Positions 1 through 52,797 of a stretch of 52,797 nt of DNA are shown here, in pieces. Where the stretch lies: the IMG/VR virus record IMGVR_UViG_3300023179_000145, positions 1 to 52,797 of that record, one strand, 5' to 3'. This DNA is from a virus. The position numbers and the translations under genes were made by a program. Numbering within the stretch: the stretch's first letter is position 1; each line of letters begins with the position of its first letter. The notes under the pieces were generated by a model. That model saw only the letters and a program-made list of their open reading frames with translations. It did no database searches and was not told the origin of the DNA.

Positions 1-442
1 CTGTTAGATCGTTAACTCCGTTAGCACGTAATTCCCAAGGAAACACACCTTGTCCATATCGTGTACGATCACTATTTAAACACTTGCCACGTTCTTTTGC
101 TAATTCAACACTAGACTCAGTTAGATATAATGCCTGATGTTCCATCCAAGACTTGACTTCTGCAAGTGCATCTTTCTCGCCATATTTAAGACCACGTTTA
201 GCATGCCAGTAAGCTAGATTAGTAACACCTATGCCCAGTGGTCTAATCTCGTCGTTACTTAACTTACTTTGAATACTCAAAAAGTCTTGATAATCTAGAA
301 TATTATTAAGACTTCGATGTAGTATCCTAGCTGCTCTACGCATATCTTCAGGATTTCTGAATGCACCCCAATTCATCGACCCCAAGGTGCAGAGGCTTAT
401 GGTTGGTGGTTTTCTAATGGTTTCTTTTTTAATAATTTTCAT
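1..442 (-). CDS. nrdA: Ribonucleotide reductase class Ia alpha subunit, C-terminal piece (partial at window edge)
   Basis: The reverse strand from the ATG at 442 reads into the window edge with no stop. It starts MKIIKKETIRKPPT and then enters clear NrdA sequence, SLCTLGSMNWGAF, followed by the helical region with GIGVTNLAYW. The Cys of SLCTLG corresponds to the second redox cysteine (E. coli C462). The radical cysteine and the first redox cysteine are on the other piece (1561-3084), so neither piece can work alone. The first 14 residues are not NrdA and are an extra tail. A TATAAATA box lies just upstream. The gene continues beyond base 1. Confidence 0.9.
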   Translation of the reverse strand, partial: MKIIKKETIRKPPTISLCTLGSMNWGAFRNPEDMRRAARILHRSLNNILDYQDFLSIQSKLSNDEIRPLGIGVTNLAYWHAKRGLKYGEKDALAEVKSWMEHQALYLTESSVELAKERGKCLNSDRTRYGQGVFPWELRANGVNDLT

Positions 443-456
443 TTTTCTATCTTTTA

Positions 457-472
457 TATAAATATATTTATA
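457..472. promoter_or_regulatory. Palindromic divergent late promoter
   Basis: TATAAATATATTTATA is a perfect 16-bp palindrome. It holds a T4 late-promoter octamer TATAAATA on each strand, one facing the HNH gene at 489 and the other facing the nrdA C-piece at 442. Late promoters of this class need the phage sigma (gp55) and the sliding clamp. The boxes are seen; the function is inferred. Confidence 0.7.
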
Positions 473-488
473 CATCATAAAGTACACA

Positions 489-1580
489 ATGTATAAAATT
501 AACATTAATTCTGTTCACTGGTCTAGATATATTCGTTTCATTGAAACTCGTTCTAATAGAGTTATTCCCTCCGATACTGTAGTAGAAATTCATCATATTA
601 TTCCTAGATGTGCGGGAGGGAATGATACTACAGATAATTTGATCAAGCTCACTGTGAGAGAACACTTTGTTGCTCATTGGATGCTTACTAGGGTTGGCCT
701 CGACGAGGTTTGGTATAAACTTCGTTTTGCATTTGGTTTCATGAGTGTTTCTAGTAAATCTAATTCTTACAGAAAACTTCTCACATCTAGGCAATTTGAA
801 AAATCTAAAAAGATTAGGAAAGAAACTATTAAACAATGGAACGACATTAACCCATCCACAATCAAGGGAACTTCTTGGTATGCTGATGAGGAGGGCACTT
901 TGTACAGATGTCACTCATCTTCCCCTAAAATAACAGAATTTAATTTAACCGCAGTATCACCCGGAAAAGGGAAAAAATGGTATACAGATGGGACTAATTT
1001 TTTCATGCTAACTGAATTTGACCCAAAAATTATATCATTAAAATTATATCCTGGTTCACCGAGTCTAGGTAAAAAAAAGAAATATTCACCCGAGTCTGCC
1101 AAAAGACTGTCATCGGATAGAGCAGGAAGATTATGGTTCAATGATGGCACAAGATCATATAAATTAAAACCGGAAGATCCTATAATATCAGAATTAGAGT
1201 TAGTTTTTGGTAGAATAATATCATCAACGGGGTTAGAACGTATTAGAAAAGGTGCCGCTTGGGAGAGAACATCAGAACATAATTTAAATAATTCATCTCG
1301 GCAAAAATCAAAACTACGATACAACGACGGAGTTAATAATTTTACATTATTGCCAGATGATCCGTTGATTTCCCAGTTATCGCTCACTAGGGGAGTGATA
1401 CTTACTGAAGAGGGAAAAATTTCTCTTTCCTCTTCTTCTAAAGTCAAGGATCTTTCGTACATAATTGGCAAAAAATGGTTTAATGACGGCATAAAAAATT
1501 ATAGACTTTTAGAAAAAGAGGGCATGAATCTAGGACTAACTATTGGAAAGTTACATAAGATTAAATCAAAAGATTCTTAA
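489..1580 (+). CDS. HNH homing endonuclease with tandem DNA-binding repeats
   Basis: This 363-aa protein has an N-terminal HNH domain at about residues 33-75: EIHHIIPRCAGG, then the NLIKLTVREHFVAHWML helix. The same domain occurs in the HNH genes at 28164 and 32952. From about residue 125 to the end there are five diverged repeats of 35-50 aa, each with a W(Y/F)xDG core (SWYADE, KWYTDG, LWFNDG, LRYNDG, KWFNDG) and a following leucine-rich strand. These are probably DNA-recognition modules. The gene lies inside nrdA on the opposite strand and overlaps the 3' end of the nrdA N-piece by 20 nt. No good Shine-Dalgarno site is seen; a late-promoter box precedes it. Confidence 0.9.
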   Translation: MYKININSVHWSRYIRFIETRSNRVIPSDTVVEIHHIIPRCAGGNDTTDNLIKLTVREHFVAHWMLTRVGLDEVWYKLRFAFGFMSVSSKSNSYRKLLTSRQFEKSKKIRKETIKQWNDINPSTIKGTSWYADEEGTLYRCHSSSPKITEFNLTAVSPGKGKKWYTDGTNFFMLTEFDPKIISLKLYPGSPSLGKKKKYSPESAKRLSSDRAGRLWFNDGTRSYKLKPEDPIISELELVFGRIISSTGLERIRKGAAWERTSEHNLNNSSRQKSKLRYNDGVNNFTLLPDDPLISQLSLTRGVILTEEGKISLSSSSKVKDLSYIIGKKWFNDGIKNYRLLEKEGMNLGLTIGKLHKIKSKDS

Positions 1581-3084
1581 TATCATCATGTTCAGTTAGA
1601 TCCTTTACCTTTTTTGTGGTATCATCTGATAACAAAACACGATGCTGCCCTGGCAATGTAATTTCTTGACCATCGTCTAAATATAACTTAAATTCTCCTT
1701 CATCATCAATAGATTCAAATGGTGAATTTGGAAGAGTAATTTCGGCGCAAAGGTTGGATTGATACACTGGATTTTCTAATGGATCAAACGGTCCTTGAGC
1801 TTGAACATTGTCTGTGTACATCAAGTAGATACGCCCTGTATCAGTACGTTCTTTAAGAATGCCACCCTTGAACACTTCTTCAGCACTCATTGTGAGTTTT
1901 CTCAAGTCAGAGCGGTTTTCGTACTCAACATACAATTCTTCAAACTTCTTGGTGTCTTTATAGAATGCCTCGTAAAGATCAGGAACCTCGTGGGGATCAA
2001 AAAATGTAATATTACCTTGATCTTTGAATCTTCTCCAGAAAAAAGCATTTAGTACGACTCCATAGTCCAAATGCCTCACACGTGTTTCTTCAGTACCTTG
2101 ATTATTTTTAAGGACAATCATATCTGAGAATTGTAGGTGCCAAATTTGAAACCACACTGTACAACTAGCATTTCTGATGCCACCCTGACTTGTGGCTCGT
2201 AAATCAGCGAACCACTTTTTCAAGAATGGTATCATGCCTGTGTGGGAAATTTCTCCGTTTCTGATTGGTGCTCCTAGCGGTCTAATTTTACCAATTTCAA
2301 GACCAATACCTGCACGTTTAGATGCGTATTTACCCATCATCTCGCCAGTAGCGTATATTGAATTTAAGCTGTCACCCGCAGAAATCAAAACGCAGGAAGA
2401 AAATTGCTTAGTAGGAGTACCAAGCCCGGCAAGAACAGGAGTAGCCAATGTAAAGAGTCCATCACTTGCTGCATTGTAATACTCTTTGATGTAGCGCATT
2501 CTCGCTGAGTTCGGTTCTTCTCGGTGAAATATAGTAGCAGCCGCGACCATGTATCTAATTTGTGGAGTTTCATAAATTTCCTTTGTTGCACGATTTTTTA
2601 CTAGATATTTTTCAATGAGTTGTTCAATGGCTGCATAGCTGTAGAGTTCGTCTTTTGAATGATCAATAAACGATTCCATCTTGCCCCAATCTTCTTCTGT
2701 ATACCAGTCTAGTAATTCTGCGGTATATAGACCAGTAGCTATATTACGTTTTACGATTTCGTATAAGGGCGGAACTGCATAAGTGCCGTATACATCTTTT
2801 CTGAGCATGCTTAGTCGCTGTTTTCCTGCCACATATTGATAATTAGTATGTCCTACTTCGGGATTAGATTCAACGTCGATTAGGTCAACAATGGCTCGTA
2901 GTGTAATGCCGTCAATTTCTTTGGTTGTGATGCCATCATAAAAGTGCATCTGTGCCTTGATCTCTACCATGCTTTGACTTACGTCTGCTGTGCCTGAACA
3001 TACTTTGGCAATTTGGGCCTGCCATTTTTCCAGACTCAATTGTTCTTTTCTTCCGTTACGTTTAATAACTGTGATTTGTGTCAT
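1561..3084 (-). CDS. nrdA: Ribonucleotide reductase class Ia alpha subunit, N-terminal piece
   Basis: This 507-aa protein makes deoxynucleotides by reducing ribonucleotides. An ATP-cone lies at residues 1-90. The first redox cysteine is in FSSCVLIS (E. coli C225) and the radical cysteine is in SNLCAEITLP (C439, with N437 and E441 equivalents). NrdA sequence stops at about residue 464 (IDDEGE). The last 43 residues are foreign and look like an intein block B (see 1564-1692). The rest of the enzyme is at 1-442, beyond an HNH gene. The break falls between two active-site cysteines. This resembles the split nrdA of Aeromonas phage Aeh1, which works as a complex of two chains. Whether these pieces assemble is unknown. 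Confidence 0.93.
   Translation of the reverse strand: MTQITVIKRNGRKEQLSLEKWQAQIAKVCSGTADVSQSMVEIKAQMHFYDGITTKEIDGITLRAIVDLIDVESNPEVGHTNYQYVAGKQRLSMLRKDVYGTYAVPPLYEIVKRNIATGLYTAELLDWYTEEDWGKMESFIDHSKDELYSYAAIEQLIEKYLVKNRATKEIYETPQIRYMVAAATIFHREEPNSARMRYIKEYYNAASDGLFTLATPVLAGLGTPTKQFSSCVLISAGDSLNSIYATGEMMGKYASKRAGIGLEIGKIRPLGAPIRNGEISHTGMIPFLKKWFADLRATSQGGIRNASCTVWFQIWHLQFSDMIVLKNNQGTEETRVRHLDYGVVLNAFFWRRFKDQGNITFFDPHEVPDLYEAFYKDTKKFEELYVEYENRSDLRKLTMSAEEVFKGGILKERTDTGRIYLMYTDNVQAQGPFDPLENPVYQSNLCAEITLPNSPFESIDDEGEFKLYLDDGQEITLPGQHRVLLSDDTTKKVKDLTEHDDIKNLLI
1564..1692 (-). other. Probable remnant of a split-intein N-fragment at the end of NrdA-N
   Basis: Residues 465-507 of NrdA-N are not NrdA. 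They read like an intein block B region: FKLYLDDGQEI, then LPGQHRVLL where inteins have TxxH, then a KVKDLTEHDDI element like the usual 'dL..gD.I'. The live N-intein of UvsW in this window has the same order (MYELEFDNGNKILVTGNH, then RADELTNAHEI). The catalytic first Cys and block A are missing, and the NrdA C-piece has no terminal HN, so it should not splice. The intein reading is an inference from similarity by eye. Confidence 0.5.
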
Positions 3085-3088
3085 ATAC

Positions 3089-3511
3089 TCAATATAGTTG
3101 TTTTTTTATATCGCTCTGTGCGATGTGATGTTTGTTTTGCTGTAGGTTGATATTTAACCCTATAGACTGATCCCAATTCAATATATATTTTCCATTCTCT
3201 ACCAGGACTAAATTGCCCTGATCTGAATCAACCAACACAGCGTCCTGGAGATCATCACGATCCAGCACAGTAATAGTATACAGGATCCCTAGCCCTCGAG
3301 CAATATCACAATAGATATTATCGCTCAAAAGTTGCCAGGGATCTGGCCAATCTTGTCGATCATCCCAGTGTAAATGATAAGCCCGCCATGGAGTTTTTTG
3401 CCACCAGGAGTTGATCTCGCCTAGTGCATCGGGCTTGGGTAGCATGCGAACACGATCTCTTAGAGAGTTCCACGCTGCCAGGCGTTGTTCAAAGGTTGAA
3501 CACCACATCAA
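3089..3511 (-). CDS. Conserved hypothetical protein next to the tail spike gene
   Basis: This 140-aa acidic protein is rich in Trp, with segments WWQKTPWRAYHLHWDD and WPDPWQLLSDN, and a conserved-looking YCDIARGLGILYT. I recall similar proteins in T4-like cyanophages but no known function. Its start overlaps the end of the spike gene by 4 nt, so the two are translationally coupled. It might be a chaperone or partner of the spike, but this rests on position only. There is no signal peptide or membrane segment. Confidence 0.7.
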   Translation of the reverse strand: MMWCSTFEQRLAAWNSLRDRVRMLPKPDALGEINSWWQKTPWRAYHLHWDDRQDWPDPWQLLSDNIYCDIARGLGILYTITVLDRDDLQDAVLVDSDQGNLVLVENGKYILNWDQSIGLNINLQQNKHHIAQSDIKKQLY

Positions 3512-5094
3512 GCAAGTTTGGTTATTGAATAGTTAATAGTGGCTGCGATGCCAGTGTTGGTGGTAGTAGCTTTCCAACTCACAATACCAGCAGTTTCGCT
3601 AACAGCAAACGCAACACCAGTGGATGCATTCTGCACACCAGAATCTGATCCTTGTATATTTGTACCCGCTGAGTCGGTGCCAGCCACAATAGTGTACACA
3701 CCAGTTCTGGTGTTAACATCTCGCACTATGGTATAGTTGATCTGAACTGCTCTAATTGCTGTGGCATCAAATGTCAAAATGGTTTGGTTGGCAGTATTGT
3801 TGAGTAATGTTCCAGTAGTACCAGTTTGCCTTACATACGTACCTTGTTGTGTTTGATTAGCAGCATCAAATGCTATGTTAATACCGTTGTTGATGTTGAT
3901 TCGAGGATATGTGCCAGCATACGCTGTGGTACGTTGAAACATGTCGCCAACGCTGACATTGTTTTGTCCTACAAAATTAATTACCGCAGTAGCCGGCGAT
4001 GTAGTTCCGTTAAAATGATTGCCCACGTCATAAAACGTGTTGTATCCACTGGCATTCATTCCTGTATTAGCAGCAATCAAAATACCCTCGGCGTAGATGT
4101 TATCAAACACATTGCCCAAGAATCTAAATCCAGTAGGGCCGCCGCTGATTGGAGCCGGGTCTCCTAGCAACACACCTTGATAGTGTGTGTCAAATGTGCT
4201 TTCAGTGACCAATACGCCTTGTACTTGATTGGGAGTCTCAAATGCCCAAGTGGTGCCACCAAATGTACATCCACGGAACGTGATGTTTTTACAGATTAAA
4301 CTCGCAGTAGACGAAAAATGCACACATGCCACATTGTCAAGTGCGTCTGTTAGATCAAGTTGGGTGCGAGATCCTAAAAAACTCACGTCAGTAAAGGTAC
4401 ATTGTTCAGCATCTTCAACTAAAAATATGTCAGCTAGGCCTGCGGCTTCAAACCCCATATTGGAGATTGAAATATCAACAGGAGGGGTAGCACCATTGTT
4501 ACCAATGTTTACTCCTGTTTGCTGCAAGCTATCACTGTACACAGCCACATACTGGCTGGCACTGGCTGCGTCTAATACAATAACACTAGAGTTGATCCCT
4601 TCGCCATACAACAATGCATAAGGTGGAATTTTGATTGAACTGGTAACCAAATAGCGGCCAGCTGGAAAGAATAATGATCTACGTATTTGTGGATTTGGTT
4701 CTCTACAATACAGTTGAAACAATGCACGATTGATAGCATCGGTGTCATCAGTTACACCATCTCCTGTTGCACCAAAATTCAATACGCTGGCAAATTGATC
4801 TAACCAACTTTGTACACTTATACTAACTGGGCTACCAGATGATGCTCCGGTCTGCGCTATGTATCCAGCAGCAGCACCTTTGTAAGTGTATGCACCCCCT
4901 ACCAGCAATATATCACTGTATTCGGTGAGTATTTCTGTATTGCCTATTACAGGGGCGCCATCTTGCAAGGTTCCATTGCCGATGTAGAGTCGACGTGTGT
5001 CGATGGCCCAGCCCAACTCCGCGCCAGCCAATTGTGGCAGATTTTCTGCTAGACCTTTACGGTTTGTTATTCGTGATACTTGAACTATTGCCAT
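3508..5094 (-). CDS. Tail fibre/spike protein with pectate-lyase-like beta-helix
   Basis: This 528-aa protein begins with a virion-attachment-like segment (QLAGAELGWAIDTRRLYIGNG), common at the N-terminus of phage fibre and tropism proteins. At about residue 105 comes the classic start of a right-handed beta-helix, NFGATGDGVTDDTDAI, followed by FFPAGRYLVTSS. The rest is Gly/Asn/Thr-rich with many beta-strand repeats, ending in a beta-rich tail. It probably binds or degrades host surface polysaccharide. A CTAAATA late-like box lies upstream. The family (pectate lyase superfamily spike) is clear; the substrate is unknown. Confidence 0.87.
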   Translation of the reverse strand: MAIVQVSRITNRKGLAENLPQLAGAELGWAIDTRRLYIGNGTLQDGAPVIGNTEILTEYSDILLVGGAYTYKGAAAGYIAQTGASSGSPVSISVQSWLDQFASVLNFGATGDGVTDDTDAINRALFQLYCREPNPQIRRSLFFPAGRYLVTSSIKIPPYALLYGEGINSSVIVLDAASASQYVAVYSDSLQQTGVNIGNNGATPPVDISISNMGFEAAGLADIFLVEDAEQCTFTDVSFLGSRTQLDLTDALDNVACVHFSSTASLICKNITFRGCTFGGTTWAFETPNQVQGVLVTESTFDTHYQGVLLGDPAPISGGPTGFRFLGNVFDNIYAEGILIAANTGMNASGYNTFYDVGNHFNGTTSPATAVINFVGQNNVSVGDMFQRTTAYAGTYPRININNGINIAFDAANQTQQGTYVRQTGTTGTLLNNTANQTILTFDATAIRAVQINYTIVRDVNTRTGVYTIVAGTDSAGTNIQGSDSGVQNASTGVAFAVSETAGIVSWKATTTNTGIAATINYSITKLA

Positions 5095-5140
5095 GTGAGT
5101 CCTAATTCTGTGCTGTATTTAGCCAGAATCCATCAGGCAA

Positions 5141-5902
5141 CTAAATGTGCTGGGTGTAGTATTCTTCTACCTTGCGCCACCATAAGTTGCAATAACGATC
5201 GTACTCAGCACCTTCTAATACAAATTCTTGATATTGAGGCTTGGTAATAAGATTGTGATTCACATCAAGTTCAGGTTTCACACACATGAGAATCACTCCC
5301 TTGCGTATTTTTGTACCATGCAATTCATTATGTGCCTCTGCATAAGCACATAACTGAACAAAGTAATCATCAATCCATTCACGCTTTTTGGGCTTGTTGG
5401 ATTGTTTGTAATCCAGGATGGATTCTTCGTTCAAGTGCATGCCTGCACCATCAGTAGTACCTGCATAGATCTTGGGAAAGTATAGTGGAACTTCAATACC
5501 CCAGAATTCAGAGACATTTTTCAACCCATCACGGATTACAGTTCGGGCCATTTCATGACTTGACCAACTAAACGGGTTAGTACCACGTTCTTTGATTGCG
5601 CCTGTTTTCACATAGTCTTCGAGATATGTGTGCATACGTGTGCCACGGTTGGCAGCTTCTGTGGTGATTTGTTGTGCTTTTTCTGCTCCAACTGCACGCC
5701 GCCAATTATGCAGTGCTGCTTTGCTAGCTTCACTTTTGGTCTTGTCAAGAATGGTAGTCACACTTGGTAACTTGTTTCCATCAGGTGTGGCATAGAAACG
5801 TTTGCCGTCTATTGTGACTCGGGGAATTGGTTGATAATCAAATTTTGGATTGTACAAATTATACTCTAAAACTACTTCCGCAACCGCAGCGGTCACGTTC
5901 AT
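5141..5902 (-). CDS. PD-(D/E)XK (RecB/Cas4-like) exonuclease
   Basis: This 253-aa protein carries the core of a RecB-family nuclease: LPSVTTIL near residue 45, RGTRMHTYLEDY near 86 (the His of motif I), GTTDGAGMH near 148, and ILDYKQSNKPKK near 163 (Asp and the catalytic x-K/Q motif), then DDYFVQLCAYA. Such nucleases occur in T4-like marine phages and probably process DNA in recombination or host DNA breakdown. The chosen ATG lies inside the 3' end of iscA (44-nt overlap). Homology-like sequence only begins around residue 14, so a later non-ATG start is possible. Confidence 0.82.
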   Translation of the reverse strand: MNVTAAVAEVVLEYNLYNPKFDYQPIPRVTIDGKRFYATPDGNKLPSVTTILDKTKSEASKAALHNWRRAVGAEKAQQITTEAANRGTRMHTYLEDYVKTGAIKERGTNPFSWSSHEMARTVIRDGLKNVSEFWGIEVPLYFPKIYAGTTDGAGMHLNEESILDYKQSNKPKKREWIDDYFVQLCAYAEAHNELHGTKIRKGVILMCVKPELDVNHNLITKPQYQEFVLEGAEYDRYCNLWWRKVEEYYTQHI

Positions 5903-6179
5903 TGGGGTTGTTGAACTGAAATCCTTCGTTAAGCCCTTGTCTAGTGTAATCTACTTCAAGTCCTTGTAGATATACCCTGCTTTTGGGATCAACAAATAAT
6001 TTACAGTTGTTGCAATCGATACATATATCATCAGACCGCACAGTGTCTACATATTCTAACACATAAGCAAGCCCAGAGCAACCTGTTGTTTTGACTCCCA
6101 CACGGATACCAATTCCGCGACCACGACGTTGAATAGTTTGAGTTATTTTTTGAGCAGCAGTTTCAGTTAACGAGATCAT
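5859..6179 (-). CDS. iscA: IscA/HesB-type iron-sulfur carrier protein
   Basis: This 106-aa A-type carrier accepts and passes on Fe-S clusters. The three conserved cysteines are present: one in KTTGCSGLAYVLEY and two in the C-terminal CGCGSSF. Length and order match bacterial IscA/SufA. The start overlaps the stop of the upstream HEG by 4 nt (ATGA). Together with iscU it forms a small phage Fe-S module, although an HEG lies between them. In infection it may support Fe-S enzymes of the host or phage; which enzymes is not shown. Confidence 0.92.
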   Translation of the reverse strand: MISLTETAAQKITQTIQRRGRGIGIRVGVKTTGCSGLAYVLEYVDTVRSDDICIDCNNCKLFVDPKSRVYLQGLEVDYTRQGLNEGFQFNNPNERDRCGCGSSFRV

Positions 6180-6919
6180 ATTGTTTTTATAAATTCTTGC
6201 AATTCACATTCCCAAACAACAGTAATATTATACCCCAAGGATTCTAAATATTTCTGTCTTTCTGAATCTAACTGCCATTTTTCTTTGGCAGTTTTCTTTA
6301 ACTGTGGATGGTAAAAGTCTTCAGCAAACAATTTTGGATTGCAGTGCCAATAATCTCCATATACTTCAACTATGTGTTTAGTGTCTTCGTTAACGTAATC
6401 AGGTTTATATTTTCCTATTTTAACATTTGTTTTATAATCAACTAACAATAGTTCTAATGTTTTTTCTTTTTTACTACGCGGAGAAGTTTTTGCAAGATGT
6501 CCAACATTTTCTGTGCCGTATCTTTCAAGATTAGTTTTTTTAACCTTCTCAAAATAATCAGTTGTATGTTTCTTTCCTTTAAAATTACCAGGTAGCCCTT
6601 TATTCCATGCAGTTTGCAATCCTTGTTTATTTTTGTTCCACGGCGTTCTTCCTTTGCAGGATTCAGATAAATTCTTAACCCATGTATCTCTATTTTGTTC
6701 TCTAGTAGCATACCGATCAGCATTCCATGTCCTGGATTCTGTCATATCTGGATTCCGTTGCCAGTGCAATTTAGCAGAACAAGATTTCGAACAACATTCT
6801 ATACCAGAGCCTTTTACTAATGTTCCGCAGATAGGACACGGTTTATGTCCTTTTTGATAACCATTTTTGTTGTCTTTTCTTAGTGTGATGCCGCAACCGC
6901 ATTTACATAGATTTTTCAT
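6176..6919 (-). CDS. Vsr-like (EDxHD-type) homing endonuclease
   Basis: The protein is about 247 aa. Its N-terminus has CKCGCG and a zinc-finger-like CPICGT...CCSKSC, then NUMOD-like linkers (GRTPWNKNKQG, TAWNKGLPG). Its C-terminal Vsr-like nuclease core reads HIVEVYGDYWHCNP, followed by a Lys/Asp-rich helix and YNITVVWECEL. The ATG at 6919 is chosen because it starts MKNLCKCGCG; the upstream in-frame TTG lies inside the promoter octamer. It sits between iscU and iscA and ends inside the iscA start (ATGA). It is a selfish element, not part of Fe-S assembly. Confidence 0.87.
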   Translation of the reverse strand: MKNLCKCGCGITLRKDNKNGYQKGHKPCPICGTLVKGSGIECCSKSCSAKLHWQRNPDMTESRTWNADRYATREQNRDTWVKNLSESCKGRTPWNKNKQGLQTAWNKGLPGNFKGKKHTTDYFEKVKKTNLERYGTENVGHLAKTSPRSKKEKTLELLLVDYKTNVKIGKYKPDYVNEDTKHIVEVYGDYWHCNPKLFAEDFYHPQLKKTAKEKWQLDSERQKYLESLGYNITVVWECELQEFIKTI

Positions 6920-6924
6920 AACTT

Positions 6925-6932
6925 TATTTATC
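6925..6932 (-). promoter_or_regulatory. Late promoter octamer GATAAATA
   Basis: GATAAATA lies on the minus strand exactly 5 nt before the HEG ATG at 6919. In T4 that spacing puts the transcript start at about the A of ATG, which suggests a leaderless mRNA. Confidence 0.55.
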
Positions 6933-6945
6933 AAAGTTATTTGCT

Positions 6946-7329
6946 CTATGTTTGGTTATGTTTTTCTTTGTAGTCTTTGACCGCTGCGGCAATGGCATCA
7001 GAAGCAAGGATGCTACAATGGATTTTGACTGGGGGCAGCGCGAGTTCTTGAGCAATCTCTGAATTTTTAAGAGCTGCGGCCTGGACCAGGGTTTTGCCTT
7101 TAACCCACTCGGTAACAAGACTACTCGAGGCAATAGCACTACCGCATCCGTAGGTTTTGAATCTAGCATCTGTGATAACTCCATTTTCTACTTTGATCTG
7201 AAGTTTCATTACATCACCGCAGGCCGGACTTCCGGTGAGTCCAGTCCCTACTCCTTCTTCGTCTTTAGAAAATGAGCCAACATTTCTAGGATTGTCGTAA
7301 TGGTCGAGTAACTTTTCACTATAAGCCAT
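6946..7329 (-). CDS. iscU: IscU iron-sulfur cluster scaffold
   Basis: This 127-aa scaffold protein assembles [2Fe-2S] clusters from cysteine-desulfurase sulfur. All key residues are present: Cys and Asp of SPACGDVMKLQIK, Cys of TYGCGSAIASSS, and the LPPVKIHCSILA motif with Lys and Cys. The C-terminal DYKEKH also fits. Length is that of bacterial IscU and similarity to proteobacterial IscU is very high by eye, which suggests fairly recent host origin. The start lies within the last 11 nt of the upstream HNH gene. It is an auxiliary metabolic gene; cysteine desulfurase must come from the host or from elsewhere in the phage. Confidence 0.95.
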   Translation of the reverse strand: MAYSEKLLDHYDNPRNVGSFSKDEEGVGTGLTGSPACGDVMKLQIKVENGVITDARFKTYGCGSAIASSSLVTEWVKGKTLVQAAALKNSEIAQELALPPVKIHCSILASDAIAAAVKDYKEKHNQT

Positions 7330-7920
7330 ATTTGTCTCCAGTTATAGATTCTACTATCTCAATGGGCTGATAACTATCCCATTTCTTTCGATTTTCTTCG
7401 CCTGTGATAAATTGTATATTCTTTTTACTTCCAAGTAAAGAGGGAGCAATACCTAATTCAAATCCTTGTCTATGTGGAATGATATGATCAATTTGCCAAC
7501 TGTCTTTATACTTACCTATTGTTGGCACCCATTCACCGTTTGCTCTCATTTCTTTGATTGTTCTATATGTAAAATATCGCACTTGTTGCCGATATAATTT
7601 TAGAGGTTCTGTAATTGGATTTTTTGGCCTGAGATTGTTAAGCCGTCCATTCCAGTTAGGATTGTTTTCACCTAACATTCGCATTCTTGCTACTTCGTTG
7701 GTGCCACCTTTGTTCCACCCCAACCTTTTTCCAACCCGATTCTATTTTGTTTTGCTTTTTGTTCTTCGGTAAGTTTGATTCCTTTGTTCCACGGATCAAA
7801 CTCACCTCTGTTTAATGGATTCTTACATTTCTGTGAACAAAAATCCAAGAAGCGTGGTTTAGTTTCAAATTCATTACCACAATACTGACAACACTTGGTA
7901 ATCCCATACTTGTTTTTCAT
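7319..7920 (-). pseudogene. HNH homing endonuclease interrupted by a frameshift
   Basis: Two overlapping reading frames make one endonuclease. The first (7920 to 7690) has a zinc finger, CCQYCGNEF...FCSQKCKN, and a linker DPWNKGIKLTEEQK. The second (7723 to 7319) continues with GWNKGGTNEVARMRM, the NUMOD3-like GENNPNWNGR and the HNH core DHIIPHRQGFELG...NIQFITGEENRKKWD. Reading must move by -1 between about 7700 and 7725, near a run of A in the coding strand. It could be a dead gene, an assembly error or, less likely, programmed frameshifting. The 3' end overlaps the iscU start by 11 nt. The ATG at 7920 is preferred because the one at 7935 lies within the promoter octamer. Confidence 0.75.
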
Positions 7921-7925
7921 ACAAG

Positions 7926-7933
7926 TATTTATC
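7926..7933 (-). promoter_or_regulatory. Late promoter octamer GATAAATA
   Basis: GATAAATA on the minus strand is followed after exactly 5 nt by the ATG at 7920 of the HNH gene. The geometry is the same as at 6925, 28151 and 32872. Confidence 0.55.
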
Positions 7934-7957
7934 ATCTAGGCGCGCCCGCCGTTTGGA

Positions 7958-8305
7958 TTAAACTCCGCGGTCTTTCTTCATGGCTGACTGTGCAGCTTGT
8001 GCCACAATGTCCTGTGCTTGATTAACAGGCATGGTAACTGGACCAGGCTTATTGCCACCTTTGAACGTTAATTCAGTGGCGTTGGGATCCATGGGCTCAA
8101 TCAGGCCATTTAGTGGTGGTTGTCCAACTAGAGTTTGCAAAGTGTCTGGGGTGATATCTATACCTATGCTTTGTGCTCGATTGATAAATGCCTGCACTGG
8201 CATTTGCATTTTGGCAGAAGTGTCCTGTGCTCTACCCACAGCAAACTTGGCCAAGGCCATGAGTTTGTCTGCTGTGGCATCTACTTCTACTTCGTTGATT
8301 TTCAT
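7958..8305 (-). CDS. Conserved small protein of the virion gene block
   Basis: This 115-aa protein begins MKINEVEVDATADKLMALAKF. It is rich in Ala, Gln and Met with predicted helices at both ends and a Pro-rich centre (QPPLNGLIEP). Its start touches the stop of the next gene upstream (shared base 8305), and it begins much like its neighbour (MKLNEL), so the pair may be related in role. I do not recognise a domain. A head or internal virion role is possible from context only. Confidence 0.65.
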   Translation of the reverse strand: MKINEVEVDATADKLMALAKFAVGRAQDTSAKMQMPVQAFINRAQSIGIDITPDTLQTLVGQPPLNGLIEPMDPNATELTFKGGNKPGPVTMPVNQAQDIVAQAAQSAMKKDRGV

Positions 8306-9189
8306 TATCTGCGCTCACGACCTAGAGCTGCTGCTGGTCCACCAATTGCTGGTTCTTCTGGAGGCAGTTCACCGCCAAGTTCAGGACCTGGCGCAGGTCC
8401 GGCTAGTCCTTGGTCACCACCTGGTGGCATCATACCCATGTCAGCGCCTGGAACGGGTGCTTGTCCAGTAACTACACCAAGAGCTTGCTCTAACTGTTGC
8501 TTGCTACCTTGTAAGTTCTGTACCAAGCCGCTGAGTGCTGCTTGTGCATCATTGTTAAATTGTGCTGCTTGCTCTTGACCAATTTGATTCTTGATTGAAT
8601 CAACCAAGGCTGGCAGTTCTTTGAACTGCATTTCGGTGCTGTCTTCGATCATGCTTTGCATTTTGTCCACCATGTCTTGTGCAGCCAACACCACTTGAGC
8701 TTGTTGTACTTCGCCTTCGCTGAGGTAGTAACCATTGGAACTAGCACGACGACGCCACTCTGCCACTGTGGTTGTTGTCTTGGCAGCATTGAGTTGATTT
8801 TGAAGATCAGTAACTTCTTTTTTCTTTGCTTCAAGATCCGTTTCGAGCTTTTTAACAGTATCTACTTTTTGTTTAGCAGCCATAGCAGCAGCTTGTTGAG
8901 GATTTATACCAGAAGTTGCACCATTGGCGGCTGCCATTTCATCTTCATAGATCTTTTCAGCTAATGCTTGTTCCATCATCATGAGCTTGAGATAAGCTGG
9001 ATTCTTTTCGCTGGTATGGCGAGCAGGACTAGACCGTACTTCACCCAGCATGCCGCGCACCTGGCGATACATGTTGTGCAGTTGTGTACGATTCAAAGCG
9101 TCAAATTTAACCGATTGGTTGAAATGACCTTCGAATACTTTAGCGATTTGTCGGGTAGGGCGTGTTACGGCCAGTTCGTTTAGTTTCAT
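8305..9189 (-). CDS. Putative virion-associated protein with coiled coil and Pro/Gly-rich tail
   Basis: This 294-aa protein has an N-terminal helical region (MKLNELAVTRPTRQIAKVFEGHF) and a conserved-looking segment NPAYLKLMMMEQALAEK near residue 65. A long coiled coil follows at about residues 105-140 (KLETDLEAKKKEVTDLQNQL). The last 60 residues are Pro, Gly and Met-rich (GADMGMMPPGGDQGL). Similar proteins occur, as I recall, in T4-like cyanophages as hypothetical or structural proteins. The start lies inside the 3' end of the upstream gene (50-nt overlap) with a GAGG Shine-Dalgarno element. Confidence 0.72.
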   Translation of the reverse strand: MKLNELAVTRPTRQIAKVFEGHFNQSVKFDALNRTQLHNMYRQVRGMLGEVRSSPARHTSEKNPAYLKLMMMEQALAEKIYEDEMAAANGATSGINPQQAAAMAAKQKVDTVKKLETDLEAKKKEVTDLQNQLNAAKTTTTVAEWRRRASSNGYYLSEGEVQQAQVVLAAQDMVDKMQSMIEDSTEMQFKELPALVDSIKNQIGQEQAAQFNNDAQAALSGLVQNLQGSKQQLEQALGVVTGQAPVPGADMGMMPPGGDQGLAGPAPGPELGGELPPEEPAIGGPAAALGRERR

Positions 9190-9631
9190 CTGAGTTTCCT
9201 CGTAGTTGCCAGTATTTAGCCAAATTTATACATTTCGCTAGTTCTTTCTCTAGGACCTGAGTGTGATCTTGCCTAGCACTTGTTTTATTAATCAAGTTTT
9301 CCCACGTATGCCCTGCTGTGCGATCAGCCAATGCACGACGCACATATATGTCATTGCGCAATCTTGTAATGGATTGATCTAATTCTTTTATTTGTCTAGC
9401 CAAGTTAAGATGGTTTAGATTATCTGCCACACACCAAGCCAGAGCAGGCTTGGTACCTGAAAAAGTACCAATCTCATCATCACGCAGGCGAACTTGAAAT
9501 CCTTCAGATACCGGCTGAATTGTGTACTTTCCAAATACTCGGTATTTCTTGCCATCTTCAATAATCACTTTGTTTAGCAGCAACGGTAATTCTTTTGCTG
9601 CCAATGCAGCTAATTTACGACTGGCTTTCAT
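9140..9631 (-). CDS. Conserved hypothetical protein
   Basis: The protein is about 163 aa from the ATG at 9631 (MKASRKLAALAAKELPL); an in-frame ATG at 9658 would add 9 residues. A beta-rich middle (KYRVFGKYTIQP, FQVRLRDDEIGTF) is followed by WCVADNLNHLNLARQIKELDQSITRLRNDIYVRR, cut here only by description into helix segments, and a basic C-terminal region. There is no known domain. Its start overlaps the end of the small membrane protein gene and its end overlaps the next gene by 50 nt, as in a compact phage operon. Confidence 0.65.
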   Translation of the reverse strand: MKASRKLAALAAKELPLLLNKVIIEDGKKYRVFGKYTIQPVSEGFQVRLRDDEIGTFSGTKPALAWCVADNLNHLNLARQIKELDQSITRLRNDIYVRRALADRTAGHTWENLINKTSARQDHTQVLEKELAKCINLAKYWQLRGNSDETKRTGRNTPYPTNR

Positions 9632-9888
9632 TTGAATACATAGTGTGTTAGCATCCAACCTATGCTAGCTACAAGAAGTCCAATCACAGCAACACCCCAA
9701 CTGATCAACTGATCATTGCGTTTAGCCGACATGGTATGCACCATGCCATGTACTTCTGTTACCATGGATTTTAAAGAATCGACTCCGGACTCAACAGTTT
9801 CAATCTTGAGTTCCAACATTCGATAACGTTCAGCACATAGCTCAACGTGGGCCTCTAAACTTTTCTTTTCAATGTCTGTAGTGTCCAT
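9628..9888 (-). CDS. Small membrane protein, XhlA/holin-accessory-like
   Basis: This 86-aa protein has a coiled coil over about residues 8-55 (LEAHVELCAERYRMLELKI, VDSLKSMVTEVHGMVHTM) and one C-terminal membrane span (LISWGVAVIGLLVASIGWML). This layout matches the haemolysin XhlA family and other phage lysis accessory proteins, but several virion proteins share it, so lysis is only a suggestion. A CATAAATA late box lies 4 nt before the ATG. Confidence 0.7.
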   Translation of the reverse strand: MDTTDIEKKSLEAHVELCAERYRMLELKIETVESGVDSLKSMVTEVHGMVHTMSAKRNDQLISWGVAVIGLLVASIGWMLTHYVFK

Positions 9889-9891
9889 GAT

Positions 9892-10302
9892 TTATTTATG
9901 TGTCAAGGGGTCAAACCAGATGTTGACATCTGGACGTAATAGCGTGGTCAACTGCTGTTCAACATAGTTAATAATGGGAACACCATCACAGGCTTGTCGT
10001 AGTCTTCCTACTGGATCATTGTCAAGTGCAAACACATCATCAAATTCTGTGTCAAATTCAAATTGCCAACGTTGATCTTTTGTTCTCACACGAGAAACTC
10101 TAACTGGCTGTGTGTAGAGACTGATCAATTGCATGATAGTTTCCCAGTTGCGTTGTTGGTTGCGACTACGAACCCATGTAGATATGTCGGTTACTTGTTG
10201 TCCTAGCTGATCCGTAAACGGTAATATGTTTTCTCTAAGATGCCCAGTAACTCCCGTGGGTCTGCAATCAAAGTCGGTGGTTATTTGTATACTCAATGTC
10301 AT
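9892..10302 (-). CDS. Conserved hypothetical protein of the late region
   Basis: This 136-aa protein starts MTLSIQITTDFDCRPTG. The ATG at 10302 is chosen because a longer frame reads through the transcription terminator at 10315-10351. A CTTAAATA late-like box lies 4 nt upstream. The sequence is mixed alpha/beta with no motif I know (ending in RPDVNIWFDPLTHK). Position among structural genes suggests a virion or assembly role, with low certainty. Confidence 0.65.
   Translation of the reverse strand: MTLSIQITTDFDCRPTGVTGHLRENILPFTDQLGQQVTDISTWVRSRNQQRNWETIMQLISLYTQPVRVSRVRTKDQRWQFEFDTEFDDVFALDNDPVGRLRQACDGVPIINYVEQQLTTLLRPDVNIWFDPLTHK
9893..9900 (-). promoter_or_regulatory. Late promoter octamer CATAAATA
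   Basis: CATAAATA on the minus strand lies 4 nt before the ATG at 9888. It overlaps the stop codon region of the upstream gene. Confidence 0.5.
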
Positions 10303-10314
10303 ATGGTATTTAAG

Positions 10315-10351
10315 ACCAAAAAAAAAGCCTTGGAAATTAATCCAAGGCTTT
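10315..10351 (-). terminator. Rho-independent terminator after the 10377-10808 gene
   Basis: An 11-bp perfect stem (AAAGCCTTGGA with TCCAAGGCTTT) and a 6-nt loop AATTAA are followed on the minus strand by a long T run. The T run is weaker on the plus strand, so it mainly ends leftward transcripts. Confidence 0.9.
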
Positions 10352-10376
10352 TGTTCTTTACTACCACCCAATAATA

Positions 10377-10808
10377 TTAGGTTGGAGCGAAGTTGGTTGC
10401 ACTAGACACAAACACAGCATTACCGGCTGCACTGTTCAACTGTAGGTTCTGACCACCAGAAGCTACTGTAGCACTGGTATTAGCAGTGGCCAACAATGTT
10501 GCAGCGGTGTACGCATCTGTTGGATACAAGGCCAAATTCAACACTGTGGGTGCTGCTGGGCTAACTTGATACATGGCCACAGTGGCTTTGGTCTGAATAG
10601 CTTGTATCAGGTTGTTGATGTAGCCGTTGACATTAGCAGATGTGGTCAAAGAACCATTAGCTACCAAGCTGAAAAAGTCCAGCTTAGGGCCTTGAAAGTT
10701 AACCGAGCCTGTGGCTGCAATGTTGGCTGTACCGGCAATGTTACCATTCGCGGTGTCCATGTGGAATACCGGTTGGGTAGTTCCGTTTGTTTTTGTAAAT
10801 CCTGCCAT
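10377..10808 (-). CDS. Probable virion structural protein (Ala/Thr/Asn-rich)
   Basis: This 143-aa protein is low in charge and rich in Ala, Thr, Asn and Ser (GNIAGTANIAATGSVNF, ATLLATANTSATVASGGQN), like small phage surface or decoration proteins. It is set as a single gene unit: late box at 10847-10854, a good Shine-Dalgarno AGGAG near 10827-10831, and its own terminator. This points to strong late expression. The gene at 49907-50230 has similar composition. The precise role (decoration, fibre cap) is not shown. Confidence 0.72.
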   Translation of the reverse strand: MAGFTKTNGTTQPVFHMDTANGNIAGTANIAATGSVNFQGPKLDFFSLVANGSLTTSANVNGYINNLIQAIQTKATVAMYQVSPAAPTVLNLALYPTDAYTAATLLATANTSATVASGGQNLQLNSAAGNAVFVSSATNFAPT

Positions 10809-10846
10809 TTTAAAATCTCCTAGTTAGTGGGTTTTTGCCCTACACT

Positions 10847-10854
10847 TATTTATG
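10847..10854 (-). promoter_or_regulatory. Late promoter octamer CATAAATA
   Basis: CATAAATA on the minus strand lies 38 nt before the ATG at 10808, with a Shine-Dalgarno sequence between. This gives a normal leader, unlike the octamers set 4-5 nt from other starts. Confidence 0.65.
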
Positions 10855-10868
10855 AATTTGGCAAAAAA

Positions 10869-12845
10869 TCACAAGGTTGGCGGGTTGTTTCTTGCTTTGT
10901 TTCTGGCAGTAAAGTCAAATCTGTTCACTGCTTTGCCATAGCCTGCTGGGGTTGCAAACACCCATCCTTCATTACCAGGCACTTGTGCATCCAGCTGTGA
11001 TAACAAATCTAATTTCAAATCGTGCAACAATTCAAACAACAAGAATGCCGCAGCTAGTGCCTGTTCATTTGAAGTAGGGCTACGCAGGTATTGTGCAATG
11101 TTGTTTACTTTTTGCGGAGTTTGGGTCTGTTGTAACCAAGACAAAAATCCTGGCACCAAATCACTAAAGTCCCCAGTGTACGCAGCATGATTTGGATCCA
11201 CACGCTTGTTGATATAATCAATTGCTAATTTAGCCAAATCAGTTATCTTCATGGCTCGCAATTCTGTGGGATTAAATAATGTATCTAATGCTGCACGATT
11301 TTGACGTAGCAATGTTTTGATTTGTTTAACAATAGCATCATTCTTTGACACAGATTTGGCATAGATTGGTTCAATCAACAACAATCCAGGTACAGGATTG
11401 AACTTGACTCGGCTAAGCGGTTGTTTGGCTGCTCCTGCATCTTCATACATTGTGTGCACCGCTACACCTATATCACTGTTGGCAATTTGTTGACCAAGTT
11501 TGCTGTTGACAGGAATACGATACTGTACTGTATTAGGTTGGAATACTAGATTCCCAGCTTCCACCGGCGGGGTTTGAATGTATAGCAAATCACCTTTGAC
11601 AAATCCACGGAAGTTCTCAGGAGTAGCTGCTTCGAGATAAGGCCATATGGTCTGATACACTGGCAACAATGAGTTGACTCGCGTGGCTGCATTACCTTTG
11701 GCTGCGGCATTGGCATCTCGTCGAGCCATATCGTCAGCAATAGCATCGGGGCTAGTGAATAATCCATCGTATCCTGCTGCTGTGAATCCTGCATCATCGG
11801 TGAGTACAAATTCGCCTGTATCTGGCTTACGGCCAAATACCACAGCTGGTTTACCGTCCCATTTTACTGATCCAGTTTTTGGATTAGTATAGAATGCATC
11901 TGCAATAGACAATGCTCGATCAACGCCGGAGGTTCCGCTACGGAATATGTAATCTTCTAGATGCTCTATGCCTTTGGCCTTACCACCTATAGCAGCAGGC
12001 TCTTGTTCATATAGCTCATATGTTTTTTTAGTTTCAATCAATGGCATCATACCTTGATTTACAATTCTATCTCGCAGTCTTGCCAAGAAGTTTACATCAT
12101 TTTCTTTAACTGTAGTGGCAGGTTCTTGCAATCCTTCACGTGAAAGATATTCACGGAAGTCTGCTAGCTTGGTATCTCGTGCAGGGTCCTGTGCCAATGC
12201 AGCATAGATAGATTCAACATTCTTTAAATTCTCACGGGTGGCTCCTTGCCCTAGCAATACACTGGCCACATAGTCAGGGTCCATACCGCCATCAACCAGC
12301 TGATTTGATGTGCGAGAAAACATGCCATTGGCACCCACTTTGAGACCTAATTGTTTGGCTATACTGCTCATGAGCACATTGCGATTCATACCTTTGTATG
12401 CAGAATCTGCACCACCGGCATAGAAGAACTGTCCCCAATCTAGATTAGGAAAAAACATAAAGTCGGTTTGCACAAAACCTTTGTTGGCATCTCCGCCAAT
12501 GGGTGTACGCAAGTGAACTTCTCCGCCTTTTTTGACCCATTCTCTAGGATCAAGCCCTTGACTCTGAACAAACTGTGTGAGTGTGGTGGCCAATTGTTCT
12601 TTGCTTATTTCATTGAGATCTACTGCTAAATCCAAGTCACCCGATGTGGGTTTTTTGCCGGTGCTGCCTAACCAACGTAATGGTATACCGTCTGAACCTT
12701 TTTCTGTGGTAAAGTCTATGCCGGTGACTTGTTCAATCCAGTCAACTGTGGCAGGCACATCTTGCAGATTGATACGTTGGGTCAATGGATCGCCCGACTT
12801 GGTTTTAAATACGTTGCCACCTTCAAGTAGCTGTTTAATTTGCAT
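10869..12845 (-). CDS. Two-domain nucleotidyltransferase / ligase-like protein with capsid-targeting-like N-terminus
   Basis: This 658-aa protein starts MQIKQLLEGG, which resembles a T4 capsid-targeting sequence ending in LxE/G. Residues 30-130 hold a pol-beta-type nucleotidyltransferase signature, GSTGKKPTSGDLDLAVDL, with a further acidic strand FVQTDFMFF. Around residue 325 is VKWDGKPAVVFGR, the KxDG motif of ATP-dependent DNA/RNA ligases and capping enzymes, followed by FVLTDDAGFTAAGYDG and FRGFVKGDLLYIQ. Similar KWDGKPA proteins are, as I recall, known in T4-like cyanophages without a set function. Head packaging and injection are inferences from the N-terminus and the neighbours. Confidence 0.78.
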   Translation of the reverse strand: MQIKQLLEGGNVFKTKSGDPLTQRINLQDVPATVDWIEQVTGIDFTTEKGSDGIPLRWLGSTGKKPTSGDLDLAVDLNEISKEQLATTLTQFVQSQGLDPREWVKKGGEVHLRTPIGGDANKGFVQTDFMFFPNLDWGQFFYAGGADSAYKGMNRNVLMSSIAKQLGLKVGANGMFSRTSNQLVDGGMDPDYVASVLLGQGATRENLKNVESIYAALAQDPARDTKLADFREYLSREGLQEPATTVKENDVNFLARLRDRIVNQGMMPLIETKKTYELYEQEPAAIGGKAKGIEHLEDYIFRSGTSGVDRALSIADAFYTNPKTGSVKWDGKPAVVFGRKPDTGEFVLTDDAGFTAAGYDGLFTSPDAIADDMARRDANAAAKGNAATRVNSLLPVYQTIWPYLEAATPENFRGFVKGDLLYIQTPPVEAGNLVFQPNTVQYRIPVNSKLGQQIANSDIGVAVHTMYEDAGAAKQPLSRVKFNPVPGLLLIEPIYAKSVSKNDAIVKQIKTLLRQNRAALDTLFNPTELRAMKITDLAKLAIDYINKRVDPNHAAYTGDFSDLVPGFLSWLQQTQTPQKVNNIAQYLRSPTSNEQALAAAFLLFELLHDLKLDLLSQLDAQVPGNEGWVFATPAGYGKAVNRFDFTARNKARNNPPTL

Positions 12846-13080
12846 TACTACGCCTCACTGTTCTGGCAAATCTTCCTGCATCTCTTGTACGGATAGCATT
12901 GAGCAATTTGCGTGTTAGATTATCTGCCTGTTCCTTTGTGTAGGAAGCATCAATCTGTTCTAGTAGATTGATTGCACCGGCGATTATATTTGCGGCCCGG
13001 CTCTCTATCACTAGGTCGCGTTCACGCTCAATGTACATGGAATCTAATTCTTCTAATAAACTACGAGTGCGTTTTTGCAT
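12835..13080 (-). CDS. Small conserved helical protein
   Basis: This 81-aa, highly charged protein (MQKRTRSLLEELDSMYIERE) is almost all helix. It ends in a basic segment (RTRDAGRFARTVRRS). Its end overlaps the start of the nucleotidyltransferase fusion gene by 11 nt, so the two are probably co-translated. An AATAAATA late-like box is at about 13100. The function is unknown. Confidence 0.68.
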   Translation of the reverse strand: MQKRTRSLLEELDSMYIERERDLVIESRAANIIAGAINLLEQIDASYTKEQADNLTRKLLNAIRTRDAGRFARTVRRSNAN

Positions 13081-13112
13081 ATGGATAAAAGCCCTTGAAT
13101 TATTTATTGGTT

Positions 13113-13664
13113 TTAGGTTGTTTTTATCTTTCCTAACAACTGCTTGAGTTTGGTACTTTGCACATCTGCAGAAATTTTTGGAGCAAACGGATCATGCCCA
13201 TCCTTGGGCTTTGCTCGTTCCCACTGTCCAGGTGTTACCACTGGTTCTGCCGGAGTAACCAAGGCTTTTGCCTTGATAGAATCCATCAAGCTGGGTTTAC
13301 GGAATGAGTTTTCACTGTCTTCACCACCGGCATCTGTGATACGCATGGTATCAATATCATATTCTAAATCAATCTTTTGTCCTACACCTGTTGAACTACG
13401 CGATTTCATACATTGAATTTGATACTTTCCGCGCTCTTTCATTTGCCTGCTGGTAAAGATACCAAACACATTGTCTGCTGTGTTGATCTTCGAGATACCA
13501 CCCGAAATATGACTGTGATCAAACTCTACTTCTTCGACGGCGCTGTTATGCGTTAAAATATCATTGGCATAAAATAAACGATTGCCGTTTACATTTATAT
13601 CAATTGTATCTTCTTCACCAATATATTTGATTGATATGATTTCATCTTCAACGTAATTATTCAT
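13113..13664 (-). CDS. 41: Replicative helicase gp41, C-terminal piece, led by split-intein C-fragment
   Basis: This 183-aa protein has a 40-aa intein C-fragment ending ILTHN, then Ser as the +1 residue and the C-terminal part of the DnaB-like helicase (SAVEEVEFDHSHISGGISKI, QMKERGKYQIQCMKSRSS). It joins by protein splicing to the piece at 15032-16375. The junction is LNR/SAV in the RecA-like core. The start overlaps the stop of the HEG by 8 nt. gp41 unwinds DNA at the replication fork with gp61. The tail is Lys/Pro-rich. Confidence 0.92.
   Translation of the reverse strand: MNNYVEDEIISIKYIGEEDTIDINVNGNRLFYANDILTHNSAVEEVEFDHSHISGGISKINTADNVFGIFTSRQMKERGKYQIQCMKSRSSTGVGQKIDLEYDIDTMRITDAGGEDSENSFRKPSLMDSIKAKALVTPAEPVVTPGQWERAKPKDGHDPFAPKISADVQSTKLKQLLGKIKTT
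13545..13664 (-). other. Split-intein C-fragment in gp41 (gp41-8 type)
   Basis: These 40 residues end in the block G signature ILTHN followed by Ser, with block F DTIDINVNGNRLFYAND. They closely resemble the C-half of the published split intein gp41-8. Confidence 0.9.
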
Positions 13665-15147
13665 CCGATCCTCTCAATATAAAATGTTTGTGTCCACAAT
13701 CATATATGCGTAATGCTCCCATATCTCGCATAATTTCTGATTCAGATTTATCTGGGTCATTTCCCAAACTGATTAATTTTTTCTTAGTCCAGCTTAATCT
13801 ATGATACATAACTCCATTCAAAAAATACCAATAACCTGGCTTAGTAATATGTGATTGTGTAAAATTGTTATTAGTATACACATCACCTGTTCCATATCGC
13901 AAGTCCGCATATGTAGTAATATCCAAATTTGGATGTTCTTGTTGTATTGCTCTAATGAATTTACCTAATGCACCTGGAACATGATACTCGTCAAATGCCA
14001 ATCTGATTATTTCTATATTGGAATTTTTCTTATTGAACCGACTACCCTTCATACAGGTGAGCACTGCTAGTAACGAGTCATTGTGGTATAAACCATAACA
14101 TATAGATGCTCTACTATGTCCATGGATATGATTCTTTTCTAAAAAACTTTTGGCCAATCTATGGTGAATCTTCTTGACCTGACATTTTCTAGCATGAATC
14201 CGTACATCGGTTATACCCAATCGATGTTTTATCATGCGACAAATTAACTCACGTTTTTCTGCCCATTCACAATCTGTGACCATTAATAATTTAATTCCTT
14301 TATCGGCACATTGTTGATATTTTTGTTGATGGTAATTTGGTTCAAGTCTATCCTCACTATGCCAATAAACACCATTTACTTCAATTGCAAAATTCTCTTT
14401 TGGAAAATATAAATCAAGTTCTTTGGGGGATATTATTTTTCTACTATTCTCAATAATTTGACCAGAATAGAACTTACGTATCTCTGATAGTATGTCCTTT
14501 TCTATAGAGCTTTGTCCACCAAAATTCCCAGTGGGGTAACAAGTCTGACATCTGGGAATTTTTCCAAATATATTTGATGCAAAGACTGTCTGGCAACTTA
14601 CGCAGGTCCAGGCCAACTCTTTGTCTCTCACATGGGTATATTCAGTAAATTCAAAATTAGGAGTTGCAAATTCAGATATTGTCGCCAGTAATTGATTGAA
14701 AAATGTCAATTGCTTGTTTCTTCCTCGCTGGGTCTTTAATCTATCAATCTGTCCGGGATTGATTACTCCGTATCTGTCTGAGCATGTTTGTCGAACCCGT
14801 TCTTTATATTCTACAGTAGATGAAAAATGATCAACCCCGTACCGTTGTTTATTGGTATTTTTTTTCTTTTCGGCAACAGTTTTACTATTAGCTGTACATT
14901 TCCTACTACAGAATTTAGCATAGCCTCGGCCAAAATCTAAAAACTTAGTAGAATTTTGACAGTAGCCGCAAACTGAGGGTGTATCATTGACCCAGCGCCA
15001 TGCCTTTTCGGACAAACTGCCACCACTCAATTCATTTATTTTTGCATACAGAAGTGGCTGCCGAGACTTCAATATTATTGACGCTACTCTGGGTTGGTTG
15101 TCCCATAAATTGAGTATATAATTTTTCTCCTGCAGATAATCCATCAT
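13657..15147 (-). CDS. EDxHD/Vsr-like homing endonuclease between the gp41 intein halves
   Basis: The 496-aa protein has an N-terminal zinc finger (VCGYCQNS...FCSRKCTAN), a repeat region with YGVDHF and YGVINPGQ, and a second CxxC pair (TCVSCQT...CQTCYP). Its nuclease core reads PKELDLYFPKENFAIEVNGVYWHSED, with ADKGIKLLMVTDCEW. A C-terminal domain follows (ARKCQVKKI, FLEKNHIHGHS, TYADLRYGTG) that I recall from T4-like phage HEGs. Its start lies 116 nt inside the gp41-N frame and its end overlaps the gp41-C start by 8 nt. Such HEGs between split-intein halves were described as 'fractured genes' (Dassa et al. 2009). Confidence 0.88.
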   Translation of the reverse strand: MMDYLQEKNYILNLWDNQPRVASIILKSRQPLLYAKINELSGGSLSEKAWRWVNDTPSVCGYCQNSTKFLDFGRGYAKFCSRKCTANSKTVAEKKKNTNKQRYGVDHFSSTVEYKERVRQTCSDRYGVINPGQIDRLKTQRGRNKQLTFFNQLLATISEFATPNFEFTEYTHVRDKELAWTCVSCQTVFASNIFGKIPRCQTCYPTGNFGGQSSIEKDILSEIRKFYSGQIIENSRKIISPKELDLYFPKENFAIEVNGVYWHSEDRLEPNYHQQKYQQCADKGIKLLMVTDCEWAEKRELICRMIKHRLGITDVRIHARKCQVKKIHHRLAKSFLEKNHIHGHSRASICYGLYHNDSLLAVLTCMKGSRFNKKNSNIEIIRLAFDEYHVPGALGKFIRAIQQEHPNLDITTYADLRYGTGDVYTNNNFTQSHITKPGYWYFLNGVMYHRLSWTKKKLISLGNDPDKSESEIMRDMGALRIYDCGHKHFILRGSDE

Positions 15148-16375
15148 TTATTGTCCTTAATCCTTGTGAAGTGGGAAATTTATGATTTGCACTACACATA
15201 ATCGTTTTACCAGTACGAGTGGTTATCTTGTAAACTGACTGCCTGGTGATAGGCAAAATTTCAGTCACTGTGACCGATCCCGAATCAGATTGCAATTGGT
15301 CACCTACCTGCACCTGACTGATGGGTTTGGCTTGCCCATCAACCACAACCACAGTATCTAATGTCAAACACCTGTTCAATTGACTTGCAGTCACCATCAA
15401 GATGCCCAACTCTTTGGCCAAATTTCTTAATTCCTCACTAACATATTTATCTTTCACAAACAAGTCATTAGGACTTACCTTTGCACTCACAGGCATCAAC
15501 AAATCCAAGTAGTCAATCATCACAAAGTCCACACGCTTGCCTGTTTGAATTTGATACTCTTTCAAATAGGCTCGTATGTCATTGATGTTGCTTTGTGCCG
15601 GTAACCCTTTCACTTGATAGTTGCCGGATTTTTTTGCTACCAGTTTGACTTTGAGTTCTGTTGTGTCCATGTCCTTGCGAATATCCTTGGTACTCATGTT
15701 TGTGAGCATGGCATCAGTTCGCAAACTTGTGAGTTCTTCGCTCAACTCCAGTGTGATGTATACTCCGCTCAACCCTGTTTGTACCCAGTTCAATGCTATG
15801 TTCATCATTACCAACGATTTGCCAGATCCTGACCCGCCTGCAAAAATGTTGAGTTCGCCTCGACTGAATCCGCCATACAACAGTCGATCCATTTGTGCCC
15901 ATCCTGTACTGACTTGTCCGCCAGAATTGAAATATTTTTCAAGCCGTGCTTTGGGATCAGCAAAATAATCAGTGCCCATGTCTTTGGTCAATGATATCTG
16001 CACAGCGTCTTTGATTAGTTTTTCAACTGGATCGTAATCACCCTTTTCCAACAAGTCTGCTGCTTTGAGAATTGCACGTTCTAGTTCTTGTCTGCGTGTG
16101 AAAGATTCAAACTCTGTCATGAACCATTCAAAGTGGCCTTCGTTCAGTTCTGGCACTGACTGTAGTTTAATACCAGTGGTGGCTGCTATCTGAGACCGAT
16201 CTGGCAAGGTCTTGTATTTGTCTCCGTGCTCTTTAAGAAACTCAGCTGCTGGTCTCAAACTTCGATCAAAGTTCTCTGGATTATAAATGTTCTGCACACG
16301 CACGTACCCCTGTGCATCCTCCAACATCATTTCCAAGAATAACTTTTGTACTTCAATTCCGTATTCTTTTAACAA
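15032..16375 (-). CDS. 41: Replicative helicase gp41, N-terminal piece, ending in split-intein N-fragment
   Basis: The 447-aa protein contains the gp41 N-terminal domain (residues 1-150), Walker A GGSGSGKSLVMM near 180 and the core up to MVTASQLNR at 335. The intein N-fragment follows (336-447). Splicing with 13113-13664 would restore LNR-SAVEEVEFD. The start overlaps the primase gene by 23 nt, so primase and helicase are co-translated. The last 116 nt also code the start of the HEG in another frame. Confidence 0.94.
   Translation of the reverse strand: MLKEYGIEVQKLFLEMMLEDAQGYVRVQNIYNPENFDRSLRPAAEFLKEHGDKYKTLPDRSQIAATTGIKLQSVPELNEGHFEWFMTEFESFTRRQELERAILKAADLLEKGDYDPVEKLIKDAVQISLTKDMGTDYFADPKARLEKYFNSGGQVSTGWAQMDRLLYGGFSRGELNIFAGGSGSGKSLVMMNIALNWVQTGLSGVYITLELSEELTSLRTDAMLTNMSTKDIRKDMDTTELKVKLVAKKSGNYQVKGLPAQSNINDIRAYLKEYQIQTGKRVDFVMIDYLDLLMPVSAKVSPNDLFVKDKYVSEELRNLAKELGILMVTASQLNRCLTLDTVVVVDGQAKPISQVQVGDQLQSDSGSVTVTEILPITRQSVYKITTRTGKTIMCSANHKFPTSQGLRTINDGLSAGEKLYTQFMGQPTQSSVNNIEVSAATSVCKNK
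15035..15370 (-). other. Split-intein N-fragment in gp41 (gp41-8 type)
   Basis: These 112 residues begin CLTLDTVVVVDG (block A) and contain MCSANHKFP (block B with the usual His) and LSAGEKLY. They closely match gp41-8 IntN. The last 25 or so residues are probably not intein but chance coding over the HEG start. Confidence 0.9.
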
Positions 16376-17327
16376 TCTGTCTCTTCCTTAGTTCAATTTT
16401 GATCCGACTGGTTTCACGATTTTCAAATATAGTTAGCACAGTTGCCAACCTGCCATAACGAACCACACTGTCGTTCACGTCTTTGACGTCATCGGGCCAT
16501 GGTGGCATACTCACTGCCCATCCCAGTTCCACAGCACGGTCCACAAGTTCCATCCCTGCTAAATCTTGATCAGGCACCACTGTAATTTCTCGACCCAAGC
16601 TGCGAATCAATCGTGCTTGTTTATCTGAAATAGTGTTATGCATTACTGCCAGTCCACCAATACATAGTGCATCAAATACACCTTCTACCACAATTACATT
16701 AGTCCAATCCGCATGTTGCAAGTCTGTACCAAACACATAGCCTGGTTGACTACTGCTGATATATTTGGGTTTTCTATTATCAAGGTATCGCTCAGTGTGC
16801 CCTACCACACGATTGTGATGAGTAAATGGGATAATCACTGCTGTACGATGATTCTGATAATTCTTAAAGATCAACGCAGGGTAATCTTCAGGCACTCGAC
16901 GAGTACGTAGATACTCTCTAAGTTCGTTATCCTCAGTCAACAACTCGCTCAATGGTGGCAACTCTTGTTCTTCAAACGTGATGTTTGCTAACGTATCAAA
17001 TGTACGTTGTCGATCGTCGATGATACCGTATATGCCTCGATGTCTTAGACTTTCTAAGTTTAGCATGTCAATTTCAGCATCAGGCACACCCATCCAGCTC
17101 AAGAGCCTGCGGGCCTTATAACTTAATGTACGACCAAGGATAAAGCTAGCGGTGTAGTTGCAGTTGAAGCAATGATAACTCCACCCTTTTTCAGATGGTT
17201 TAAGACCCCCGCGATTGCGTGTGTCTCGTGTGCTGCTATTATGTTGACAACATACTGCATTGAAACTTATCCAGCCCGATGGGGTTATCTTTCTTTTTGC
17301 TGGCAAGTACGCAAGGATATCTAGCAT
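16353..17327 (-). CDS. 61: DNA primase (gp61-like)
   Basis: The 324-aa protein makes RNA primers for lagging-strand synthesis with gp41. The N-terminus has a zinc-binding region (CCQHNSS near 27, then YHCFNCNY near 51). The TOPRIM core is at about 205-265: NVIVVEGVFDALCIGG with the catalytic Glu, then ITVVPDQDLAGM with the Asp pair. The length fits T4 gp61 (342 aa). A Shine-Dalgarno-like TAAGGA precedes the ATG. It overlaps the start of gp41-N by 23 nt. Confidence 0.93.
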   Translation of the reverse strand: MLDILAYLPAKRKITPSGWISFNAVCCQHNSSTRDTRNRGGLKPSEKGWSYHCFNCNYTASFILGRTLSYKARRLLSWMGVPDAEIDMLNLESLRHRGIYGIIDDRQRTFDTLANITFEEQELPPLSELLTEDNELREYLRTRRVPEDYPALIFKNYQNHRTAVIIPFTHHNRVVGHTERYLDNRKPKYISSSQPGYVFGTDLQHADWTNVIVVEGVFDALCIGGLAVMHNTISDKQARLIRSLGREITVVPDQDLAGMELVDRAVELGWAVSMPPWPDDVKDVNDSVVRYGRLATVLTIFENRETSRIKIELRKRQIVKRIRN

Positions 17328-17329
17328 CC

Positions 17330-18064
17330 TTACATTGTAGCAGAGTCTATGGTCAAAATCAACTTTTCAGCAATCATTTCATGCCCAATCTCGTTGGGAT
17401 GGCCGCCGGGCATGACCAATTCACGTTTTCGATTTCCCGGATGATCTCGAAGCCACACTGTGGTTGCAAATTCAGGCCAAATTATAGTGGGAGTATTTTT
17501 CATTTTGCACTCAGCAGGCATGACATGAAATTGCATTATGGGTATGTTATGTCTTGCAGAGACTCCGTCAAAAAACATCACAGTCTGTTGATAATTTAAT
17601 CGTGAAAGTTCTGCGCAGTTGGTCAATACCAATTGTTGTTTGACCATGGTTCGAAATTCTTCAGGTACTACACTGCTGCCATATTCCACCCATGAAGAAT
17701 GTATGAATTTGTTCCAAGGCGGATCGTTACTGTAACTACGATGATTGGGATTATAAAAACTCAATCTGTCAGAATCAGTGTGTCCAACTAATACTAAACA
17801 TTCGGTAGGGTCAGGTTCATGATCTAGCCACCATTGAAATGTCCAAATTGAACTTTGCATACTGCCGCCCGGAATGCCAAAGTTCTCAACTGGCACACAG
17901 TAATGTTTGCCCAGCAACCCTAAAAAGTTATGATTGGTTCGGTATTCATCATTTTGCGTCCAACATGAGTGTGCGTCTGAATGGTGTTGTGCCAATACCG
18001 GATCCAATAACTCGTCACCATACATCCACGAATCACCAAATCCTACAATTTTTTTATATTTCAT
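17330..18064 (-). CDS. SGNH/GDSL-like hydrolase
   Basis: The 244-aa protein has block I VGFGDSWMYGDEL (nucleophile Ser), block II FGIPGGSMQSS (Gly), a block III-like VLVGHTDSDR (His in place of the usual Asn) and block V PGGHPNEIGHEMIA (catalytic His, though the usual Asp is less clear). Such hydrolases in phages may remove acetyl groups from host glycans or modify virion glycans. It lies between a structural gene (shared base 18064) and primase. No signal peptide is seen. Confidence 0.8.
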   Translation of the reverse strand: MKYKKIVGFGDSWMYGDELLDPVLAQHHSDAHSCWTQNDEYRTNHNFLGLLGKHYCVPVENFGIPGGSMQSSIWTFQWWLDHEPDPTECLVLVGHTDSDRLSFYNPNHRSYSNDPPWNKFIHSSWVEYGSSVVPEEFRTMVKQQLVLTNCAELSRLNYQQTVMFFDGVSARHNIPIMQFHVMPAECKMKNTPTIIWPEFATTVWLRDHPGNRKRELVMPGGHPNEIGHEMIAEKLILTIDSATM

Positions 18065-19152
18065 TATCTAACTAGAATGCTTACAATGGCTCCACGATTG
18101 AGACTGACCGCAGCAATCTGATTGCTTTGTTGTGGGTTACTCACGTAACCTTGACCACCATTAATAACATTTATGGCACTTACTGAGGTGCCTTCAATTT
18201 CTGCTTCGGCCACAGCACCTGCACCCAGGCCAATGATGTTTACCCGTGGTGGTGCCAGATATCCATATCCTGACTGAGTCACTGTGATAGATGTGATCAC
18301 TCCATTTGCACCGTATGCTTTGGCCGTTGCCAATTGTACCTGTTCTGTACCCGGCCATTGATCTGCTACCAGTCTCAACAAAGGATGATATCCTAATACG
18401 TTGATATAGTCTGTACCAGTTTTATTATAATAGCTTTGCTGTTCAGTCACATCCACCCATACTGATTCATATGTTTGTGCACCTTGTGCTTTGACATTAC
18501 CAGTGAAATGATCCATTTCCATTTGGAATGTGGTTAGGCTGGTTCCATTGCTGACCACATGGCTACTGAATCTTTGTGGATCGTTATAAACATTCCCATA
18601 TGCACCTGGTGGGTTTAGTGCCCAGTCTGGGTAATTGGAATTGAATACCGGATCTAGGTATGATTCGGGACCGTAGATGTTGGGTATGGTTACCAGGTGA
18701 CTGGGCACAAAAGCAGGCTTTACACTGTCCACAATATCCACATCGCCGCGGCCCTGAGCTTGGGCATCCACAAACACAGCTTCTACCAGGTTGCCGCTGG
18801 CACGTTCTATACTGTAGCTGGACGGCTCTGGTGGAAATTCGGTGGTTTCTGCAGATGTCAATGTGACTTTGGCGCGACCGTATTGTGCATTGATGATGAC
18901 CATTTCTTTTTCAATCAACTGTGCAGTACCTGCTAGATTGATCAATTTGAATCGCAATTCACTTCCAGTGATGTTCACAGGCTTTTGATCTTGATTAACA
19001 AACTCAAACAAGATCACGTTGTCAACACCTTTGTTGATGGTTAATTTTTTAGCATACACTGGGTCCCACCTCCGGTCAAAATAAGCACCGCTGGAATCCA
19101 AGACCAACACTCGTTGGATTTGCTGATAGATATAGATCTGAGTTGAATACAT
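18064..19152 (-). CDS. Virion structural protein, BppU-like N-terminus
   Basis: The protein is about 362 aa from the ATG at 19152; a GGAG element lies just before it. After a short start, residues 35-100 (LTINKGVDNVILFEFVNQ, VNITGSELRFKLI) resemble the N-terminal domain of phage baseplate upper proteins. The last 100 residues contain two copies of an ITVTQSGYGYLAPP / INVINGGQGYVSN beta repeat seen in many phage tail or neck proteins. It probably is a tail, neck or whisker part. A GATAAATA box is upstream. Confidence 0.75.
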   Translation of the reverse strand: MYSTQIYIYQQIQRVLVLDSSGAYFDRRWDPVYAKKLTINKGVDNVILFEFVNQDQKPVNITGSELRFKLINLAGTAQLIEKEMVIINAQYGRAKVTLTSAETTEFPPEPSSYSIERASGNLVEAVFVDAQAQGRGDVDIVDSVKPAFVPSHLVTIPNIYGPESYLDPVFNSNYPDWALNPPGAYGNVYNDPQRFSSHVVSNGTSLTTFQMEMDHFTGNVKAQGAQTYESVWVDVTEQQSYYNKTGTDYINVLGYHPLLRLVADQWPGTEQVQLATAKAYGANGVITSITVTQSGYGYLAPPRVNIIGLGAGAVAEAEIEGTSVSAINVINGGQGYVSNPQQSNQIAAVSLNRGAIVSILVR

Positions 19153-19167
19153 ATGGTGCTCCAATGA

Positions 19168-19196
19168 TATTTATCTGAACTCTCCTGGTATAAATA
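19168..19196. promoter_or_regulatory. Divergent late promoters
   Basis: GATAAATA on the minus strand (19168-19175) serves the structural gene starting at 19152. TATAAATA on the plus strand (19189-19196), the exact T4 consensus, serves the gene at 19213. Confidence 0.75.
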
Positions 19197-19212
19197 TCCG
19201 AACTAGTACAAT

Positions 19213-19590
19213 ATGGGCAGAGACTTATTTCAAACACTTGCAGACAAATATCCGTTTATAACGCTATGTGTGTACGCTACCAATGAATATGTGGGTATTG
19301 TACAGAATAGAGATGATATAATCACCACTATCTATGATTTTGGAAACGTTAAGGATCTAGATCAGAAACGTAGATATTTGGACTTGGCCAACACCTGGTG
19401 GTGGGAGTCCAATCGCAGCATACCTATCAATATATTCCTACGTGGTGAATGGGATGAGTTCCGCAGTTGTTTACGAACGTTTGTGAATAAAGATTTGGAA
19501 ATACTGCATGGCCCTGTATGCAGCTTGAACGATATTGCTCGTAGAAAAGGCAAACGCAAATCAATTACCTTGGTCAGGCGAATTGAGTAA
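19213..19590 (+). CDS. Conserved hypothetical protein (T4-like cyanophage type)
   Basis: The 125-aa protein has a conserved-looking core, RRYLDLANTWWWESNRSIPI, then FLRGEWDEFRSCLRTF and a basic end KGKRKSITLVRR. I recall near copies in T4-like cyanophage genomes, always without function. It is one of the few plus-strand genes in this half. It converges on and overlaps the DnaE-like gene by 30 nt, so each may affect the other's transcript. Confidence 0.75.
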   Translation: MGRDLFQTLADKYPFITLCVYATNEYVGIVQNRDDIITTIYDFGNVKDLDQKRRYLDLANTWWWESNRSIPINIFLRGEWDEFRSCLRTFVNKDLEILHGPVCSLNDIARRKGKRKSITLVRRIE

Positions 19591-20130
19591 ATTCATATGC
19601 AACGACACCAAGGCTGCATATCCAAGTGAGTGTGCTTTCTTGAATACATAGCCTCTACTGTCATCGCCATCCCAGACTGATCGAAACACATCGGGCCAAG
19701 ATTGGTTCTGCAAGTGTGCTTTTCCCGGACGTATTACCGAGATAAATGCTGCCATTCTAGTAATTGAATCGGGCCGCATACTTTTCAATAACTCAGTATA
19801 GTTGCCAATATGAACTAGTTGTTTGGCCCAGTCTTGGTCTTTCCACAATCTATCCCAAGGCGGTATAGCTGCCAGCATGAGTTCATAATGTGCAGGATCA
19901 CGAATCAAACTATAAACGCTCATATTTAACAAGTCAATCTTGAAGTAACCACGAGATTCAGCTGTTTCATAATCTAAGGCTGCACAACCTAGCACAGGAT
20001 CACGTGGTATGTCAGTGACGTAGATGCCTGAGTTGTGTTTCTTTCCATTACTTTGCCGTGCTGCTGTGTGCTGGATCAACGCCAGCACAGCATCTCTGTT
20101 GGGCACGTCAATGTCAATGTCTGCGCTCAT
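19561..20130 (-). CDS. Miniature DnaE-like protein (C-family DNA polymerase palm-like motifs)
   Basis: At 189 aa this is about one sixth of a DnaE. It nevertheless shows, in DnaE order: SADIDIDVPNRD (DnaE PDxDxDF with two catalytic Asp), HNSGIYVTDIP (like the DnaE AGGVVI segment), GYFKIDLLNMSVYSLI (DnaE GLVKFDFLGLrTL, third Asp), LLKSMRPDSITRMAAFISVI followed by RPGKA (DnaE PdsieDiaAL..yRPGP) and FKKAHSLGYAALVS (DnaE FNKSHaaaYA). Related proteins occur, as I recall, in T4-like cyanophages as hypotheticals. The three Asp being kept suggests a working metal site, but activity is unknown. Confidence 0.72.
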   Translation of the reverse strand: MSADIDIDVPNRDAVLALIQHTAARQSNGKKHNSGIYVTDIPRDPVLGCAALDYETAESRGYFKIDLLNMSVYSLIRDPAHYELMLAAIPPWDRLWKDQDWAKQLVHIGNYTELLKSMRPDSITRMAAFISVIRPGKAHLQNQSWPDVFRSVWDGDDSRGYVFKKAHSLGYAALVSLHMNLLNSPDQGN

Positions 20131-20477
20131 ACTTTTATCAATGCTGCGGTCATGCGCAGTTGTTCTTGTGCTAGTTCCACAGCTTTCACTAGGTCAGCAA
20201 TTGCAGGATGCTGCTGTGCCAATCGATGCATTTCTTGTTCTTCTTGCATTTTCTGAGCTGCCCAGTCTATGGCCGATTGATATTTTGGGATGAGACTCAC
20301 ACTTGCATGACTGGTGGGTATGTGTTTCCATCCAGCATTGTCAAATACTTCCAATAAATTACCATTGACTCTTATCATGCCTTGCATGGGATTTTGTGTG
20401 TTTTGTGTTACATACGGTAAACTGGTGTCAGCACCAGTTACTTGTACATACGCATCGCCCATTAGTCCTTTGATCAT
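20127..20477 (-). CDS. Conserved hypothetical protein with C-terminal coiled coil
   Basis: The 116-aa protein has a beta-rich N-terminal part (GLMGDAYVQVTG, GMIRVNGNLLEVFDNAGW) and a coiled coil from about residue 66 to the end (WAAQKMQEEQEMHRLAQQ). Its stop overlaps the start of the DnaE-like gene by 4 nt, so the two are coupled and may act together. A second ATG at residue 6 has the better Shine-Dalgarno (AAAGGA). I do not recognise the family. Confidence 0.68.
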   Translation of the reverse strand: MIKGLMGDAYVQVTGADTSLPYVTQNTQNPMQGMIRVNGNLLEVFDNAGWKHIPTSHASVSLIPKYQSAIDWAAQKMQEEQEMHRLAQQHPAIADLVKAVELAQEQLRMTAALIKV

Positions 20478-20544
20478 GATGTGCTCAACTCCAATATAGA
20501 TTGTTCAAATTGTCTAAACCCAGCATCTATAATTCGATTCAAAT

Positions 20545-20652
20545 TTAAAAAATTAGATCTATTTTTTCAATGCAATTAACTTTAATGCAGATCTGATATT
20601 GACTCATAAAATCATCTACAAAATTGATTGGATTAATTTCTAATTTTTTCAT
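20545..20652 (-). CDS. Small ORF, 35 aa
   Basis: MKKLEINPINFVDDFMSQYQ begins at an ATG that shares one base with the stop of the upstream gene (TGATG), the usual sign of coupled translation. It is acidic at first and ends hydrophobic (CIEKIDLIF). There is no known family. The 67 bases after it (20478-20544) show nothing clear. Confidence 0.4.
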   Translation of the reverse strand: MKKLEINPINFVDDFMSQYQICIKVNCIEKIDLIF

Positions 20653-21344
20653 CACCATCCTGCTTGTGTTAAAATTTCTTGTGCATACGCCTGATCTGCC
20701 GGGTAATCCACAAACTTCTTTTGCCATATATCTGAATCAATATAAGGCCATATCATAGCCACTTGTTCTGCATTGAGCTCGTTCAGGAACTTCTGTCCAG
20801 ATTCTGAATTGTAAATCACCCAGGCACTTATCCTACCTGTGGTAATTGCATAGCATGTGGCATTTGCACTGCCATATCTCAAACAATCATGTGACGGAGC
20901 ATTTTGCTTTTCGCTCCAGTTTATTCCGTATTCAATAGCACGAGCCAATGCATCATCTACAGCTTCTCTCTGCACATATTCCACAAGATACTCTGTGTAT
21001 AGTCGATCACTGCACCAGTTGTCAATTTTCTTGTTGTTCTTCAACAACCACTCTAGTAAACGCACAGGGTTTATTACCTTGACATCTACGCAATATCTAC
21101 CCCATTTTACAAAAGCACGATAATAAGGTGACGTGGCAAAGTCTTCCCAAGTCTTGACTTTGTCTGATCCTTGTGTGTATTCGTAGAACTTCAAGTAGCC
21201 TTGCAGTCCTAGCTGTACACCACGTTCTGAAGATTCTTGATAGCGTTTTTTCTGTTCGCAAACATGCACACTCAGTGTGGATTCCCGGCTGAATGATCGA
21301 GCACAATACCTGCATGTGAAGTTACTTGTCGTTGCCATGGTCAC
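20652..21344 (-). CDS. C2H2-type zinc-finger protein, conserved in T4-like phages
   Basis: The 230-aa protein has an N-terminal finger FTCRYCARSFSRESTLSVHVC (residues 9-29; C2HC). A helical domain with conserved Trp and Tyr follows (YLKFYEYTQG, WEDFATSPYYRAFVKWGRYC, GRISAWVIYNSESG, AMIWPYIDSD). I recall it from T4-like marine phages, without function. A DNA-binding or transcription role is plausible from the finger only. It overlaps the next upstream gene by 23 nt. Confidence 0.75.
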   Translation of the reverse strand: MTMATTSNFTCRYCARSFSRESTLSVHVCEQKKRYQESSERGVQLGLQGYLKFYEYTQGSDKVKTWEDFATSPYYRAFVKWGRYCVDVKVINPVRLLEWLLKNNKKIDNWCSDRLYTEYLVEYVQREAVDDALARAIEYGINWSEKQNAPSHDCLRYGSANATCYAITTGRISAWVIYNSESGQKFLNELNAEQVAMIWPYIDSDIWQKKFVDYPADQAYAQEILTQAGW

Positions 21345-21762
21345 GTATGAGTTGTGTGACTTCTTTCTTGGTGGTCATGGTGGCCATCAAATCAATCTCA
21401 TCTTCTCGAAAATGCGGGTACAGTTCCCTCAATTGCTTTTTTAGTGCAGAGTCGCCGCCTTCTTTCTTTTTAAGTGAAATCCAATCATGCCGCATAGCGC
21501 CCAGTCCTGGGCTGGCTGCTGTGGCCATGAGCCATTGCAGTTTGGGATGCCGATGCATGGTAAAAAAGTGCTTGTTGAGATAATGATTCACACTCTGCAC
21601 ATAGTATTCTTGTAGTTCCCGACTGCCGCTCACTGTGCTGCCCCAACGTACCATAAGGAATGTGCTAAACTTCCGGCGTTCTTCTGGTGTGAGTTCATCA
21701 TAGAATGCTCGATTCTTTGCATCCATCTGCTGCATCTCATTGCTGATGTGTAGTTTATCCAT
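21322..21762 (-). CDS. Conserved hypothetical protein (cyanophage type)
   Basis: The 146-aa protein starts MDKLHISNEMQQMDAKNRAF. The ATG shares a base with the stop of the upstream gene (TAATG); a longer frame exists but starts inside that gene. Conserved-looking parts are FYDELTPEERRKFSTFLM, HPKLQWLMATAASPG and ELYPHFREDEIDLMA. It is probably helical and soluble. The function is unknown; its place in a replication-linked operon is the only hint. Confidence 0.72.
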   Translation of the reverse strand: MDKLHISNEMQQMDAKNRAFYDELTPEERRKFSTFLMVRWGSTVSGSRELQEYYVQSVNHYLNKHFFTMHRHPKLQWLMATAASPGLGAMRHDWISLKKKEGGDSALKKQLRELYPHFREDEIDLMATMTTKKEVTQLIRDHGNDK

Positions 21763-22001
21763 TACGTTGTCTTGGTCAAATGATAGATCATTATAGCATG
21801 GTCTAACACATCTTGTAAAGCAGGATTGGTTTCGGCTGCTCGACGTATGTTGCCCCACAGCTTATGTTCTAAAATATGTTCGTGTAATGGCCGGCCATCC
21901 GATGTGCGTGGATCATAAGTTTTAATTAACTCACGCTGATCTGCACCTGACTCACGAGAGTACACAGTATTACCACCGTCGGGACTTTCAAATATTGGCA
22001 T
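21762..22001 (-). CDS. Conserved small protein
   Basis: The 79-aa protein begins MPIFESPDGGNTVYSRESGA and has LIKTYDPRTSDGRPLHEHI and a helical C-terminus. It is strongly similar, from memory, to small T4-like cyanophage proteins of unknown role. It lies 4 nt after the glycosyltransferase gene and is coupled to the next gene by a TAATG overlap. Confidence 0.7.
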   Translation of the reverse strand: MPIFESPDGGNTVYSRESGADQRELIKTYDPRTSDGRPLHEHILEHKLWGNIRRAAETNPALQDVLDHAIMIYHLTKTT

Positions 22002-22005
22002 TGTG

Positions 22006-22812
22006 TTAGTACAACAAAGTCATGGCGTCTTTGAAATCCAAAGTTGCTCCATTGGAGCGCCATTGTTCGGCAATCAACCGATGCGACCAGTACTGTGCAT
22101 CATTTACGTCAACACCTTTGTTTTCAAAAGTAGTGCCAAGATTGGAATTTTCAACTAACATTGGAAAATTATAAATTCCCCCCCACGCACTCCCCGATTG
22201 CAAATACAGCAAATTTTCTACAATAGGCATGAGCACAACTCCGTCTACGTCGATATTATCTAAACGATAGCCGTTATAGCCAAAACACACTTTGTCCAAT
22301 AGAAGTTTAACATAAGAGCGGCGGAGCAACGCATATGATCCCCACCAGCGTCCACGAGCGAGCTGGAGCGTTAATATTGGCTCTCCGGCTGGGTTACAAT
22401 AAGGCATCAGGACTCTGGTCAATTGAACTACATTCCACCCTTCAGGAAGATTGTTTACAAACTCGTCCCAGGTGAAATTCCAATGCTTTATGCTTTCAAA
22501 ACTCACATCATCTTCACAAAAAATTGCATATTCTTCATCGGTGGATACGTACCAATTTCTCAAAAGATTTATGTGAGAGATTATGGTTCCCATCTGTCTG
22601 CAAACATCGGGCGTGAATGATCCTGAACCTGTTACCTGAACATAATTGGAAATTTTATTAAATCGTTCAGTGAGATACACATTTGTTTTTGTAATGCCAT
22701 ACTGATCAAATTGATCTTGCATGAATTTTCTACGATCCGTACTTTCACGTAAACTGGTGTAGTTCACCGAAGGAAAGTTTTTGAGTTTTTCTTCAATGGT
22801 TAATTCTGCCAT
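22006..22812 (-). CDS. Glycosyltransferase family 25-like (LPS-type)
   Basis: The 268-aa protein opens in GT25 style: NFPSVNYTSLRESTDRRKFM, then a His/Leu segment (ISHINLLRNWY) and AIFCEDDVSFE, where EDDV is the metal-binding motif. The later GSYALLRRSYVKLLL also fits. It probably adds a sugar to LPS or to a virion glycan. It is set apart from the main glycan cluster at 30-41 kb. Confidence 0.85.
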   Translation of the reverse strand: MAELTIEEKLKNFPSVNYTSLRESTDRRKFMQDQFDQYGITKTNVYLTERFNKISNYVQVTGSGSFTPDVCRQMGTIISHINLLRNWYVSTDEEYAIFCEDDVSFESIKHWNFTWDEFVNNLPEGWNVVQLTRVLMPYCNPAGEPILTLQLARGRWWGSYALLRRSYVKLLLDKVCFGYNGYRLDNIDVDGVVLMPIVENLLYLQSGSAWGGIYNFPMLVENSNLGTTFENKGVDVNDAQYWSHRLIAEQWRSNGATLDFKDAMTLLY

Positions 22813-22815
22813 AAT

Positions 22816-23316
22816 TTACCAAGCCTTGTTGTAGTCCACAATTTCACAGTTACGACTAACGTCTTTGACAAAATACACACAGTCTGGTTGTGGTGCATCA
22901 TTGATAGGTACGCACAACATCTGCCCATTTTTTAGCTTGGGTGCATACCATGCTACTTCTTGATACACATCCACAATTTCAATAGGAGGAAAACTTGGGC
23001 GGAAACTGCTTAAAGGATTGAATTGAAACAGTTTAAATCCACGATCATTGATACTGGTCAGTGGTAACATTTCTAAGTCACCCACATCAGGTTCTCCTAT
23101 CAACACTTGCCAGTCCATGGGCATTTTGATTCTTGCATCACCTATCTGCAATACCAGTGCAGGTGAATTAAAACTTTCAAGAAAAATCAAAGGTATGTAA
23201 TGATAGTCAGGATTGGCTGGATCTGAATTATCTAATATGGCAAATCTCATGTCATCTACTTCTTCAGGTAAATGTGTGAGATCATAGGGTTTGTTGTCTA
23301 ATGTCAATATACGCAT
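22816..23316 (-). CDS. Conserved hypothetical protein with early-type promoter
   Basis: The 166-aa beta-rich protein has MPMDWQVLIGEPDVGDLEML, SINDRGFKLFQFNPLSSFRP and a C-terminal FVKDVSRNCEIVDYNKAW. I recall similar proteins in T4-like marine phages, unnamed. A sigma70-like promoter ends 6 nt before the ATG, so the message may be leaderless. It heads the operon running left to the structural gene at 18064. Confidence 0.7.
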   Translation of the reverse strand: MRILTLDNKPYDLTHLPEEVDDMRFAILDNSDPANPDYHYIPLIFLESFNSPALVLQIGDARIKMPMDWQVLIGEPDVGDLEMLPLTSINDRGFKLFQFNPLSSFRPSFPPIEIVDVYQEVAWYAPKLKNGQMLCVPINDAPQPDCVYFVKDVSRNCEIVDYNKAW

Positions 23317-23322
23317 GAATTT

Positions 23323-23351
23323 ATTGTACTATATTTTTTACAAAATTGCAA
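23323..23351 (-). promoter_or_regulatory. Sigma70-like promoter, possibly leaderless
   Basis: On the minus strand TTGCAA, a 17-bp spacer and TACAAT are followed after 6 nt by the ATG at 23316. A transcript would start at or next to the start codon. Confidence 0.55.
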
Positions 23352-23353
23352 CC

Positions 23354-24196
23354 TCATTGCCATTGTAATTTTTCCTGAGTATAAGGATACTCAGCATCAT
23401 TATAGTAGGCCTTGCGTTTGGCCAAATGCCGCTTGCTGAATTTACAAGTGCTGGTGATATCCCAAATCTGCACATGATCTTTGTCCTCAGCTTTTCTAAT
23501 ACCACGCCCGATTGATTGAATTACTCGGGTGAAACTTTTGCCTGACTCAATCATGACCAAGTTAAAGATACGTGGTATGTTGATACCAACTGCTGCCACA
23601 CCATATGTGGCCACAATGATTTTGCCAGTGGCAGTGGCCACTTCGTCGTATTCTTCTTGGCGTTTAGCGCCTTTGGTTGCACCCGATACAAATACTGCTT
23701 GATCTCCCAATCTTGCAACTAGTTCATGCCCGGGTGCTACTCGATCTACCAGCACAAGAGTATTACCAGTTTCATTCACTTGTAAAACCAACTGGGCTAT
23801 GGCATCTAATCTGCCGGGTTCTTCCAGTAGATATTTTAGTTCTTCTTGATAAGTTTTGTGCTCTCGAATGTCTACCAACTGCACCACATTCACGTGACAC
23901 TGTGCCAATACACCACGATCTTGCAATTCACTTGCTGCTAGTTTTGAAATAACTGGTCCCAGACTTACCAACAATGCTTGGCTTTCAAATTCTTCTTTGG
24001 GAATAGTTCCGGTCAATCCCCATCTTAGGGGAATCTGACACATGGCACCCGTCAGCAGGGTCTTGAGTGCGTCGGCCTTGGCCATGTGGCAATTTGCCAC
24101 AACAGCTCCTTCAACAATATAATTATGATCATTTTCTATGTGTAAGTTGTACACTTCTGTTGGTTTGATAATTTCGGTTCGGTCAATTAGTTTCAT
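23354..24196 (-). CDS. uvsW: UvsW helicase, C-terminal piece, led by split-intein C-fragment
   Basis: The 280-aa protein has 35 residues of intein ending EGAVVAN, then Cys of the helicase DECH box (CHMAKADAL). The second RecA-like domain carries WGLTGTIP (motif III), NTLVLVDR (motif IV), VATYGVAAVGINIP (motif V) and VIQSIGRGIRK (motif VI). Splicing to 25113-26084 rebuilds VIVDE-CHMAK. UvsW remodels forks and R-loops and ends origin-type replication in T4. The start overlaps the HEG stop by 14 nt. Confidence 0.93.
   Translation of the reverse strand: MKLIDRTEIIKPTEVYNLHIENDHNYIVEGAVVANCHMAKADALKTLLTGAMCQIPLRWGLTGTIPKEEFESQALLVSLGPVISKLAASELQDRGVLAQCHVNVVQLVDIREHKTYQEELKYLLEEPGRLDAIAQLVLQVNETGNTLVLVDRVAPGHELVARLGDQAVFVSGATKGAKRQEEYDEVATATGKIIVATYGVAAVGINIPRIFNLVMIESGKSFTRVIQSIGRGIRKAEDKDHVQIWDITSTCKFSKRHLAKRKAYYNDAEYPYTQEKLQWQ
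24092..24196 (-). other. Split-intein C-fragment, UvsW intein 2 (DECH site)
   Basis: These 35 residues have block F (VYNLHIENDHNYIVEG) and end AVVAN before Cys+1. The terminal residue is Asn, but the residue before it is Ala rather than the usual His. Confidence 0.88.
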
Positions 24197-25085
24197 ATAA
24201 TGCCTTTATTTTTTTTGCTGTTTTATCGTCAAATCGATTATAATCAATATCCATAATCTGAGCTTGTAACCATTCTTTGTCAACTAATAATACAGTGTAT
24301 CTGTTATTTTTTGCCCATTCATTGAGAGCATGCATTTTTGCAGTAAACTTTTCACCCAAACATAATTCTCTCGGTTTAACTTCTATAACTTGTTTGTTAT
24401 GATGATCCACAAAGTCCACAATATACACATGATTCTCAGAATTCAGTTCATATTTTATTCTCAGTAATTCATATTCTGCAAATTCATTGATATATTGATA
24501 CAATGCCTCCCAACTCGATCTGTAGGCCGTTCCGTCTAATGTTGCATCCCAGTGTGTGTTTCTATTATTACTGTTGGGCGTAAATGTTCCGGCTAATATC
24601 TTGGATTTCATAATTTGCGATCGCATTTCTTTATCAGCATCAGACATTTTAACACCGTACATTCCATTTCCAGGGCCGGAATTTTTTAGACTGATTTTAT
24701 TTTTAACTATTTGAGTCAGATGAGCGCGAGTTCCTATGTTTTGACCCTTTGTTCCGATATTCCACGGTGTACCAGTATTGAGATTTTTTTTAATAGCATT
24801 GCCATGTTTTTTCTGTACAGCCCGGCCGCCAATGGCCGATAGCATTGCTCTAATTTCTTGTTCTGTTACATTACCACATAACAATTTGTCAATATTAGTA
24901 ACCCATAACTCTGTTTTGCTGTTTGTTATTCTCTTGACAAATCTATGTTTTTCGTTGTTGGTCAATGTGATTCCAGTTGATAGTGTTATACTATTACCAG
25001 AATAATTTGTAATACGAATCAATTGCCCGTTCTTTTTCAATATTTCATTTAATATATCTATCATTTGCTGAACAGTCTTTTTCAT
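24183..25085 (-). CDS. PD-(D/E)XK-type homing endonuclease in UvsW intein 2
   Basis: The protein is about 300 aa. The N-terminal 80 residues are a small beta domain, then a NUMOD3-like region (GPGNGMYGVKMSD, TPWNIGTKGQNIG) and WDATLDGTAYRSSWEALY. The nuclease motif is YIVDFVDHHNKQVIEVKP (Asp, then ExK), with NRYTVLLVDKEWL after it. It differs from the Vsr-like HEGs elsewhere here. The ATG at 25085 (MKKTVQQM) has an AAAGGTG element; the GTG at 25091 is an alternative. It ends 14 nt into the next piece of uvsW. Confidence 0.82.
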   Translation of the reverse strand: MKKTVQQMIDILNEILKKNGQLIRITNYSGNSITLSTGITLTNNEKHRFVKRITNSKTELWVTNIDKLLCGNVTEQEIRAMLSAIGGRAVQKKHGNAIKKNLNTGTPWNIGTKGQNIGTRAHLTQIVKNKISLKNSGPGNGMYGVKMSDADKEMRSQIMKSKILAGTFTPNSNNRNTHWDATLDGTAYRSSWEALYQYINEFAEYELLRIKYELNSENHVYIVDFVDHHNKQVIEVKPRELCLGEKFTAKMHALNEWAKNNRYTVLLVDKEWLQAQIMDIDYNRFDDKTAKKIKALYETN

Positions 25086-25112
25086 AAACACCTTTGCTTT
25101 AGTTATATGTAT

Positions 25113-26084
25113 TTATGTTTTATTTATGATTTCGTGTGCATTGGTCAATTCATCTGCTCTCACCCATCCAGTATCAGTTAGAAACTTATGATTTCCGGTG
25201 ACTAGTATTTTATTCCCATTGTCAAACTCTAGCTCATACATTTTTTCACTGGAGGATTTAGCTAAATTCACATGCTGTTTAACCACAATATCAATCTTAA
25301 ATTCTTTTGTAGTTTCAGAATAGTTGATAACTTTGTCACCTGATTTAATATCTCTAATAGGCACATATCCAGTTGGAGTTAACACCCTGCTATCTGCCGA
25401 AAAACATTCATCCACAATCACACAAACAACATCTGTCAGGAATTCCTGTATGGTACAATCACCCACACCATTCTTGGTATTCTTCATGAGATTGTTCAGG
25501 CTTTGCCACGTGCATATGGTATGACTACGACCATATTCTTTTCTATCTCCGAAGTACACGCCTACATCCAACTCCATGTTGATATAATCTTTTTCTGTTT
25601 GTGTGACCAAGCTCTTGTTGGGCACAATCACAATACTGCGACCATACTTACTAACTGCGTCACTGAGTGCTGCTGTCATGATGGTGTTGTGGTGAATCAC
25701 CCCATCCATATCATAATAAAGGTGTGGCGAATCTATTCCTATATCATAAAATGTGGTATCAGGTATTTCGTAAATGGCATCTATAGTAACGTCTCCGTTG
25801 ATGGTTTCAATTTTTTCACCCACACATAAATCAAAAGCAAAAACGTCCCTGCCATTCTGTCGCAGAATATGCTTAGTGGCACACTTAATTTCTATTCCCG
25901 TAGACGTAACCAATTTAATTCCAGAAAGATTTTCTTTCTTGATTATATGGTTAATCCGAGACGATCCTGTAGGGGTATCTATATAACAACCCAAATCTGC
26001 TATATCGATCTCTTGATTGTGCTGTAGTTTTATATTTTTATACTCCTCTACTGCCGTTGCCAATTGTCCAATACTAATCTTCAT
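25113..26084 (-). CDS. uvsW: UvsW helicase, middle piece, flanked by halves of two different split inteins
   Basis: The 323-aa protein has residues 1-133 as the C-fragment of intein 1 (ending VIHHN), 134-226 as helicase (TIMTAALSDAV, SIVIVPNKSLV, HTICTWQSL, CVIVDE), and 227-323 as the N-fragment of intein 2 (from CFSADSRVL). Only about 93 residues remain after both splicing steps, covering the region from Walker A Thr to the DE of motif II. Its start overlaps the HEG stop by 11 nt (ATGAAGATTAG). Confidence 0.92.
   Translation of the reverse strand: MKISIGQLATAVEEYKNIKLQHNQEIDIADLGCYIDTPTGSSRINHIIKKENLSGIKLVTSTGIEIKCATKHILRQNGRDVFAFDLCVGEKIETINGDVTIDAIYEIPDTTFYDIGIDSPHLYYDMDGVIHHNTIMTAALSDAVSKYGRSIVIVPNKSLVTQTEKDYINMELDVGVYFGDRKEYGRSHTICTWQSLNNLMKNTKNGVGDCTIQEFLTDVVCVIVDECFSADSRVLTPTGYVPIRDIKSGDKVINYSETTKEFKIDIVVKQHVNLAKSSSEKMYELEFDNGNKILVTGNHKFLTDTGWVRADELTNAHEIINKT
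25116..25406 (-). other. Split-intein N-fragment, UvsW intein 2 (DECH site)
   Basis: These 97 residues begin CFSADSRVLTPTGYVPI (block A) and include NGNKILVTGNHKFLT (block B with TxxH) and VRADELTNAHEI. It is a standard split length. Confidence 0.9.
25686..26084 (-). other. Long split-intein C-fragment, UvsW intein 1 (Walker A site)
   Basis: These 133 residues hold block B (GIEIKCATKHIL), FDLCVGEKI, block F (FYDIGIDSPHLYYDMDG) and the end VIHHN before Thr+1. Its N-partner has only 28 residues, so the split is near the N-terminus, as in the atypical AceL-TerL intein. Confidence 0.85.
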
Positions 26085-27093
26085 TTAAAAACTTTCTACA
26101 TTTGTTAATGATTTCATCAGGGTTTTCTCTGTAATCCTTTTCTGAGATACGTAATATCGTAAATCCGGCTGCTTCCAAATCCCTCATTTTTCTTTGATCC
26201 TGTTCCCATATTTCAGCAACCGGTCTATTTCGAAGTATATCGGTTGCTTTATACAAAGCAGGATTGGCATGCCAATAATCGCCATCAAATTCAATTATTT
26301 TTCGAGTTTCAGAATCGTAATAATCAATGCGATATGTTTTTGATTTACCACGCACAGTAGTTTCATCGTCTCCGTATCTACCTTTACCGCCAACAGCATT
26401 GAATAATTCAGTTGAGACTTTGCTAATACCCAAAGTTAGCTTCGACATCTTGTTGAGCCATTTTTCTATCCTGGTGTTATACTTCAACGTACCGTCAACT
26501 TCTCCGTACTTCTCTATATACCAACTTAGCCCATTTGTAACTTGCATCTCTGCTACTTTCTGACACGCATTGGCATCTGAATATCCTTTTTTAATCCAAT
26601 ATTCTTTAGTTCTAACAGAAAATCCACGAGCACCTTTTTTTGAAGCCGGGGACTTTGCTGATCGAGTTTGTTGAATTGCTGATACCTTTTTGTTTGCCTC
26701 TTCTTTGGTAAAGCCAGCTGCTAACCAAAATTGCCGATTATTTGTAAATTTTCTTGTTTTGTGCTTTGAAAATGTTGTTAAAATATGATTGGCTTCATCT
26801 TGAGAAAATAATGTAGTTAACTTCTGCACCGTAGCATAGTTCTTACTGTCGGCAGAACATCCACAAGTGTTCACAATAAACTCGTTTTTACGAAACCCGA
26901 CGGGCAATGTCAAATGACATTTTAAGCAGTGTCTAGACTGAACTTCAAACTTGTTAAGTCCACTGTATGGCATATAATATACCTTATCTCCGTTGAATTG
27001 TATCAAATCCCATATGTCTAAATCAAGATTTTTTCTTGAGATCATCGAAGACCACATTTTTCTTTGGTATTTTTTAATAAATTCTTGTAACAT
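26074..27093 (-). CDS. Vsr-like (EDxHD-type) homing endonuclease in UvsW intein 1
   Basis: The 339-aa protein has an N-terminal zinc site (HCLKCHLTLP...NTCGCSAD), then repeated helical units with FWLAAGFTKEEANKKV and YWIKKGYSDANACQKV, likely DNA-recognition modules. The nuclease core is YRIDYYDSETRKIIEFDGDYWHANP, with EIWEQDQRKM and GFTILRISEKDY. An AGGAG Shine-Dalgarno lies between the upstream stop (27111) and its ATG. It ends 11 nt into the next uvsW piece. Confidence 0.9.
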   Translation of the reverse strand: MLQEFIKKYQRKMWSSMISRKNLDLDIWDLIQFNGDKVYYMPYSGLNKFEVQSRHCLKCHLTLPVGFRKNEFIVNTCGCSADSKNYATVQKLTTLFSQDEANHILTTFSKHKTRKFTNNRQFWLAAGFTKEEANKKVSAIQQTRSAKSPASKKGARGFSVRTKEYWIKKGYSDANACQKVAEMQVTNGLSWYIEKYGEVDGTLKYNTRIEKWLNKMSKLTLGISKVSTELFNAVGGKGRYGDDETTVRGKSKTYRIDYYDSETRKIIEFDGDYWHANPALYKATDILRNRPVAEIWEQDQRKMRDLEAAGFTILRISEKDYRENPDEIINKCRKFLNED

Positions 27094-27110
27094 AGTTTTT
27101 GCTCCTGTAG

Positions 27111-27641
27111 CTATTTTCTATATTTATTTATTAAAAATCCTCCAAAACTTGAGTTTTCGGATACTGCGATATTAAGCAGGGTGTCAAATGTAACACACTT
27201 ACCCGCTCCAGTGGCCACTTCTTGTAGACACTGTGGGTTGGCTAGAAAATTGTTGATGATTTCTACTTGATAATCACGCAGCTCAATAGGCTTGCCTGCC
27301 AGTGGGTGTTTAACAGGCCAGATCTTGTGGGCATAAGTCTGTTCGTGTACTTGATCAAACTCAAATGTGGTTGTGTATGCGCGTTGATCATCCAGCTCAA
27401 CATCATAATTATGTTTGTCTAGTATGGGCAAGATCTCTGGCAATAGATTCACATAGGTGCTGCCGCTCAGTTGAAAGTATGCTACCTTGCCGTCCCAACG
27501 GCCAAGTCTCACTGCTGGCAGATAACGTGCGTAAGGTACATCGTATTTGAATTTTTTTACCAGATCTCGTCGAGTGTCAAGATCTAGCCCTTCAATTTTG
27601 ATATTGACTTCGTCACTTAGTTTAATTGTGCATTTTTTCAT
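27111..27641 (-). CDS. uvsW: UvsW helicase, N-terminal piece, ending in very short intein N-fragment
   Basis: The protein is 176 aa from the ATG at 27641 (MKKCTIKLSDEVNIKIEGLD); a longer frame would run through the terminator and promoter. It holds the UvsW N-terminal domain (ARYLPAVRLGRWDGKVAYF), the Q-motif region (IELRDYQVEII) and the start of Walker A (EVATGAGK). The last 28 residues are intein. Spliced UvsW would be about 486 aa, close to T4 UvsW (503 aa as I recall). An early-type promoter lies directly upstream. Confidence 0.93.
   Translation of the reverse strand: MKKCTIKLSDEVNIKIEGLDLDTRRDLVKKFKYDVPYARYLPAVRLGRWDGKVAYFQLSGSTYVNLLPEILPILDKHNYDVELDDQRAYTTTFEFDQVHEQTYAHKIWPVKHPLAGKPIELRDYQVEIINNFLANPQCLQEVATGAGKCVTFDTLLNIAVSENSSFGGFLINKYRK
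27114..27197 (-). other. Very short split-intein N-fragment, UvsW intein 1 (Walker A site)
   Basis: These 28 residues start CVTFDTLLNIAV right after GAGK, with the C-x-x-x-D-T pattern of block A, and stop after FLINKYRK. Block B is on the other fragment. Confidence 0.82.
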
Positions 27642-27648
27642 ACAGTAT

Positions 27649-27677
27649 ATAGTAACACACTTGAATGCCATAGTCAA
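27649..27677 (-). promoter_or_regulatory. Sigma70-like promoter for uvsW
   Basis: On the minus strand TTGACT, a 17-bp spacer and TACTAT lie just downstream of the terminator at 27676-27701. The -10 box ends 7 nt before the ATG at 27641, so the mRNA may be leaderless or nearly so. Confidence 0.62.
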
Positions 27678-27701
27678 AAAAACAGGCACCAAAGTGCCTG
27701 T
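27676..27701 (-). terminator. Rho-independent terminator before uvsW
   Basis: Stem CAGGCAC/GTGCCTG with loop of 4 nt is followed on the minus strand by seven T. It closes the small-ORF unit at 27763-28114. A second short hairpin (TTTCTGG/CCAGAAA) lies at about 27742-27760. Confidence 0.85.
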
Positions 27702-27762
27702 ATAAAAGAGTCGTTGGGCTAGAAATCCATTGGCGACTCTGTTTCTGGGAGAGCCAGAAATT

Positions 27763-27870
27763 TTATTTGGATTTGTCTCGAATTTGAAATCCAGCTTCTT
27801 CAGCTTCGTCAGCCTCGTATTTGGTATCTACTGAATACAAAAACAAATCACCGTCCCAAATCTCGTACAT
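27763..27870 (-). CDS. Small ORF, 35 aa
   Basis: MYEIWDGDLFLYSVDTKYEA begins after a good Shine-Dalgarno (AAGGAA, 6 nt before the ATG). It is acidic with an Ala/Glu-rich helix and ends QIRDKSK. It is followed by a hairpin and a strong terminator, which supports it as a real gene. There is no known family. Confidence 0.5.
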   Translation of the reverse strand: MYEIWDGDLFLYSVDTKYEADEAEEAGFQIRDKSK

Positions 27871-27879
27871 GTTGTTTCC

Positions 27880-28029
27880 TTAAAAAATAAAAAGTAGCAC
27901 CTTACTCAACGAGCAGGCACTGGCTACCAAACACAACCATCCCAAAAATTTATTACCACCATCAAAACTGATCTTTGAAAGGAATGCATTGCCTAGCATC
28001 CACAAAATTTGTTCAACTGCTTGATTCAT
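27880..28029 (-). CDS. Small membrane ORF, 49 aa
   Basis: MNQAVEQILWMLGNAFLSKI leads to a hydrophobic C-terminal segment (FLGWLCLVASACSLSKVLLF) that could span the membrane. It lies between two other small ORFs in one unit. No Shine-Dalgarno is seen. The function is unknown. Confidence 0.4.
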   Translation of the reverse strand: MNQAVEQILWMLGNAFLSKISFDGGNKFLGWLCLVASACSLSKVLLFIF

Positions 28030-28030
28030 A

Positions 28031-28114
28031 TTACATCACAATCATCAGGACTATAAACGCTGCCAACCATGGGTAGCCGCAACACAATGCTGCAATAGCA
28101 GCTACCCAGGCCAT
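28031..28114 (-). CDS. Small hydrophobic ORF, 27 aa
   Basis: MAWVAAIAALCCGYPWLAAF is almost fully hydrophobic and would be a single membrane span. It ends 1 nt before the region of the next small ORF. With no homology known to me it could be a chance frame. Confidence 0.3.
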   Translation of the reverse strand: MAWVAAIAALCCGYPWLAAFIVLMIVM

Positions 28115-28150
28115 GTTAGGCTGCTTTCATGCAAGTGGTTTGATGTCTGT

Positions 28151-28158
28151 CATAAATA
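28151..28158 (+). promoter_or_regulatory. Late promoter octamer CATAAATA
   Basis: CATAAATA lies exactly 5 nt before the ATG at 28164 of the HNH gene, the same geometry as at 6925, 7926 and 32872. Confidence 0.55.
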
Positions 28159-28163
28159 ATTTT

Positions 28164-28829
28164 ATGAAATTCCTGGACAACAAATATACAAAAACTTATT
28201 TTAACATTATTGCTTCTGCTAACACAAGAGTTATCGAAGGGTATGTTGAAAAACATCATATCATTCCAAAAAGTTTTGGGGGGACGAACCATGCTAATAA
28301 TCTTGTCAAACTTACTGCAAGGGAACATTTTATTTGTCATTTGTTACTAGTCAGAATGACCCAAGGGAGAAATCAAACAAAGATGCTACGGGCAATTCAA
28401 GCATTTGGTAAGTTGAAAAAAACAAACAGATCTCTCACAGCCCGACAGTACCAATTAGCACGAACTCTTACTGCTGATCTTCCTGCATGGAACAAAGGAA
28501 AAACTCTTGCCGACTATACTCCTGAACAAAAAGAGGCACTCCGTAAATCTGGTATTACCAAGAGAGGCAGAACACAAACTGCCGAAGCTAACGCTAAAAG
28601 ATCTGCAACGCAATCCGGAAGACCTGCTCATAACAAAGGTAAACCTATGCCTTTCAAAGGAAGAGTCAGTCCCACCAAAGGTATCACACACCCCAAGAAA
28701 CCATGTCCTCATTGCAGTAAAGAAGTTGCCGCAAATATTATGGCCAAGTATCATGGGGATAGGTGTCAATTTAGCCCCTGGCACGCATACATGTCGTCTC
28801 TGCCAGGCGTTTCCAGTTGCCTTCGCTGA
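28164..28829 (+). CDS. HNH homing endonuclease with C-terminal zinc finger
   Basis: The protein is about 221 aa from the ATG at 28164 (MKFLDNKYTKTYFNIIASA, matching MFIDNKYSKCYYNLIE of the HNH at 32952); earlier in-frame ATGs at 28113 and 28143 are not favoured. HNH core: EKHHIIPKSFGGTNHANNLV, then LTAREHFICHLLL. Then NUMOD-like linkers (PAWNKGKTLADYTPEQ, RPAHNKGKPMPFKGR) and a finger CPHCSKEVAANIMAKYHGDR then Cys. The last 15 residues overlap the AAA+ gene on the other strand (59 nt) and look accidental. Confidence 0.88.
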   Translation: MKFLDNKYTKTYFNIIASANTRVIEGYVEKHHIIPKSFGGTNHANNLVKLTAREHFICHLLLVRMTQGRNQTKMLRAIQAFGKLKKTNRSLTARQYQLARTLTADLPAWNKGKTLADYTPEQKEALRKSGITKRGRTQTAEANAKRSATQSGRPAHNKGKPMPFKGRVSPTKGITHPKKPCPHCSKEVAANIMAKYHGDRCQFSPWHAYMSSLPGVSSCLR

Positions 28830-29811
28830 GTTTACGCAGATCAGCAATCTTCAATGCCATACGCAGGCTCATCTCACGCAGACGATTTTGATTCTTGTCC
28901 ATAAACTCAATGATTGCATCTTGAGTTTCGGGCTCAAAGTCGTAGTCTGCAAACAGTACACCGTCCTTGGCAATCTGTTTGATACGCAAGATCTTGTCAC
29001 GCATGGTGTCAAGAGTCAAGTCCAAGTAATGGCAACGACTTTGCAGCGCATCCAAGTGATCACGCAGTTTCTGCGACTTCATTGCGTCAAACTTCAAGTT
29101 GGTAATAAAAATTACCGAGCCTTTGAAGTCAAACTGATCTGGAATGCCTTCGCGGCGCAGAGTAGAACTCTCGCTCAACCAAGAAATCTTACGCTTCTTG
29201 CCTGAGTCCAATGCACCCTTCAGCAAGTTCAATGAAACATCGTCTAGTAGAATGCTGTCGCAGTCATCGAACACCAGCACACAGTTTTCGTCGCTGTATT
29301 TGTAAAGAGTCTGATACAGGCCAATTGGAGTTGCACTGCCTTTGACAACTTCTGCACGAAGACGCTTGCCTGCAATCTTGTCAAACAGTGTGGCTTTTTG
29401 GATTTCTTGCTCAACACCAAAGCTCTTGCCCACACCCGGGGGACCTGACACAATCATTGCGCGGATATCGCCGCCGATACAGGCCTTGGACATTTCTGTA
29501 AGGATTTCAAAACGCTCACGGATACGAGTCATTGCTTCTTCTTCAGACTCTGCCAGATTTGCAGTCTTGGCGCTCAGTGTAGGAGCCAGAGGATTCAGTT
29601 CTACCGTATCGCCGTTCACCATTTCATAGTCAGTGATAGCATCGACCAGCACACGGATGTTTTCCGGAAGGTTCTTGCCCAAACTGCCATTGTTCGCAAT
29701 GGTGACATAGCCGCCTTTGGGCCCGGTCTGAAAGCCTGACACCAGCTTGAAGCATTGATTTTTGATAGTTTTGCCGCGATACACGCCGCGAATGATACGA
29801 ATTGCGCTCAT
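28771..29811 (-). CDS. AAA+ ATPase
   Basis: The 346-aa protein has Walker A VSGPPGVGKSFG (near 122), Walker B CVLVFDDCDSILLDD (near 184) and sensor 1 GSVIFITNLKF. An arginine-rich segment DHLDALQSRCHYLDL and a helical lid end MSLRMALKIADLRKL complete it. An N-terminal 70-residue domain (RIIRGVYRGKTI) resembles small beta barrels. Two tandem sigma70-like promoters lie upstream, so early expression is likely. Such ATPases are common in T4-like marine phages; the target is unknown. The 3' end overlaps an HNH gene, and the last residues (CMRARG) may not be original. Confidence 0.88.
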   Translation of the reverse strand: MSAIRIIRGVYRGKTIKNQCFKLVSGFQTGPKGGYVTIANNGSLGKNLPENIRVLVDAITDYEMVNGDTVELNPLAPTLSAKTANLAESEEEAMTRIRERFEILTEMSKACIGGDIRAMIVSGPPGVGKSFGVEQEIQKATLFDKIAGKRLRAEVVKGSATPIGLYQTLYKYSDENCVLVFDDCDSILLDDVSLNLLKGALDSGKKRKISWLSESSTLRREGIPDQFDFKGSVIFITNLKFDAMKSQKLRDHLDALQSRCHYLDLTLDTMRDKILRIKQIAKDGVLFADYDFEPETQDAIIEFMDKNQNRLREMSLRMALKIADLRKLSEGNWKRLAETTCMRARG

Positions 29812-29843
29812 GGTTTCTAGCCCCGTTTTGTTAATATGCCACT

Positions 29844-29872
29844 ATTGTAGCAGTTGTTGCATTACTAGTCAA
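29844..29872 (-). promoter_or_regulatory. Sigma70-like promoter, proximal, for the AAA+ gene
   Basis: TTGACT, a 17-bp spacer and TACAAT on the minus strand. The start would fall near 29837, about 26 nt before the ATG at 29811. Confidence 0.75.
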
Positions 29873-29953
29873 CTGCTTTTTACAGGATTTTTCCAACTTT
29901 TTCTGCAAAAACTGTGATTTTTTTGCCACATTGTTCGGCAGTGTTTTTGTTGG

Positions 29954-30011
29954 TATCTTGGTTGACATGCAGCTATTATAGCCGATCATGCAATATCAGT
30001 CAACCAAGATA
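29954..30011. repeat. 13-bp perfect inverted repeat around the distal promoter (operator candidate)
   Basis: TATCTTGGTTGAC (29954-29966) and its exact complement GTCAACCAAGATA (29999-30011) are 32 bp apart. One arm covers the -35 box and the other begins at about +2 of the transcript. This fits a two-site repressor or activator better than an RNA hairpin, since the -35 arm is not transcribed from this promoter. Confidence 0.6.
29975..30003 (-). promoter_or_regulatory. Sigma70-like promoter, distal, for the AAA+ gene
   Basis: TTGACT, a 17-bp spacer and a perfect TATAAT on the minus strand make this the best sigma70 match in the window. It lies between the stop of the glycosyltransferase gene at 30014 and the AAA+ gene. 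Confidence 0.82.
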
Positions 30012-30013
30012 GT

Positions 30014-30832
30014 TTAGCGCCAGTGTTTTTTTATTACAACATCTGTAGTCTCGTGCGGTTTAGGATCTCCATGGAATACCAACACACTATTGTTGGGTTG
30101 TAATACTGTGCCTCGTCCTGGTCGGTTGTAGGTTCTATTTGTGAAATTCATACCGCCGTCTAGTGCAGTCCACCGCCAACTTACAATTCGATCTGAATCC
30201 ATAAATCGACGTTTTTCTGGAGCAATAACTGTTGTGAGATATTCCTGATCACCGCCGTGGTGATATCTGCTGATTATTTTGCTGGCTCCGTGCTGTTCAA
30301 AATTTGACCACACATGAGACCATTTGGTAGTGTCCCAATACATTACAGATGAGTTCATATTTTGTATATCTGGTTTCCATAGCACTCTGAAATCTCGTAT
30401 GGTCCAAAAATAAAACGGGCTAAGGCCCACAATCCAATCTATGTTGTCAACAATCACTGTGTCTAAGTCAAAGTACAACAATTGCCCAGAATGGTGCACT
30501 GGATTGAACATTTGCATTTTGTACCACCAGCTGCGTTTGCGACCACTTATGCCTGTCCATTCTGTCAAATCATGTTTGATCATATGCGGTGGCACCGGCC
30601 GGCTGGGTTCTGTATACACATGCAATCTCACACCACGAGTCAGATGGCGACTCAACATGCTGTGTAATTTTTCTACATAGACCCAGTCATAACCTGAGCC
30701 ATGAATAACGCAGGCACAATCAACAGGTCCTGTTGGGTCTGACACTGTGGGAGCTATATATCCTGGTAGTTTTTTTGCCCGATGTGCTTGTCTCTCAGCA
30801 CGATGCAGATCTTTTTCACGTTGGGTAGCCAC
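30014..30832 (-). CDS. Glycosyltransferase, GT8/GT-A-like
   Basis: The 272-aa protein has a basic N-terminus, then a GT-A fold with the DxD motif in LLYFDLDTVIVDNIDW (near 120). MNSSVMYWDTTKW and HGGDQEYLTTVI, typical of family 8-like enzymes, follow, and a terminal LVFHGDPKPHE. It likely transfers a sugar from a nucleotide sugar. It follows the GT17-like gene with a 2-nt gap, in an operon with two methyltransferases. The acceptor is unknown. Confidence 0.85.
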   Translation of the reverse strand: MATQREKDLHRAERQAHRAKKLPGYIAPTVSDPTGPVDCACVIHGSGYDWVYVEKLHSMLSRHLTRGVRLHVYTEPSRPVPPHMIKHDLTEWTGISGRKRSWWYKMQMFNPVHHSGQLLYFDLDTVIVDNIDWIVGLSPFYFWTIRDFRVLWKPDIQNMNSSVMYWDTTKWSHVWSNFEQHGASKIISRYHHGGDQEYLTTVIAPEKRRFMDSDRIVSWRWTALDGGMNFTNRTYNRPGRGTVLQPNNSVLVFHGDPKPHETTDVVIKKHWR

Positions 30833-30834
30833 GA

Positions 30835-31620
30835 TTATACCGGTGGATTATTCCAATATTCTGGATATTGTTTCAGTATACGTTGTACTGCTTCGGGATA
30901 AATGATGTTTATAGTGTGTGTGGTACATTTATGATTAATTGCAGATATAGTGTCCAGCTGTTTAAATGCTGACAATATTTGTTCAGGGTCTCTGTGTTGA
31001 CTTTCTATGCAACTTACTACTTTATTACGTATAAGATCATCGGTGCCCATCCAGGTCCAATGCCACCCCACTGGAGTTTTTAGCCCCACGCAATGACTAC
31101 GGTCTTTGCGTTTGATGTTTTTTCCTTTGTACAGTTCGTGCGGGGTATCAAACATCCTACGACGTGCTACTACACTTCCTTGCCATCCACGTTCAGCACG
31201 TTGATCAAACTTATACATAAACATTTCAAATCCACAGCTGACTGGACAATCATGATGATTCATCAATGCAATGATATCTGCCCAGCATTCAGGATTGATT
31301 ATCTCGTCGAGATCGCCGTGAATCACAATGTCTTCTGTTGAATATTCTGCCAGCGCAGGTGCAATAGCCTGACGCATCATTGTTTCGCACACAAGGTTAA
31401 TCTGATGTTCTTGTAATTCTAATGTGACAACTTGAATCCTATCTCCATATAGTTTTTGATAACGATCAAGATTGTTTAACAGATTGTAAGGTTTTGCTAT
31501 GCCACTGAAAGTTCTGCTGGCCTCTAGTACCACCCATCGATCTACATAATGGTCGGTGATTGCTAGATGTATATCCAGCATGTCAAACTCGTTGTTGAAT
31601 AACAGTGTATCAATTACCAT
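30835..31620 (-). CDS. Glycosyltransferase family 17-like
   Basis: The 261-aa protein opens DTLLFNNEFDMLDIHLA, then VVLEASRTFSGIAKPYNL and IVIHGDLDEIINPE (DxDE metal motif), GFEMFMYKFD and GWHWTWMG. These are GT17 features (beta-1,4-N-acetylglucosaminyltransferase family). Short phage and bacterial members usually act in cell surface glycans. It shares an operon with the neighbours on both sides. Confidence 0.87.
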   Translation of the reverse strand: MVIDTLLFNNEFDMLDIHLAITDHYVDRWVVLEASRTFSGIAKPYNLLNNLDRYQKLYGDRIQVVTLELQEHQINLVCETMMRQAIAPALAEYSTEDIVIHGDLDEIINPECWADIIALMNHHDCPVSCGFEMFMYKFDQRAERGWQGSVVARRRMFDTPHELYKGKNIKRKDRSHCVGLKTPVGWHWTWMGTDDLIRNKVVSCIESQHRDPEQILSAFKQLDTISAINHKCTTHTINIIYPEAVQRILKQYPEYWNNPPV

Positions 31621-31622
31621 GG

Positions 31623-32258
31623 TTAAAATTTATAAATGATCTGGTAAGCATCATACAAAGGTTTGATTCCTTTTGCGTCTAAGTAGTCTGCTATATAATG
31701 GCCTTTTCCAGTACGAGAGTTGGAGTCTAAAAATCTGCTGTTGTCATCTATTACTACCAGAGCACCTGGTTTAAGATGTGGTTCAATTATTTGAAATTCC
31801 ATTAAATGATGCATAGCACTATCGTGATCATTATGCCATTTTACATCGTAACTGTCAAGGTAAAAAAGATCAACGTTGTTCAAATCTAATTGTGTAGCCA
31901 AATATAATACACTATCCATACATGTAGATTCAAAACTGTCAGAGGTGATTGCGTCGCGAGCAGCAGCCACAGCTTCTGGATCTATATCTACACTACGCAC
32001 ACTACCACCATGATGATCCACAAATTCTGTAAACAATCTAGCACTTTGCCCATCTTTCCAATTACCTGGATTTCTCAGTGTGCCAGTTTCGATGATATGA
32101 TATTCAGACTGATCAAGACTTTCAAGATATGAAAACACAAGATTAAATCCTTCAGCACGTTGATATAGTCCTTCTATCAACCCTCGTTTGGCACCACTCA
32201 CTTGGGGAGTTAACAAGTGATAATAGTTATTGCGATAATGTTCGATCCAGGTAGTCAT
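31623..32258 (-). CDS. Class I SAM-dependent methyltransferase
   Basis: The 211-aa protein has motif I IIETGTLRNPGNWKDGQSA, motif II VRSVDIDPEAVAAAR, and DLFYLDSYDVKWHND followed by LKPGALVVIDDNS. It belongs to the methyltransferase-24 type, often found beside glycosyltransferases for sugar methylation. A TTTAAATA late-like box lies 4 nt before its ATG. Confidence 0.83.
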   Translation of the reverse strand: MTTWIEHYRNNYYHLLTPQVSGAKRGLIEGLYQRAEGFNLVFSYLESLDQSEYHIIETGTLRNPGNWKDGQSARLFTEFVDHHGGSVRSVDIDPEAVAAARDAITSDSFESTCMDSVLYLATQLDLNNVDLFYLDSYDVKWHNDHDSAMHHLMEFQIIEPHLKPGALVVIDDNSRFLDSNSRTGKGHYIADYLDAKGIKPLYDAYQIIYKF

Positions 32259-32265
32259 GTGTTAT

Positions 32266-32847
32266 TTAAATTGAATTACTGTGAGCAAATGGTTTTGTTA
32301 TTATCCAGCAACGCCCTGATCTGCTGACTTTGATATCTTGCGGGCCAAAGAAATCCCACACTGCTTGTTGCACACCCGGATATCCTTTGGTATAATCATC
32401 ACCAGCAAATCTAGATCCAGGTCTCAATTTTGGCCACCAAGCCGCAAGATCACTAGCAACGGCTTCATAACTATGCCCAGCATCTACATAACAAAAATCT
32501 ATAGATTGGTCTTTGAAATTATCAGCAGCCTGCCAACTGATCTCACTCAACATTGTTATCTGTTCCATCACTGGAGTTAGATTTTGGCAGAAAATGTTTT
32601 TGAGGTCTTGTACAACATCAACATCATACGCAATCGACTCTTCCCCTTTCCATGTATCTACACAATAGAATGGGCCTAGCTTGTTACGGTTGATCAGTTC
32701 TACTACACAATATGCAGCACTTCGGCCAGTCCAGGATCCTAATTCGACCCACGTGCCACCTGGCGGAAATTGATCTAATACTATATCAAGCATTATAGTA
32801 TTTTTGTGGCTCATAAATCCTTTGATGTTTTGATAGAAGTGATCCAT
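32266..32847 (-). CDS. Class I SAM-dependent methyltransferase
   Basis: The 193-aa protein has TWVELGSWTGRSAAYCV (motif I), FYCVDTWKGEE (acidic motif II) and SIDFCYVDAGHSYEAVASD, then LRPGSRFAGDDYTKGYPGV. The DAGHSYE pattern fits methyltransferase-24 proteins acting on sugars. A GGTAAATA late-like box is 4 nt before its ATG. It is the first gene of the leftward glycan operon; the rightward one starts across the gap. Confidence 0.84.
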   Translation of the reverse strand: MDHFYQNIKGFMSHKNTIMLDIVLDQFPPGGTWVELGSWTGRSAAYCVVELINRNKLGPFYCVDTWKGEESIAYDVDVVQDLKNIFCQNLTPVMEQITMLSEISWQAADNFKDQSIDFCYVDAGHSYEAVASDLAAWWPKLRPGSRFAGDDYTKGYPGVQQAVWDFFGPQDIKVSRSGRCWIITKPFAHSNSI

Positions 32848-32871
32848 TTTTTATTTACCGTTATATACGCC

Positions 32872-32879
32872 GATAAATA
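32872..32879 (+). promoter_or_regulatory. Late promoter octamer GATAAATA
   Basis: GATAAATA is 5 nt before the ATG of the stub at 32885. It is probably the original promoter of the cytidylyltransferase gene and now also reads the HNH gene. Confidence 0.6.
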
Positions 32880-32884
32880 TTTCT

Positions 32885-32935
32885 ATGAAAATTGTAATTG
32901 TAACTGGGGGATTTGACCCCAGATTGTATAAATGA
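32885..32935 (+). pseudogene. 5' stub of the cytidylyltransferase gene left by HNH insertion
   Basis: This 16-codon frame reads MKIVIVTGGFDPRLYK and stops. The intact gene at 33641 starts MKIVLCTGGFDPCHSG. Ten of the first twelve residues match, and the DNA also matches closely over codons 1-4 and 8-11. The stub then runs into the ribosome site of the HNH gene. It is either the old 5' end cut off by insertion or a leftover of a previous allele. Confidence 0.82.
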
Positions 32936-32951
32936 ACATACAGGAGGAAGT

Positions 32952-33644
32952 ATGTTTATAGATAACAAATACTCAAAATGCTACTACAATCTCATTGAGC
33001 ATAGAAAAAATAATCCGTTTGACGGATATGTTGAGCAGCATCACATTGTCCCAAAAAGTCTCGGTGGCAGCAATAAAAAAGAAAATATTGTCGCCTTAAC
33101 TGCAAGAGAACATTTTATCTGCCACAGGCTCTTGGTTAAAATGACCAGCGGAAGAAACAAGATGAAGATGTCTTATGCTGTCAGATGTTTGATCAATCGA
33201 GAAAATGCATACCAACAGCGTTACAAAATCAGTTCTCGAACCTATGCTGCAATAATCTTAACTACAAGAAACAGTATTTCCAAATACCAAACTGGAGAAA
33301 ATAATCCATACTATGGAAAAATCCACTCTGAGGAAGTTAGAGCTAAGATGAGAGCCAAACGGGCATTACAAATTATGCCAACTCGAAAAGGAAAAGTGTA
33401 TTCGGAGGAATCGTTAAAGCTATGGCGAGAAGATAATAAAAAACAATTTGAAGATCCAGCTCAAATTGAGATGCGTAAAACACATACGTTGGAGCAAATG
33501 AAAGATCCTAGCCGCCGTTTTGCGGCTGGCAATGGCAAACGCGGAAAAAAATGGTATTATTGCCCTGTAACAAAAAAATGCTCTACATTTTTTCCAGACA
33601 CAGTTCCGCCAGGATATATAGAAGGAAGGATTATTAAAAAATGA
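32952..33644 (+). CDS. HNH homing endonuclease inserted at the start of the cytidylyltransferase gene
   Basis: The 230-aa protein begins at the ATG 4 nt after a perfect AGGAGG (32942-32947). HNH core: EQHHIVPKSLGGSNKKENIV, LTAREHFICHRLL. The middle has the NUMOD3-like GENNPYYGKIHSEEVRAKM and further Lys-rich repeats, and the end GKRGKKWYYCPVTKKCSTFF. It stops in the ATGA of the next gene, giving coupled translation of the target. It is a close relative of the HNH genes at 489 and 28164. Confidence 0.9.
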   Translation: MFIDNKYSKCYYNLIEHRKNNPFDGYVEQHHIVPKSLGGSNKKENIVALTAREHFICHRLLVKMTSGRNKMKMSYAVRCLINRENAYQQRYKISSRTYAAIILTTRNSISKYQTGENNPYYGKIHSEEVRAKMRAKRALQIMPTRKGKVYSEESLKLWREDNKKQFEDPAQIEMRKTHTLEQMKDPSRRFAAGNGKRGKKWYYCPVTKKCSTFFPDTVPPGYIEGRIIKK

Positions 33645-34399
33645 AAATTGTACTCTGCACCGGGGGATTCGATCCATGCCACTCTGGACATATCTCCTAT
33701 CTAGCAGCAGCCCGCCAACTTGGTGATCGGCTGGTAGTGGGAGTAAATTCTGACGCATGGTTAAGCCGTAAAAAAGGTCGACCGTTTATGCCTGCAGTTG
33801 AGCGTGTGGCAGTGATAGAAAATCTACGCATGGTAGATTGCTGTATCCTGTTCAATGACGATGATGGTTCAGGAATTGAAGCCATTCGTGCTGTACAAAG
33901 CATGTATCCCAATGCAGAAATAATCTTTGCCAATGGTGGTGATCGCACAAAAGAAAACATACCCGAAATGGTGTTTGACGATGTGGAGTTTGTGTTTGGG
34001 GTCGGCGGATCAAACAAGGCCAACAGCTCAAGCTGGATTCTTGAAGAATGGAAGAAACCCAAGACTGAACGCACCTGGGGATATTATCGTGTATTACATG
34101 AAGTTGGCTCACATGTAAAACTCAAAGAACTCACCGTGATGCCTGGGCAACGACTCAGTATGCAACGTCATGAAAAACGTGCTGAGTTTTGGTTTGTGGC
34201 CGAAGGTGAAGCCACAGTGTACACCGTGGATCCACACAGTACCGACCGGGAGTTGCTGGCCAGCCCTGCACGGCATCAACACACTTGGATTCGACTAGGA
34301 GAATGGCATCAGCTATGCAACGAAACTGATCAAATACTTAAACTGATCGAAATTCAGTATGGTGAAGATTGTGTAGAAGAAGACATTGAACGCAAATGA
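33641..34399 (+). CDS. Cytidylyltransferase (HldE-C/RfaE-like) fused to a sugar-isomerase-type cupin
   Basis: The 252-aa protein has an N-terminal nucleotidyltransferase (residues 1-130): CTGGFDPCHSGHISYL with the HxGH motif, LVVGVNSDAWLSRKKGRPFMP. The C-terminal cupin (140-252), WGYYRVLHEVGSHVKLKELT, MPGQRLSMQRHEKRAEFWFV, WHQLCNETDQILKLIEIQ, resembles the type II phosphomannose isomerase cupin. It probably activates a sugar phosphate with a nucleotide. Its first bases repeat the stub at 32885; the HNH gene stop overlaps by ATGA. Confidence 0.88.
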   Translation: MKIVLCTGGFDPCHSGHISYLAAARQLGDRLVVGVNSDAWLSRKKGRPFMPAVERVAVIENLRMVDCCILFNDDDGSGIEAIRAVQSMYPNAEIIFANGGDRTKENIPEMVFDDVEFVFGVGGSNKANSSSWILEEWKKPKTERTWGYYRVLHEVGSHVKLKELTVMPGQRLSMQRHEKRAEFWFVAEGEATVYTVDPHSTDRELLASPARHQHTWIRLGEWHQLCNETDQILKLIEIQYGEDCVEEDIERK

Positions 34400-35088
34400 T
34401 GGACATCATACCAGTGTTTGTAGGGTACGACCCTAGAGAAGCAATAGCATTTCATGTATGCACCAACAGCATAATCAGAAATGCCAGCAGACCTGTTAGT
34501 ATTATTCCATTAGCATTGAATTTGTTCAAAGACTACAAGGAAACACACACCGATGGTAGTAATCAATTTATCTACTCAAGATTCTTAGTACCGCATTTGA
34601 TGAGATATAATGGTCATGCTATCTTTATAGATGGTGACATGATTGTGCGCGGTGACATTGCTGAGTTATGGGATTTACGAAATGCCTGGCAAGATGTGCA
34701 AGTGGTCAAGCACGATTATAAAACACGCATGGCCGAAAAGTATCTCGGCAGCAAAAACGAAAACTATCCACGCAAGAACTGGAGCAGTGTGATGTTGTGG
34801 AACTGTAACAGTTATCCTAATCGCAAGCTCACTCCTGAATTCATTGAAAAATCCACAGGTGCGGAGTTACATAGATTTACCTGGCTCGACGATGAGCGCA
34901 TAGGGGAGTTACCTGCTGAATGGAACTGGTTAGATATAGAATACGATTACAATCCTTTGGCAAAACTTGTTCACTATACATTAGGCACACCTTGTTTTCA
35001 CGAGTTTGCTGCCCAAGGTGACTTCTCAAGCGAATGGCATAAAGAACGCATCTTTACAGAATACTGTCAACAAAGAATGGTTGTCTGA
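34396..35088 (+). CDS. Glycosyltransferase, GT8-like
   Basis: The 230-aa protein begins IPVFVGYDPREAIAFHVC, with FIYSRFLVPHLM and the DxD motif in AIFIDGDMIVRGDIAELWDL. Later parts are WSSVMLWNCNSYP and VHYTLGTPCFHEF, as in family 8-like transferases. It overlaps the preceding gene by 4 nt and the next by 1 nt, so it is part of a tightly coupled glycan operon. Confidence 0.87.
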   Translation: MMDIIPVFVGYDPREAIAFHVCTNSIIRNASRPVSIIPLALNLFKDYKETHTDGSNQFIYSRFLVPHLMRYNGHAIFIDGDMIVRGDIAELWDLRNAWQDVQVVKHDYKTRMAEKYLGSKNENYPRKNWSSVMLWNCNSYPNRKLTPEFIEKSTGAELHRFTWLDDERIGELPAEWNWLDIEYDYNPLAKLVHYTLGTPCFHEFAAQGDFSSEWHKERIFTEYCQQRMVV

Positions 35089-35762
35089 TGATAGGAAGTA
35101 ACAACTTCAACATAGATTGTTTACATTCGGCACAGATCATCAACTGCAAGAACAAAAGTAAACGTGTGCAGCGTAGTAATCATTTAACTCATGCACTACG
35201 CACTATCAACATAACTGGGCACGTGATGGAATTTGGAGTATATCAGGGCAACACACTGAAAATTATTTCTGATTATTTTTCTAATCAAACTGTGTGGGGG
35301 TTTGATAGTTTTGAAGGATTACCCGAACCTTGGTTTTTGAAATCAAAAGTTGGTTCCCGGCGCTCGCAGCATCCTGTGGGGAAATTTGCTCTAGGCCAAG
35401 AGGAACTACAGGTTGTTGTGAATCAGTTTGCAAAAAGAAAAGTAAAACTTGTGCCTGGATGGTTTAATCAGACTATAGGGCCTTGGATGAATGATAATCC
35501 TGGAGTAGTGTCATTTTTACATATAGATTGTGATCTATACAGCAGCACACTAGATATATTAAATTTGTTAAATGATCGCATTGTTCCTGGCTTTGTGATA
35601 GTGTTTGATGAGATGTATCCTTGGAATGATGTTGAACAATACGATCTTTGGGAGCAAGGCAAATTCCGAGCATTAGGCGAATGGATCAGCAATCATCAAC
35701 GTACTTTTCGTACGTTATATCGCAGCGAACATCAACAATGTAGCATTGAGGTAATGTCATGA
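35088..35762 (+). CDS. TylF-like class I methyltransferase
   Basis: The 224-aa protein has GHVMEFGVYQGNTLKIIS (motif I), VWGFDSFEGLPEPW (typical of TylF/macrocin O-methyltransferase relatives), FLHIDCDLYSSTLDIL (metal-binding Asp) and GFVIVFDEMYPW. It likely O-methylates a sugar. It overlaps both neighbours by 1-4 nt. Confidence 0.87.
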   Translation: MIGSNNFNIDCLHSAQIINCKNKSKRVQRSNHLTHALRTINITGHVMEFGVYQGNTLKIISDYFSNQTVWGFDSFEGLPEPWFLKSKVGSRRSQHPVGKFALGQEELQVVVNQFAKRKVKLVPGWFNQTIGPWMNDNPGVVSFLHIDCDLYSSTLDILNLLNDRIVPGFVIVFDEMYPWNDVEQYDLWEQGKFRALGEWISNHQRTFRTLYRSEHQQCSIEVMS

Positions 35763-36571
35763 GCGGATGGATTTTTCTTAGCAAAGGCGGCAAGGACGAG
35801 TATGTGAACATGCTGGCCCATAGTGCAAAAATGCAACCAACAGATTCAGATTACTTTGATTATCATTATGATGTTGCAGTAGATCATAATCAGCTGGTGC
35901 TACGTGGCATTCTCAAACACAAGATTATGAAACAATGTCTGGCCGATGGCAACAATTTTTATTACATAGATTCAGGGTATGTTGGAAATAATGTAGGTGA
36001 TTTAAATAGGCAAGGTATTAAACAATATCACAGGATAGTGTTGAATGATTTACAACATCGTGTTATAAAACCCAGACCCAGTGATCGCTGGGATATGCTA
36101 GGTGTCAAAATACATCCAAGACGATCAGGTAATAAGATCATTGTGGCGGCACCAGATGAAAAACCTTGCAAATATTACGGCATTGATCAACAACAATGGA
36201 TAGCCGATACTGTAATGGAGATCAAAAAGCACACTGATCGTCCTGTGATAGTGCGTGAACGTGCTCCTAAAAGAGCAGATAGAGTATTTAAAGAACCATT
36301 AAGTCATGTGCTTACACAAGATGTGCATGCCTTGGTTACATTTAATAGTATAGCAGCGGTAGAAAGTATACTGGCAGGTGTTCCTGCGTTTGTGTTAGCG
36401 CCAAGTCATGTGGCAGAACCTGTGGCCAATCGAGATTTATCCAAGATAGAAGATGTGTTCTATCCAGACAACGACTTGTTAATGGCCTGGTGTCACAGTA
36501 TGGCATACGGGCAATATCATGTACGTGAGTTAAAGAATGGAACAGCATTTCGAATGATGCAAGAACTATGA
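35759..36571 (+). CDS. Capsule-polysaccharide-synthesis-like protein, paralogue 1
   Basis: The 270-aa protein opens MSGWIFLSKGGKDEYVNML. The C-terminal half has HTDRPVIVRERAPKRAD and VTFNSIAAVESILAGVPAFVL, with APSHVAEPVANRD, the pattern of GT-B-like capsule synthesis (Kdo-transferase-like) proteins. The genes at 36568 and 39132 share this plan. Its exact sugar is unknown. Confidence 0.78.
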   Translation: MSGWIFLSKGGKDEYVNMLAHSAKMQPTDSDYFDYHYDVAVDHNQLVLRGILKHKIMKQCLADGNNFYYIDSGYVGNNVGDLNRQGIKQYHRIVLNDLQHRVIKPRPSDRWDMLGVKIHPRRSGNKIIVAAPDEKPCKYYGIDQQQWIADTVMEIKKHTDRPVIVRERAPKRADRVFKEPLSHVLTQDVHALVTFNSIAAVESILAGVPAFVLAPSHVAEPVANRDLSKIEDVFYPDNDLLMAWCHSMAYGQYHVRELKNGTAFRMMQEL

Positions 36572-37533
36572 GAGTAATCAGTTACACCGCCACATTGCCT
36601 AAAAAAGAGCAATACACTCCGGAGAGTTTGAAAAACGCCACAGACAAAGTTAACACATTAACTTATTTTTCGCAAGGGGTAAATGCACAAGGTGACCAGG
36701 GTATTGTTGAAACCAACATGACTTATCAACCCAGCGAAGTAGCTGTGATTCTAGGCTGGGTGCATGAACATGGTAAGACTGCTGCACATCTACAATTCCG
36801 CCAAGAGATCCTGGATGGGCAACGTGCAACCGGCGGCAGAACTGTTATAGCAGACAGTAATCTGTTTTTGTACAAGAACAAAGATAATCCCGGATATTGG
36901 TTGCGTTATAGTTATGATGGCATTTTTGCCAATACTGGTGAATACTGTGATCAGTCACCAGATCCTGCTAGGTGGGCAATGATACAAGCACAATGTGGAG
37001 TTCAACTGCAACCTTGGCGGCATACAGGTAACCATATCTTAATTTGTTTACAACGTGATGGTGGGTGGAGCATGGGTGGATGGAATGTGATAGACTGGGC
37101 ATTAAAAACCATAATTGACATACGTAAGTATAGTGATCGGCCAATACGTATCAGACCTCACCCTGGAGACAAGAAGGCTAGAAAATATTGTGAAAGATTA
37201 ATGAAATTATGCCAAGGCCGAGGATTAAAAGAACTAGGAATCAGTATACAAGGTCATAGTCTGGTGGATGATCTTACCGACTGCTGGGTGGTAGTAAATC
37301 ACAACTCCAGTCCAGGTGTGGCAGCAGTGATTCAGGGCATTCCTGTGATATTAACTGACCCGCTACACAGTCAAGCACATGATGTGGCCACAGTGGGCAT
37401 ACACTGTGTGGAAAATCCACTCATGCCTGACAGAACCAATTGGATACAGCGCATCAGTCAATTTCATTGGAGTCACGAAGAGTTACGCACAGGAGTATGC
37501 TGGGAACACATGCGGAAATGGGCAATAAAATGA
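36568..37533 (+). CDS. Capsule-polysaccharide-synthesis-like protein, paralogue 2
   Basis: The 321-aa protein is the longest of three related proteins. It has YSDRPIRIRPHPGDKKARKY, WVVVNHNSSPGVAAVIQGIP, VILTDPLHSQAHDVA and a terminal NPLMPDRTNWIQRIS, HWSHEELRTG. The N-terminal half has ADSNLFLYKNKDNPGYWLRY. It overlaps the upstream gene by ATGA and the next gene by ATGA. Confidence 0.8.
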   Translation: MRVISYTATLPKKEQYTPESLKNATDKVNTLTYFSQGVNAQGDQGIVETNMTYQPSEVAVILGWVHEHGKTAAHLQFRQEILDGQRATGGRTVIADSNLFLYKNKDNPGYWLRYSYDGIFANTGEYCDQSPDPARWAMIQAQCGVQLQPWRHTGNHILICLQRDGGWSMGGWNVIDWALKTIIDIRKYSDRPIRIRPHPGDKKARKYCERLMKLCQGRGLKELGISIQGHSLVDDLTDCWVVVNHNSSPGVAAVIQGIPVILTDPLHSQAHDVATVGIHCVENPLMPDRTNWIQRISQFHWSHEELRTGVCWEHMRKWAIK

Positions 37534-38279
37534 TACAAGTAATAACCAGTTTCAATCAACTTTACTACGACCTCATTGGCAAGGATTCAGTAGACAGTTT
37601 CTTAGAGCATTGGCCTAAAGATCTCAAACTGAGTTGTTACGTAGAAGGATTTGAAATGCCCGCACATGAACGCGTCAATCAAATTGATTTTTCACAGTTA
37701 GAGGCAGATTACTTTCAATATCAGTTGGATACAACATTAAATCAAAGCATGAAAAAGTTTGCCAAGAAAGCATATAGTTTTATCCATGCCATGGATAATG
37801 CCAGTGCCAACTGGATAGTATGGTTAGATGCTGATGTTATCACCACACAATCTTTGCCTGTAGAATTATTACAAAGAGTATTACGCCCTGATCATCTAGC
37901 CATGTATATGGGTGTAACATATTTCACAGATAAAAGTGGTAATCCTGGTACTTGGTTAGTTCCTGAAACTGGAATATTTGCTGTGAATACTCAGCATGCG
38001 GATTTTGCCACCTTTAGAGCAGAGTATTGTCGTCGGTATCGAGAACGTGACTATGCAGATCTACGCAGATTTTATGATAATGATGTGTTTGGTGCTGCAT
38101 TATCAGTTGTGCCCACTGCTGCTGCACTGGATCTATGTGCAGGATTTAAAAAAGGATACAAAACCCCATTGCGGCATACTGTGTTAGGTGATCATCTCAT
38201 ACACTACAAAGCCAAGCACTCCAAGGCTGAATATGTGCAAGGCGATGTTGATGGCATCTGCGTAACTGACAACGACTAG
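37530..38279 (+). CDS. Glycosyltransferase (GT-A-like), paralogue of 38276-39100
   Basis: The 249-aa protein starts MIQVITSFNQLYYDLIGK in the ATGA overlap; a longer frame lies inside the upstream gene. It has FLEHWPKDLKLSCYVEGF, KKAYSFIHAMDN and the metal motif WIVWLDADVITTQSLP, then ETGIFAVNTQHADF. Its partner gene on the opposite strand shares the same start pattern (TTFNQAGYDKY, FLKSWPREVDLYVYTE). Confidence 0.82.
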   Translation: MIQVITSFNQLYYDLIGKDSVDSFLEHWPKDLKLSCYVEGFEMPAHERVNQIDFSQLEADYFQYQLDTTLNQSMKKFAKKAYSFIHAMDNASANWIVWLDADVITTQSLPVELLQRVLRPDHLAMYMGVTYFTDKSGNPGTWLVPETGIFAVNTQHADFATFRAEYCRRYRERDYADLRRFYDNDVFGAALSVVPTAAALDLCAGFKKGYKTPLRHTVLGDHLIHYKAKHSKAEYVQGDVDGICVTDND

Positions 38280-39100
38280 GTGGTCCAATAAGGTTCGCGC
38301 CTAGGACGTACTAGATCTCCGGGCAGGCTACGTCCAGTGGCTTTTCTGTTTCCTTTAAGGTGATCCAAGTATGCACCCCATGCAGTGTTAATCAGTGGAT
38401 GGCCTTCACCTTGAATTAATCCTTGGCTCCAATTTAATACTTTCCATTCAGGATGTGCAGCTTTTACTTCTTTACGGGTTTCGTCAAATACCCAGCAATC
38501 GTTCCACTCGGCCATGGTCATAAGTCGGCCTGAATCATATGCCAGCTGAAACTCAGAAAGCCATAATTTGGTGATAGGATTGTTTAAATTCATGCCATAT
38601 AACCCACATTCGCTAAACTTTTTCTCTCGTCCCAAGTAAGCTAGCCCTACATCTGCAGGCATCTGTAATAGTAAAAATGCTTCATTGATTCTGGTATGAC
38701 ATACCATATCGGCATCCATCCAAAATAGCACATCAGCTTTGCAGTTGGCCGCAGCATGAAATACAGAATAGGCTTTGTGGCTGAATCGTATTGCATCCCA
38801 ACGGAATCCAATACCCGGGGCTTTGCCTTTTTTATCTACAGGACCTGTTGCTACTTGGCCTCGGGCTCTAGGATCAGCCCCCCACCGTTGCTTGAACGCA
38901 ACAATCTCTGGACTTAGTGCATGTAGATCTCTCACATGTAAATTAGAAGCTGATTGTGTAATTTCACAATCTTCAGTATACACATAGAGATCAACTTCTC
39001 TTGGCCAACTTTTTAAAAAAGTATCAATCATCCGGCTAGCATATTTGTCGTACCCTGCCTGATTGAATGTAGTTACTACTGCATATTTTGTCATGATCAT
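38276..39100 (-). CDS. Glycosyltransferase (GT-A-like), convergent paralogue
   Basis: The 274-aa protein has YAVVTTFNQAGYDKYASRMI, RFSHKAYSVFHAAANCKADV, LFWMDADMVCHTRINEAFLL (DxD) and ECGLYGMNLNNP. The end VRPRREPYWTT is basic. It converges on the paralogue 37530-38279 with a 4-nt overlap of stop codons, which suggests duplication with inversion. Confidence 0.83.
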   Translation of the reverse strand: MIMTKYAVVTTFNQAGYDKYASRMIDTFLKSWPREVDLYVYTEDCEITQSASNLHVRDLHALSPEIVAFKQRWGADPRARGQVATGPVDKKGKAPGIGFRWDAIRFSHKAYSVFHAAANCKADVLFWMDADMVCHTRINEAFLLLQMPADVGLAYLGREKKFSECGLYGMNLNNPITKLWLSEFQLAYDSGRLMTMAEWNDCWVFDETRKEVKAAHPEWKVLNWSQGLIQGEGHPLINTAWGAYLDHLKGNRKATGRSLPGDLVRPRREPYWTT

Positions 39101-39131
39101 CCAGTTCTGAATAACTATTTAATACAATATC

Positions 39132-39974
39132 ATGAACATCAGTATTTTTAGTAAATTTGGGGCACTGAACTCTGGGCCAGTATTTGAAGCATTTCGTAAT
39201 GGTTGTAAAAAACATCGTATACGTGTATCTGAACATAACATGTCAGCAGACGTGGCAGTAATCTGGAGTCAACTGTGGGCTGGGCGTATGGCTCCTAATC
39301 GAGCGGTGTGGAACGAGTTCACTGCATCCGGACGTCCAGTGATTGTGCTAGAAGTAGGACAATTGAATCGTGGTGTGACTTGGAAAATGGGTATTAATGG
39401 TGTAAACGCTCGTGGATGGTTTGGTGAAGGAATTGAGCCAGGGCGAGCAAAAAAACTAGCAGTTCAATTATATCCATGGCATCAAGGAGATCATATCCTA
39501 ATAGCTATGCAACGTAGTGACAGTGAGCAATGGAACGGAATGCCACCTGCACAACAATGGTTAGACCAGACCATTGCCCGGATACGTGAGCACACTGATC
39601 GTGCTATTGTGGTTAGACCGCATCCTAGGCAAAAACTACAACCAAAGATGGGTATTAAGTTTCAAACACCATTGGCATTGCGTGGGACGTACGATGAATT
39701 TGATTTTAGATCTAACTTAAACAATGCATGGGCAGTGGTCAATGAAAACTCTGGGCCCGGCAGTCAAGCTATATTAGATGGTGTACCAGCATTTGTAGGT
39801 GTGGACTCAATGGCAGCGCCGGTGGCCAATCAAGACTATGCTCTAATAGAAAAACCACACATGCCTGATAGAGCAGTGTGGTTGAATAATCTATGTCATA
39901 CAGAGTGGACCTTGGGCGAGATCACTACTGGAAGACCAATAGAGAGATTACTTAGTAGATTGCAATCTAGCTAA
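39132..39974 (+). CDS. Capsule-polysaccharide-synthesis-like protein, paralogue 3
   Basis: The 280-aa protein starts MNISIFSKFGALNSGPVFEA. It has HTDRAIVVRPHPRQKLQPKM, WAVVNENSGPGSQAILDGVP, AFVGVDSMAAPVANQDYALI and HMPDRAVWLNNLCHTEWTLG. The order of motifs matches paralogues 1 and 2. It overlaps the end of gmd on the opposite strand by 27 nt. Confidence 0.8.
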   Translation: MNISIFSKFGALNSGPVFEAFRNGCKKHRIRVSEHNMSADVAVIWSQLWAGRMAPNRAVWNEFTASGRPVIVLEVGQLNRGVTWKMGINGVNARGWFGEGIEPGRAKKLAVQLYPWHQGDHILIAMQRSDSEQWNGMPPAQQWLDQTIARIREHTDRAIVVRPHPRQKLQPKMGIKFQTPLALRGTYDEFDFRSNLNNAWAVVNENSGPGSQAILDGVPAFVGVDSMAAPVANQDYALIEKPHMPDRAVWLNNLCHTEWTLGEITTGRPIERLLSRLQSS

Positions 39975-40928
39975 ATCAGCATCTACCATACTTCGTATCA
40001 TGGTGGCAAAATCAGTACGTGGTTTCCATCCTAGTATTTCTCTGGCCGAAGTTGAATCTCCGCATAAACTGTAAAGTTCAGCAGGGCGTTTGAATCTAGG
40101 ATCAGATTTGATCATAGCTTGCCAATCAGTGATGCCTGCATGGCGGAATGCAATATCGCATAAATCCCCGATACTGTGTTGTTCACCGGTGGAAATAACA
40201 TAGTCTCTAGCTTCAGGCTGTTGCAACATCAGCCACATGGCTTCTACAAAGTCGCCAGCGAAGCCCCAGTCACGACGTGAATCAAGATTACCTAATGTAA
40301 TAGATTTTTCTAGGCCTAGCTTGATGCGGGCAACTCCGTCAGTTACTTTGCGTGTGACAAACTCACGACCACGCAATGGACTTTCGTGATTGAACAAAAT
40401 ACCCGAACAAGCATATAGACTGTAGCTTTCACGGAAGTTTATAGTCATCCAATGGCTGTACAGTTTACTAACTCCGTACGGACTGCGAGGGCGAAATGGC
40501 GTTAGTTCGCCTTGTTGCCCGGCTTCGGTAGCATTACCAAACATCTCACTTGTGCTGGCTTGATAAAATCGTGTGTTAGGTGCATGACTGCGAATTGCAT
40601 TTAGCAAATTTAACGCACCAAGTGAGTTTACTTCAGTTGTGAGCTTGTTGAGATCCCAACTTGCTCCTACAAAACTCTGTGCTGCAAGATTATATACTTC
40701 TGCAGGTCTAAGAGTTTGCATGAGATGGTTCATGTTGTTTTCATCGGTGATATCGCCGGTGACCAGCTCAATGTCATCCTCTATACCTAACCACTTGATA
40801 TTTTCCAAGTTTGGGTTAGAATAGCGTTTTATCAGGCCATACACATGATAGCCTTTTTCAACCAATAGCTTGGCCAAATATGGGCCGTCTTGGCCGGTCA
40901 TTCCTGTTATAAATGCAGTGCGTTTCAT
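39948..40928 (-). CDS. gmd: GDP-mannose 4,6-dehydratase
   Basis: The 326-aa enzyme (from ATG at 40928, MKRTAFITG) turns GDP-mannose into GDP-4-keto-6-deoxymannose, the precursor of fucose, rhamnose and related sugars. It has the NAD(P)-binding ITGMTGQDGPYLAKLL, NLAAQSFVGASW, the Thr/Ser and Glu of YQASTSEMFGN, the YxxxK of SPYGVSKLYSHW, and NHESPLRGREFVTRK. It is full length for the family. It feeds the transferases to its left; no fucose synthase (fcl) is seen in the window. Confidence 0.95.
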   Translation of the reverse strand: MKRTAFITGMTGQDGPYLAKLLVEKGYHVYGLIKRYSNPNLENIKWLGIEDDIELVTGDITDENNMNHLMQTLRPAEVYNLAAQSFVGASWDLNKLTTEVNSLGALNLLNAIRSHAPNTRFYQASTSEMFGNATEAGQQGELTPFRPRSPYGVSKLYSHWMTINFRESYSLYACSGILFNHESPLRGREFVTRKVTDGVARIKLGLEKSITLGNLDSRRDWGFAGDFVEAMWLMLQQPEARDYVISTGEQHSIGDLCDIAFRHAGITDWQAMIKSDPRFKRPAELYSLCGDSTSAREILGWKPRTDFATMIRSMVDADLARLQSTK

Positions 40929-40952
40929 AACATTATGTATCACACAAAACGA

Positions 40953-41405
40953 TCACACTGTAATATCTTCCATACCGGCAGTTCTTAGTCTTACCACATG
41001 GCCCATTTGCCACTGTTTACTATCCAAGCCTTTAAGAATGCCCAGCCAGCGATTGCGTAGCAATGCTACTTCGTTGATGATGGTTTCAAAGTCTACAACT
41101 TCGTCCTCACCGTCGGCATACTTTTCAGCATCACGAGAAGTAAGTGCCCGGGCATAGCCTTCTAGATACTTCTGGAAATGTTTCCTGCGTATCTTGCGTA
41201 GTTGTATGTTGAGATAGTTTAGAATAGCTTCAATCTCTTGTAGTTGATTGAAGCGTTGTTCTGTAATACCAGGCAAGGCCGTGATGTTCTTTTCTAGCAC
41301 ACCTGAAATTTTACAATCTCGTTTGGCTAGATCCAGTTCTGCTTCGTAATGATCAATAAAATCAGGAATAGCCGCTAAGTTGGCCACTACTCTGCTGTAC
41401 CACAT
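40953..41405 (-). CDS. uvsY: UvsY-like recombination mediator (cyanophage type)
   Basis: The 150-aa helical protein has IPDFIDHYEAELDLAKRDCK, FNQLQEIEAILNYLNIQLRK and NEVALLRNRWLGILKGLDSK. UvsY in T4 loads UvsX on gp32-coated DNA. Position directly after uvsX and the acidic gene, and remembered likeness to cyanophage UvsY, support the call, but similarity to T4 UvsY itself is weak. It starts at the base where the next gene upstream ends. Confidence 0.62.
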   Translation of the reverse strand: MWYSRVVANLAAIPDFIDHYEAELDLAKRDCKISGVLEKNITALPGITEQRFNQLQEIEAILNYLNIQLRKIRRKHFQKYLEGYARALTSRDAEKYADGEDEVVDFETIINEVALLRNRWLGILKGLDSKQWQMGHVVRLRTAGMEDITV

Positions 41406-41677
41406 CAGTTTTCCCAGTCGTCTTCGTGATCATCTTCTTCTTCATCGTCCTCAACGTCTTCTTCATCCTCGTAGCTTTTGTCATTGTCAAGATATGCTGT
41501 TAAAGCACGTTTGATATCCAAATCACCTTTGAATGTGTTTTTGATATCATCCACATCACAGTCATTGTCAATCAAGATCGCAACTATAGTTTCTGCTGCT
41601 TCGTCACGATCAACTGTGTTTACATACCTCTTGAGTTCTGACCAAAGTTCGCTGGCCACTGCTACTGCTTCATTCAT
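41405..41677 (-). CDS. Small acidic protein between uvsX and uvsY
   Basis: The 90-aa protein starts MNEAVAVASELWSELKRYVN, with ILIDNDCDVDDIKNTFKGD, and the last 25 residues are nearly all Asp and Glu (DEEDVEDDEEEDD). It overlaps uvsX by 4 nt and uvsY by 1 nt. An acidic tail like this could contact gp32-like or DNA-binding partners or mimic DNA; the function is unknown. I recall it in the same place in cyanophages. Confidence 0.7.
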   Translation of the reverse strand: MNEAVAVASELWSELKRYVNTVDRDEAAETIVAILIDNDCDVDDIKNTFKGDLDIKRALTAYLDNDKSYEDEEDVEDDEEEDDHEDDWEN

Positions 41678-42729
41678 TCTACTGTTTCCTCCTGGGTACT
41701 TACCTCTTCCTTATGATTTCCAAAATCTGCAATAGCACGATCCAAACACCCTTCGTCATTGGCTTCCCACTTTTTGCGAAACTTCTTGATAATCTCACCA
41801 TCGCTGGTAACAAAAACTAGGCTGTTGCCTTCTTTTGTCAGCAGGTTGCGTTTTTCCATAAGATCAACCATGCCCGAATATGGACTCATGCCTGTTTCAT
41901 AAGGAATCTTGACCTGCACACCTTCAAAGGGTTTTGCATAGCGTGTTTTCATTACCTTGCAAGCAGCACGGATACCCATGACATCTGTAATCTTGTTGCC
42001 ATCTTCATCTTCTTTGAGTTTGAGCTTCTTCATGGCCACAACAATTGAACTGGCATAGATAAAACCTTGACCTCCGGAGATCTTGTCATCTGGATCAAAC
42101 ATATCCTGACTTGCATAGGTGTGATTGGTACACACAAGTCCTACATTGTAACTACCAAACATGTTTACACAGTTACGTACCAAACTGGTAAGTGCCTTGG
42201 GTTTACGACCCATGTCGCCTTTCATGTCGCCTGATTCAAATTGATTTACATCAGTAGGTGTGAGCAACATGCCTAGTGAATCAATCACAAACATGACTTT
42301 GGGACGATCAGTTTCGGGCAGGGCCTTGTAGTCGCTCATGAATGTGGAGATAGTTTTAGCTACGTCGTCAATCATGGCCATACTTAATTTAAGCAGTTTG
42401 CTATCACTGGTATCCACACCTAGTGCCTTGAGCCAATCTTCATCTAGAGCATTTTCACTATCCACTAGCACCACATAAATGCCTTGTGCTTGTGCATTCT
42501 TAATAATGTTACCGGAACAGATGTAACTTTTGCCTGCGCCCGACTCACCGGCAAACACAGTAACCTTGCCCAGTGGAATTCCTTTATTAAAATCTCCAGA
42601 GATCAAGTAGTTTAGAGCATAGTTGCCAGTTGATACCCAGTCTGTGGGATCGTTAAACCCAATGCTCAATCCTTCGATTGATTTGGTAATTTCCTTGCGG
42701 AATTTACTTACGTCAAATGGTTTACCCAT
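41674..42729 (-). CDS. uvsX: UvsX RecA-like recombinase
   Basis: The 351-aa protein performs strand exchange in recombination-dependent replication. It has Walker A FAGESGAGKSYICS near 60, VVLVDSENALDEDWL, Walker B VMFVIDSLGMLLTP, and the loop region DMGRKPKALTSLVRNCVN, with KISGGQGFIYASSI. The tail is acidic (HKEEVSTQEETVE). No intein here, unlike gp41 and uvsW. The Shine-Dalgarno is TAAGGTGAT. Confidence 0.95.
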   Translation of the reverse strand: MGKPFDVSKFRKEITKSIEGLSIGFNDPTDWVSTGNYALNYLISGDFNKGIPLGKVTVFAGESGAGKSYICSGNIIKNAQAQGIYVVLVDSENALDEDWLKALGVDTSDSKLLKLSMAMIDDVAKTISTFMSDYKALPETDRPKVMFVIDSLGMLLTPTDVNQFESGDMKGDMGRKPKALTSLVRNCVNMFGSYNVGLVCTNHTYASQDMFDPDDKISGGQGFIYASSIVVAMKKLKLKEDEDGNKITDVMGIRAACKVMKTRYAKPFEGVQVKIPYETGMSPYSGMVDLMEKRNLLTKEGNSLVFVTSDGEIIKKFRKKWEANDEGCLDRAIADFGNHKEEVSTQEETVE

Positions 42730-42745
42730 ATATCACCTTAAAATG

Positions 42746-42775
42746 TAAAAAACACAGAGGGGTTCCCCTCTGTGT
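42746..42775 (-). terminator. Rho-independent terminator after gene 32
   Basis: An 11-bp perfect stem (ACACAGAGGGG with CCCCTCTGTGT, 2 nt between) is followed on the minus strand by a T run. It ends gene 32 transcripts before uvsX, which allows gp32 to be made in larger amounts. Confidence 0.92.
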
Positions 42776-42792
42776 GATGCTGCTGCTGTTGC

Positions 42793-43788
42793 TTATTGCT
42801 TTTGGCGAGCGCGGATCATAGCCAAAATGTCTTCGGCCTTTTTGTTGCCTTCGGCTGGTTTAGATACCGGTGCTGATGCTGTGGATGGTTCATCATCAAA
42901 GTCCGTTGCCACTGGTGCTGTAGATGCTGACGCCTTCACTGCTGGTTTTGCAACTGGGGTATCTTCATCCACATCCGGTGCTGCTGCTGCTCCAACTGGG
43001 GCACTCATTCCAGCCGGGCGGTAGTATTGCCCCCAACGTTCAGCATCAAATGGTTGGCCATCTATGCTGGCTTCGAACATCTCTTTGATCACGTTGAGTT
43101 CTACTGCTGTGGGCTTCTTGGGCAAAAAGGTACTGAGATCAAACAGGCCATATTTTTCAATTGCTGCTTGTTCAGCTTCAGTAAGTGCAGATTCCTTACG
43201 TGCCCACTTAGAAGTGTTGTAATCAGCATAGTTGCCCTTTTGGGTCTTGGCAATACGGAAGTCCAGGCCAGCTGCGTAATCAGTTGGCAAGTTTTCCAAT
43301 TCAGGATCCATCAATGCACCTTTGATAATTGCAAAGATTTGAGGTCCGATCACAAACTTACGGATAGGATTTTCTGGAGTTTTGTCATCTGCAAGAGGAT
43401 TGTCACGCACAAACCCTTGATAGATGTAGCTGCGCTTTTTCCAATACTTACGGCCCATTTCTTCAAGGCTCTTGTCCTTGAACCAAGGACGTACTTCAGT
43501 AAGGATTGGGCAAGTTTCTCCCCACATTTCCATACAAGGTACTTGTACCATAACTTGTTTGGATTCCATTTCTCCTTTAATACCGTTGAAGGGCAGTCGG
43601 ATCATGGCTCGTTCGGCCCAGAAGAATGTGTTTTTGGAGTTACCATCCGGTAAGAATCGGAGATTACAAGATTGTCCTTCTTCAAGATTCCAATGAGGAT
43701 AAATGGAGTTGTCTCCGCCGGAGGATTGCCCTCCTTGTTTGTTTTCTGCTGCCTGTAGTCGTGCTCGAATTTCGCTGAGTGTTGCCAT
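42793..43788 (-). CDS. 32: Single-stranded DNA-binding protein gp32
   Basis: The 331-aa protein coats ssDNA in replication and recombination. The N-terminal basic arm (MATLSEIRARLQAAENKQGG) is followed by the OB-fold core with NLRFLPDGNSKNTFFWAERA, VPCMEMWGETCPILTEV (two Cys of the zinc site) and KKRSYIYQGFVRDNP. A flexible Ala/Pro/Asp-rich acidic tail ends IRARQKQ. This is the gp32 domain order, and it lies upstream of uvsX and a terminator. Confidence 0.93.
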   Translation of the reverse strand: MATLSEIRARLQAAENKQGGQSSGGDNSIYPHWNLEEGQSCNLRFLPDGNSKNTFFWAERAMIRLPFNGIKGEMESKQVMVQVPCMEMWGETCPILTEVRPWFKDKSLEEMGRKYWKKRSYIYQGFVRDNPLADDKTPENPIRKFVIGPQIFAIIKGALMDPELENLPTDYAAGLDFRIAKTQKGNYADYNTSKWARKESALTEAEQAAIEKYGLFDLSTFLPKKPTAVELNVIKEMFEASIDGQPFDAERWGQYYRPAGMSAPVGAAAAPDVDEDTPVAKPAVKASASTAPVATDFDDEPSTASAPVSKPAEGNKKAEDILAMIRARQKQ

Positions 43789-43842
43789 ATTGTGTTGCCT
43801 TTCTATGTTGCGTTAATATGATTTAAAAATTTAAGTGTGATC

Positions 43843-44529
43843 TTAAATGCTGCCTACAAGGTTATTATACACAGCCTTGTCTGTGTTTCCTACGAGATTG
43901 GTTGAATTGCTTTTACATTTGTTGCCGTGATATCTAGCATAGTTTCTAAAATCAAGTTTCAGATTACAATGCAGACAGATTTTTTGTTCAACATTGATAT
44001 GTTGTTTTCCAAAAAACGGATTGTTCTTACCAACTGGCCTAAAGGCAGTTGGATTTATTGTTGGACAATTATCACCATGCCACCGAGCATAGGTATTAGA
44101 GCCTACTGTGATGTTACAATGTGGACAAGTTATTTGTTTTTGCTTTTTGCCAAACATAGGATTACCTGGACCACTATTATTTAATTTGGCTTTTGCTCGA
44201 TTCTCAGGCTTACGCATGGCAATGTTACCCAGTAGATTGATTGGTGGAGCCATGCTATCATGTTTGTTCAACCACTTGCTATCCTCGACCACGTGCATAC
44301 GTTTGAGCACACGTTCTTCCCAGACTCGTGATTCGGTAATGCTATTGAATGTACGGCGAATTGTTCTCACAGATGGAGCACCGTGCTGTCGCACAAATTG
44401 TTTTACATGATTACTTGAAGTGGTGTAAGGGTTCCAGAGATCTGTGGGATCACACCCTTTTGCGTATCTGACTCCGTAGTACCATTTGTCTTGGTCGGGC
44501 CAGCCAATGAGATATGTATATGGTTTCAT
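43843..44529 (-). CDS. GIY-YIG-like homing endonuclease with NUMOD3 and two zinc fingers
   Basis: The protein is about 228 aa from MKPYTYLIGWPDQDKWYYGV, the usual start of this GIY-YIG-like family, with the YYGxR motif and catalytic Glu region VWEERVLKRMH. NUMOD3-like GPGNPMFGKK and NNPFFGKQH separate two fingers, CPHCNITVGSNTYARWHGD plus NC and CLHCNLKLDFRNYARYHGN plus KC. In-frame starts at 44598 (ATG) and 44610 (GTG) would add a QLDR-repeat tail. It sits between gene 32 and the 516-aa gene and is free-standing. Confidence 0.85.
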   Translation of the reverse strand: MKPYTYLIGWPDQDKWYYGVRYAKGCDPTDLWNPYTTSSNHVKQFVRQHGAPSVRTIRRTFNSITESRVWEERVLKRMHVVEDSKWLNKHDSMAPPINLLGNIAMRKPENRAKAKLNNSGPGNPMFGKKQKQITCPHCNITVGSNTYARWHGDNCPTINPTAFRPVGKNNPFFGKQHINVEQKICLHCNLKLDFRNYARYHGNKCKSNSTNLVGNTDKAVYNNLVGSI

Positions 44530-44532
44530 TCG

Positions 44533-44580
44533 TTGCCTATCTTTTTGCCTATCTAGTTGCCTATCTAGTTGCCTATCTAG
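44533..44580 (-). repeat. 12-bp tandem repeat upstream of the GIY-YIG gene
   Basis: There are four units of TTGCCTATCTAG (plus-strand sense; the first unit ends TT) and a fifth degenerate one. It is 3-periodic without stops in the HEG frame, giving QLDR repeats if translated from an upstream start. It lies between the late box at 44623-44630 (CATAAATA on the minus strand) and the ATG at 44529. Confidence 0.85.
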
Positions 44581-44630
44581 TTGCTTACGGAAGGGCATGC
44601 CACTACACACCCTTCTTTGTTTTATTTATG

Positions 44631-46181
44631 TCATTCGAGCAAACTCAATAATTTTATTCTTGCCAATTGTGCTTCGTAGATGCCACCCGAACACTCTGCT
44701 AGGCCATGCACAGGACAGTAGTGATTCTCCATGGTGTAGTTGCATTCAGCCAGTGGTTCTTGTGTTTCAAAAGTGGCTGTGTTATCACCTTCGGCCACTG
44801 GTGCTACTTGATCCGGAGGAGGTGCTTGAGCTGGAACTGGTTCCGCTGCTGGTTCCTCAACTGGTACTGGCTCAGTCACTGGTTCAGATGGTTGTTGTAA
44901 CGCATTAGACAGTTCAGCCAATTCTGGTATATGGTCTTGGTTACGATCAATCCAGGCTTGCACCAGCGGCACAGCATCTGCTGTGGGATCTTCGTCAGCC
45001 ATGGCACTCAGTTGATCAAACAATGCATCGTCACCAATCAAGTCATACAACACATCTATTGCATCCTCGGCATCGGGCCCCAGTGTTTGCGGCTGGCTCA
45101 TCCACATTTTGAGTTCAGATACCTTTTCGGGGGTATCAGGTACAGCCCAAGTTCCTTCTACCAATCTAGCAGCCCACGATTCAAATATCTCTGCTTCTTT
45201 CATGACCTGTGCTTCCTTCTGTATTCGTGCCAACATAGGCAATGCTTGTTCTATTCTAGGATCAATACGTGTTTCGATAAACATTTCACGAAGATCTTCC
45301 ACAACCATATCAGAATCACTGATCTCTGCTGGTTGCCATGATTCAAAATATTTCTGATAGCCGCGACTATTGGCCATATGTTTTAGATTTTGATTGAGAC
45401 GTTGATAGTATTGATCAGTTTCGGTTACTAGTATGGCAGCGGATCCTTCGTACACACGACCTTGTTGTGCTCTGCGGAATTGGCTTAGGGTATTAAGTTG
45501 GCTTACAGTTTCAGAAATATGTTGTCCACGCATGTCGTAAGGATTGCCACCTTGGCGCACATGTTCCACCATGGCCCGACCACCAGCTAGTTTACGAAAT
45601 GGCAAACGGAAACGTTCGCCTTCGGCAGTTTCAATAAACAAACTTTCCACATAGCGATAACGCTTGTCACCTTCTACAATGGGTTTGGAATGCTTGATCA
45701 TGAGTCTAGCATCAGTGGGTTCACCTGAATAACTGACTTTTCGTGTACCGTAAAAACTCTCTGTAAGTGCTGCTTGACCAGCAATGGCATACTTGAGTCT
45801 GCTGATATTGTCCAAACTAAATCCGCCACGTACTTTGCTGGTTCGGATAGCAAAGTTTTTAAGTTGTTCTAAGAATCCTGTTTCACCTGCTTCTGGATCG
45901 CCATACCAGGCTTTTTTATCTTCTGGGTCCATGGTACGACCCAGATTGTCCCCAAAATACACAGTCATGCCGCCGGTTTGATCCAGTAGAATGACCATGG
46001 TTCCGTAGTTCTTGCCAGTGGGTCCTACCCAATCAAAACTAAACATGTCTGCTTCAGACACATCAGGAACTCCGCGTTCGTTTACAGCGGGTTTTCCGGT
46101 CTTGGTACTAAGTGCGTCAACATCAAAATCACGTGTGATTAAGAGATTGTTGAGTTCGTTTGCAATTGAATTTTGTGCCAT
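44631..46181 (-). CDS. Conserved large protein beside terminase, probable virion or head protein
   Basis: The 516-aa protein starts ANELNNLLITRDFDVDAL and has FSFDWVGPTGKNYGTMVILL, GFLEQLKNFAIRTSKVRGGF and FRLPFRKLAGGRAMVEHVRQ. From about 420 a Pro/Glu/Ala-rich linker (EPVTEPVPVEEPAAEPVPAQ) leads to a Cys/His-rich end CNYTMENHYCPVHGLAEC, likely a zinc site. I recall homologues in T4-like cyanophages, unnamed. An ACTAAATA late-like box is 4 nt before the ATG. Confidence 0.78.
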   Translation of the reverse strand: MAQNSIANELNNLLITRDFDVDALSTKTGKPAVNERGVPDVSEADMFSFDWVGPTGKNYGTMVILLDQTGGMTVYFGDNLGRTMDPEDKKAWYGDPEAGETGFLEQLKNFAIRTSKVRGGFSLDNISRLKYAIAGQAALTESFYGTRKVSYSGEPTDARLMIKHSKPIVEGDKRYRYVESLFIETAEGERFRLPFRKLAGGRAMVEHVRQGGNPYDMRGQHISETVSQLNTLSQFRRAQQGRVYEGSAAILVTETDQYYQRLNQNLKHMANSRGYQKYFESWQPAEISDSDMVVEDLREMFIETRIDPRIEQALPMLARIQKEAQVMKEAEIFESWAARLVEGTWAVPDTPEKVSELKMWMSQPQTLGPDAEDAIDVLYDLIGDDALFDQLSAMADEDPTADAVPLVQAWIDRNQDHIPELAELSNALQQPSEPVTEPVPVEEPAAEPVPAQAPPPDQVAPVAEGDNTATFETQEPLAECNYTMENHYCPVHGLAECSGGIYEAQLARIKLLSLLE

Positions 46182-46199
46182 GGTGTATTTAGTAGACTT

Positions 46200-47768
46200 C
46201 TACATCATTACAGAGATGAACGGATAGGGTTCAATAATTTCGGATTCATGGTCCCGCATCTGTGTGTCCAGTTCTGTATAGAAGTTCTGCAAGGTAACCA
46301 ACATACGCACAGCCAGGATCATGGCCATAATCAAATCGTCGGTTTCGCCGGGTTTGGCCGCATAACCGGTGCCATGTGCCACAAAATTCTTGAGTTCGCT
46401 GATCAAACTGGCACTGTTTACTCGCATGCGCCCCGACTCGATCAGGTTCTTTAGTTTGGAACAAGCAGCAAGTTTGTTCTTGTTTGTGGTGTTGTAGCCC
46501 TTGCGGAATCTGCGTGAACTAACACTGGCAGTATCACTGAGGAAGTAGCCCTTGATGTTTTCTTCACCATATTCCTGAATGGAGATCAGGGCAGCTTCAC
46601 CAATGGTGTTGTTTTCTACTGAGTAGTAGATGCTCTTGTCATCGGCTACAGTTTCATATATGTGTTTGATGATGTCGGCCATGATGCGGACTTGTTCAGG
46701 AATAGGCGTTCGGTTATGTCGCCATTCACCTACTTGTCTTGTGGTGTTGGCTTCCAAAATCTGTATAGCAGCAGGGTCGCCACCAGTGCCTAAGCTGGGG
46801 TCCAATGCCACAACATACACTTGATCTCGGCGTATGGGCTCATACCAACGCACTTGTCCTGTTCTATGTATAGGATCCTGGGACGCAAGATCCAACAGCT
46901 TGGCAGGAGCAATAAGTGTTTCATCATTGATAATGAATTCACAATTCATCTCACGGCGGAATCGATCGTCGCCCAACTGTGCTCGCATTGATTCGCCCCA
47001 GGCCGCATCACGGTCTGGATGGTCTTCCCAGTAGCTGCGATAGGCCTTGAATCCGTTTATTCCCAACTTGGTAGGATTGCCGTACTCATCTTCGCACTTG
47101 TTGGCCCCTTTCCACAAGAAAGCAAACTGATCTTCGTCCGAGTTAGGAGTTGATGTGATGATGGCTTTACCACCAGTGGCCAATGTGGGCGATATGGATG
47201 TCCAAAACTCTTTGGCTATGGTAGGACGCACATACGCAAATTCATCTGCGTACAGCAAGGTAATACTCATACCACGACCAGTTGTTTCTGTTGTGGTAGC
47301 TGAAACTATTCGGCTGCCGTTTTCAAAGTCTATGGAACCTTTGTTGTAGTTTGTGGCACCTGCTCTGATGTGATCCGGGCATAGTTCATATGCAAAACGA
47401 ATACGTTGCATGATTTCCTGAGCACCTGTGTATTTGTGTGCTGCAATTAGGATTGTTGAGTCTGGCACAAACATAGCGTACCACAGGATGTAACCAGCAG
47501 CACTGGTTGATTTTCCTGTCTGCCTAGGCATCATGGAGATTGAATATCTATTGTGATGATAGGTATCAATCAGTTTTTTTTGATATTCAAAAGGATGATA
47601 CAGCATCTTGCCTTGAGTAGGATGCTGTATATAGAAGAAGTGGTCCATAAAATAATGCGGACCTGTATCCGGGTCGGCGCATTTTAAGAACTCTTCTAGT
47701 TGTTCTTCTGTGAATTTTTGACGACGATGTGGTGCCTTGACCAGTACCCCTTCAATTGGTTTTGCCAT
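46200..47768 (-). CDS. 17: Terminase large subunit gp17
   Basis: The 522-aa packaging motor ATPase and nuclease. ATPase: Walker A MMPRQTGKSTSAAGY near 80, Walker B LLYADEFAYV, coupling motif ITSTPNSDED. RNase H-like nuclease: VVALDPSLGTGGDPAAI, SVENNTIGEAALISI and the late Asp of ETDDLIMAMILA. It is near full length for T4-like phages. No intein is present. Confidence 0.95.
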   Translation of the reverse strand: MAKPIEGVLVKAPHRRQKFTEEQLEEFLKCADPDTGPHYFMDHFFYIQHPTQGKMLYHPFEYQKKLIDTYHHNRYSISMMPRQTGKSTSAAGYILWYAMFVPDSTILIAAHKYTGAQEIMQRIRFAYELCPDHIRAGATNYNKGSIDFENGSRIVSATTTETTGRGMSITLLYADEFAYVRPTIAKEFWTSISPTLATGGKAIITSTPNSDEDQFAFLWKGANKCEDEYGNPTKLGINGFKAYRSYWEDHPDRDAAWGESMRAQLGDDRFRREMNCEFIINDETLIAPAKLLDLASQDPIHRTGQVRWYEPIRRDQVYVVALDPSLGTGGDPAAIQILEANTTRQVGEWRHNRTPIPEQVRIMADIIKHIYETVADDKSIYYSVENNTIGEAALISIQEYGEENIKGYFLSDTASVSSRRFRKGYNTTNKNKLAACSKLKNLIESGRMRVNSASLISELKNFVAHGTGYAAKPGETDDLIMAMILAVRMLVTLQNFYTELDTQMRDHESEIIEPYPFISVMM

Positions 47769-47788
47769 AGTCAGTTAGTTATACAAAA

Positions 47789-48598
47789 TCAGTCTGATCG
47801 GCCACATTTGGCTCGTTTGGTTTGGGTGAGTTTGCCAAAATCCACAGGCCATTCTTGTCCTGGATTGAGTTCTTGGGCACTTGGCGGAAATGCAAATTGT
47901 ACACCAGCTGCTTGTTGAATCTGTGAGATAGGCAAGCGGAATCGGGTCAAATCATTGCCCAAATTAGGATAAGGTGCCGTGTGTGGGAATGCCCACCCTG
48001 CTGTTTCATTGGTTTGATTGTTGATCACAATCTTGTAGAACCCATGTGGAACTATTACCCCGGCTCCAATCTTTTTGTCTTGTGCATTGTACACTGCACC
48101 TACATAGATGGTATAACTTTGATTATGTTGTACTGCCCATCCACGCACACTGGTTTCCAGCAATTTCCATATACCTCTGTTTAGGCTACCTGCTTGTGGA
48201 ACCATATTGGTCATCAAGAATGATTCATATTCCACTTGTGGATCCCAGCTTAGGTCACCGTCGGGGCTCATATGGCCTTTATCGTAACCAGTGCCGGCGT
48301 AGTCATCAGGAGTGGCACCATTTTTCACTGATTGGTCAGTGGCGAATGCATTGGTTCTCGCTACACATCCTAATGCATTTGGTGGTGTAAGTTCGTAGGT
48401 CACATAGCGTGGTATTTTGGCAACAGGATCATAGCCCACGAGATATGCTTGTCTACATATAAGTTGTGTACCCGTAGTTAATGGGAACCCATAAGGAGCA
48501 TGCACCTGACATGCTTGTGGCGGATTGGGTGCGCGTTGTGTCCACGCATATGCTGTGGCTACAAGAGAGATTAAAGAGATTACCAAAAGTTTTTTCAT
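47789..48598 (-). CDS. Secreted DNA/RNA non-specific endonuclease (NUC1-type, beta-beta-alpha metal)
   Basis: The 269-aa protein has a signal peptide (MKKLLVISLISLVATAYAW, likely cut after AYA). The nuclease core has YDKGHMSPDGDLSW (DRGH-type motif with catalytic His), then TNMVPQAGSLNRGIWKLLE (metal-binding Asn and the N-x3-W-x2-LE pattern), and YTIYVGAVYN. Four or more Cys could form disulfides in the periplasm. It could degrade DNA outside the cytoplasm, for example incoming phage DNA or debris at lysis. It is unusual beside the terminase gene. Confidence 0.88.
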   Translation of the reverse strand: MKKLLVISLISLVATAYAWTQRAPNPPQACQVHAPYGFPLTTGTQLICRQAYLVGYDPVAKIPRYVTYELTPPNALGCVARTNAFATDQSVKNGATPDDYAGTGYDKGHMSPDGDLSWDPQVEYESFLMTNMVPQAGSLNRGIWKLLETSVRGWAVQHNQSYTIYVGAVYNAQDKKIGAGVIVPHGFYKIVINNQTNETAGWAFPHTAPYPNLGNDLTRFRLPISQIQQAAGVQFAFPPSAQELNPGQEWPVDFGKLTQTKRAKCGRSD

Positions 48599-48607
48599 AT
48601 TATGTGT

Positions 48608-48814
48608 TTATGCAATAAAAGAATGTGCTAAGGAAATACGCACAATATCCACAGCCGCATTTGACTGCCCATACGGAACTAGCACACTGGTAGTTGTGGT
48701 CACAGCAGTGTTAGAAAAAGTAGCCACAATTGCGGGAGTTATGGCCCCGATGGCTGTGGCAAATATCTGCACATTGGTAGCACGACTGGTGTCAGTGAAG
48801 TTTTCAGCAGCCAC
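48608..48814 (-). CDS. Small virion-like protein, start damaged or non-ATG
   Basis: 68 aa from a GTG: VAAENFTDTSRATNVQIFAT, then an Ala/Thr/Val-rich strand region and SNAAVDIVRISLAHSFIA. In frame upstream the reading STGRVDI is blocked by TGA, with no ATG. One base more near the ATG at 48840 would give a 76-78 aa protein starting MN-STGRVDIVAAE. So a 1-nt frameshift is likely, natural or from assembly. Composition is like the proteins at 49907 and 10377. Confidence 0.6.
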   Translation of the reverse strand: MAAENFTDTSRATNVQIFATAIGAITPAIVATFSNTAVTTTTSVLVPYGQSNAAVDIVRISLAHSFIA

Positions 48815-49134
48815 AATATCAACTCGACCAGTTGATTCATGTCATCCTCGCCATTGGGTTGCGTTATAAAATAATCCTGCTGTGTTTCTGCATCATTGTG
48901 ACCTTGGCTAAGACTTAAATGATGTGCAGGAACATGGCCGTCTTGATCAGGAACATTTAGTGAATAGATATTGTTCACATCTACTGCTTTTTTTAATAAT
49001 TCTAATTTGAGTTGCAATGGTGGTACAAAGCGTTGAGGTGCAAGGTCGCCTTCATTGTTATTGACTTCTGTTGATGATTGACGTTCTAGATCAATTACAT
49101 CGGCTAAGTTTCTTAAAAGTTCGGCGATTTTCAT
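48739..49134 (-). CDS. Hypothetical protein, 131 aa, probably with out-of-frame C-terminus
   Basis: It starts MKIAELLRNLADVIDLERQS, with APQRFVPPLQLKLELLKKAV, VDVNNIYSLNVPDQDGH and QQDYFITQPNGEDDMN. The last 30 residues (LVELILWLLKTSLTPVVLPM) overlap the next small gene in another frame and look like chance coding. The acidic QPNGEDD may be near the true end. The protein resembles minor capsid-linked proteins of marine phages only in size; the function is unknown. Confidence 0.6.
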   Translation of the reverse strand: MKIAELLRNLADVIDLERQSSTEVNNNEGDLAPQRFVPPLQLKLELLKKAVDVNNIYSLNVPDQDGHVPAHHLSLSQGHNDAETQQDYFITQPNGEDDMNQLVELILWLLKTSLTPVVLPMCRYLPQPSGP

Positions 49135-49141
49135 AATATGA

Positions 49142-49534
49142 TTACCTTGGATAGCCGTTGAAAGCCTTTACTGGACTTGTTTTGTCTACATCTGGTGCTT
49201 CTTCACTGGCCATGGTACCAATTTGTACAGCATCACTTGATGGCATATTCATAGAATGTAGTGCATCATCAATGTAATTTTTCACATGCGGATCATAACT
49301 CACGATCATCATATCTTCACCAAACACGCTGCTGGGTCCATCAAATGGTGGAACATCGTCTAGGGCTCGTTGTGCAGCACCTTTGGCACCAGCGATAGCC
49401 ACACCAAATCTGTATTGTAGATATGGATCGTTGTTTTGTAGTTTGGGTATCTTGAATGCACCGGGCAAGGCCAAGCCTACATCACGAGTGATTGTGCCGG
49501 TGCGTCCTTCAGTGACAAATTCACTGGCTCTCAT
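49142..49534 (-). CDS. Putative head-packaged protein with capsid-targeting-like N-terminus, paralogue A
   Basis: The 130-aa protein starts MRASEFVTEG, close in form to the T4 capsid-targeting sequence MKTYQEFIAEA, cleaved by prohead protease after xxE. The body has DPYLQYRFGVAIAGAKG and the end TSPVKAFNGYPR. The next gene (49531-49905) has the same start pattern and the same end, SPVKAFKGYKR, so they are tandem paralogues. They overlap by 4 nt. Head packaging is inferred. Confidence 0.72.
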   Translation of the reverse strand: MRASEFVTEGRTGTITRDVGLALPGAFKIPKLQNNDPYLQYRFGVAIAGAKGAAQRALDDVPPFDGPSSVFGEDMMIVSYDPHVKNYIDDALHSMNMPSSDAVQIGTMASEEAPDVDKTSPVKAFNGYPR

Positions 49535-49905
49535 CGCTTGTAGCCTTTGAATGCTTTGACTGGACTGTGTTTGTGAGTGTCCGGCATTTCTGTGCTGTGA
49601 TGATCACTGATCAGTGATTTGCCTTCATGTGGCACAGCACCCATGGCTTGATGAACCATGTTCACTTCTTCTTCAGTATACGGATGCAAGGTATTGTATT
49701 TTTCGTTCCAACTTGCACTGGGACTGTTCACTGCTTTGCGACTCTTGCCGTCGGCCATGGCCACTGCCATGCCAAATCTGTTTAGCCAATAGATGCGATC
49801 ATAACCGCCGGTGTCTCTAGCACGGATAACAGTCTGCATCTGATTCTCGGCATGACCGGGAATAGGTGTTTCTTTAGACTCAGATACAAATTCTTTGGCT
49901 CGCAT
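49531..49905 (-). CDS. Putative head-packaged protein with capsid-targeting-like N-terminus, paralogue B
   Basis: The protein is 124 aa from the ATG at 49905 (MRAKEFVSESKETPIPGHAE); a longer frame enters the upstream gene. DRIYWLNRFGMAVAMADGKS parallels paralogue A, as do EEEVNMVHQAMGAVP and the terminal HSPVKAFKGYKR. The EFVSE/S site matches the prohead protease pattern. The function after delivery, if any, is unknown. Confidence 0.72.
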   Translation of the reverse strand: MRAKEFVSESKETPIPGHAENQMQTVIRARDTGGYDRIYWLNRFGMAVAMADGKSRKAVNSPSASWNEKYNTLHPYTEEEVNMVHQAMGAVPHEGKSLISDHHSTEMPDTHKHSPVKAFKGYKR

Positions 49906-49906
49906 G

Positions 49907-50230
49907 TTAGATGCCGTTTGAGCCTGCTGTGGCAGATGATGCTGTGCCCAATGCTGTGGCACTGAATCCTGATCCTGACAGGATGTTCAAGTAATTGCCT
50001 GCACCAACATAGTATTGTTGTGTGGTGTTGCTGCCAACCACAATAGCATTTGCATACAAGTTGCCTGTAGATGTAGACATTGTGGCATTTGCAGGGACAC
50101 CATTGGCTTGTACATAGGTCAACTGCACCACTGAAACTTGAAAAGTTACATTAGCAGCAGTAGTAGCAATTTCCACTTTGTCTGTGGTCCAGGCCACATT
50201 GCTTACAGCGTTCACAACTTGAATAGCCAT
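49907..50230 (-). CDS. Small virion-like beta protein
   Basis: The 107-aa protein starts MAIQVVNAVSNVAWTTDKVE and is rich in Ala, Thr, Val and Asn with alternating beta-type sequence (TTAANVTFQVSVVQLTYVQ, YYVGAGNYLNILSGSGFSAT). It looks like small structural or decoration proteins. It shares base 50230 with the preceding gene and ends 1 nt before the start of paralogue B. Confidence 0.68.
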   Translation of the reverse strand: MAIQVVNAVSNVAWTTDKVEIATTAANVTFQVSVVQLTYVQANGVPANATMSTSTGNLYANAIVVGSNTTQQYYVGAGNYLNILSGSGFSATALGTASSATAGSNGI

Positions 50231-50409
50231 TATTTGTTATCCTTATTAAGATCTGTTACATTTACAGGACGAAACAGATTTGTAGTCTGACTCAACACTC
50301 CGGGAATCATAGCAGGTTGATTACGCACCTCTGAGGGTGTAGGTGCTGGCGGATGTCTTTCCGCCAGCCTACTCATGGTTTCTGCGTATGTTTGAAATTG
50401 CTGTGTCAT
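50230..50409 (-). CDS. Small hypothetical protein, 59 aa
   Basis: It starts MTQQFQTYAETMSRLAERHP at the ATG just after the stop of the large repeat protein; a longer frame would overlap that gene. It is Pro/Asn/Thr-rich (PPAPTPSEVRNQPAMIPGVL). There is no domain. It is probably co-translated with the small structural gene next to it. Confidence 0.55.
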   Translation of the reverse strand: MTQQFQTYAETMSRLAERHPPAPTPSEVRNQPAMIPGVLSQTTNLFRPVNVTDLNKDNK

Positions 50410-50413
50410 ATTA

Positions 50414-52797
50414 TTACTTAGAGAATCCGGCAATTTCCATCATGCGACGCAGTTCGTGATCACCATTATATCCCATACGATCATCTTGTCCAGCAATCAC
50501 AGGAACAGTAGTTTGCCCAGTTGACTTAGGACCATCTAACCCACCTGAGTACATCATGGCATCACCTGAGCCTTCTTGATCTGTGGGCCAATCTGGCTCG
50601 TTGTTGGTGGCAGTTGTATCACCGTATGCTTCATGTACTTCGTCACATTCGCAATCTGTAGACCCACATGCAGAGCATGGCTCGTTACCGTGATCGTGAT
50701 CCATGTCATGTATAGCACTCATATCATGTTCCATGTCATGTATAGCACTCATGTCGTCGTGGTCTTGAGAGCCAAGCCCAGCTGATTTCAACAGCATGGC
50801 CAACTGTAGTGCATCCTCATCAGTGGCAGTAACAGTGAGTGTATTGCTAGGACCGCCGTGTGAGTCGTTGTTCATGCTCATGTTTATGCTCATGGATTCG
50901 GCAATCATTTTTTCAACTTGTAGATCCAAACTGTCGTAGATACCTTTGCCGTAGCTGGTTCCGCCACCCGACTTGGGTGCTGCACTGCTGGCGGCAACTG
51001 AACCAGATGTAGTAGTCTCATCAACTTCTTTTTTCTTTGGTTCAGTCCTGGCTGATCCCGTTTTCTTTGGTTCAGCCTTGACTGGCAATCCTTCACGCTT
51101 GGTACTGGCAAAATCTTTGACATCGCCTTTCTTCATGGTCTTGGCTACTTTCTTCAATTCAGGGCTTGCGCCTTTGATTTTTTCGCCTTTTTGCATGGCA
51201 TGTGCCATACCCATGAACTTTTGCTGTTTCTGACTCACTGCTTTTTCTTCAATTTCTTCGCTGTCGTTATCGCCTTGTTGGTTCTGCATGTAGTCATCCA
51301 CAGCAGTCATCATACCTTCGATCTTGGCCAACTTGGCTTGTACCCATTCAGGCAAGTTGTCGTTATCGCCAAGAATCTTTTCCAATGCCTGTGCGTGACG
51401 CACTACAGTTTTGATATCATCCTTGGCCATTGCACCTTCTTGGTCGTATTCACCTTGATCTGCTGGATCCATGTCATCTTCACGAGTCATCAGCTTGGAT
51501 TTTCCAGTATTGATTTTGGCACCAATCTTTTTGCCCATTCCGGCACCAACTCGACGACGCCCTGCTGCACCACTTGGTGCATCATCTGCACCTGCATCAT
51601 GCCCAGCACCACTGTAACTCTTGCCTGCATGGTGACGTGTTACACCTGCACGGCTGGTATCAATTCTACCACCTGTGCTTGATTTGCGGCTATAGGGATC
51701 GTCATCCATGAATCCTTCTTCCATATCACGATTGCGACCGCGTACAGCTTTCTTCATGGCCATGGCCGCTACATCGCCTAACATCTCATCAACTTCTTTC
51801 TTGGCACCGACAATCTTGTCAGCAAAAGTGATCTTGTCCACAGGGGGTGCTAGTTTAGCAAATTTCTGTTGCTTAGGAGTCATTGGAATGCCACCTTCTT
51901 TCATTGTGGGATTGGTTGGTCCTGGAGTGTTAGGACTCCAACGCTTGCCTTTGTTTGGTCCTGAGGTCACAATGGGATATTGACCGTCTGGGCCTTTTGC
52001 AGGAGGCGCTGTAGAACCGTCTAGATCCATTGGGGGCATAGCATTGGGTGCTTCGCCTACCATTTTGTGACGTGTGGTTGGCAACTTGGTCTTAGGTGAT
52101 ACTTTCTTAGAAAAAGCACTCCAATCAGGCTTGATGACTTCACCTGTGGTGCTGTCTGCGCCTAGGCGAGGGCGACCACGACCACGCTGGGTAGGTGGTG
52201 CTTTGTAGTCATCGTCATAGCTTGTACCATAAGTGCCTTTGTGTATTCTACCAGTGCTGGTTTGAGTTGTTTCACCTTCCGTCACACCTTTGGTAACACT
52301 TTTTCTTTCACTTGCCGCCAATCTTTTATGTTTTTCGTATGCTTGTTTGTAATGATTGGCCATTAGGGAATTTCCACTACGAACCGCTTGAATGTATGCT
52401 TCATGGGCTAGTCTGGCCAGTTCTGAGTGACTCTTTGCGCCTTCCGTCACACCTTGCTCTGTTTGTGTTGGATAAAAATAATTTTTATATTCAGGATTTG
52501 TTGCTATAAATTTATCAACAAGTTTTCCCCATACCTGTTCAACTTGTTTGTCAAATGATTCGTCAAAATCCTTATTTTGCCATTTTCCTAAATTAGCAAC
52601 ATATTCATATGCTTGATTATACAACTTGTTAGAAACTACTTTTGCTTGTTTTTTAAATTTATTTCCACTACCTTCCGTCACACCTTGCTCTGTTTGTGTT
52701 GGATAAAAATAATTTTTATATTCAGGATTTGTTGCTATAAATTTATCAACAAGTTTTCCCCATACCTGTTCAACTTGTTTGTCAAATGATTCGTCAA
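50414..52797 (-). CDS. Modular repeat protein with GVTEG linkers (N-terminus beyond window)
   Basis: The frame is open to the window edge; the GTG at 52681 is inside a repeat, not a start. It has GVTEG linkers at about 52684, 52450 and 52285, separating modules of 77 and 55 aa; the 77-aa module is duplicated exactly in DNA. Related xxEG spots follow (TMKEGGIP, DMEEGFMD). The middle is basic, Gly/Lys/Thr-rich and looks disordered, with two KQQKF segments. The C-terminus has a His/Asp/Cys-rich patch (HDMDHDHGNEPCSACGSTDC) and ends MMEIAGFSK. It could be a scaffold or internal head polyprotein cut at GVTE/G; that is an inference. Confidence 0.72.
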   Translation of the reverse strand, partial: DESFDKQVEQVWGKLVDKFIATNPEYKNYFYPTQTEQGVTEGSGNKFKKQAKVVSNKLYNQAYEYVANLGKWQNKDFDESFDKQVEQVWGKLVDKFIATNPEYKNYFYPTQTEQGVTEGAKSHSELARLAHEAYIQAVRSGNSLMANHYKQAYEKHKRLAASERKSVTKGVTEGETTQTSTGRIHKGTYGTSYDDDYKAPPTQRGRGRPRLGADSTTGEVIKPDWSAFSKKVSPKTKLPTTRHKMVGEAPNAMPPMDLDGSTAPPAKGPDGQYPIVTSGPNKGKRWSPNTPGPTNPTMKEGGIPMTPKQQKFAKLAPPVDKITFADKIVGAKKEVDEMLGDVAAMAMKKAVRGRNRDMEEGFMDDDPYSRKSSTGGRIDTSRAGVTRHHAGKSYSGAGHDAGADDAPSGAAGRRRVGAGMGKKIGAKINTGKSKLMTREDDMDPADQGEYDQEGAMAKDDIKTVVRHAQALEKILGDNDNLPEWVQAKLAKIEGMMTAVDDYMQNQQGDNDSEEIEEKAVSQKQQKFMGMAHAMQKGEKIKGASPELKKVAKTMKKGDVKDFASTKREGLPVKAEPKKTGSARTEPKKKEVDETTTSGSVAASSAAPKSGGGTSYGKGIYDSLDLQVEKMIAESMSINMSMNNDSHGGPSNTLTVTATDEDALQLAMLLKSAGLGSQDHDDMSAIHDMEHDMSAIHDMDHDHGNEPCSACGSTDCECDEVHEAYGDTTATNNEPDWPTDQEGSGDAMMYSGGLDGPKSTGQTTVPVIAGQDDRMGYNGDHELRRMMEIAGFSK
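50701..50760 (-). repeat. 30-bp tandem repeat coding a metal-binding-like patch
   Basis: Two units begin CCATGTCATGTATAGCACTC at 50701 and 50731. They encode HDMSAIHDM-type repeats, just before a Cys/His-rich segment of the large protein. Confidence 0.85.
52440..52566 (-). repeat. Direct repeat, copy 1 (231-bp period, in frame)
   Basis: All 127 bp are identical to 52671-52797. The period of 231 bp is 77 codons and contains the GVTEG linker. The match is cut by the window end, so the repeat may be longer and more copies may follow. Confidence 0.95.
52671..52797 (-). repeat. Direct repeat, copy 2, truncated by the window end
   Basis: Identical to 52440-52566. The sequence ending inside a repeat suggests a place where an assembly may have stopped. 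Confidence 0.95.

What the first reader, a model, noticed from the sequence alone, without database searches (positions are those of the whole stretch)
23354..27641. UvsW helicase in three pieces, cut by two different split inteins, each with its own endonuclease
Seen: helicase sequence in order N (27641-27198), middle, C, with intein halves at each break (GAGK/T of Walker A and DE/CHMA of motif II) and a separate HEG gene at each gap. The two HEGs are from different families (Vsr-like and PD-(D/E)XK). Known: single split inteins with HEGs ('fractured genes') in gp41 and NrdA. A doubly fractured helicase needing two trans-splicing reactions on a 93-residue middle extein is not something I know of.
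Basis: partly seen in the sequence, partly recalled or inferred. Interest (0 to 1): 0.92.

Follow-up and report, generated by a model that had tools for sequence, protein, structure and literature searches.

The report
Phage helicase built from three chains
A lake phage encodes its UvsW DNA-repair helicase as three separate protein chains that two unrelated self-splicing elements (split inteins) should stitch together, and relatives in many metagenomes show that both elements jump in and out of the gene independently.

Summary
At 23354-27641 (minus strand) UvsW lies in three chains, N-extein 148 aa, middle 93 aa, C-extein 245 aa (486 aa when joined). It breaks at Walker A (GAGK|T) and at motif II (DE|CH). 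Intein 1 is atypically split (28/133 aa; the profile of its C half matches VidaL best). Intein 2 is split canonically (97/35 aa). Each gap holds its own endonuclease gene: HEG1 Vsr-like, HEG2 NUMOD3 plus PD-(D/E)XK-like.

It is not an assembly error. The same double fracture recurs in 13 other IMG/VR contigs from 13 metagenomes, with every splice residue intact. Window and L004, both doubly fractured, keep dN/dS of 0.04-0.06 in all three exteins.

Both modules are recently mobile, and separately. In L086 versus L087 the elements are 91-100% identical while the exteins around and between them are 58-93% (dS 0-0.17 against 1.4-1.8). Relatives supply empty, one-piece, IntN-HEG-fused and HEG-less states.

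Trans-splicing itself is inferred. Single fractured genes and engineered three-segment splicing are known; I found no natural protein made by two trans-splicings, but Dassa 2009 could not be read. I rate it a new variant of a known kind.

The parts
27111..27641 (-). Chain N: UvsW N-extein (27641-27198, 148 aa, ends ATGAGK) + IntN1 (27197-27114, 28 aa, CVTFDTLLN...)
   Evidence: PHROG_16259 E 2.4e-16; PF21241 UvsW_N, weak
26074..27093 (-). HEG1, 339 aa, paired Cys residues in the N-terminal half, Vsr-like nuclease domain at C-terminus; strong SD (aggag)
   Evidence: fold matches Vsr 1vsr and I-Bth0305I 3r3p, prob 0.99-1 (whole-model pTM only 0.37)
25113..26084 (-). Middle chain: IntC1 (26084-25686, 133 aa, ...HHN) + middle extein (25685-25407, 93 aa, TIMTAAL...VIVDE) + IntN2 (25406-25116, 97 aa, CFSADSRV...)
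   Evidence: IntC1 profile best PDB hit VidaL E 4.1e-11
24183..25085 (-). HEG2, 300 aa, NUMOD3 motif + PD-(D/E)XK-like nuclease
   Evidence: PHROG_22417 E 3e-41, PHROG_15427 endonuclease E 5.5e-22; Pfam TnsA-like and NUMOD3 below cut-off; start with SD, 25085
23354..24196 (-). Chain C: IntC2 (24196-24092, 35 aa, ...VVAN) + C-extein (24091-23357, 245 aa, CHMAKADALK...)
   Evidence: TIGR01443 intein_Cterm above cut-off; Helicase_C above cut-off; PHROG_9690 E 9.5e-53
25686..27197 (-). Mobile module 1: IntN1-HEG1-IntC1, inserted at the Walker A codons GK|T
   Evidence: empty site in L011; window and L004 exteins 93-95% identical but module 1 only 38-46%
24092..25406 (-). Mobile module 2: IntN2-HEG2-IntC2, inserted at motif II DE|CH
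   Evidence: dS 0.10 against 0.87-1.37 in extN/extM, window vs L011; empty in L085, L095

Best explanation
This is one UvsW (SF2) helicase gene broken twice by two independently mobile 'fractured-gene' modules, each made of IntN, a free-standing homing endonuclease gene and IntC. The phage translates three helicase chains, probably from one operon with coupled starts. IntN1 (28 aa) pairs with IntC1 (133 aa) and joins GAGK to TIMT, rebuilding Walker A. IntN2 (97 aa) pairs with IntC2 (35 aa) and joins VDE to CHMA, rebuilding motif II. Two trans-splicing reactions thus give one 486-aa helicase. The middle chain is ordered IntC-extein-IntN, the layout that makes a cyclic peptide if its two halves pair with each other. 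The two inteins share no detectable sequence similarity and are cut at different places in the Hint fold, which should keep them from mispairing. Each HEG spreads its own module into intein-free alleles. Shown: anatomy, intact splice residues, Hint fold (modelled on a one-piece relative of intein 1), recurrence, purifying selection, separate recent transfer of each module. Inferred: splicing, orthogonality, order of splicing, HEG cleavage at the empty sites.
For: Anatomy and families. Intein 1: C1, block-B His, YDI block F, HHN and Thr+1; intein 2: C1, TxxH, block F, Asn and Cys+1; the splice residues are complete in all 14 doubly split contigs. A one-piece relative of intein 1 (L055) folds as a Hint domain, pLDDT 94, matching RadA and VidaL inteins; its low-confidence stretch, about residues 31-40, is where the other alleles are split. 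Double split, window included: 10 contigs with both HEGs, 3 without HEG2, 1 without HEG1. Patchy: at least 11 changes of occupancy at site 1, 10 at site 2, 5 for the doubly split state. Mobility: window vs L011 and L086 vs L087; L095 vs L009 differ by exactly intein 2 in 99% identical flanks. Function: exteins of window and L004, both doubly fractured, have dN/dS 0.04-0.06. Inteins 1 and 2: alignment z 0.8.
Against: No splicing or cleavage experiment exists. The penultimate residue of intein 2 is Ala (Ser in most relatives) instead of His; this is tolerated in DnaE inteins (own knowledge). IntN1 is only 28 aa and its pairing was modelled only on a one-piece relative. The HEG1 model is poor overall (pTM 0.37), and HEG2 reaches no Pfam cut-off. 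The extein tree ignores recombination, so its change counts are approximate.
Confidence: 0.88

Rival explanations
1. Genes in pieces without splicing: the three chains fold together non-covalently and the intein halves serve only as docking tails, as reported for the split NrdA of phage Aeh1.
For: Precedent for functional split NrdA and gene 43 in T4-like phages (PMC2988022). The same window has an NrdA in two pieces whose tails look like eroded intein.
Against: In NrdA the splice residues are gone; in UvsW every splice residue is present in 14 of 14 doubly split contigs and the inteins are mostly under purifying selection, dN/dS near 0.1 where measurable. The breaks lie inside Walker A and motif II, poor places for a lasting gap.
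Confidence: 0.06
2. Only one of the two inteins splices; the other junction is held non-covalently, or intermediates do a different job.
For: Single-fracture states at each site exist, so each intein may have been selected alone.
Against: Both inteins keep all catalytic residues in the same genomes; no doubly split allele was found with one intein eroded while the other is intact.
Confidence: 0.04
3. Assembly artefact or pseudogene: the pieces are mis-joined contigs or a decaying gene.
For: The window is a metagenomic virus record, probably a fragment.
Against: The same architecture occurs in 13 other contigs from 13 metagenomes; exteins at dN/dS 0.03-0.06; natural allele pairs with 99% identical flanks.
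Confidence: 0.02

Closest known systems
Fractured genes: split inteins with a free-standing HEG (Dassa et al. 2009, cited in PMC10448857 and PMC6892783; the paper itself is not held)
   Same: Host gene cut by split intein halves with an endonuclease gene in the gap; Vsr-like HEG as one family (own knowledge)
   Different: Here one gene is cut twice, by two unrelated inteins with two unrelated HEGs
Atypically split inteins (VidaL 6vgv; AceL-TerL from own knowledge)
   Same: Intein 1 has a short IntN (28 aa; 25-55 in other alleles) and long IntC; VidaL is the best sequence match of IntC1 in the PDB
   Different: Sits in UvsW; relatives include a one-piece form, an IntN-HEG fusion and HEG-less splits
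UvsW of Salmonella phage S16 and Proteus phage PM2 (GenBank)
   Same: Same site-2 fracture with a related HEG2; annotated as two helicases plus a hypothetical protein
   Different: Single fracture; site 1 intact
gp41-like helicase of Vibrio phage vB_VmeM-32
   Same: Intein-1-like IntC ending HHN|TGKS at Walker A, with a separate ORF upstream that looks like a HEG
   Different: Different host gene, single fracture in that gene
Two inteins in haloarchaeal MCM (PMC10643990)
   Same: Two neighbouring, independently homing inteins in one gene
   Different: Those are one-piece inteins with their own nuclease domains; no trans-splicing
Engineered three-segment tandem trans-splicing (PMC12707363, PMC7090010)
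   Same: Chains joined by two orthogonal split inteins
   Different: Made in the laboratory; here apparently a natural counterpart

Membership tests
Fractured gene (Dassa 2009 type) | Conserved host gene encoded in separate pieces, each carrying a split-intein half | tested here: met
Fractured gene (Dassa 2009 type) | Free-standing homing endonuclease gene in the gap | tested here: met
   HEG1 and HEG2 lie in the two gaps; endonuclease families
Fractured gene (Dassa 2009 type) | Insertion at a conserved functional motif; intein-free alleles exist | tested here: met
   Walker A and motif II; empty alleles
Class 1 split intein (both inteins) | Cys1, block-B His, C-terminal Asn, Cys/Ser/Thr at +1 | tested here: met
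   site 1 always N|T, site 2 always N|C when occupied (86 of 86)
Class 1 split intein (both inteins) | Hint fold | tested here: met
   Intein 1: model of the one-piece relative matches RadA/VidaL inteins. Intein 2: PF14890 and TIGR01445 above cut-off; no model made
Class 1 split intein (both inteins) | Trans-splicing activity | not testable with these tools
   needs protein expression
Atypically split intein (VidaL/AceL-TerL kind) | Short IntN and correspondingly long IntC | tested here: met
   intein 1 is 28/133 aa; PMC12707363 gives about 15-25 aa for IntN of this kind, so slightly longer
Vsr-like homing endonuclease (HEG1) | Vsr/I-Bth0305I nuclease fold | tested here: inconclusive
   top fold matches 1vsr, 1cw0, 3r3p with prob 0.99-1 but E 8e-3 to 5e-2, pTM 0.37
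PD-(D/E)XK homing endonuclease (HEG2) | E...D...ExK nuclease core with NUMOD3 | tested here: inconclusive
   TnsA-like E 4e-4 and NUMOD3 E 0.085, both below cut-off; PHROG endonuclease E 5.5e-22
Homing element (each module) | Recent horizontal transfer into alleles of diverged hosts | tested here: met
   dS 0-0.17 in modules vs 1.4-1.8 in exteins, L086/L087; 0.10 vs 0.87-1.37, window/L011
Homing element (each module) | Sequence-specific cleavage of the empty site | not testable with these tools
   needs enzyme assay

The most novel reading that the evidence does not exclude
A natural protein assembled from three chains by two mutually orthogonal split inteins. The doubly fractured state arose repeatedly by separate homing of two modules 279 bp apart in one gene. 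The alleles found (one-piece mini-intein, IntN-HEG fusion, split with HEG, split without HEG) show that short-IntN split inteins interconvert with one-piece inteins by gain and loss of a HEG in a surface loop.
Probability: 0.6. Interest if true: 0.85.

Novelty: new variant of a known kind. Interest (0 to 1): 0.74.

Why it matters
Protein chemists have built three-segment assembly with two orthogonal split inteins; here a phage appears to do the same, in a form that recurs across metagenomes. Three open questions become testable. How are cross-pairing and cyclisation avoided when IntC and IntN sit on one chain? How do split inteins arise and revert? Can two neighbouring homing elements invade one gene without destroying it (co-homing was reported as inefficient in archaea, PMC10643990)? 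It also supplies new natural split inteins and two HEGs with defined empty-site alleles.

Tried and rejected
Group I or II introns at the breaks: no Rfam match in the window, and the intein halves explain the breaks. Assembly artefact: rejected by recurrence. Pseudogene: rejected by dN/dS. Bacterial relatives of IntC1: none confirmed in genome contigs. Sequence relatives of HEG1 and HEG2 in the PDB: none. Literature: searches for a naturally doubly fractured gene or a UvsW split intein found none; Dassa 2009 is not held, so a precedent there cannot be excluded. A search for the NrdA tail in cultured phages found only a marginal hit.

Full report
WHAT IS THERE. The window is a whole IMG/VR virus record of 52,797 bases, probably a fragment of a large T4-like phage genome; its terminase is closest to PA5oct-like jumbo phages at 55%. 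On the minus strand, 27641-23354, lie five ORFs in the order UvsW-N, HEG1, UvsW-middle, HEG2, UvsW-C. The helicase pieces are 148, 93 and 245 aa, 486 aa together. Break 1 is GAGK|T in Walker A; break 2 is VIVDE|CH in motif II. The N chain ends with a 28-aa IntN (CVTFDT...), the middle chain carries a 133-aa IntC (...HHN) in front and a 97-aa IntN (CFSADS...) behind, and the C chain starts with a 35-aa IntC (...VVAN). Profile searches support the helicase and intein assignments. The ORFs follow one another closely. HEG1 and HEG2 have Shine-Dalgarno-like sequences, and the starts of the middle and C chains overlap the HEG stop codons, so a coupled operon is likely (inference).

TWO DIFFERENT INTEINS. 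Intein 1 is split near its N-terminus, the atypical arrangement; its C-half profile finds VidaL first in the PDB (E 4.1e-11). A one-piece version in L055, whose C half is 39% identical to the window's, is predicted at pLDDT 94 and matches RadA, VidaL and other inteins. Its poorly predicted stretch, about residues 31-40, is where the other alleles are cut. Intein 2 is cut at the canonical place. The two share no detectable similarity (z 0.8). This matters because the middle chain is IntC-extein-IntN, the order that cyclises a peptide when the halves match (own knowledge). PMC7090010 reports cross-reaction within one intein split at different sites but negligible cross-reaction between most different inteins. 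Splice residues are complete in all 14 doubly split contigs; at occupied site 2 the +1 residue is Cys in 86 of 86, while empty alleles have Val 11, Cys 7 and Ala 4.

TWO DIFFERENT ENDONUCLEASES. HEG1 hits DUF559 and MTES_1575, and its model's best fold matches are Vsr and I-Bth0305I, with a poor whole-model pTM. HEG2 has a NUMOD3-like motif and a TnsA-like PD-(D/E)XK core, both below Pfam cut-offs, but strong PHROG matches. HEG relatives occur in cultured phages, among them just upstream of an intein-1-like IntC in the uvsX gene of PA5oct-like phages and beside terminases of T4-like phages.

RECURRENCE. Two scans of IMG/VR gave about 130 loci. The exteins and halves were located in each by tblastn. 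Counting the window, 10 contigs are doubly split with both HEGs, 3 are doubly split without HEG2 and 1 without HEG1; the 13 others come from 13 metagenomes. Three truncated contigs (L005, L039, L094) show site 1 split with IntN2 sequence following the middle extein. Other states: site 1 empty with site 2 split (most common, but the search favoured it); site 1 split with site 2 empty; a large one-piece intein at site 1 plus split site 2 (L051, L052, L059, L077); a one-piece intein 1 with empty site 2 (L055, L056); both inteins in one piece in a single ORF (L127). In L087, L088, L091, L092, L093 and L128 IntN1 is fused in frame to HEG1, giving a tail of 403 aa. L084, L089 and L099 are split without a HEG1 hit. 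On an extein tree site 1 changed occupancy at least 11 times, site 2 at least 10 times, and the doubly split state at least 5 times. In the IntC1 tree the one-piece L055 is nested among split forms with moderate support, hinting at secondary fusion.

MOBILITY. L095 and L009 are 99.0-99.4% identical and differ by exactly the 423-nt one-piece intein 2. L085 (empty site 2) and L086 (split, HEG2) are 99.2% identical up to site 2 and 81% beyond it. Window and L011 have extein dS of 0.87-1.37 in the N and middle pieces but 0.10 across module 2, with identity grading from 83 to 95% in the middle extein as site 2 is approached, as co-conversion would give. L086 and L087 are the clearest pair: module 1 is 95-100% and module 2 91-100% identical in 60-nt bins, with the middle extein between them at 72-82% and the outer exteins at 58-93%; dS is 0-0.02 for HEG1 and IntC1, 0.13-0.17 for module 2, and 1.4-1.8 for the exteins. 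The two modules therefore moved recently and separately. Window and L004 have 93-95% identical exteins but module 1 only 38-46% identical, so site 1 was invaded or replaced independently. This fits the archaeal finding that double inteins mostly invade alleles already holding one intein (PMC10643990).

FUNCTION RETAINED. Between window and L004, both doubly fractured, dN/dS is 0.04, 0.04 and 0.06 for the three exteins. A dead gene is excluded for practical purposes. The NrdA of the same window is an instructive contrast: its two pieces carry intein-like tails that lack the splice residues. UvsW keeps them all, which argues that splicing, not docking, is used.

MECHANISM. Shown: anatomy, residues, fold of a relative, recurrence, selection, transfer. 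Inferred: three chains are made, IntN1/IntC1 and IntN2/IntC2 pair, two trans-splicings yield the 486-aa helicase, and each HEG cuts its own empty site. The order of splicing is unknown.

KNOWN OR NEW. Single fractured genes, atypical split inteins, double one-piece inteins and engineered three-segment splicing are known. The site-2 fracture alone is in GenBank, unremarked in the annotations of S16 and PM2. I found no description of a natural doubly fractured gene, but the key paper (Dassa 2009) could not be read. Hence 'new variant of a known kind'. Counts of states are biased by the queries (middle chain and IntC1) and are not frequencies.

Noticed in passing
window 3084-1561 and 505-2 (minus); L137 2387-5581; L138 525-3857: NrdA is in two pieces with conserved non-NrdA tails: N piece ends ...DDEGEFKLYLDDGQEITLPGQHRVLL..., resembling the block-B part of an intein without Cys1 (Pfam Intein_splicing positions 51-92 only at E 0.15-0.27); C piece starts MKIIKKETIR..., resembling the start of an IntC without block F/G and Asn. 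The same tails occur in L137 and L138 (75-77% identical) around different HEGs. Possibly an eroded split intein kept as a docking tail, like the Aeh1 genes-in-pieces NrdA.
   Followed up: partly
window 16375-13113 (minus): DnaB-like helicase is also fractured: N part + IntN (CLTLDT..., 112 aa), HEG 15147-13657 (Mom-like domain, phrog_3339), C part with IntC ending LTHN|SAVEE. With UvsW the phage would express at least three split inteins.
   Followed up: partly
L136 (Vibrio phage vB_VmeM-32) 1-1703 and 2038-5113: uvsX fractured with a SegG-like HEG, and a gp41-like helicase fractured at Walker A by an intein-1-like element; neither is named a split intein in the annotation shown.
   Followed up: partly
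L087, L088, L091, L092, L093, L128: IntN1 is fused in frame to HEG1 (403-aa tail after GAGK) while IntC1 stays separate, an intermediate between one-piece and three-gene arrangements.
   Followed up: yes
L051, L052, L059, L077: A different, large one-piece intein (about 360-370 aa, apparently LAGLIDADG-type by eye) occupies the same Walker A site, next to the split intein 2.
   Followed up: no
window 7329-6946 (minus), flanked by 7723-7319 and 6934-6176: An IscU-like iron-sulfur scaffold gene (by eye) lies between an HNH-like ORF and an endonuclease gene of the same PHROG as HEG1 (phrog_22677).
   Followed up: no
window 30014-40943: Long run of ORFs on both strands that look by eye like glycosyltransferases, methyltransferases and a sugar-nucleotide epimerase/dehydratase, apparently a surface-glycan cassette.
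   Followed up: no
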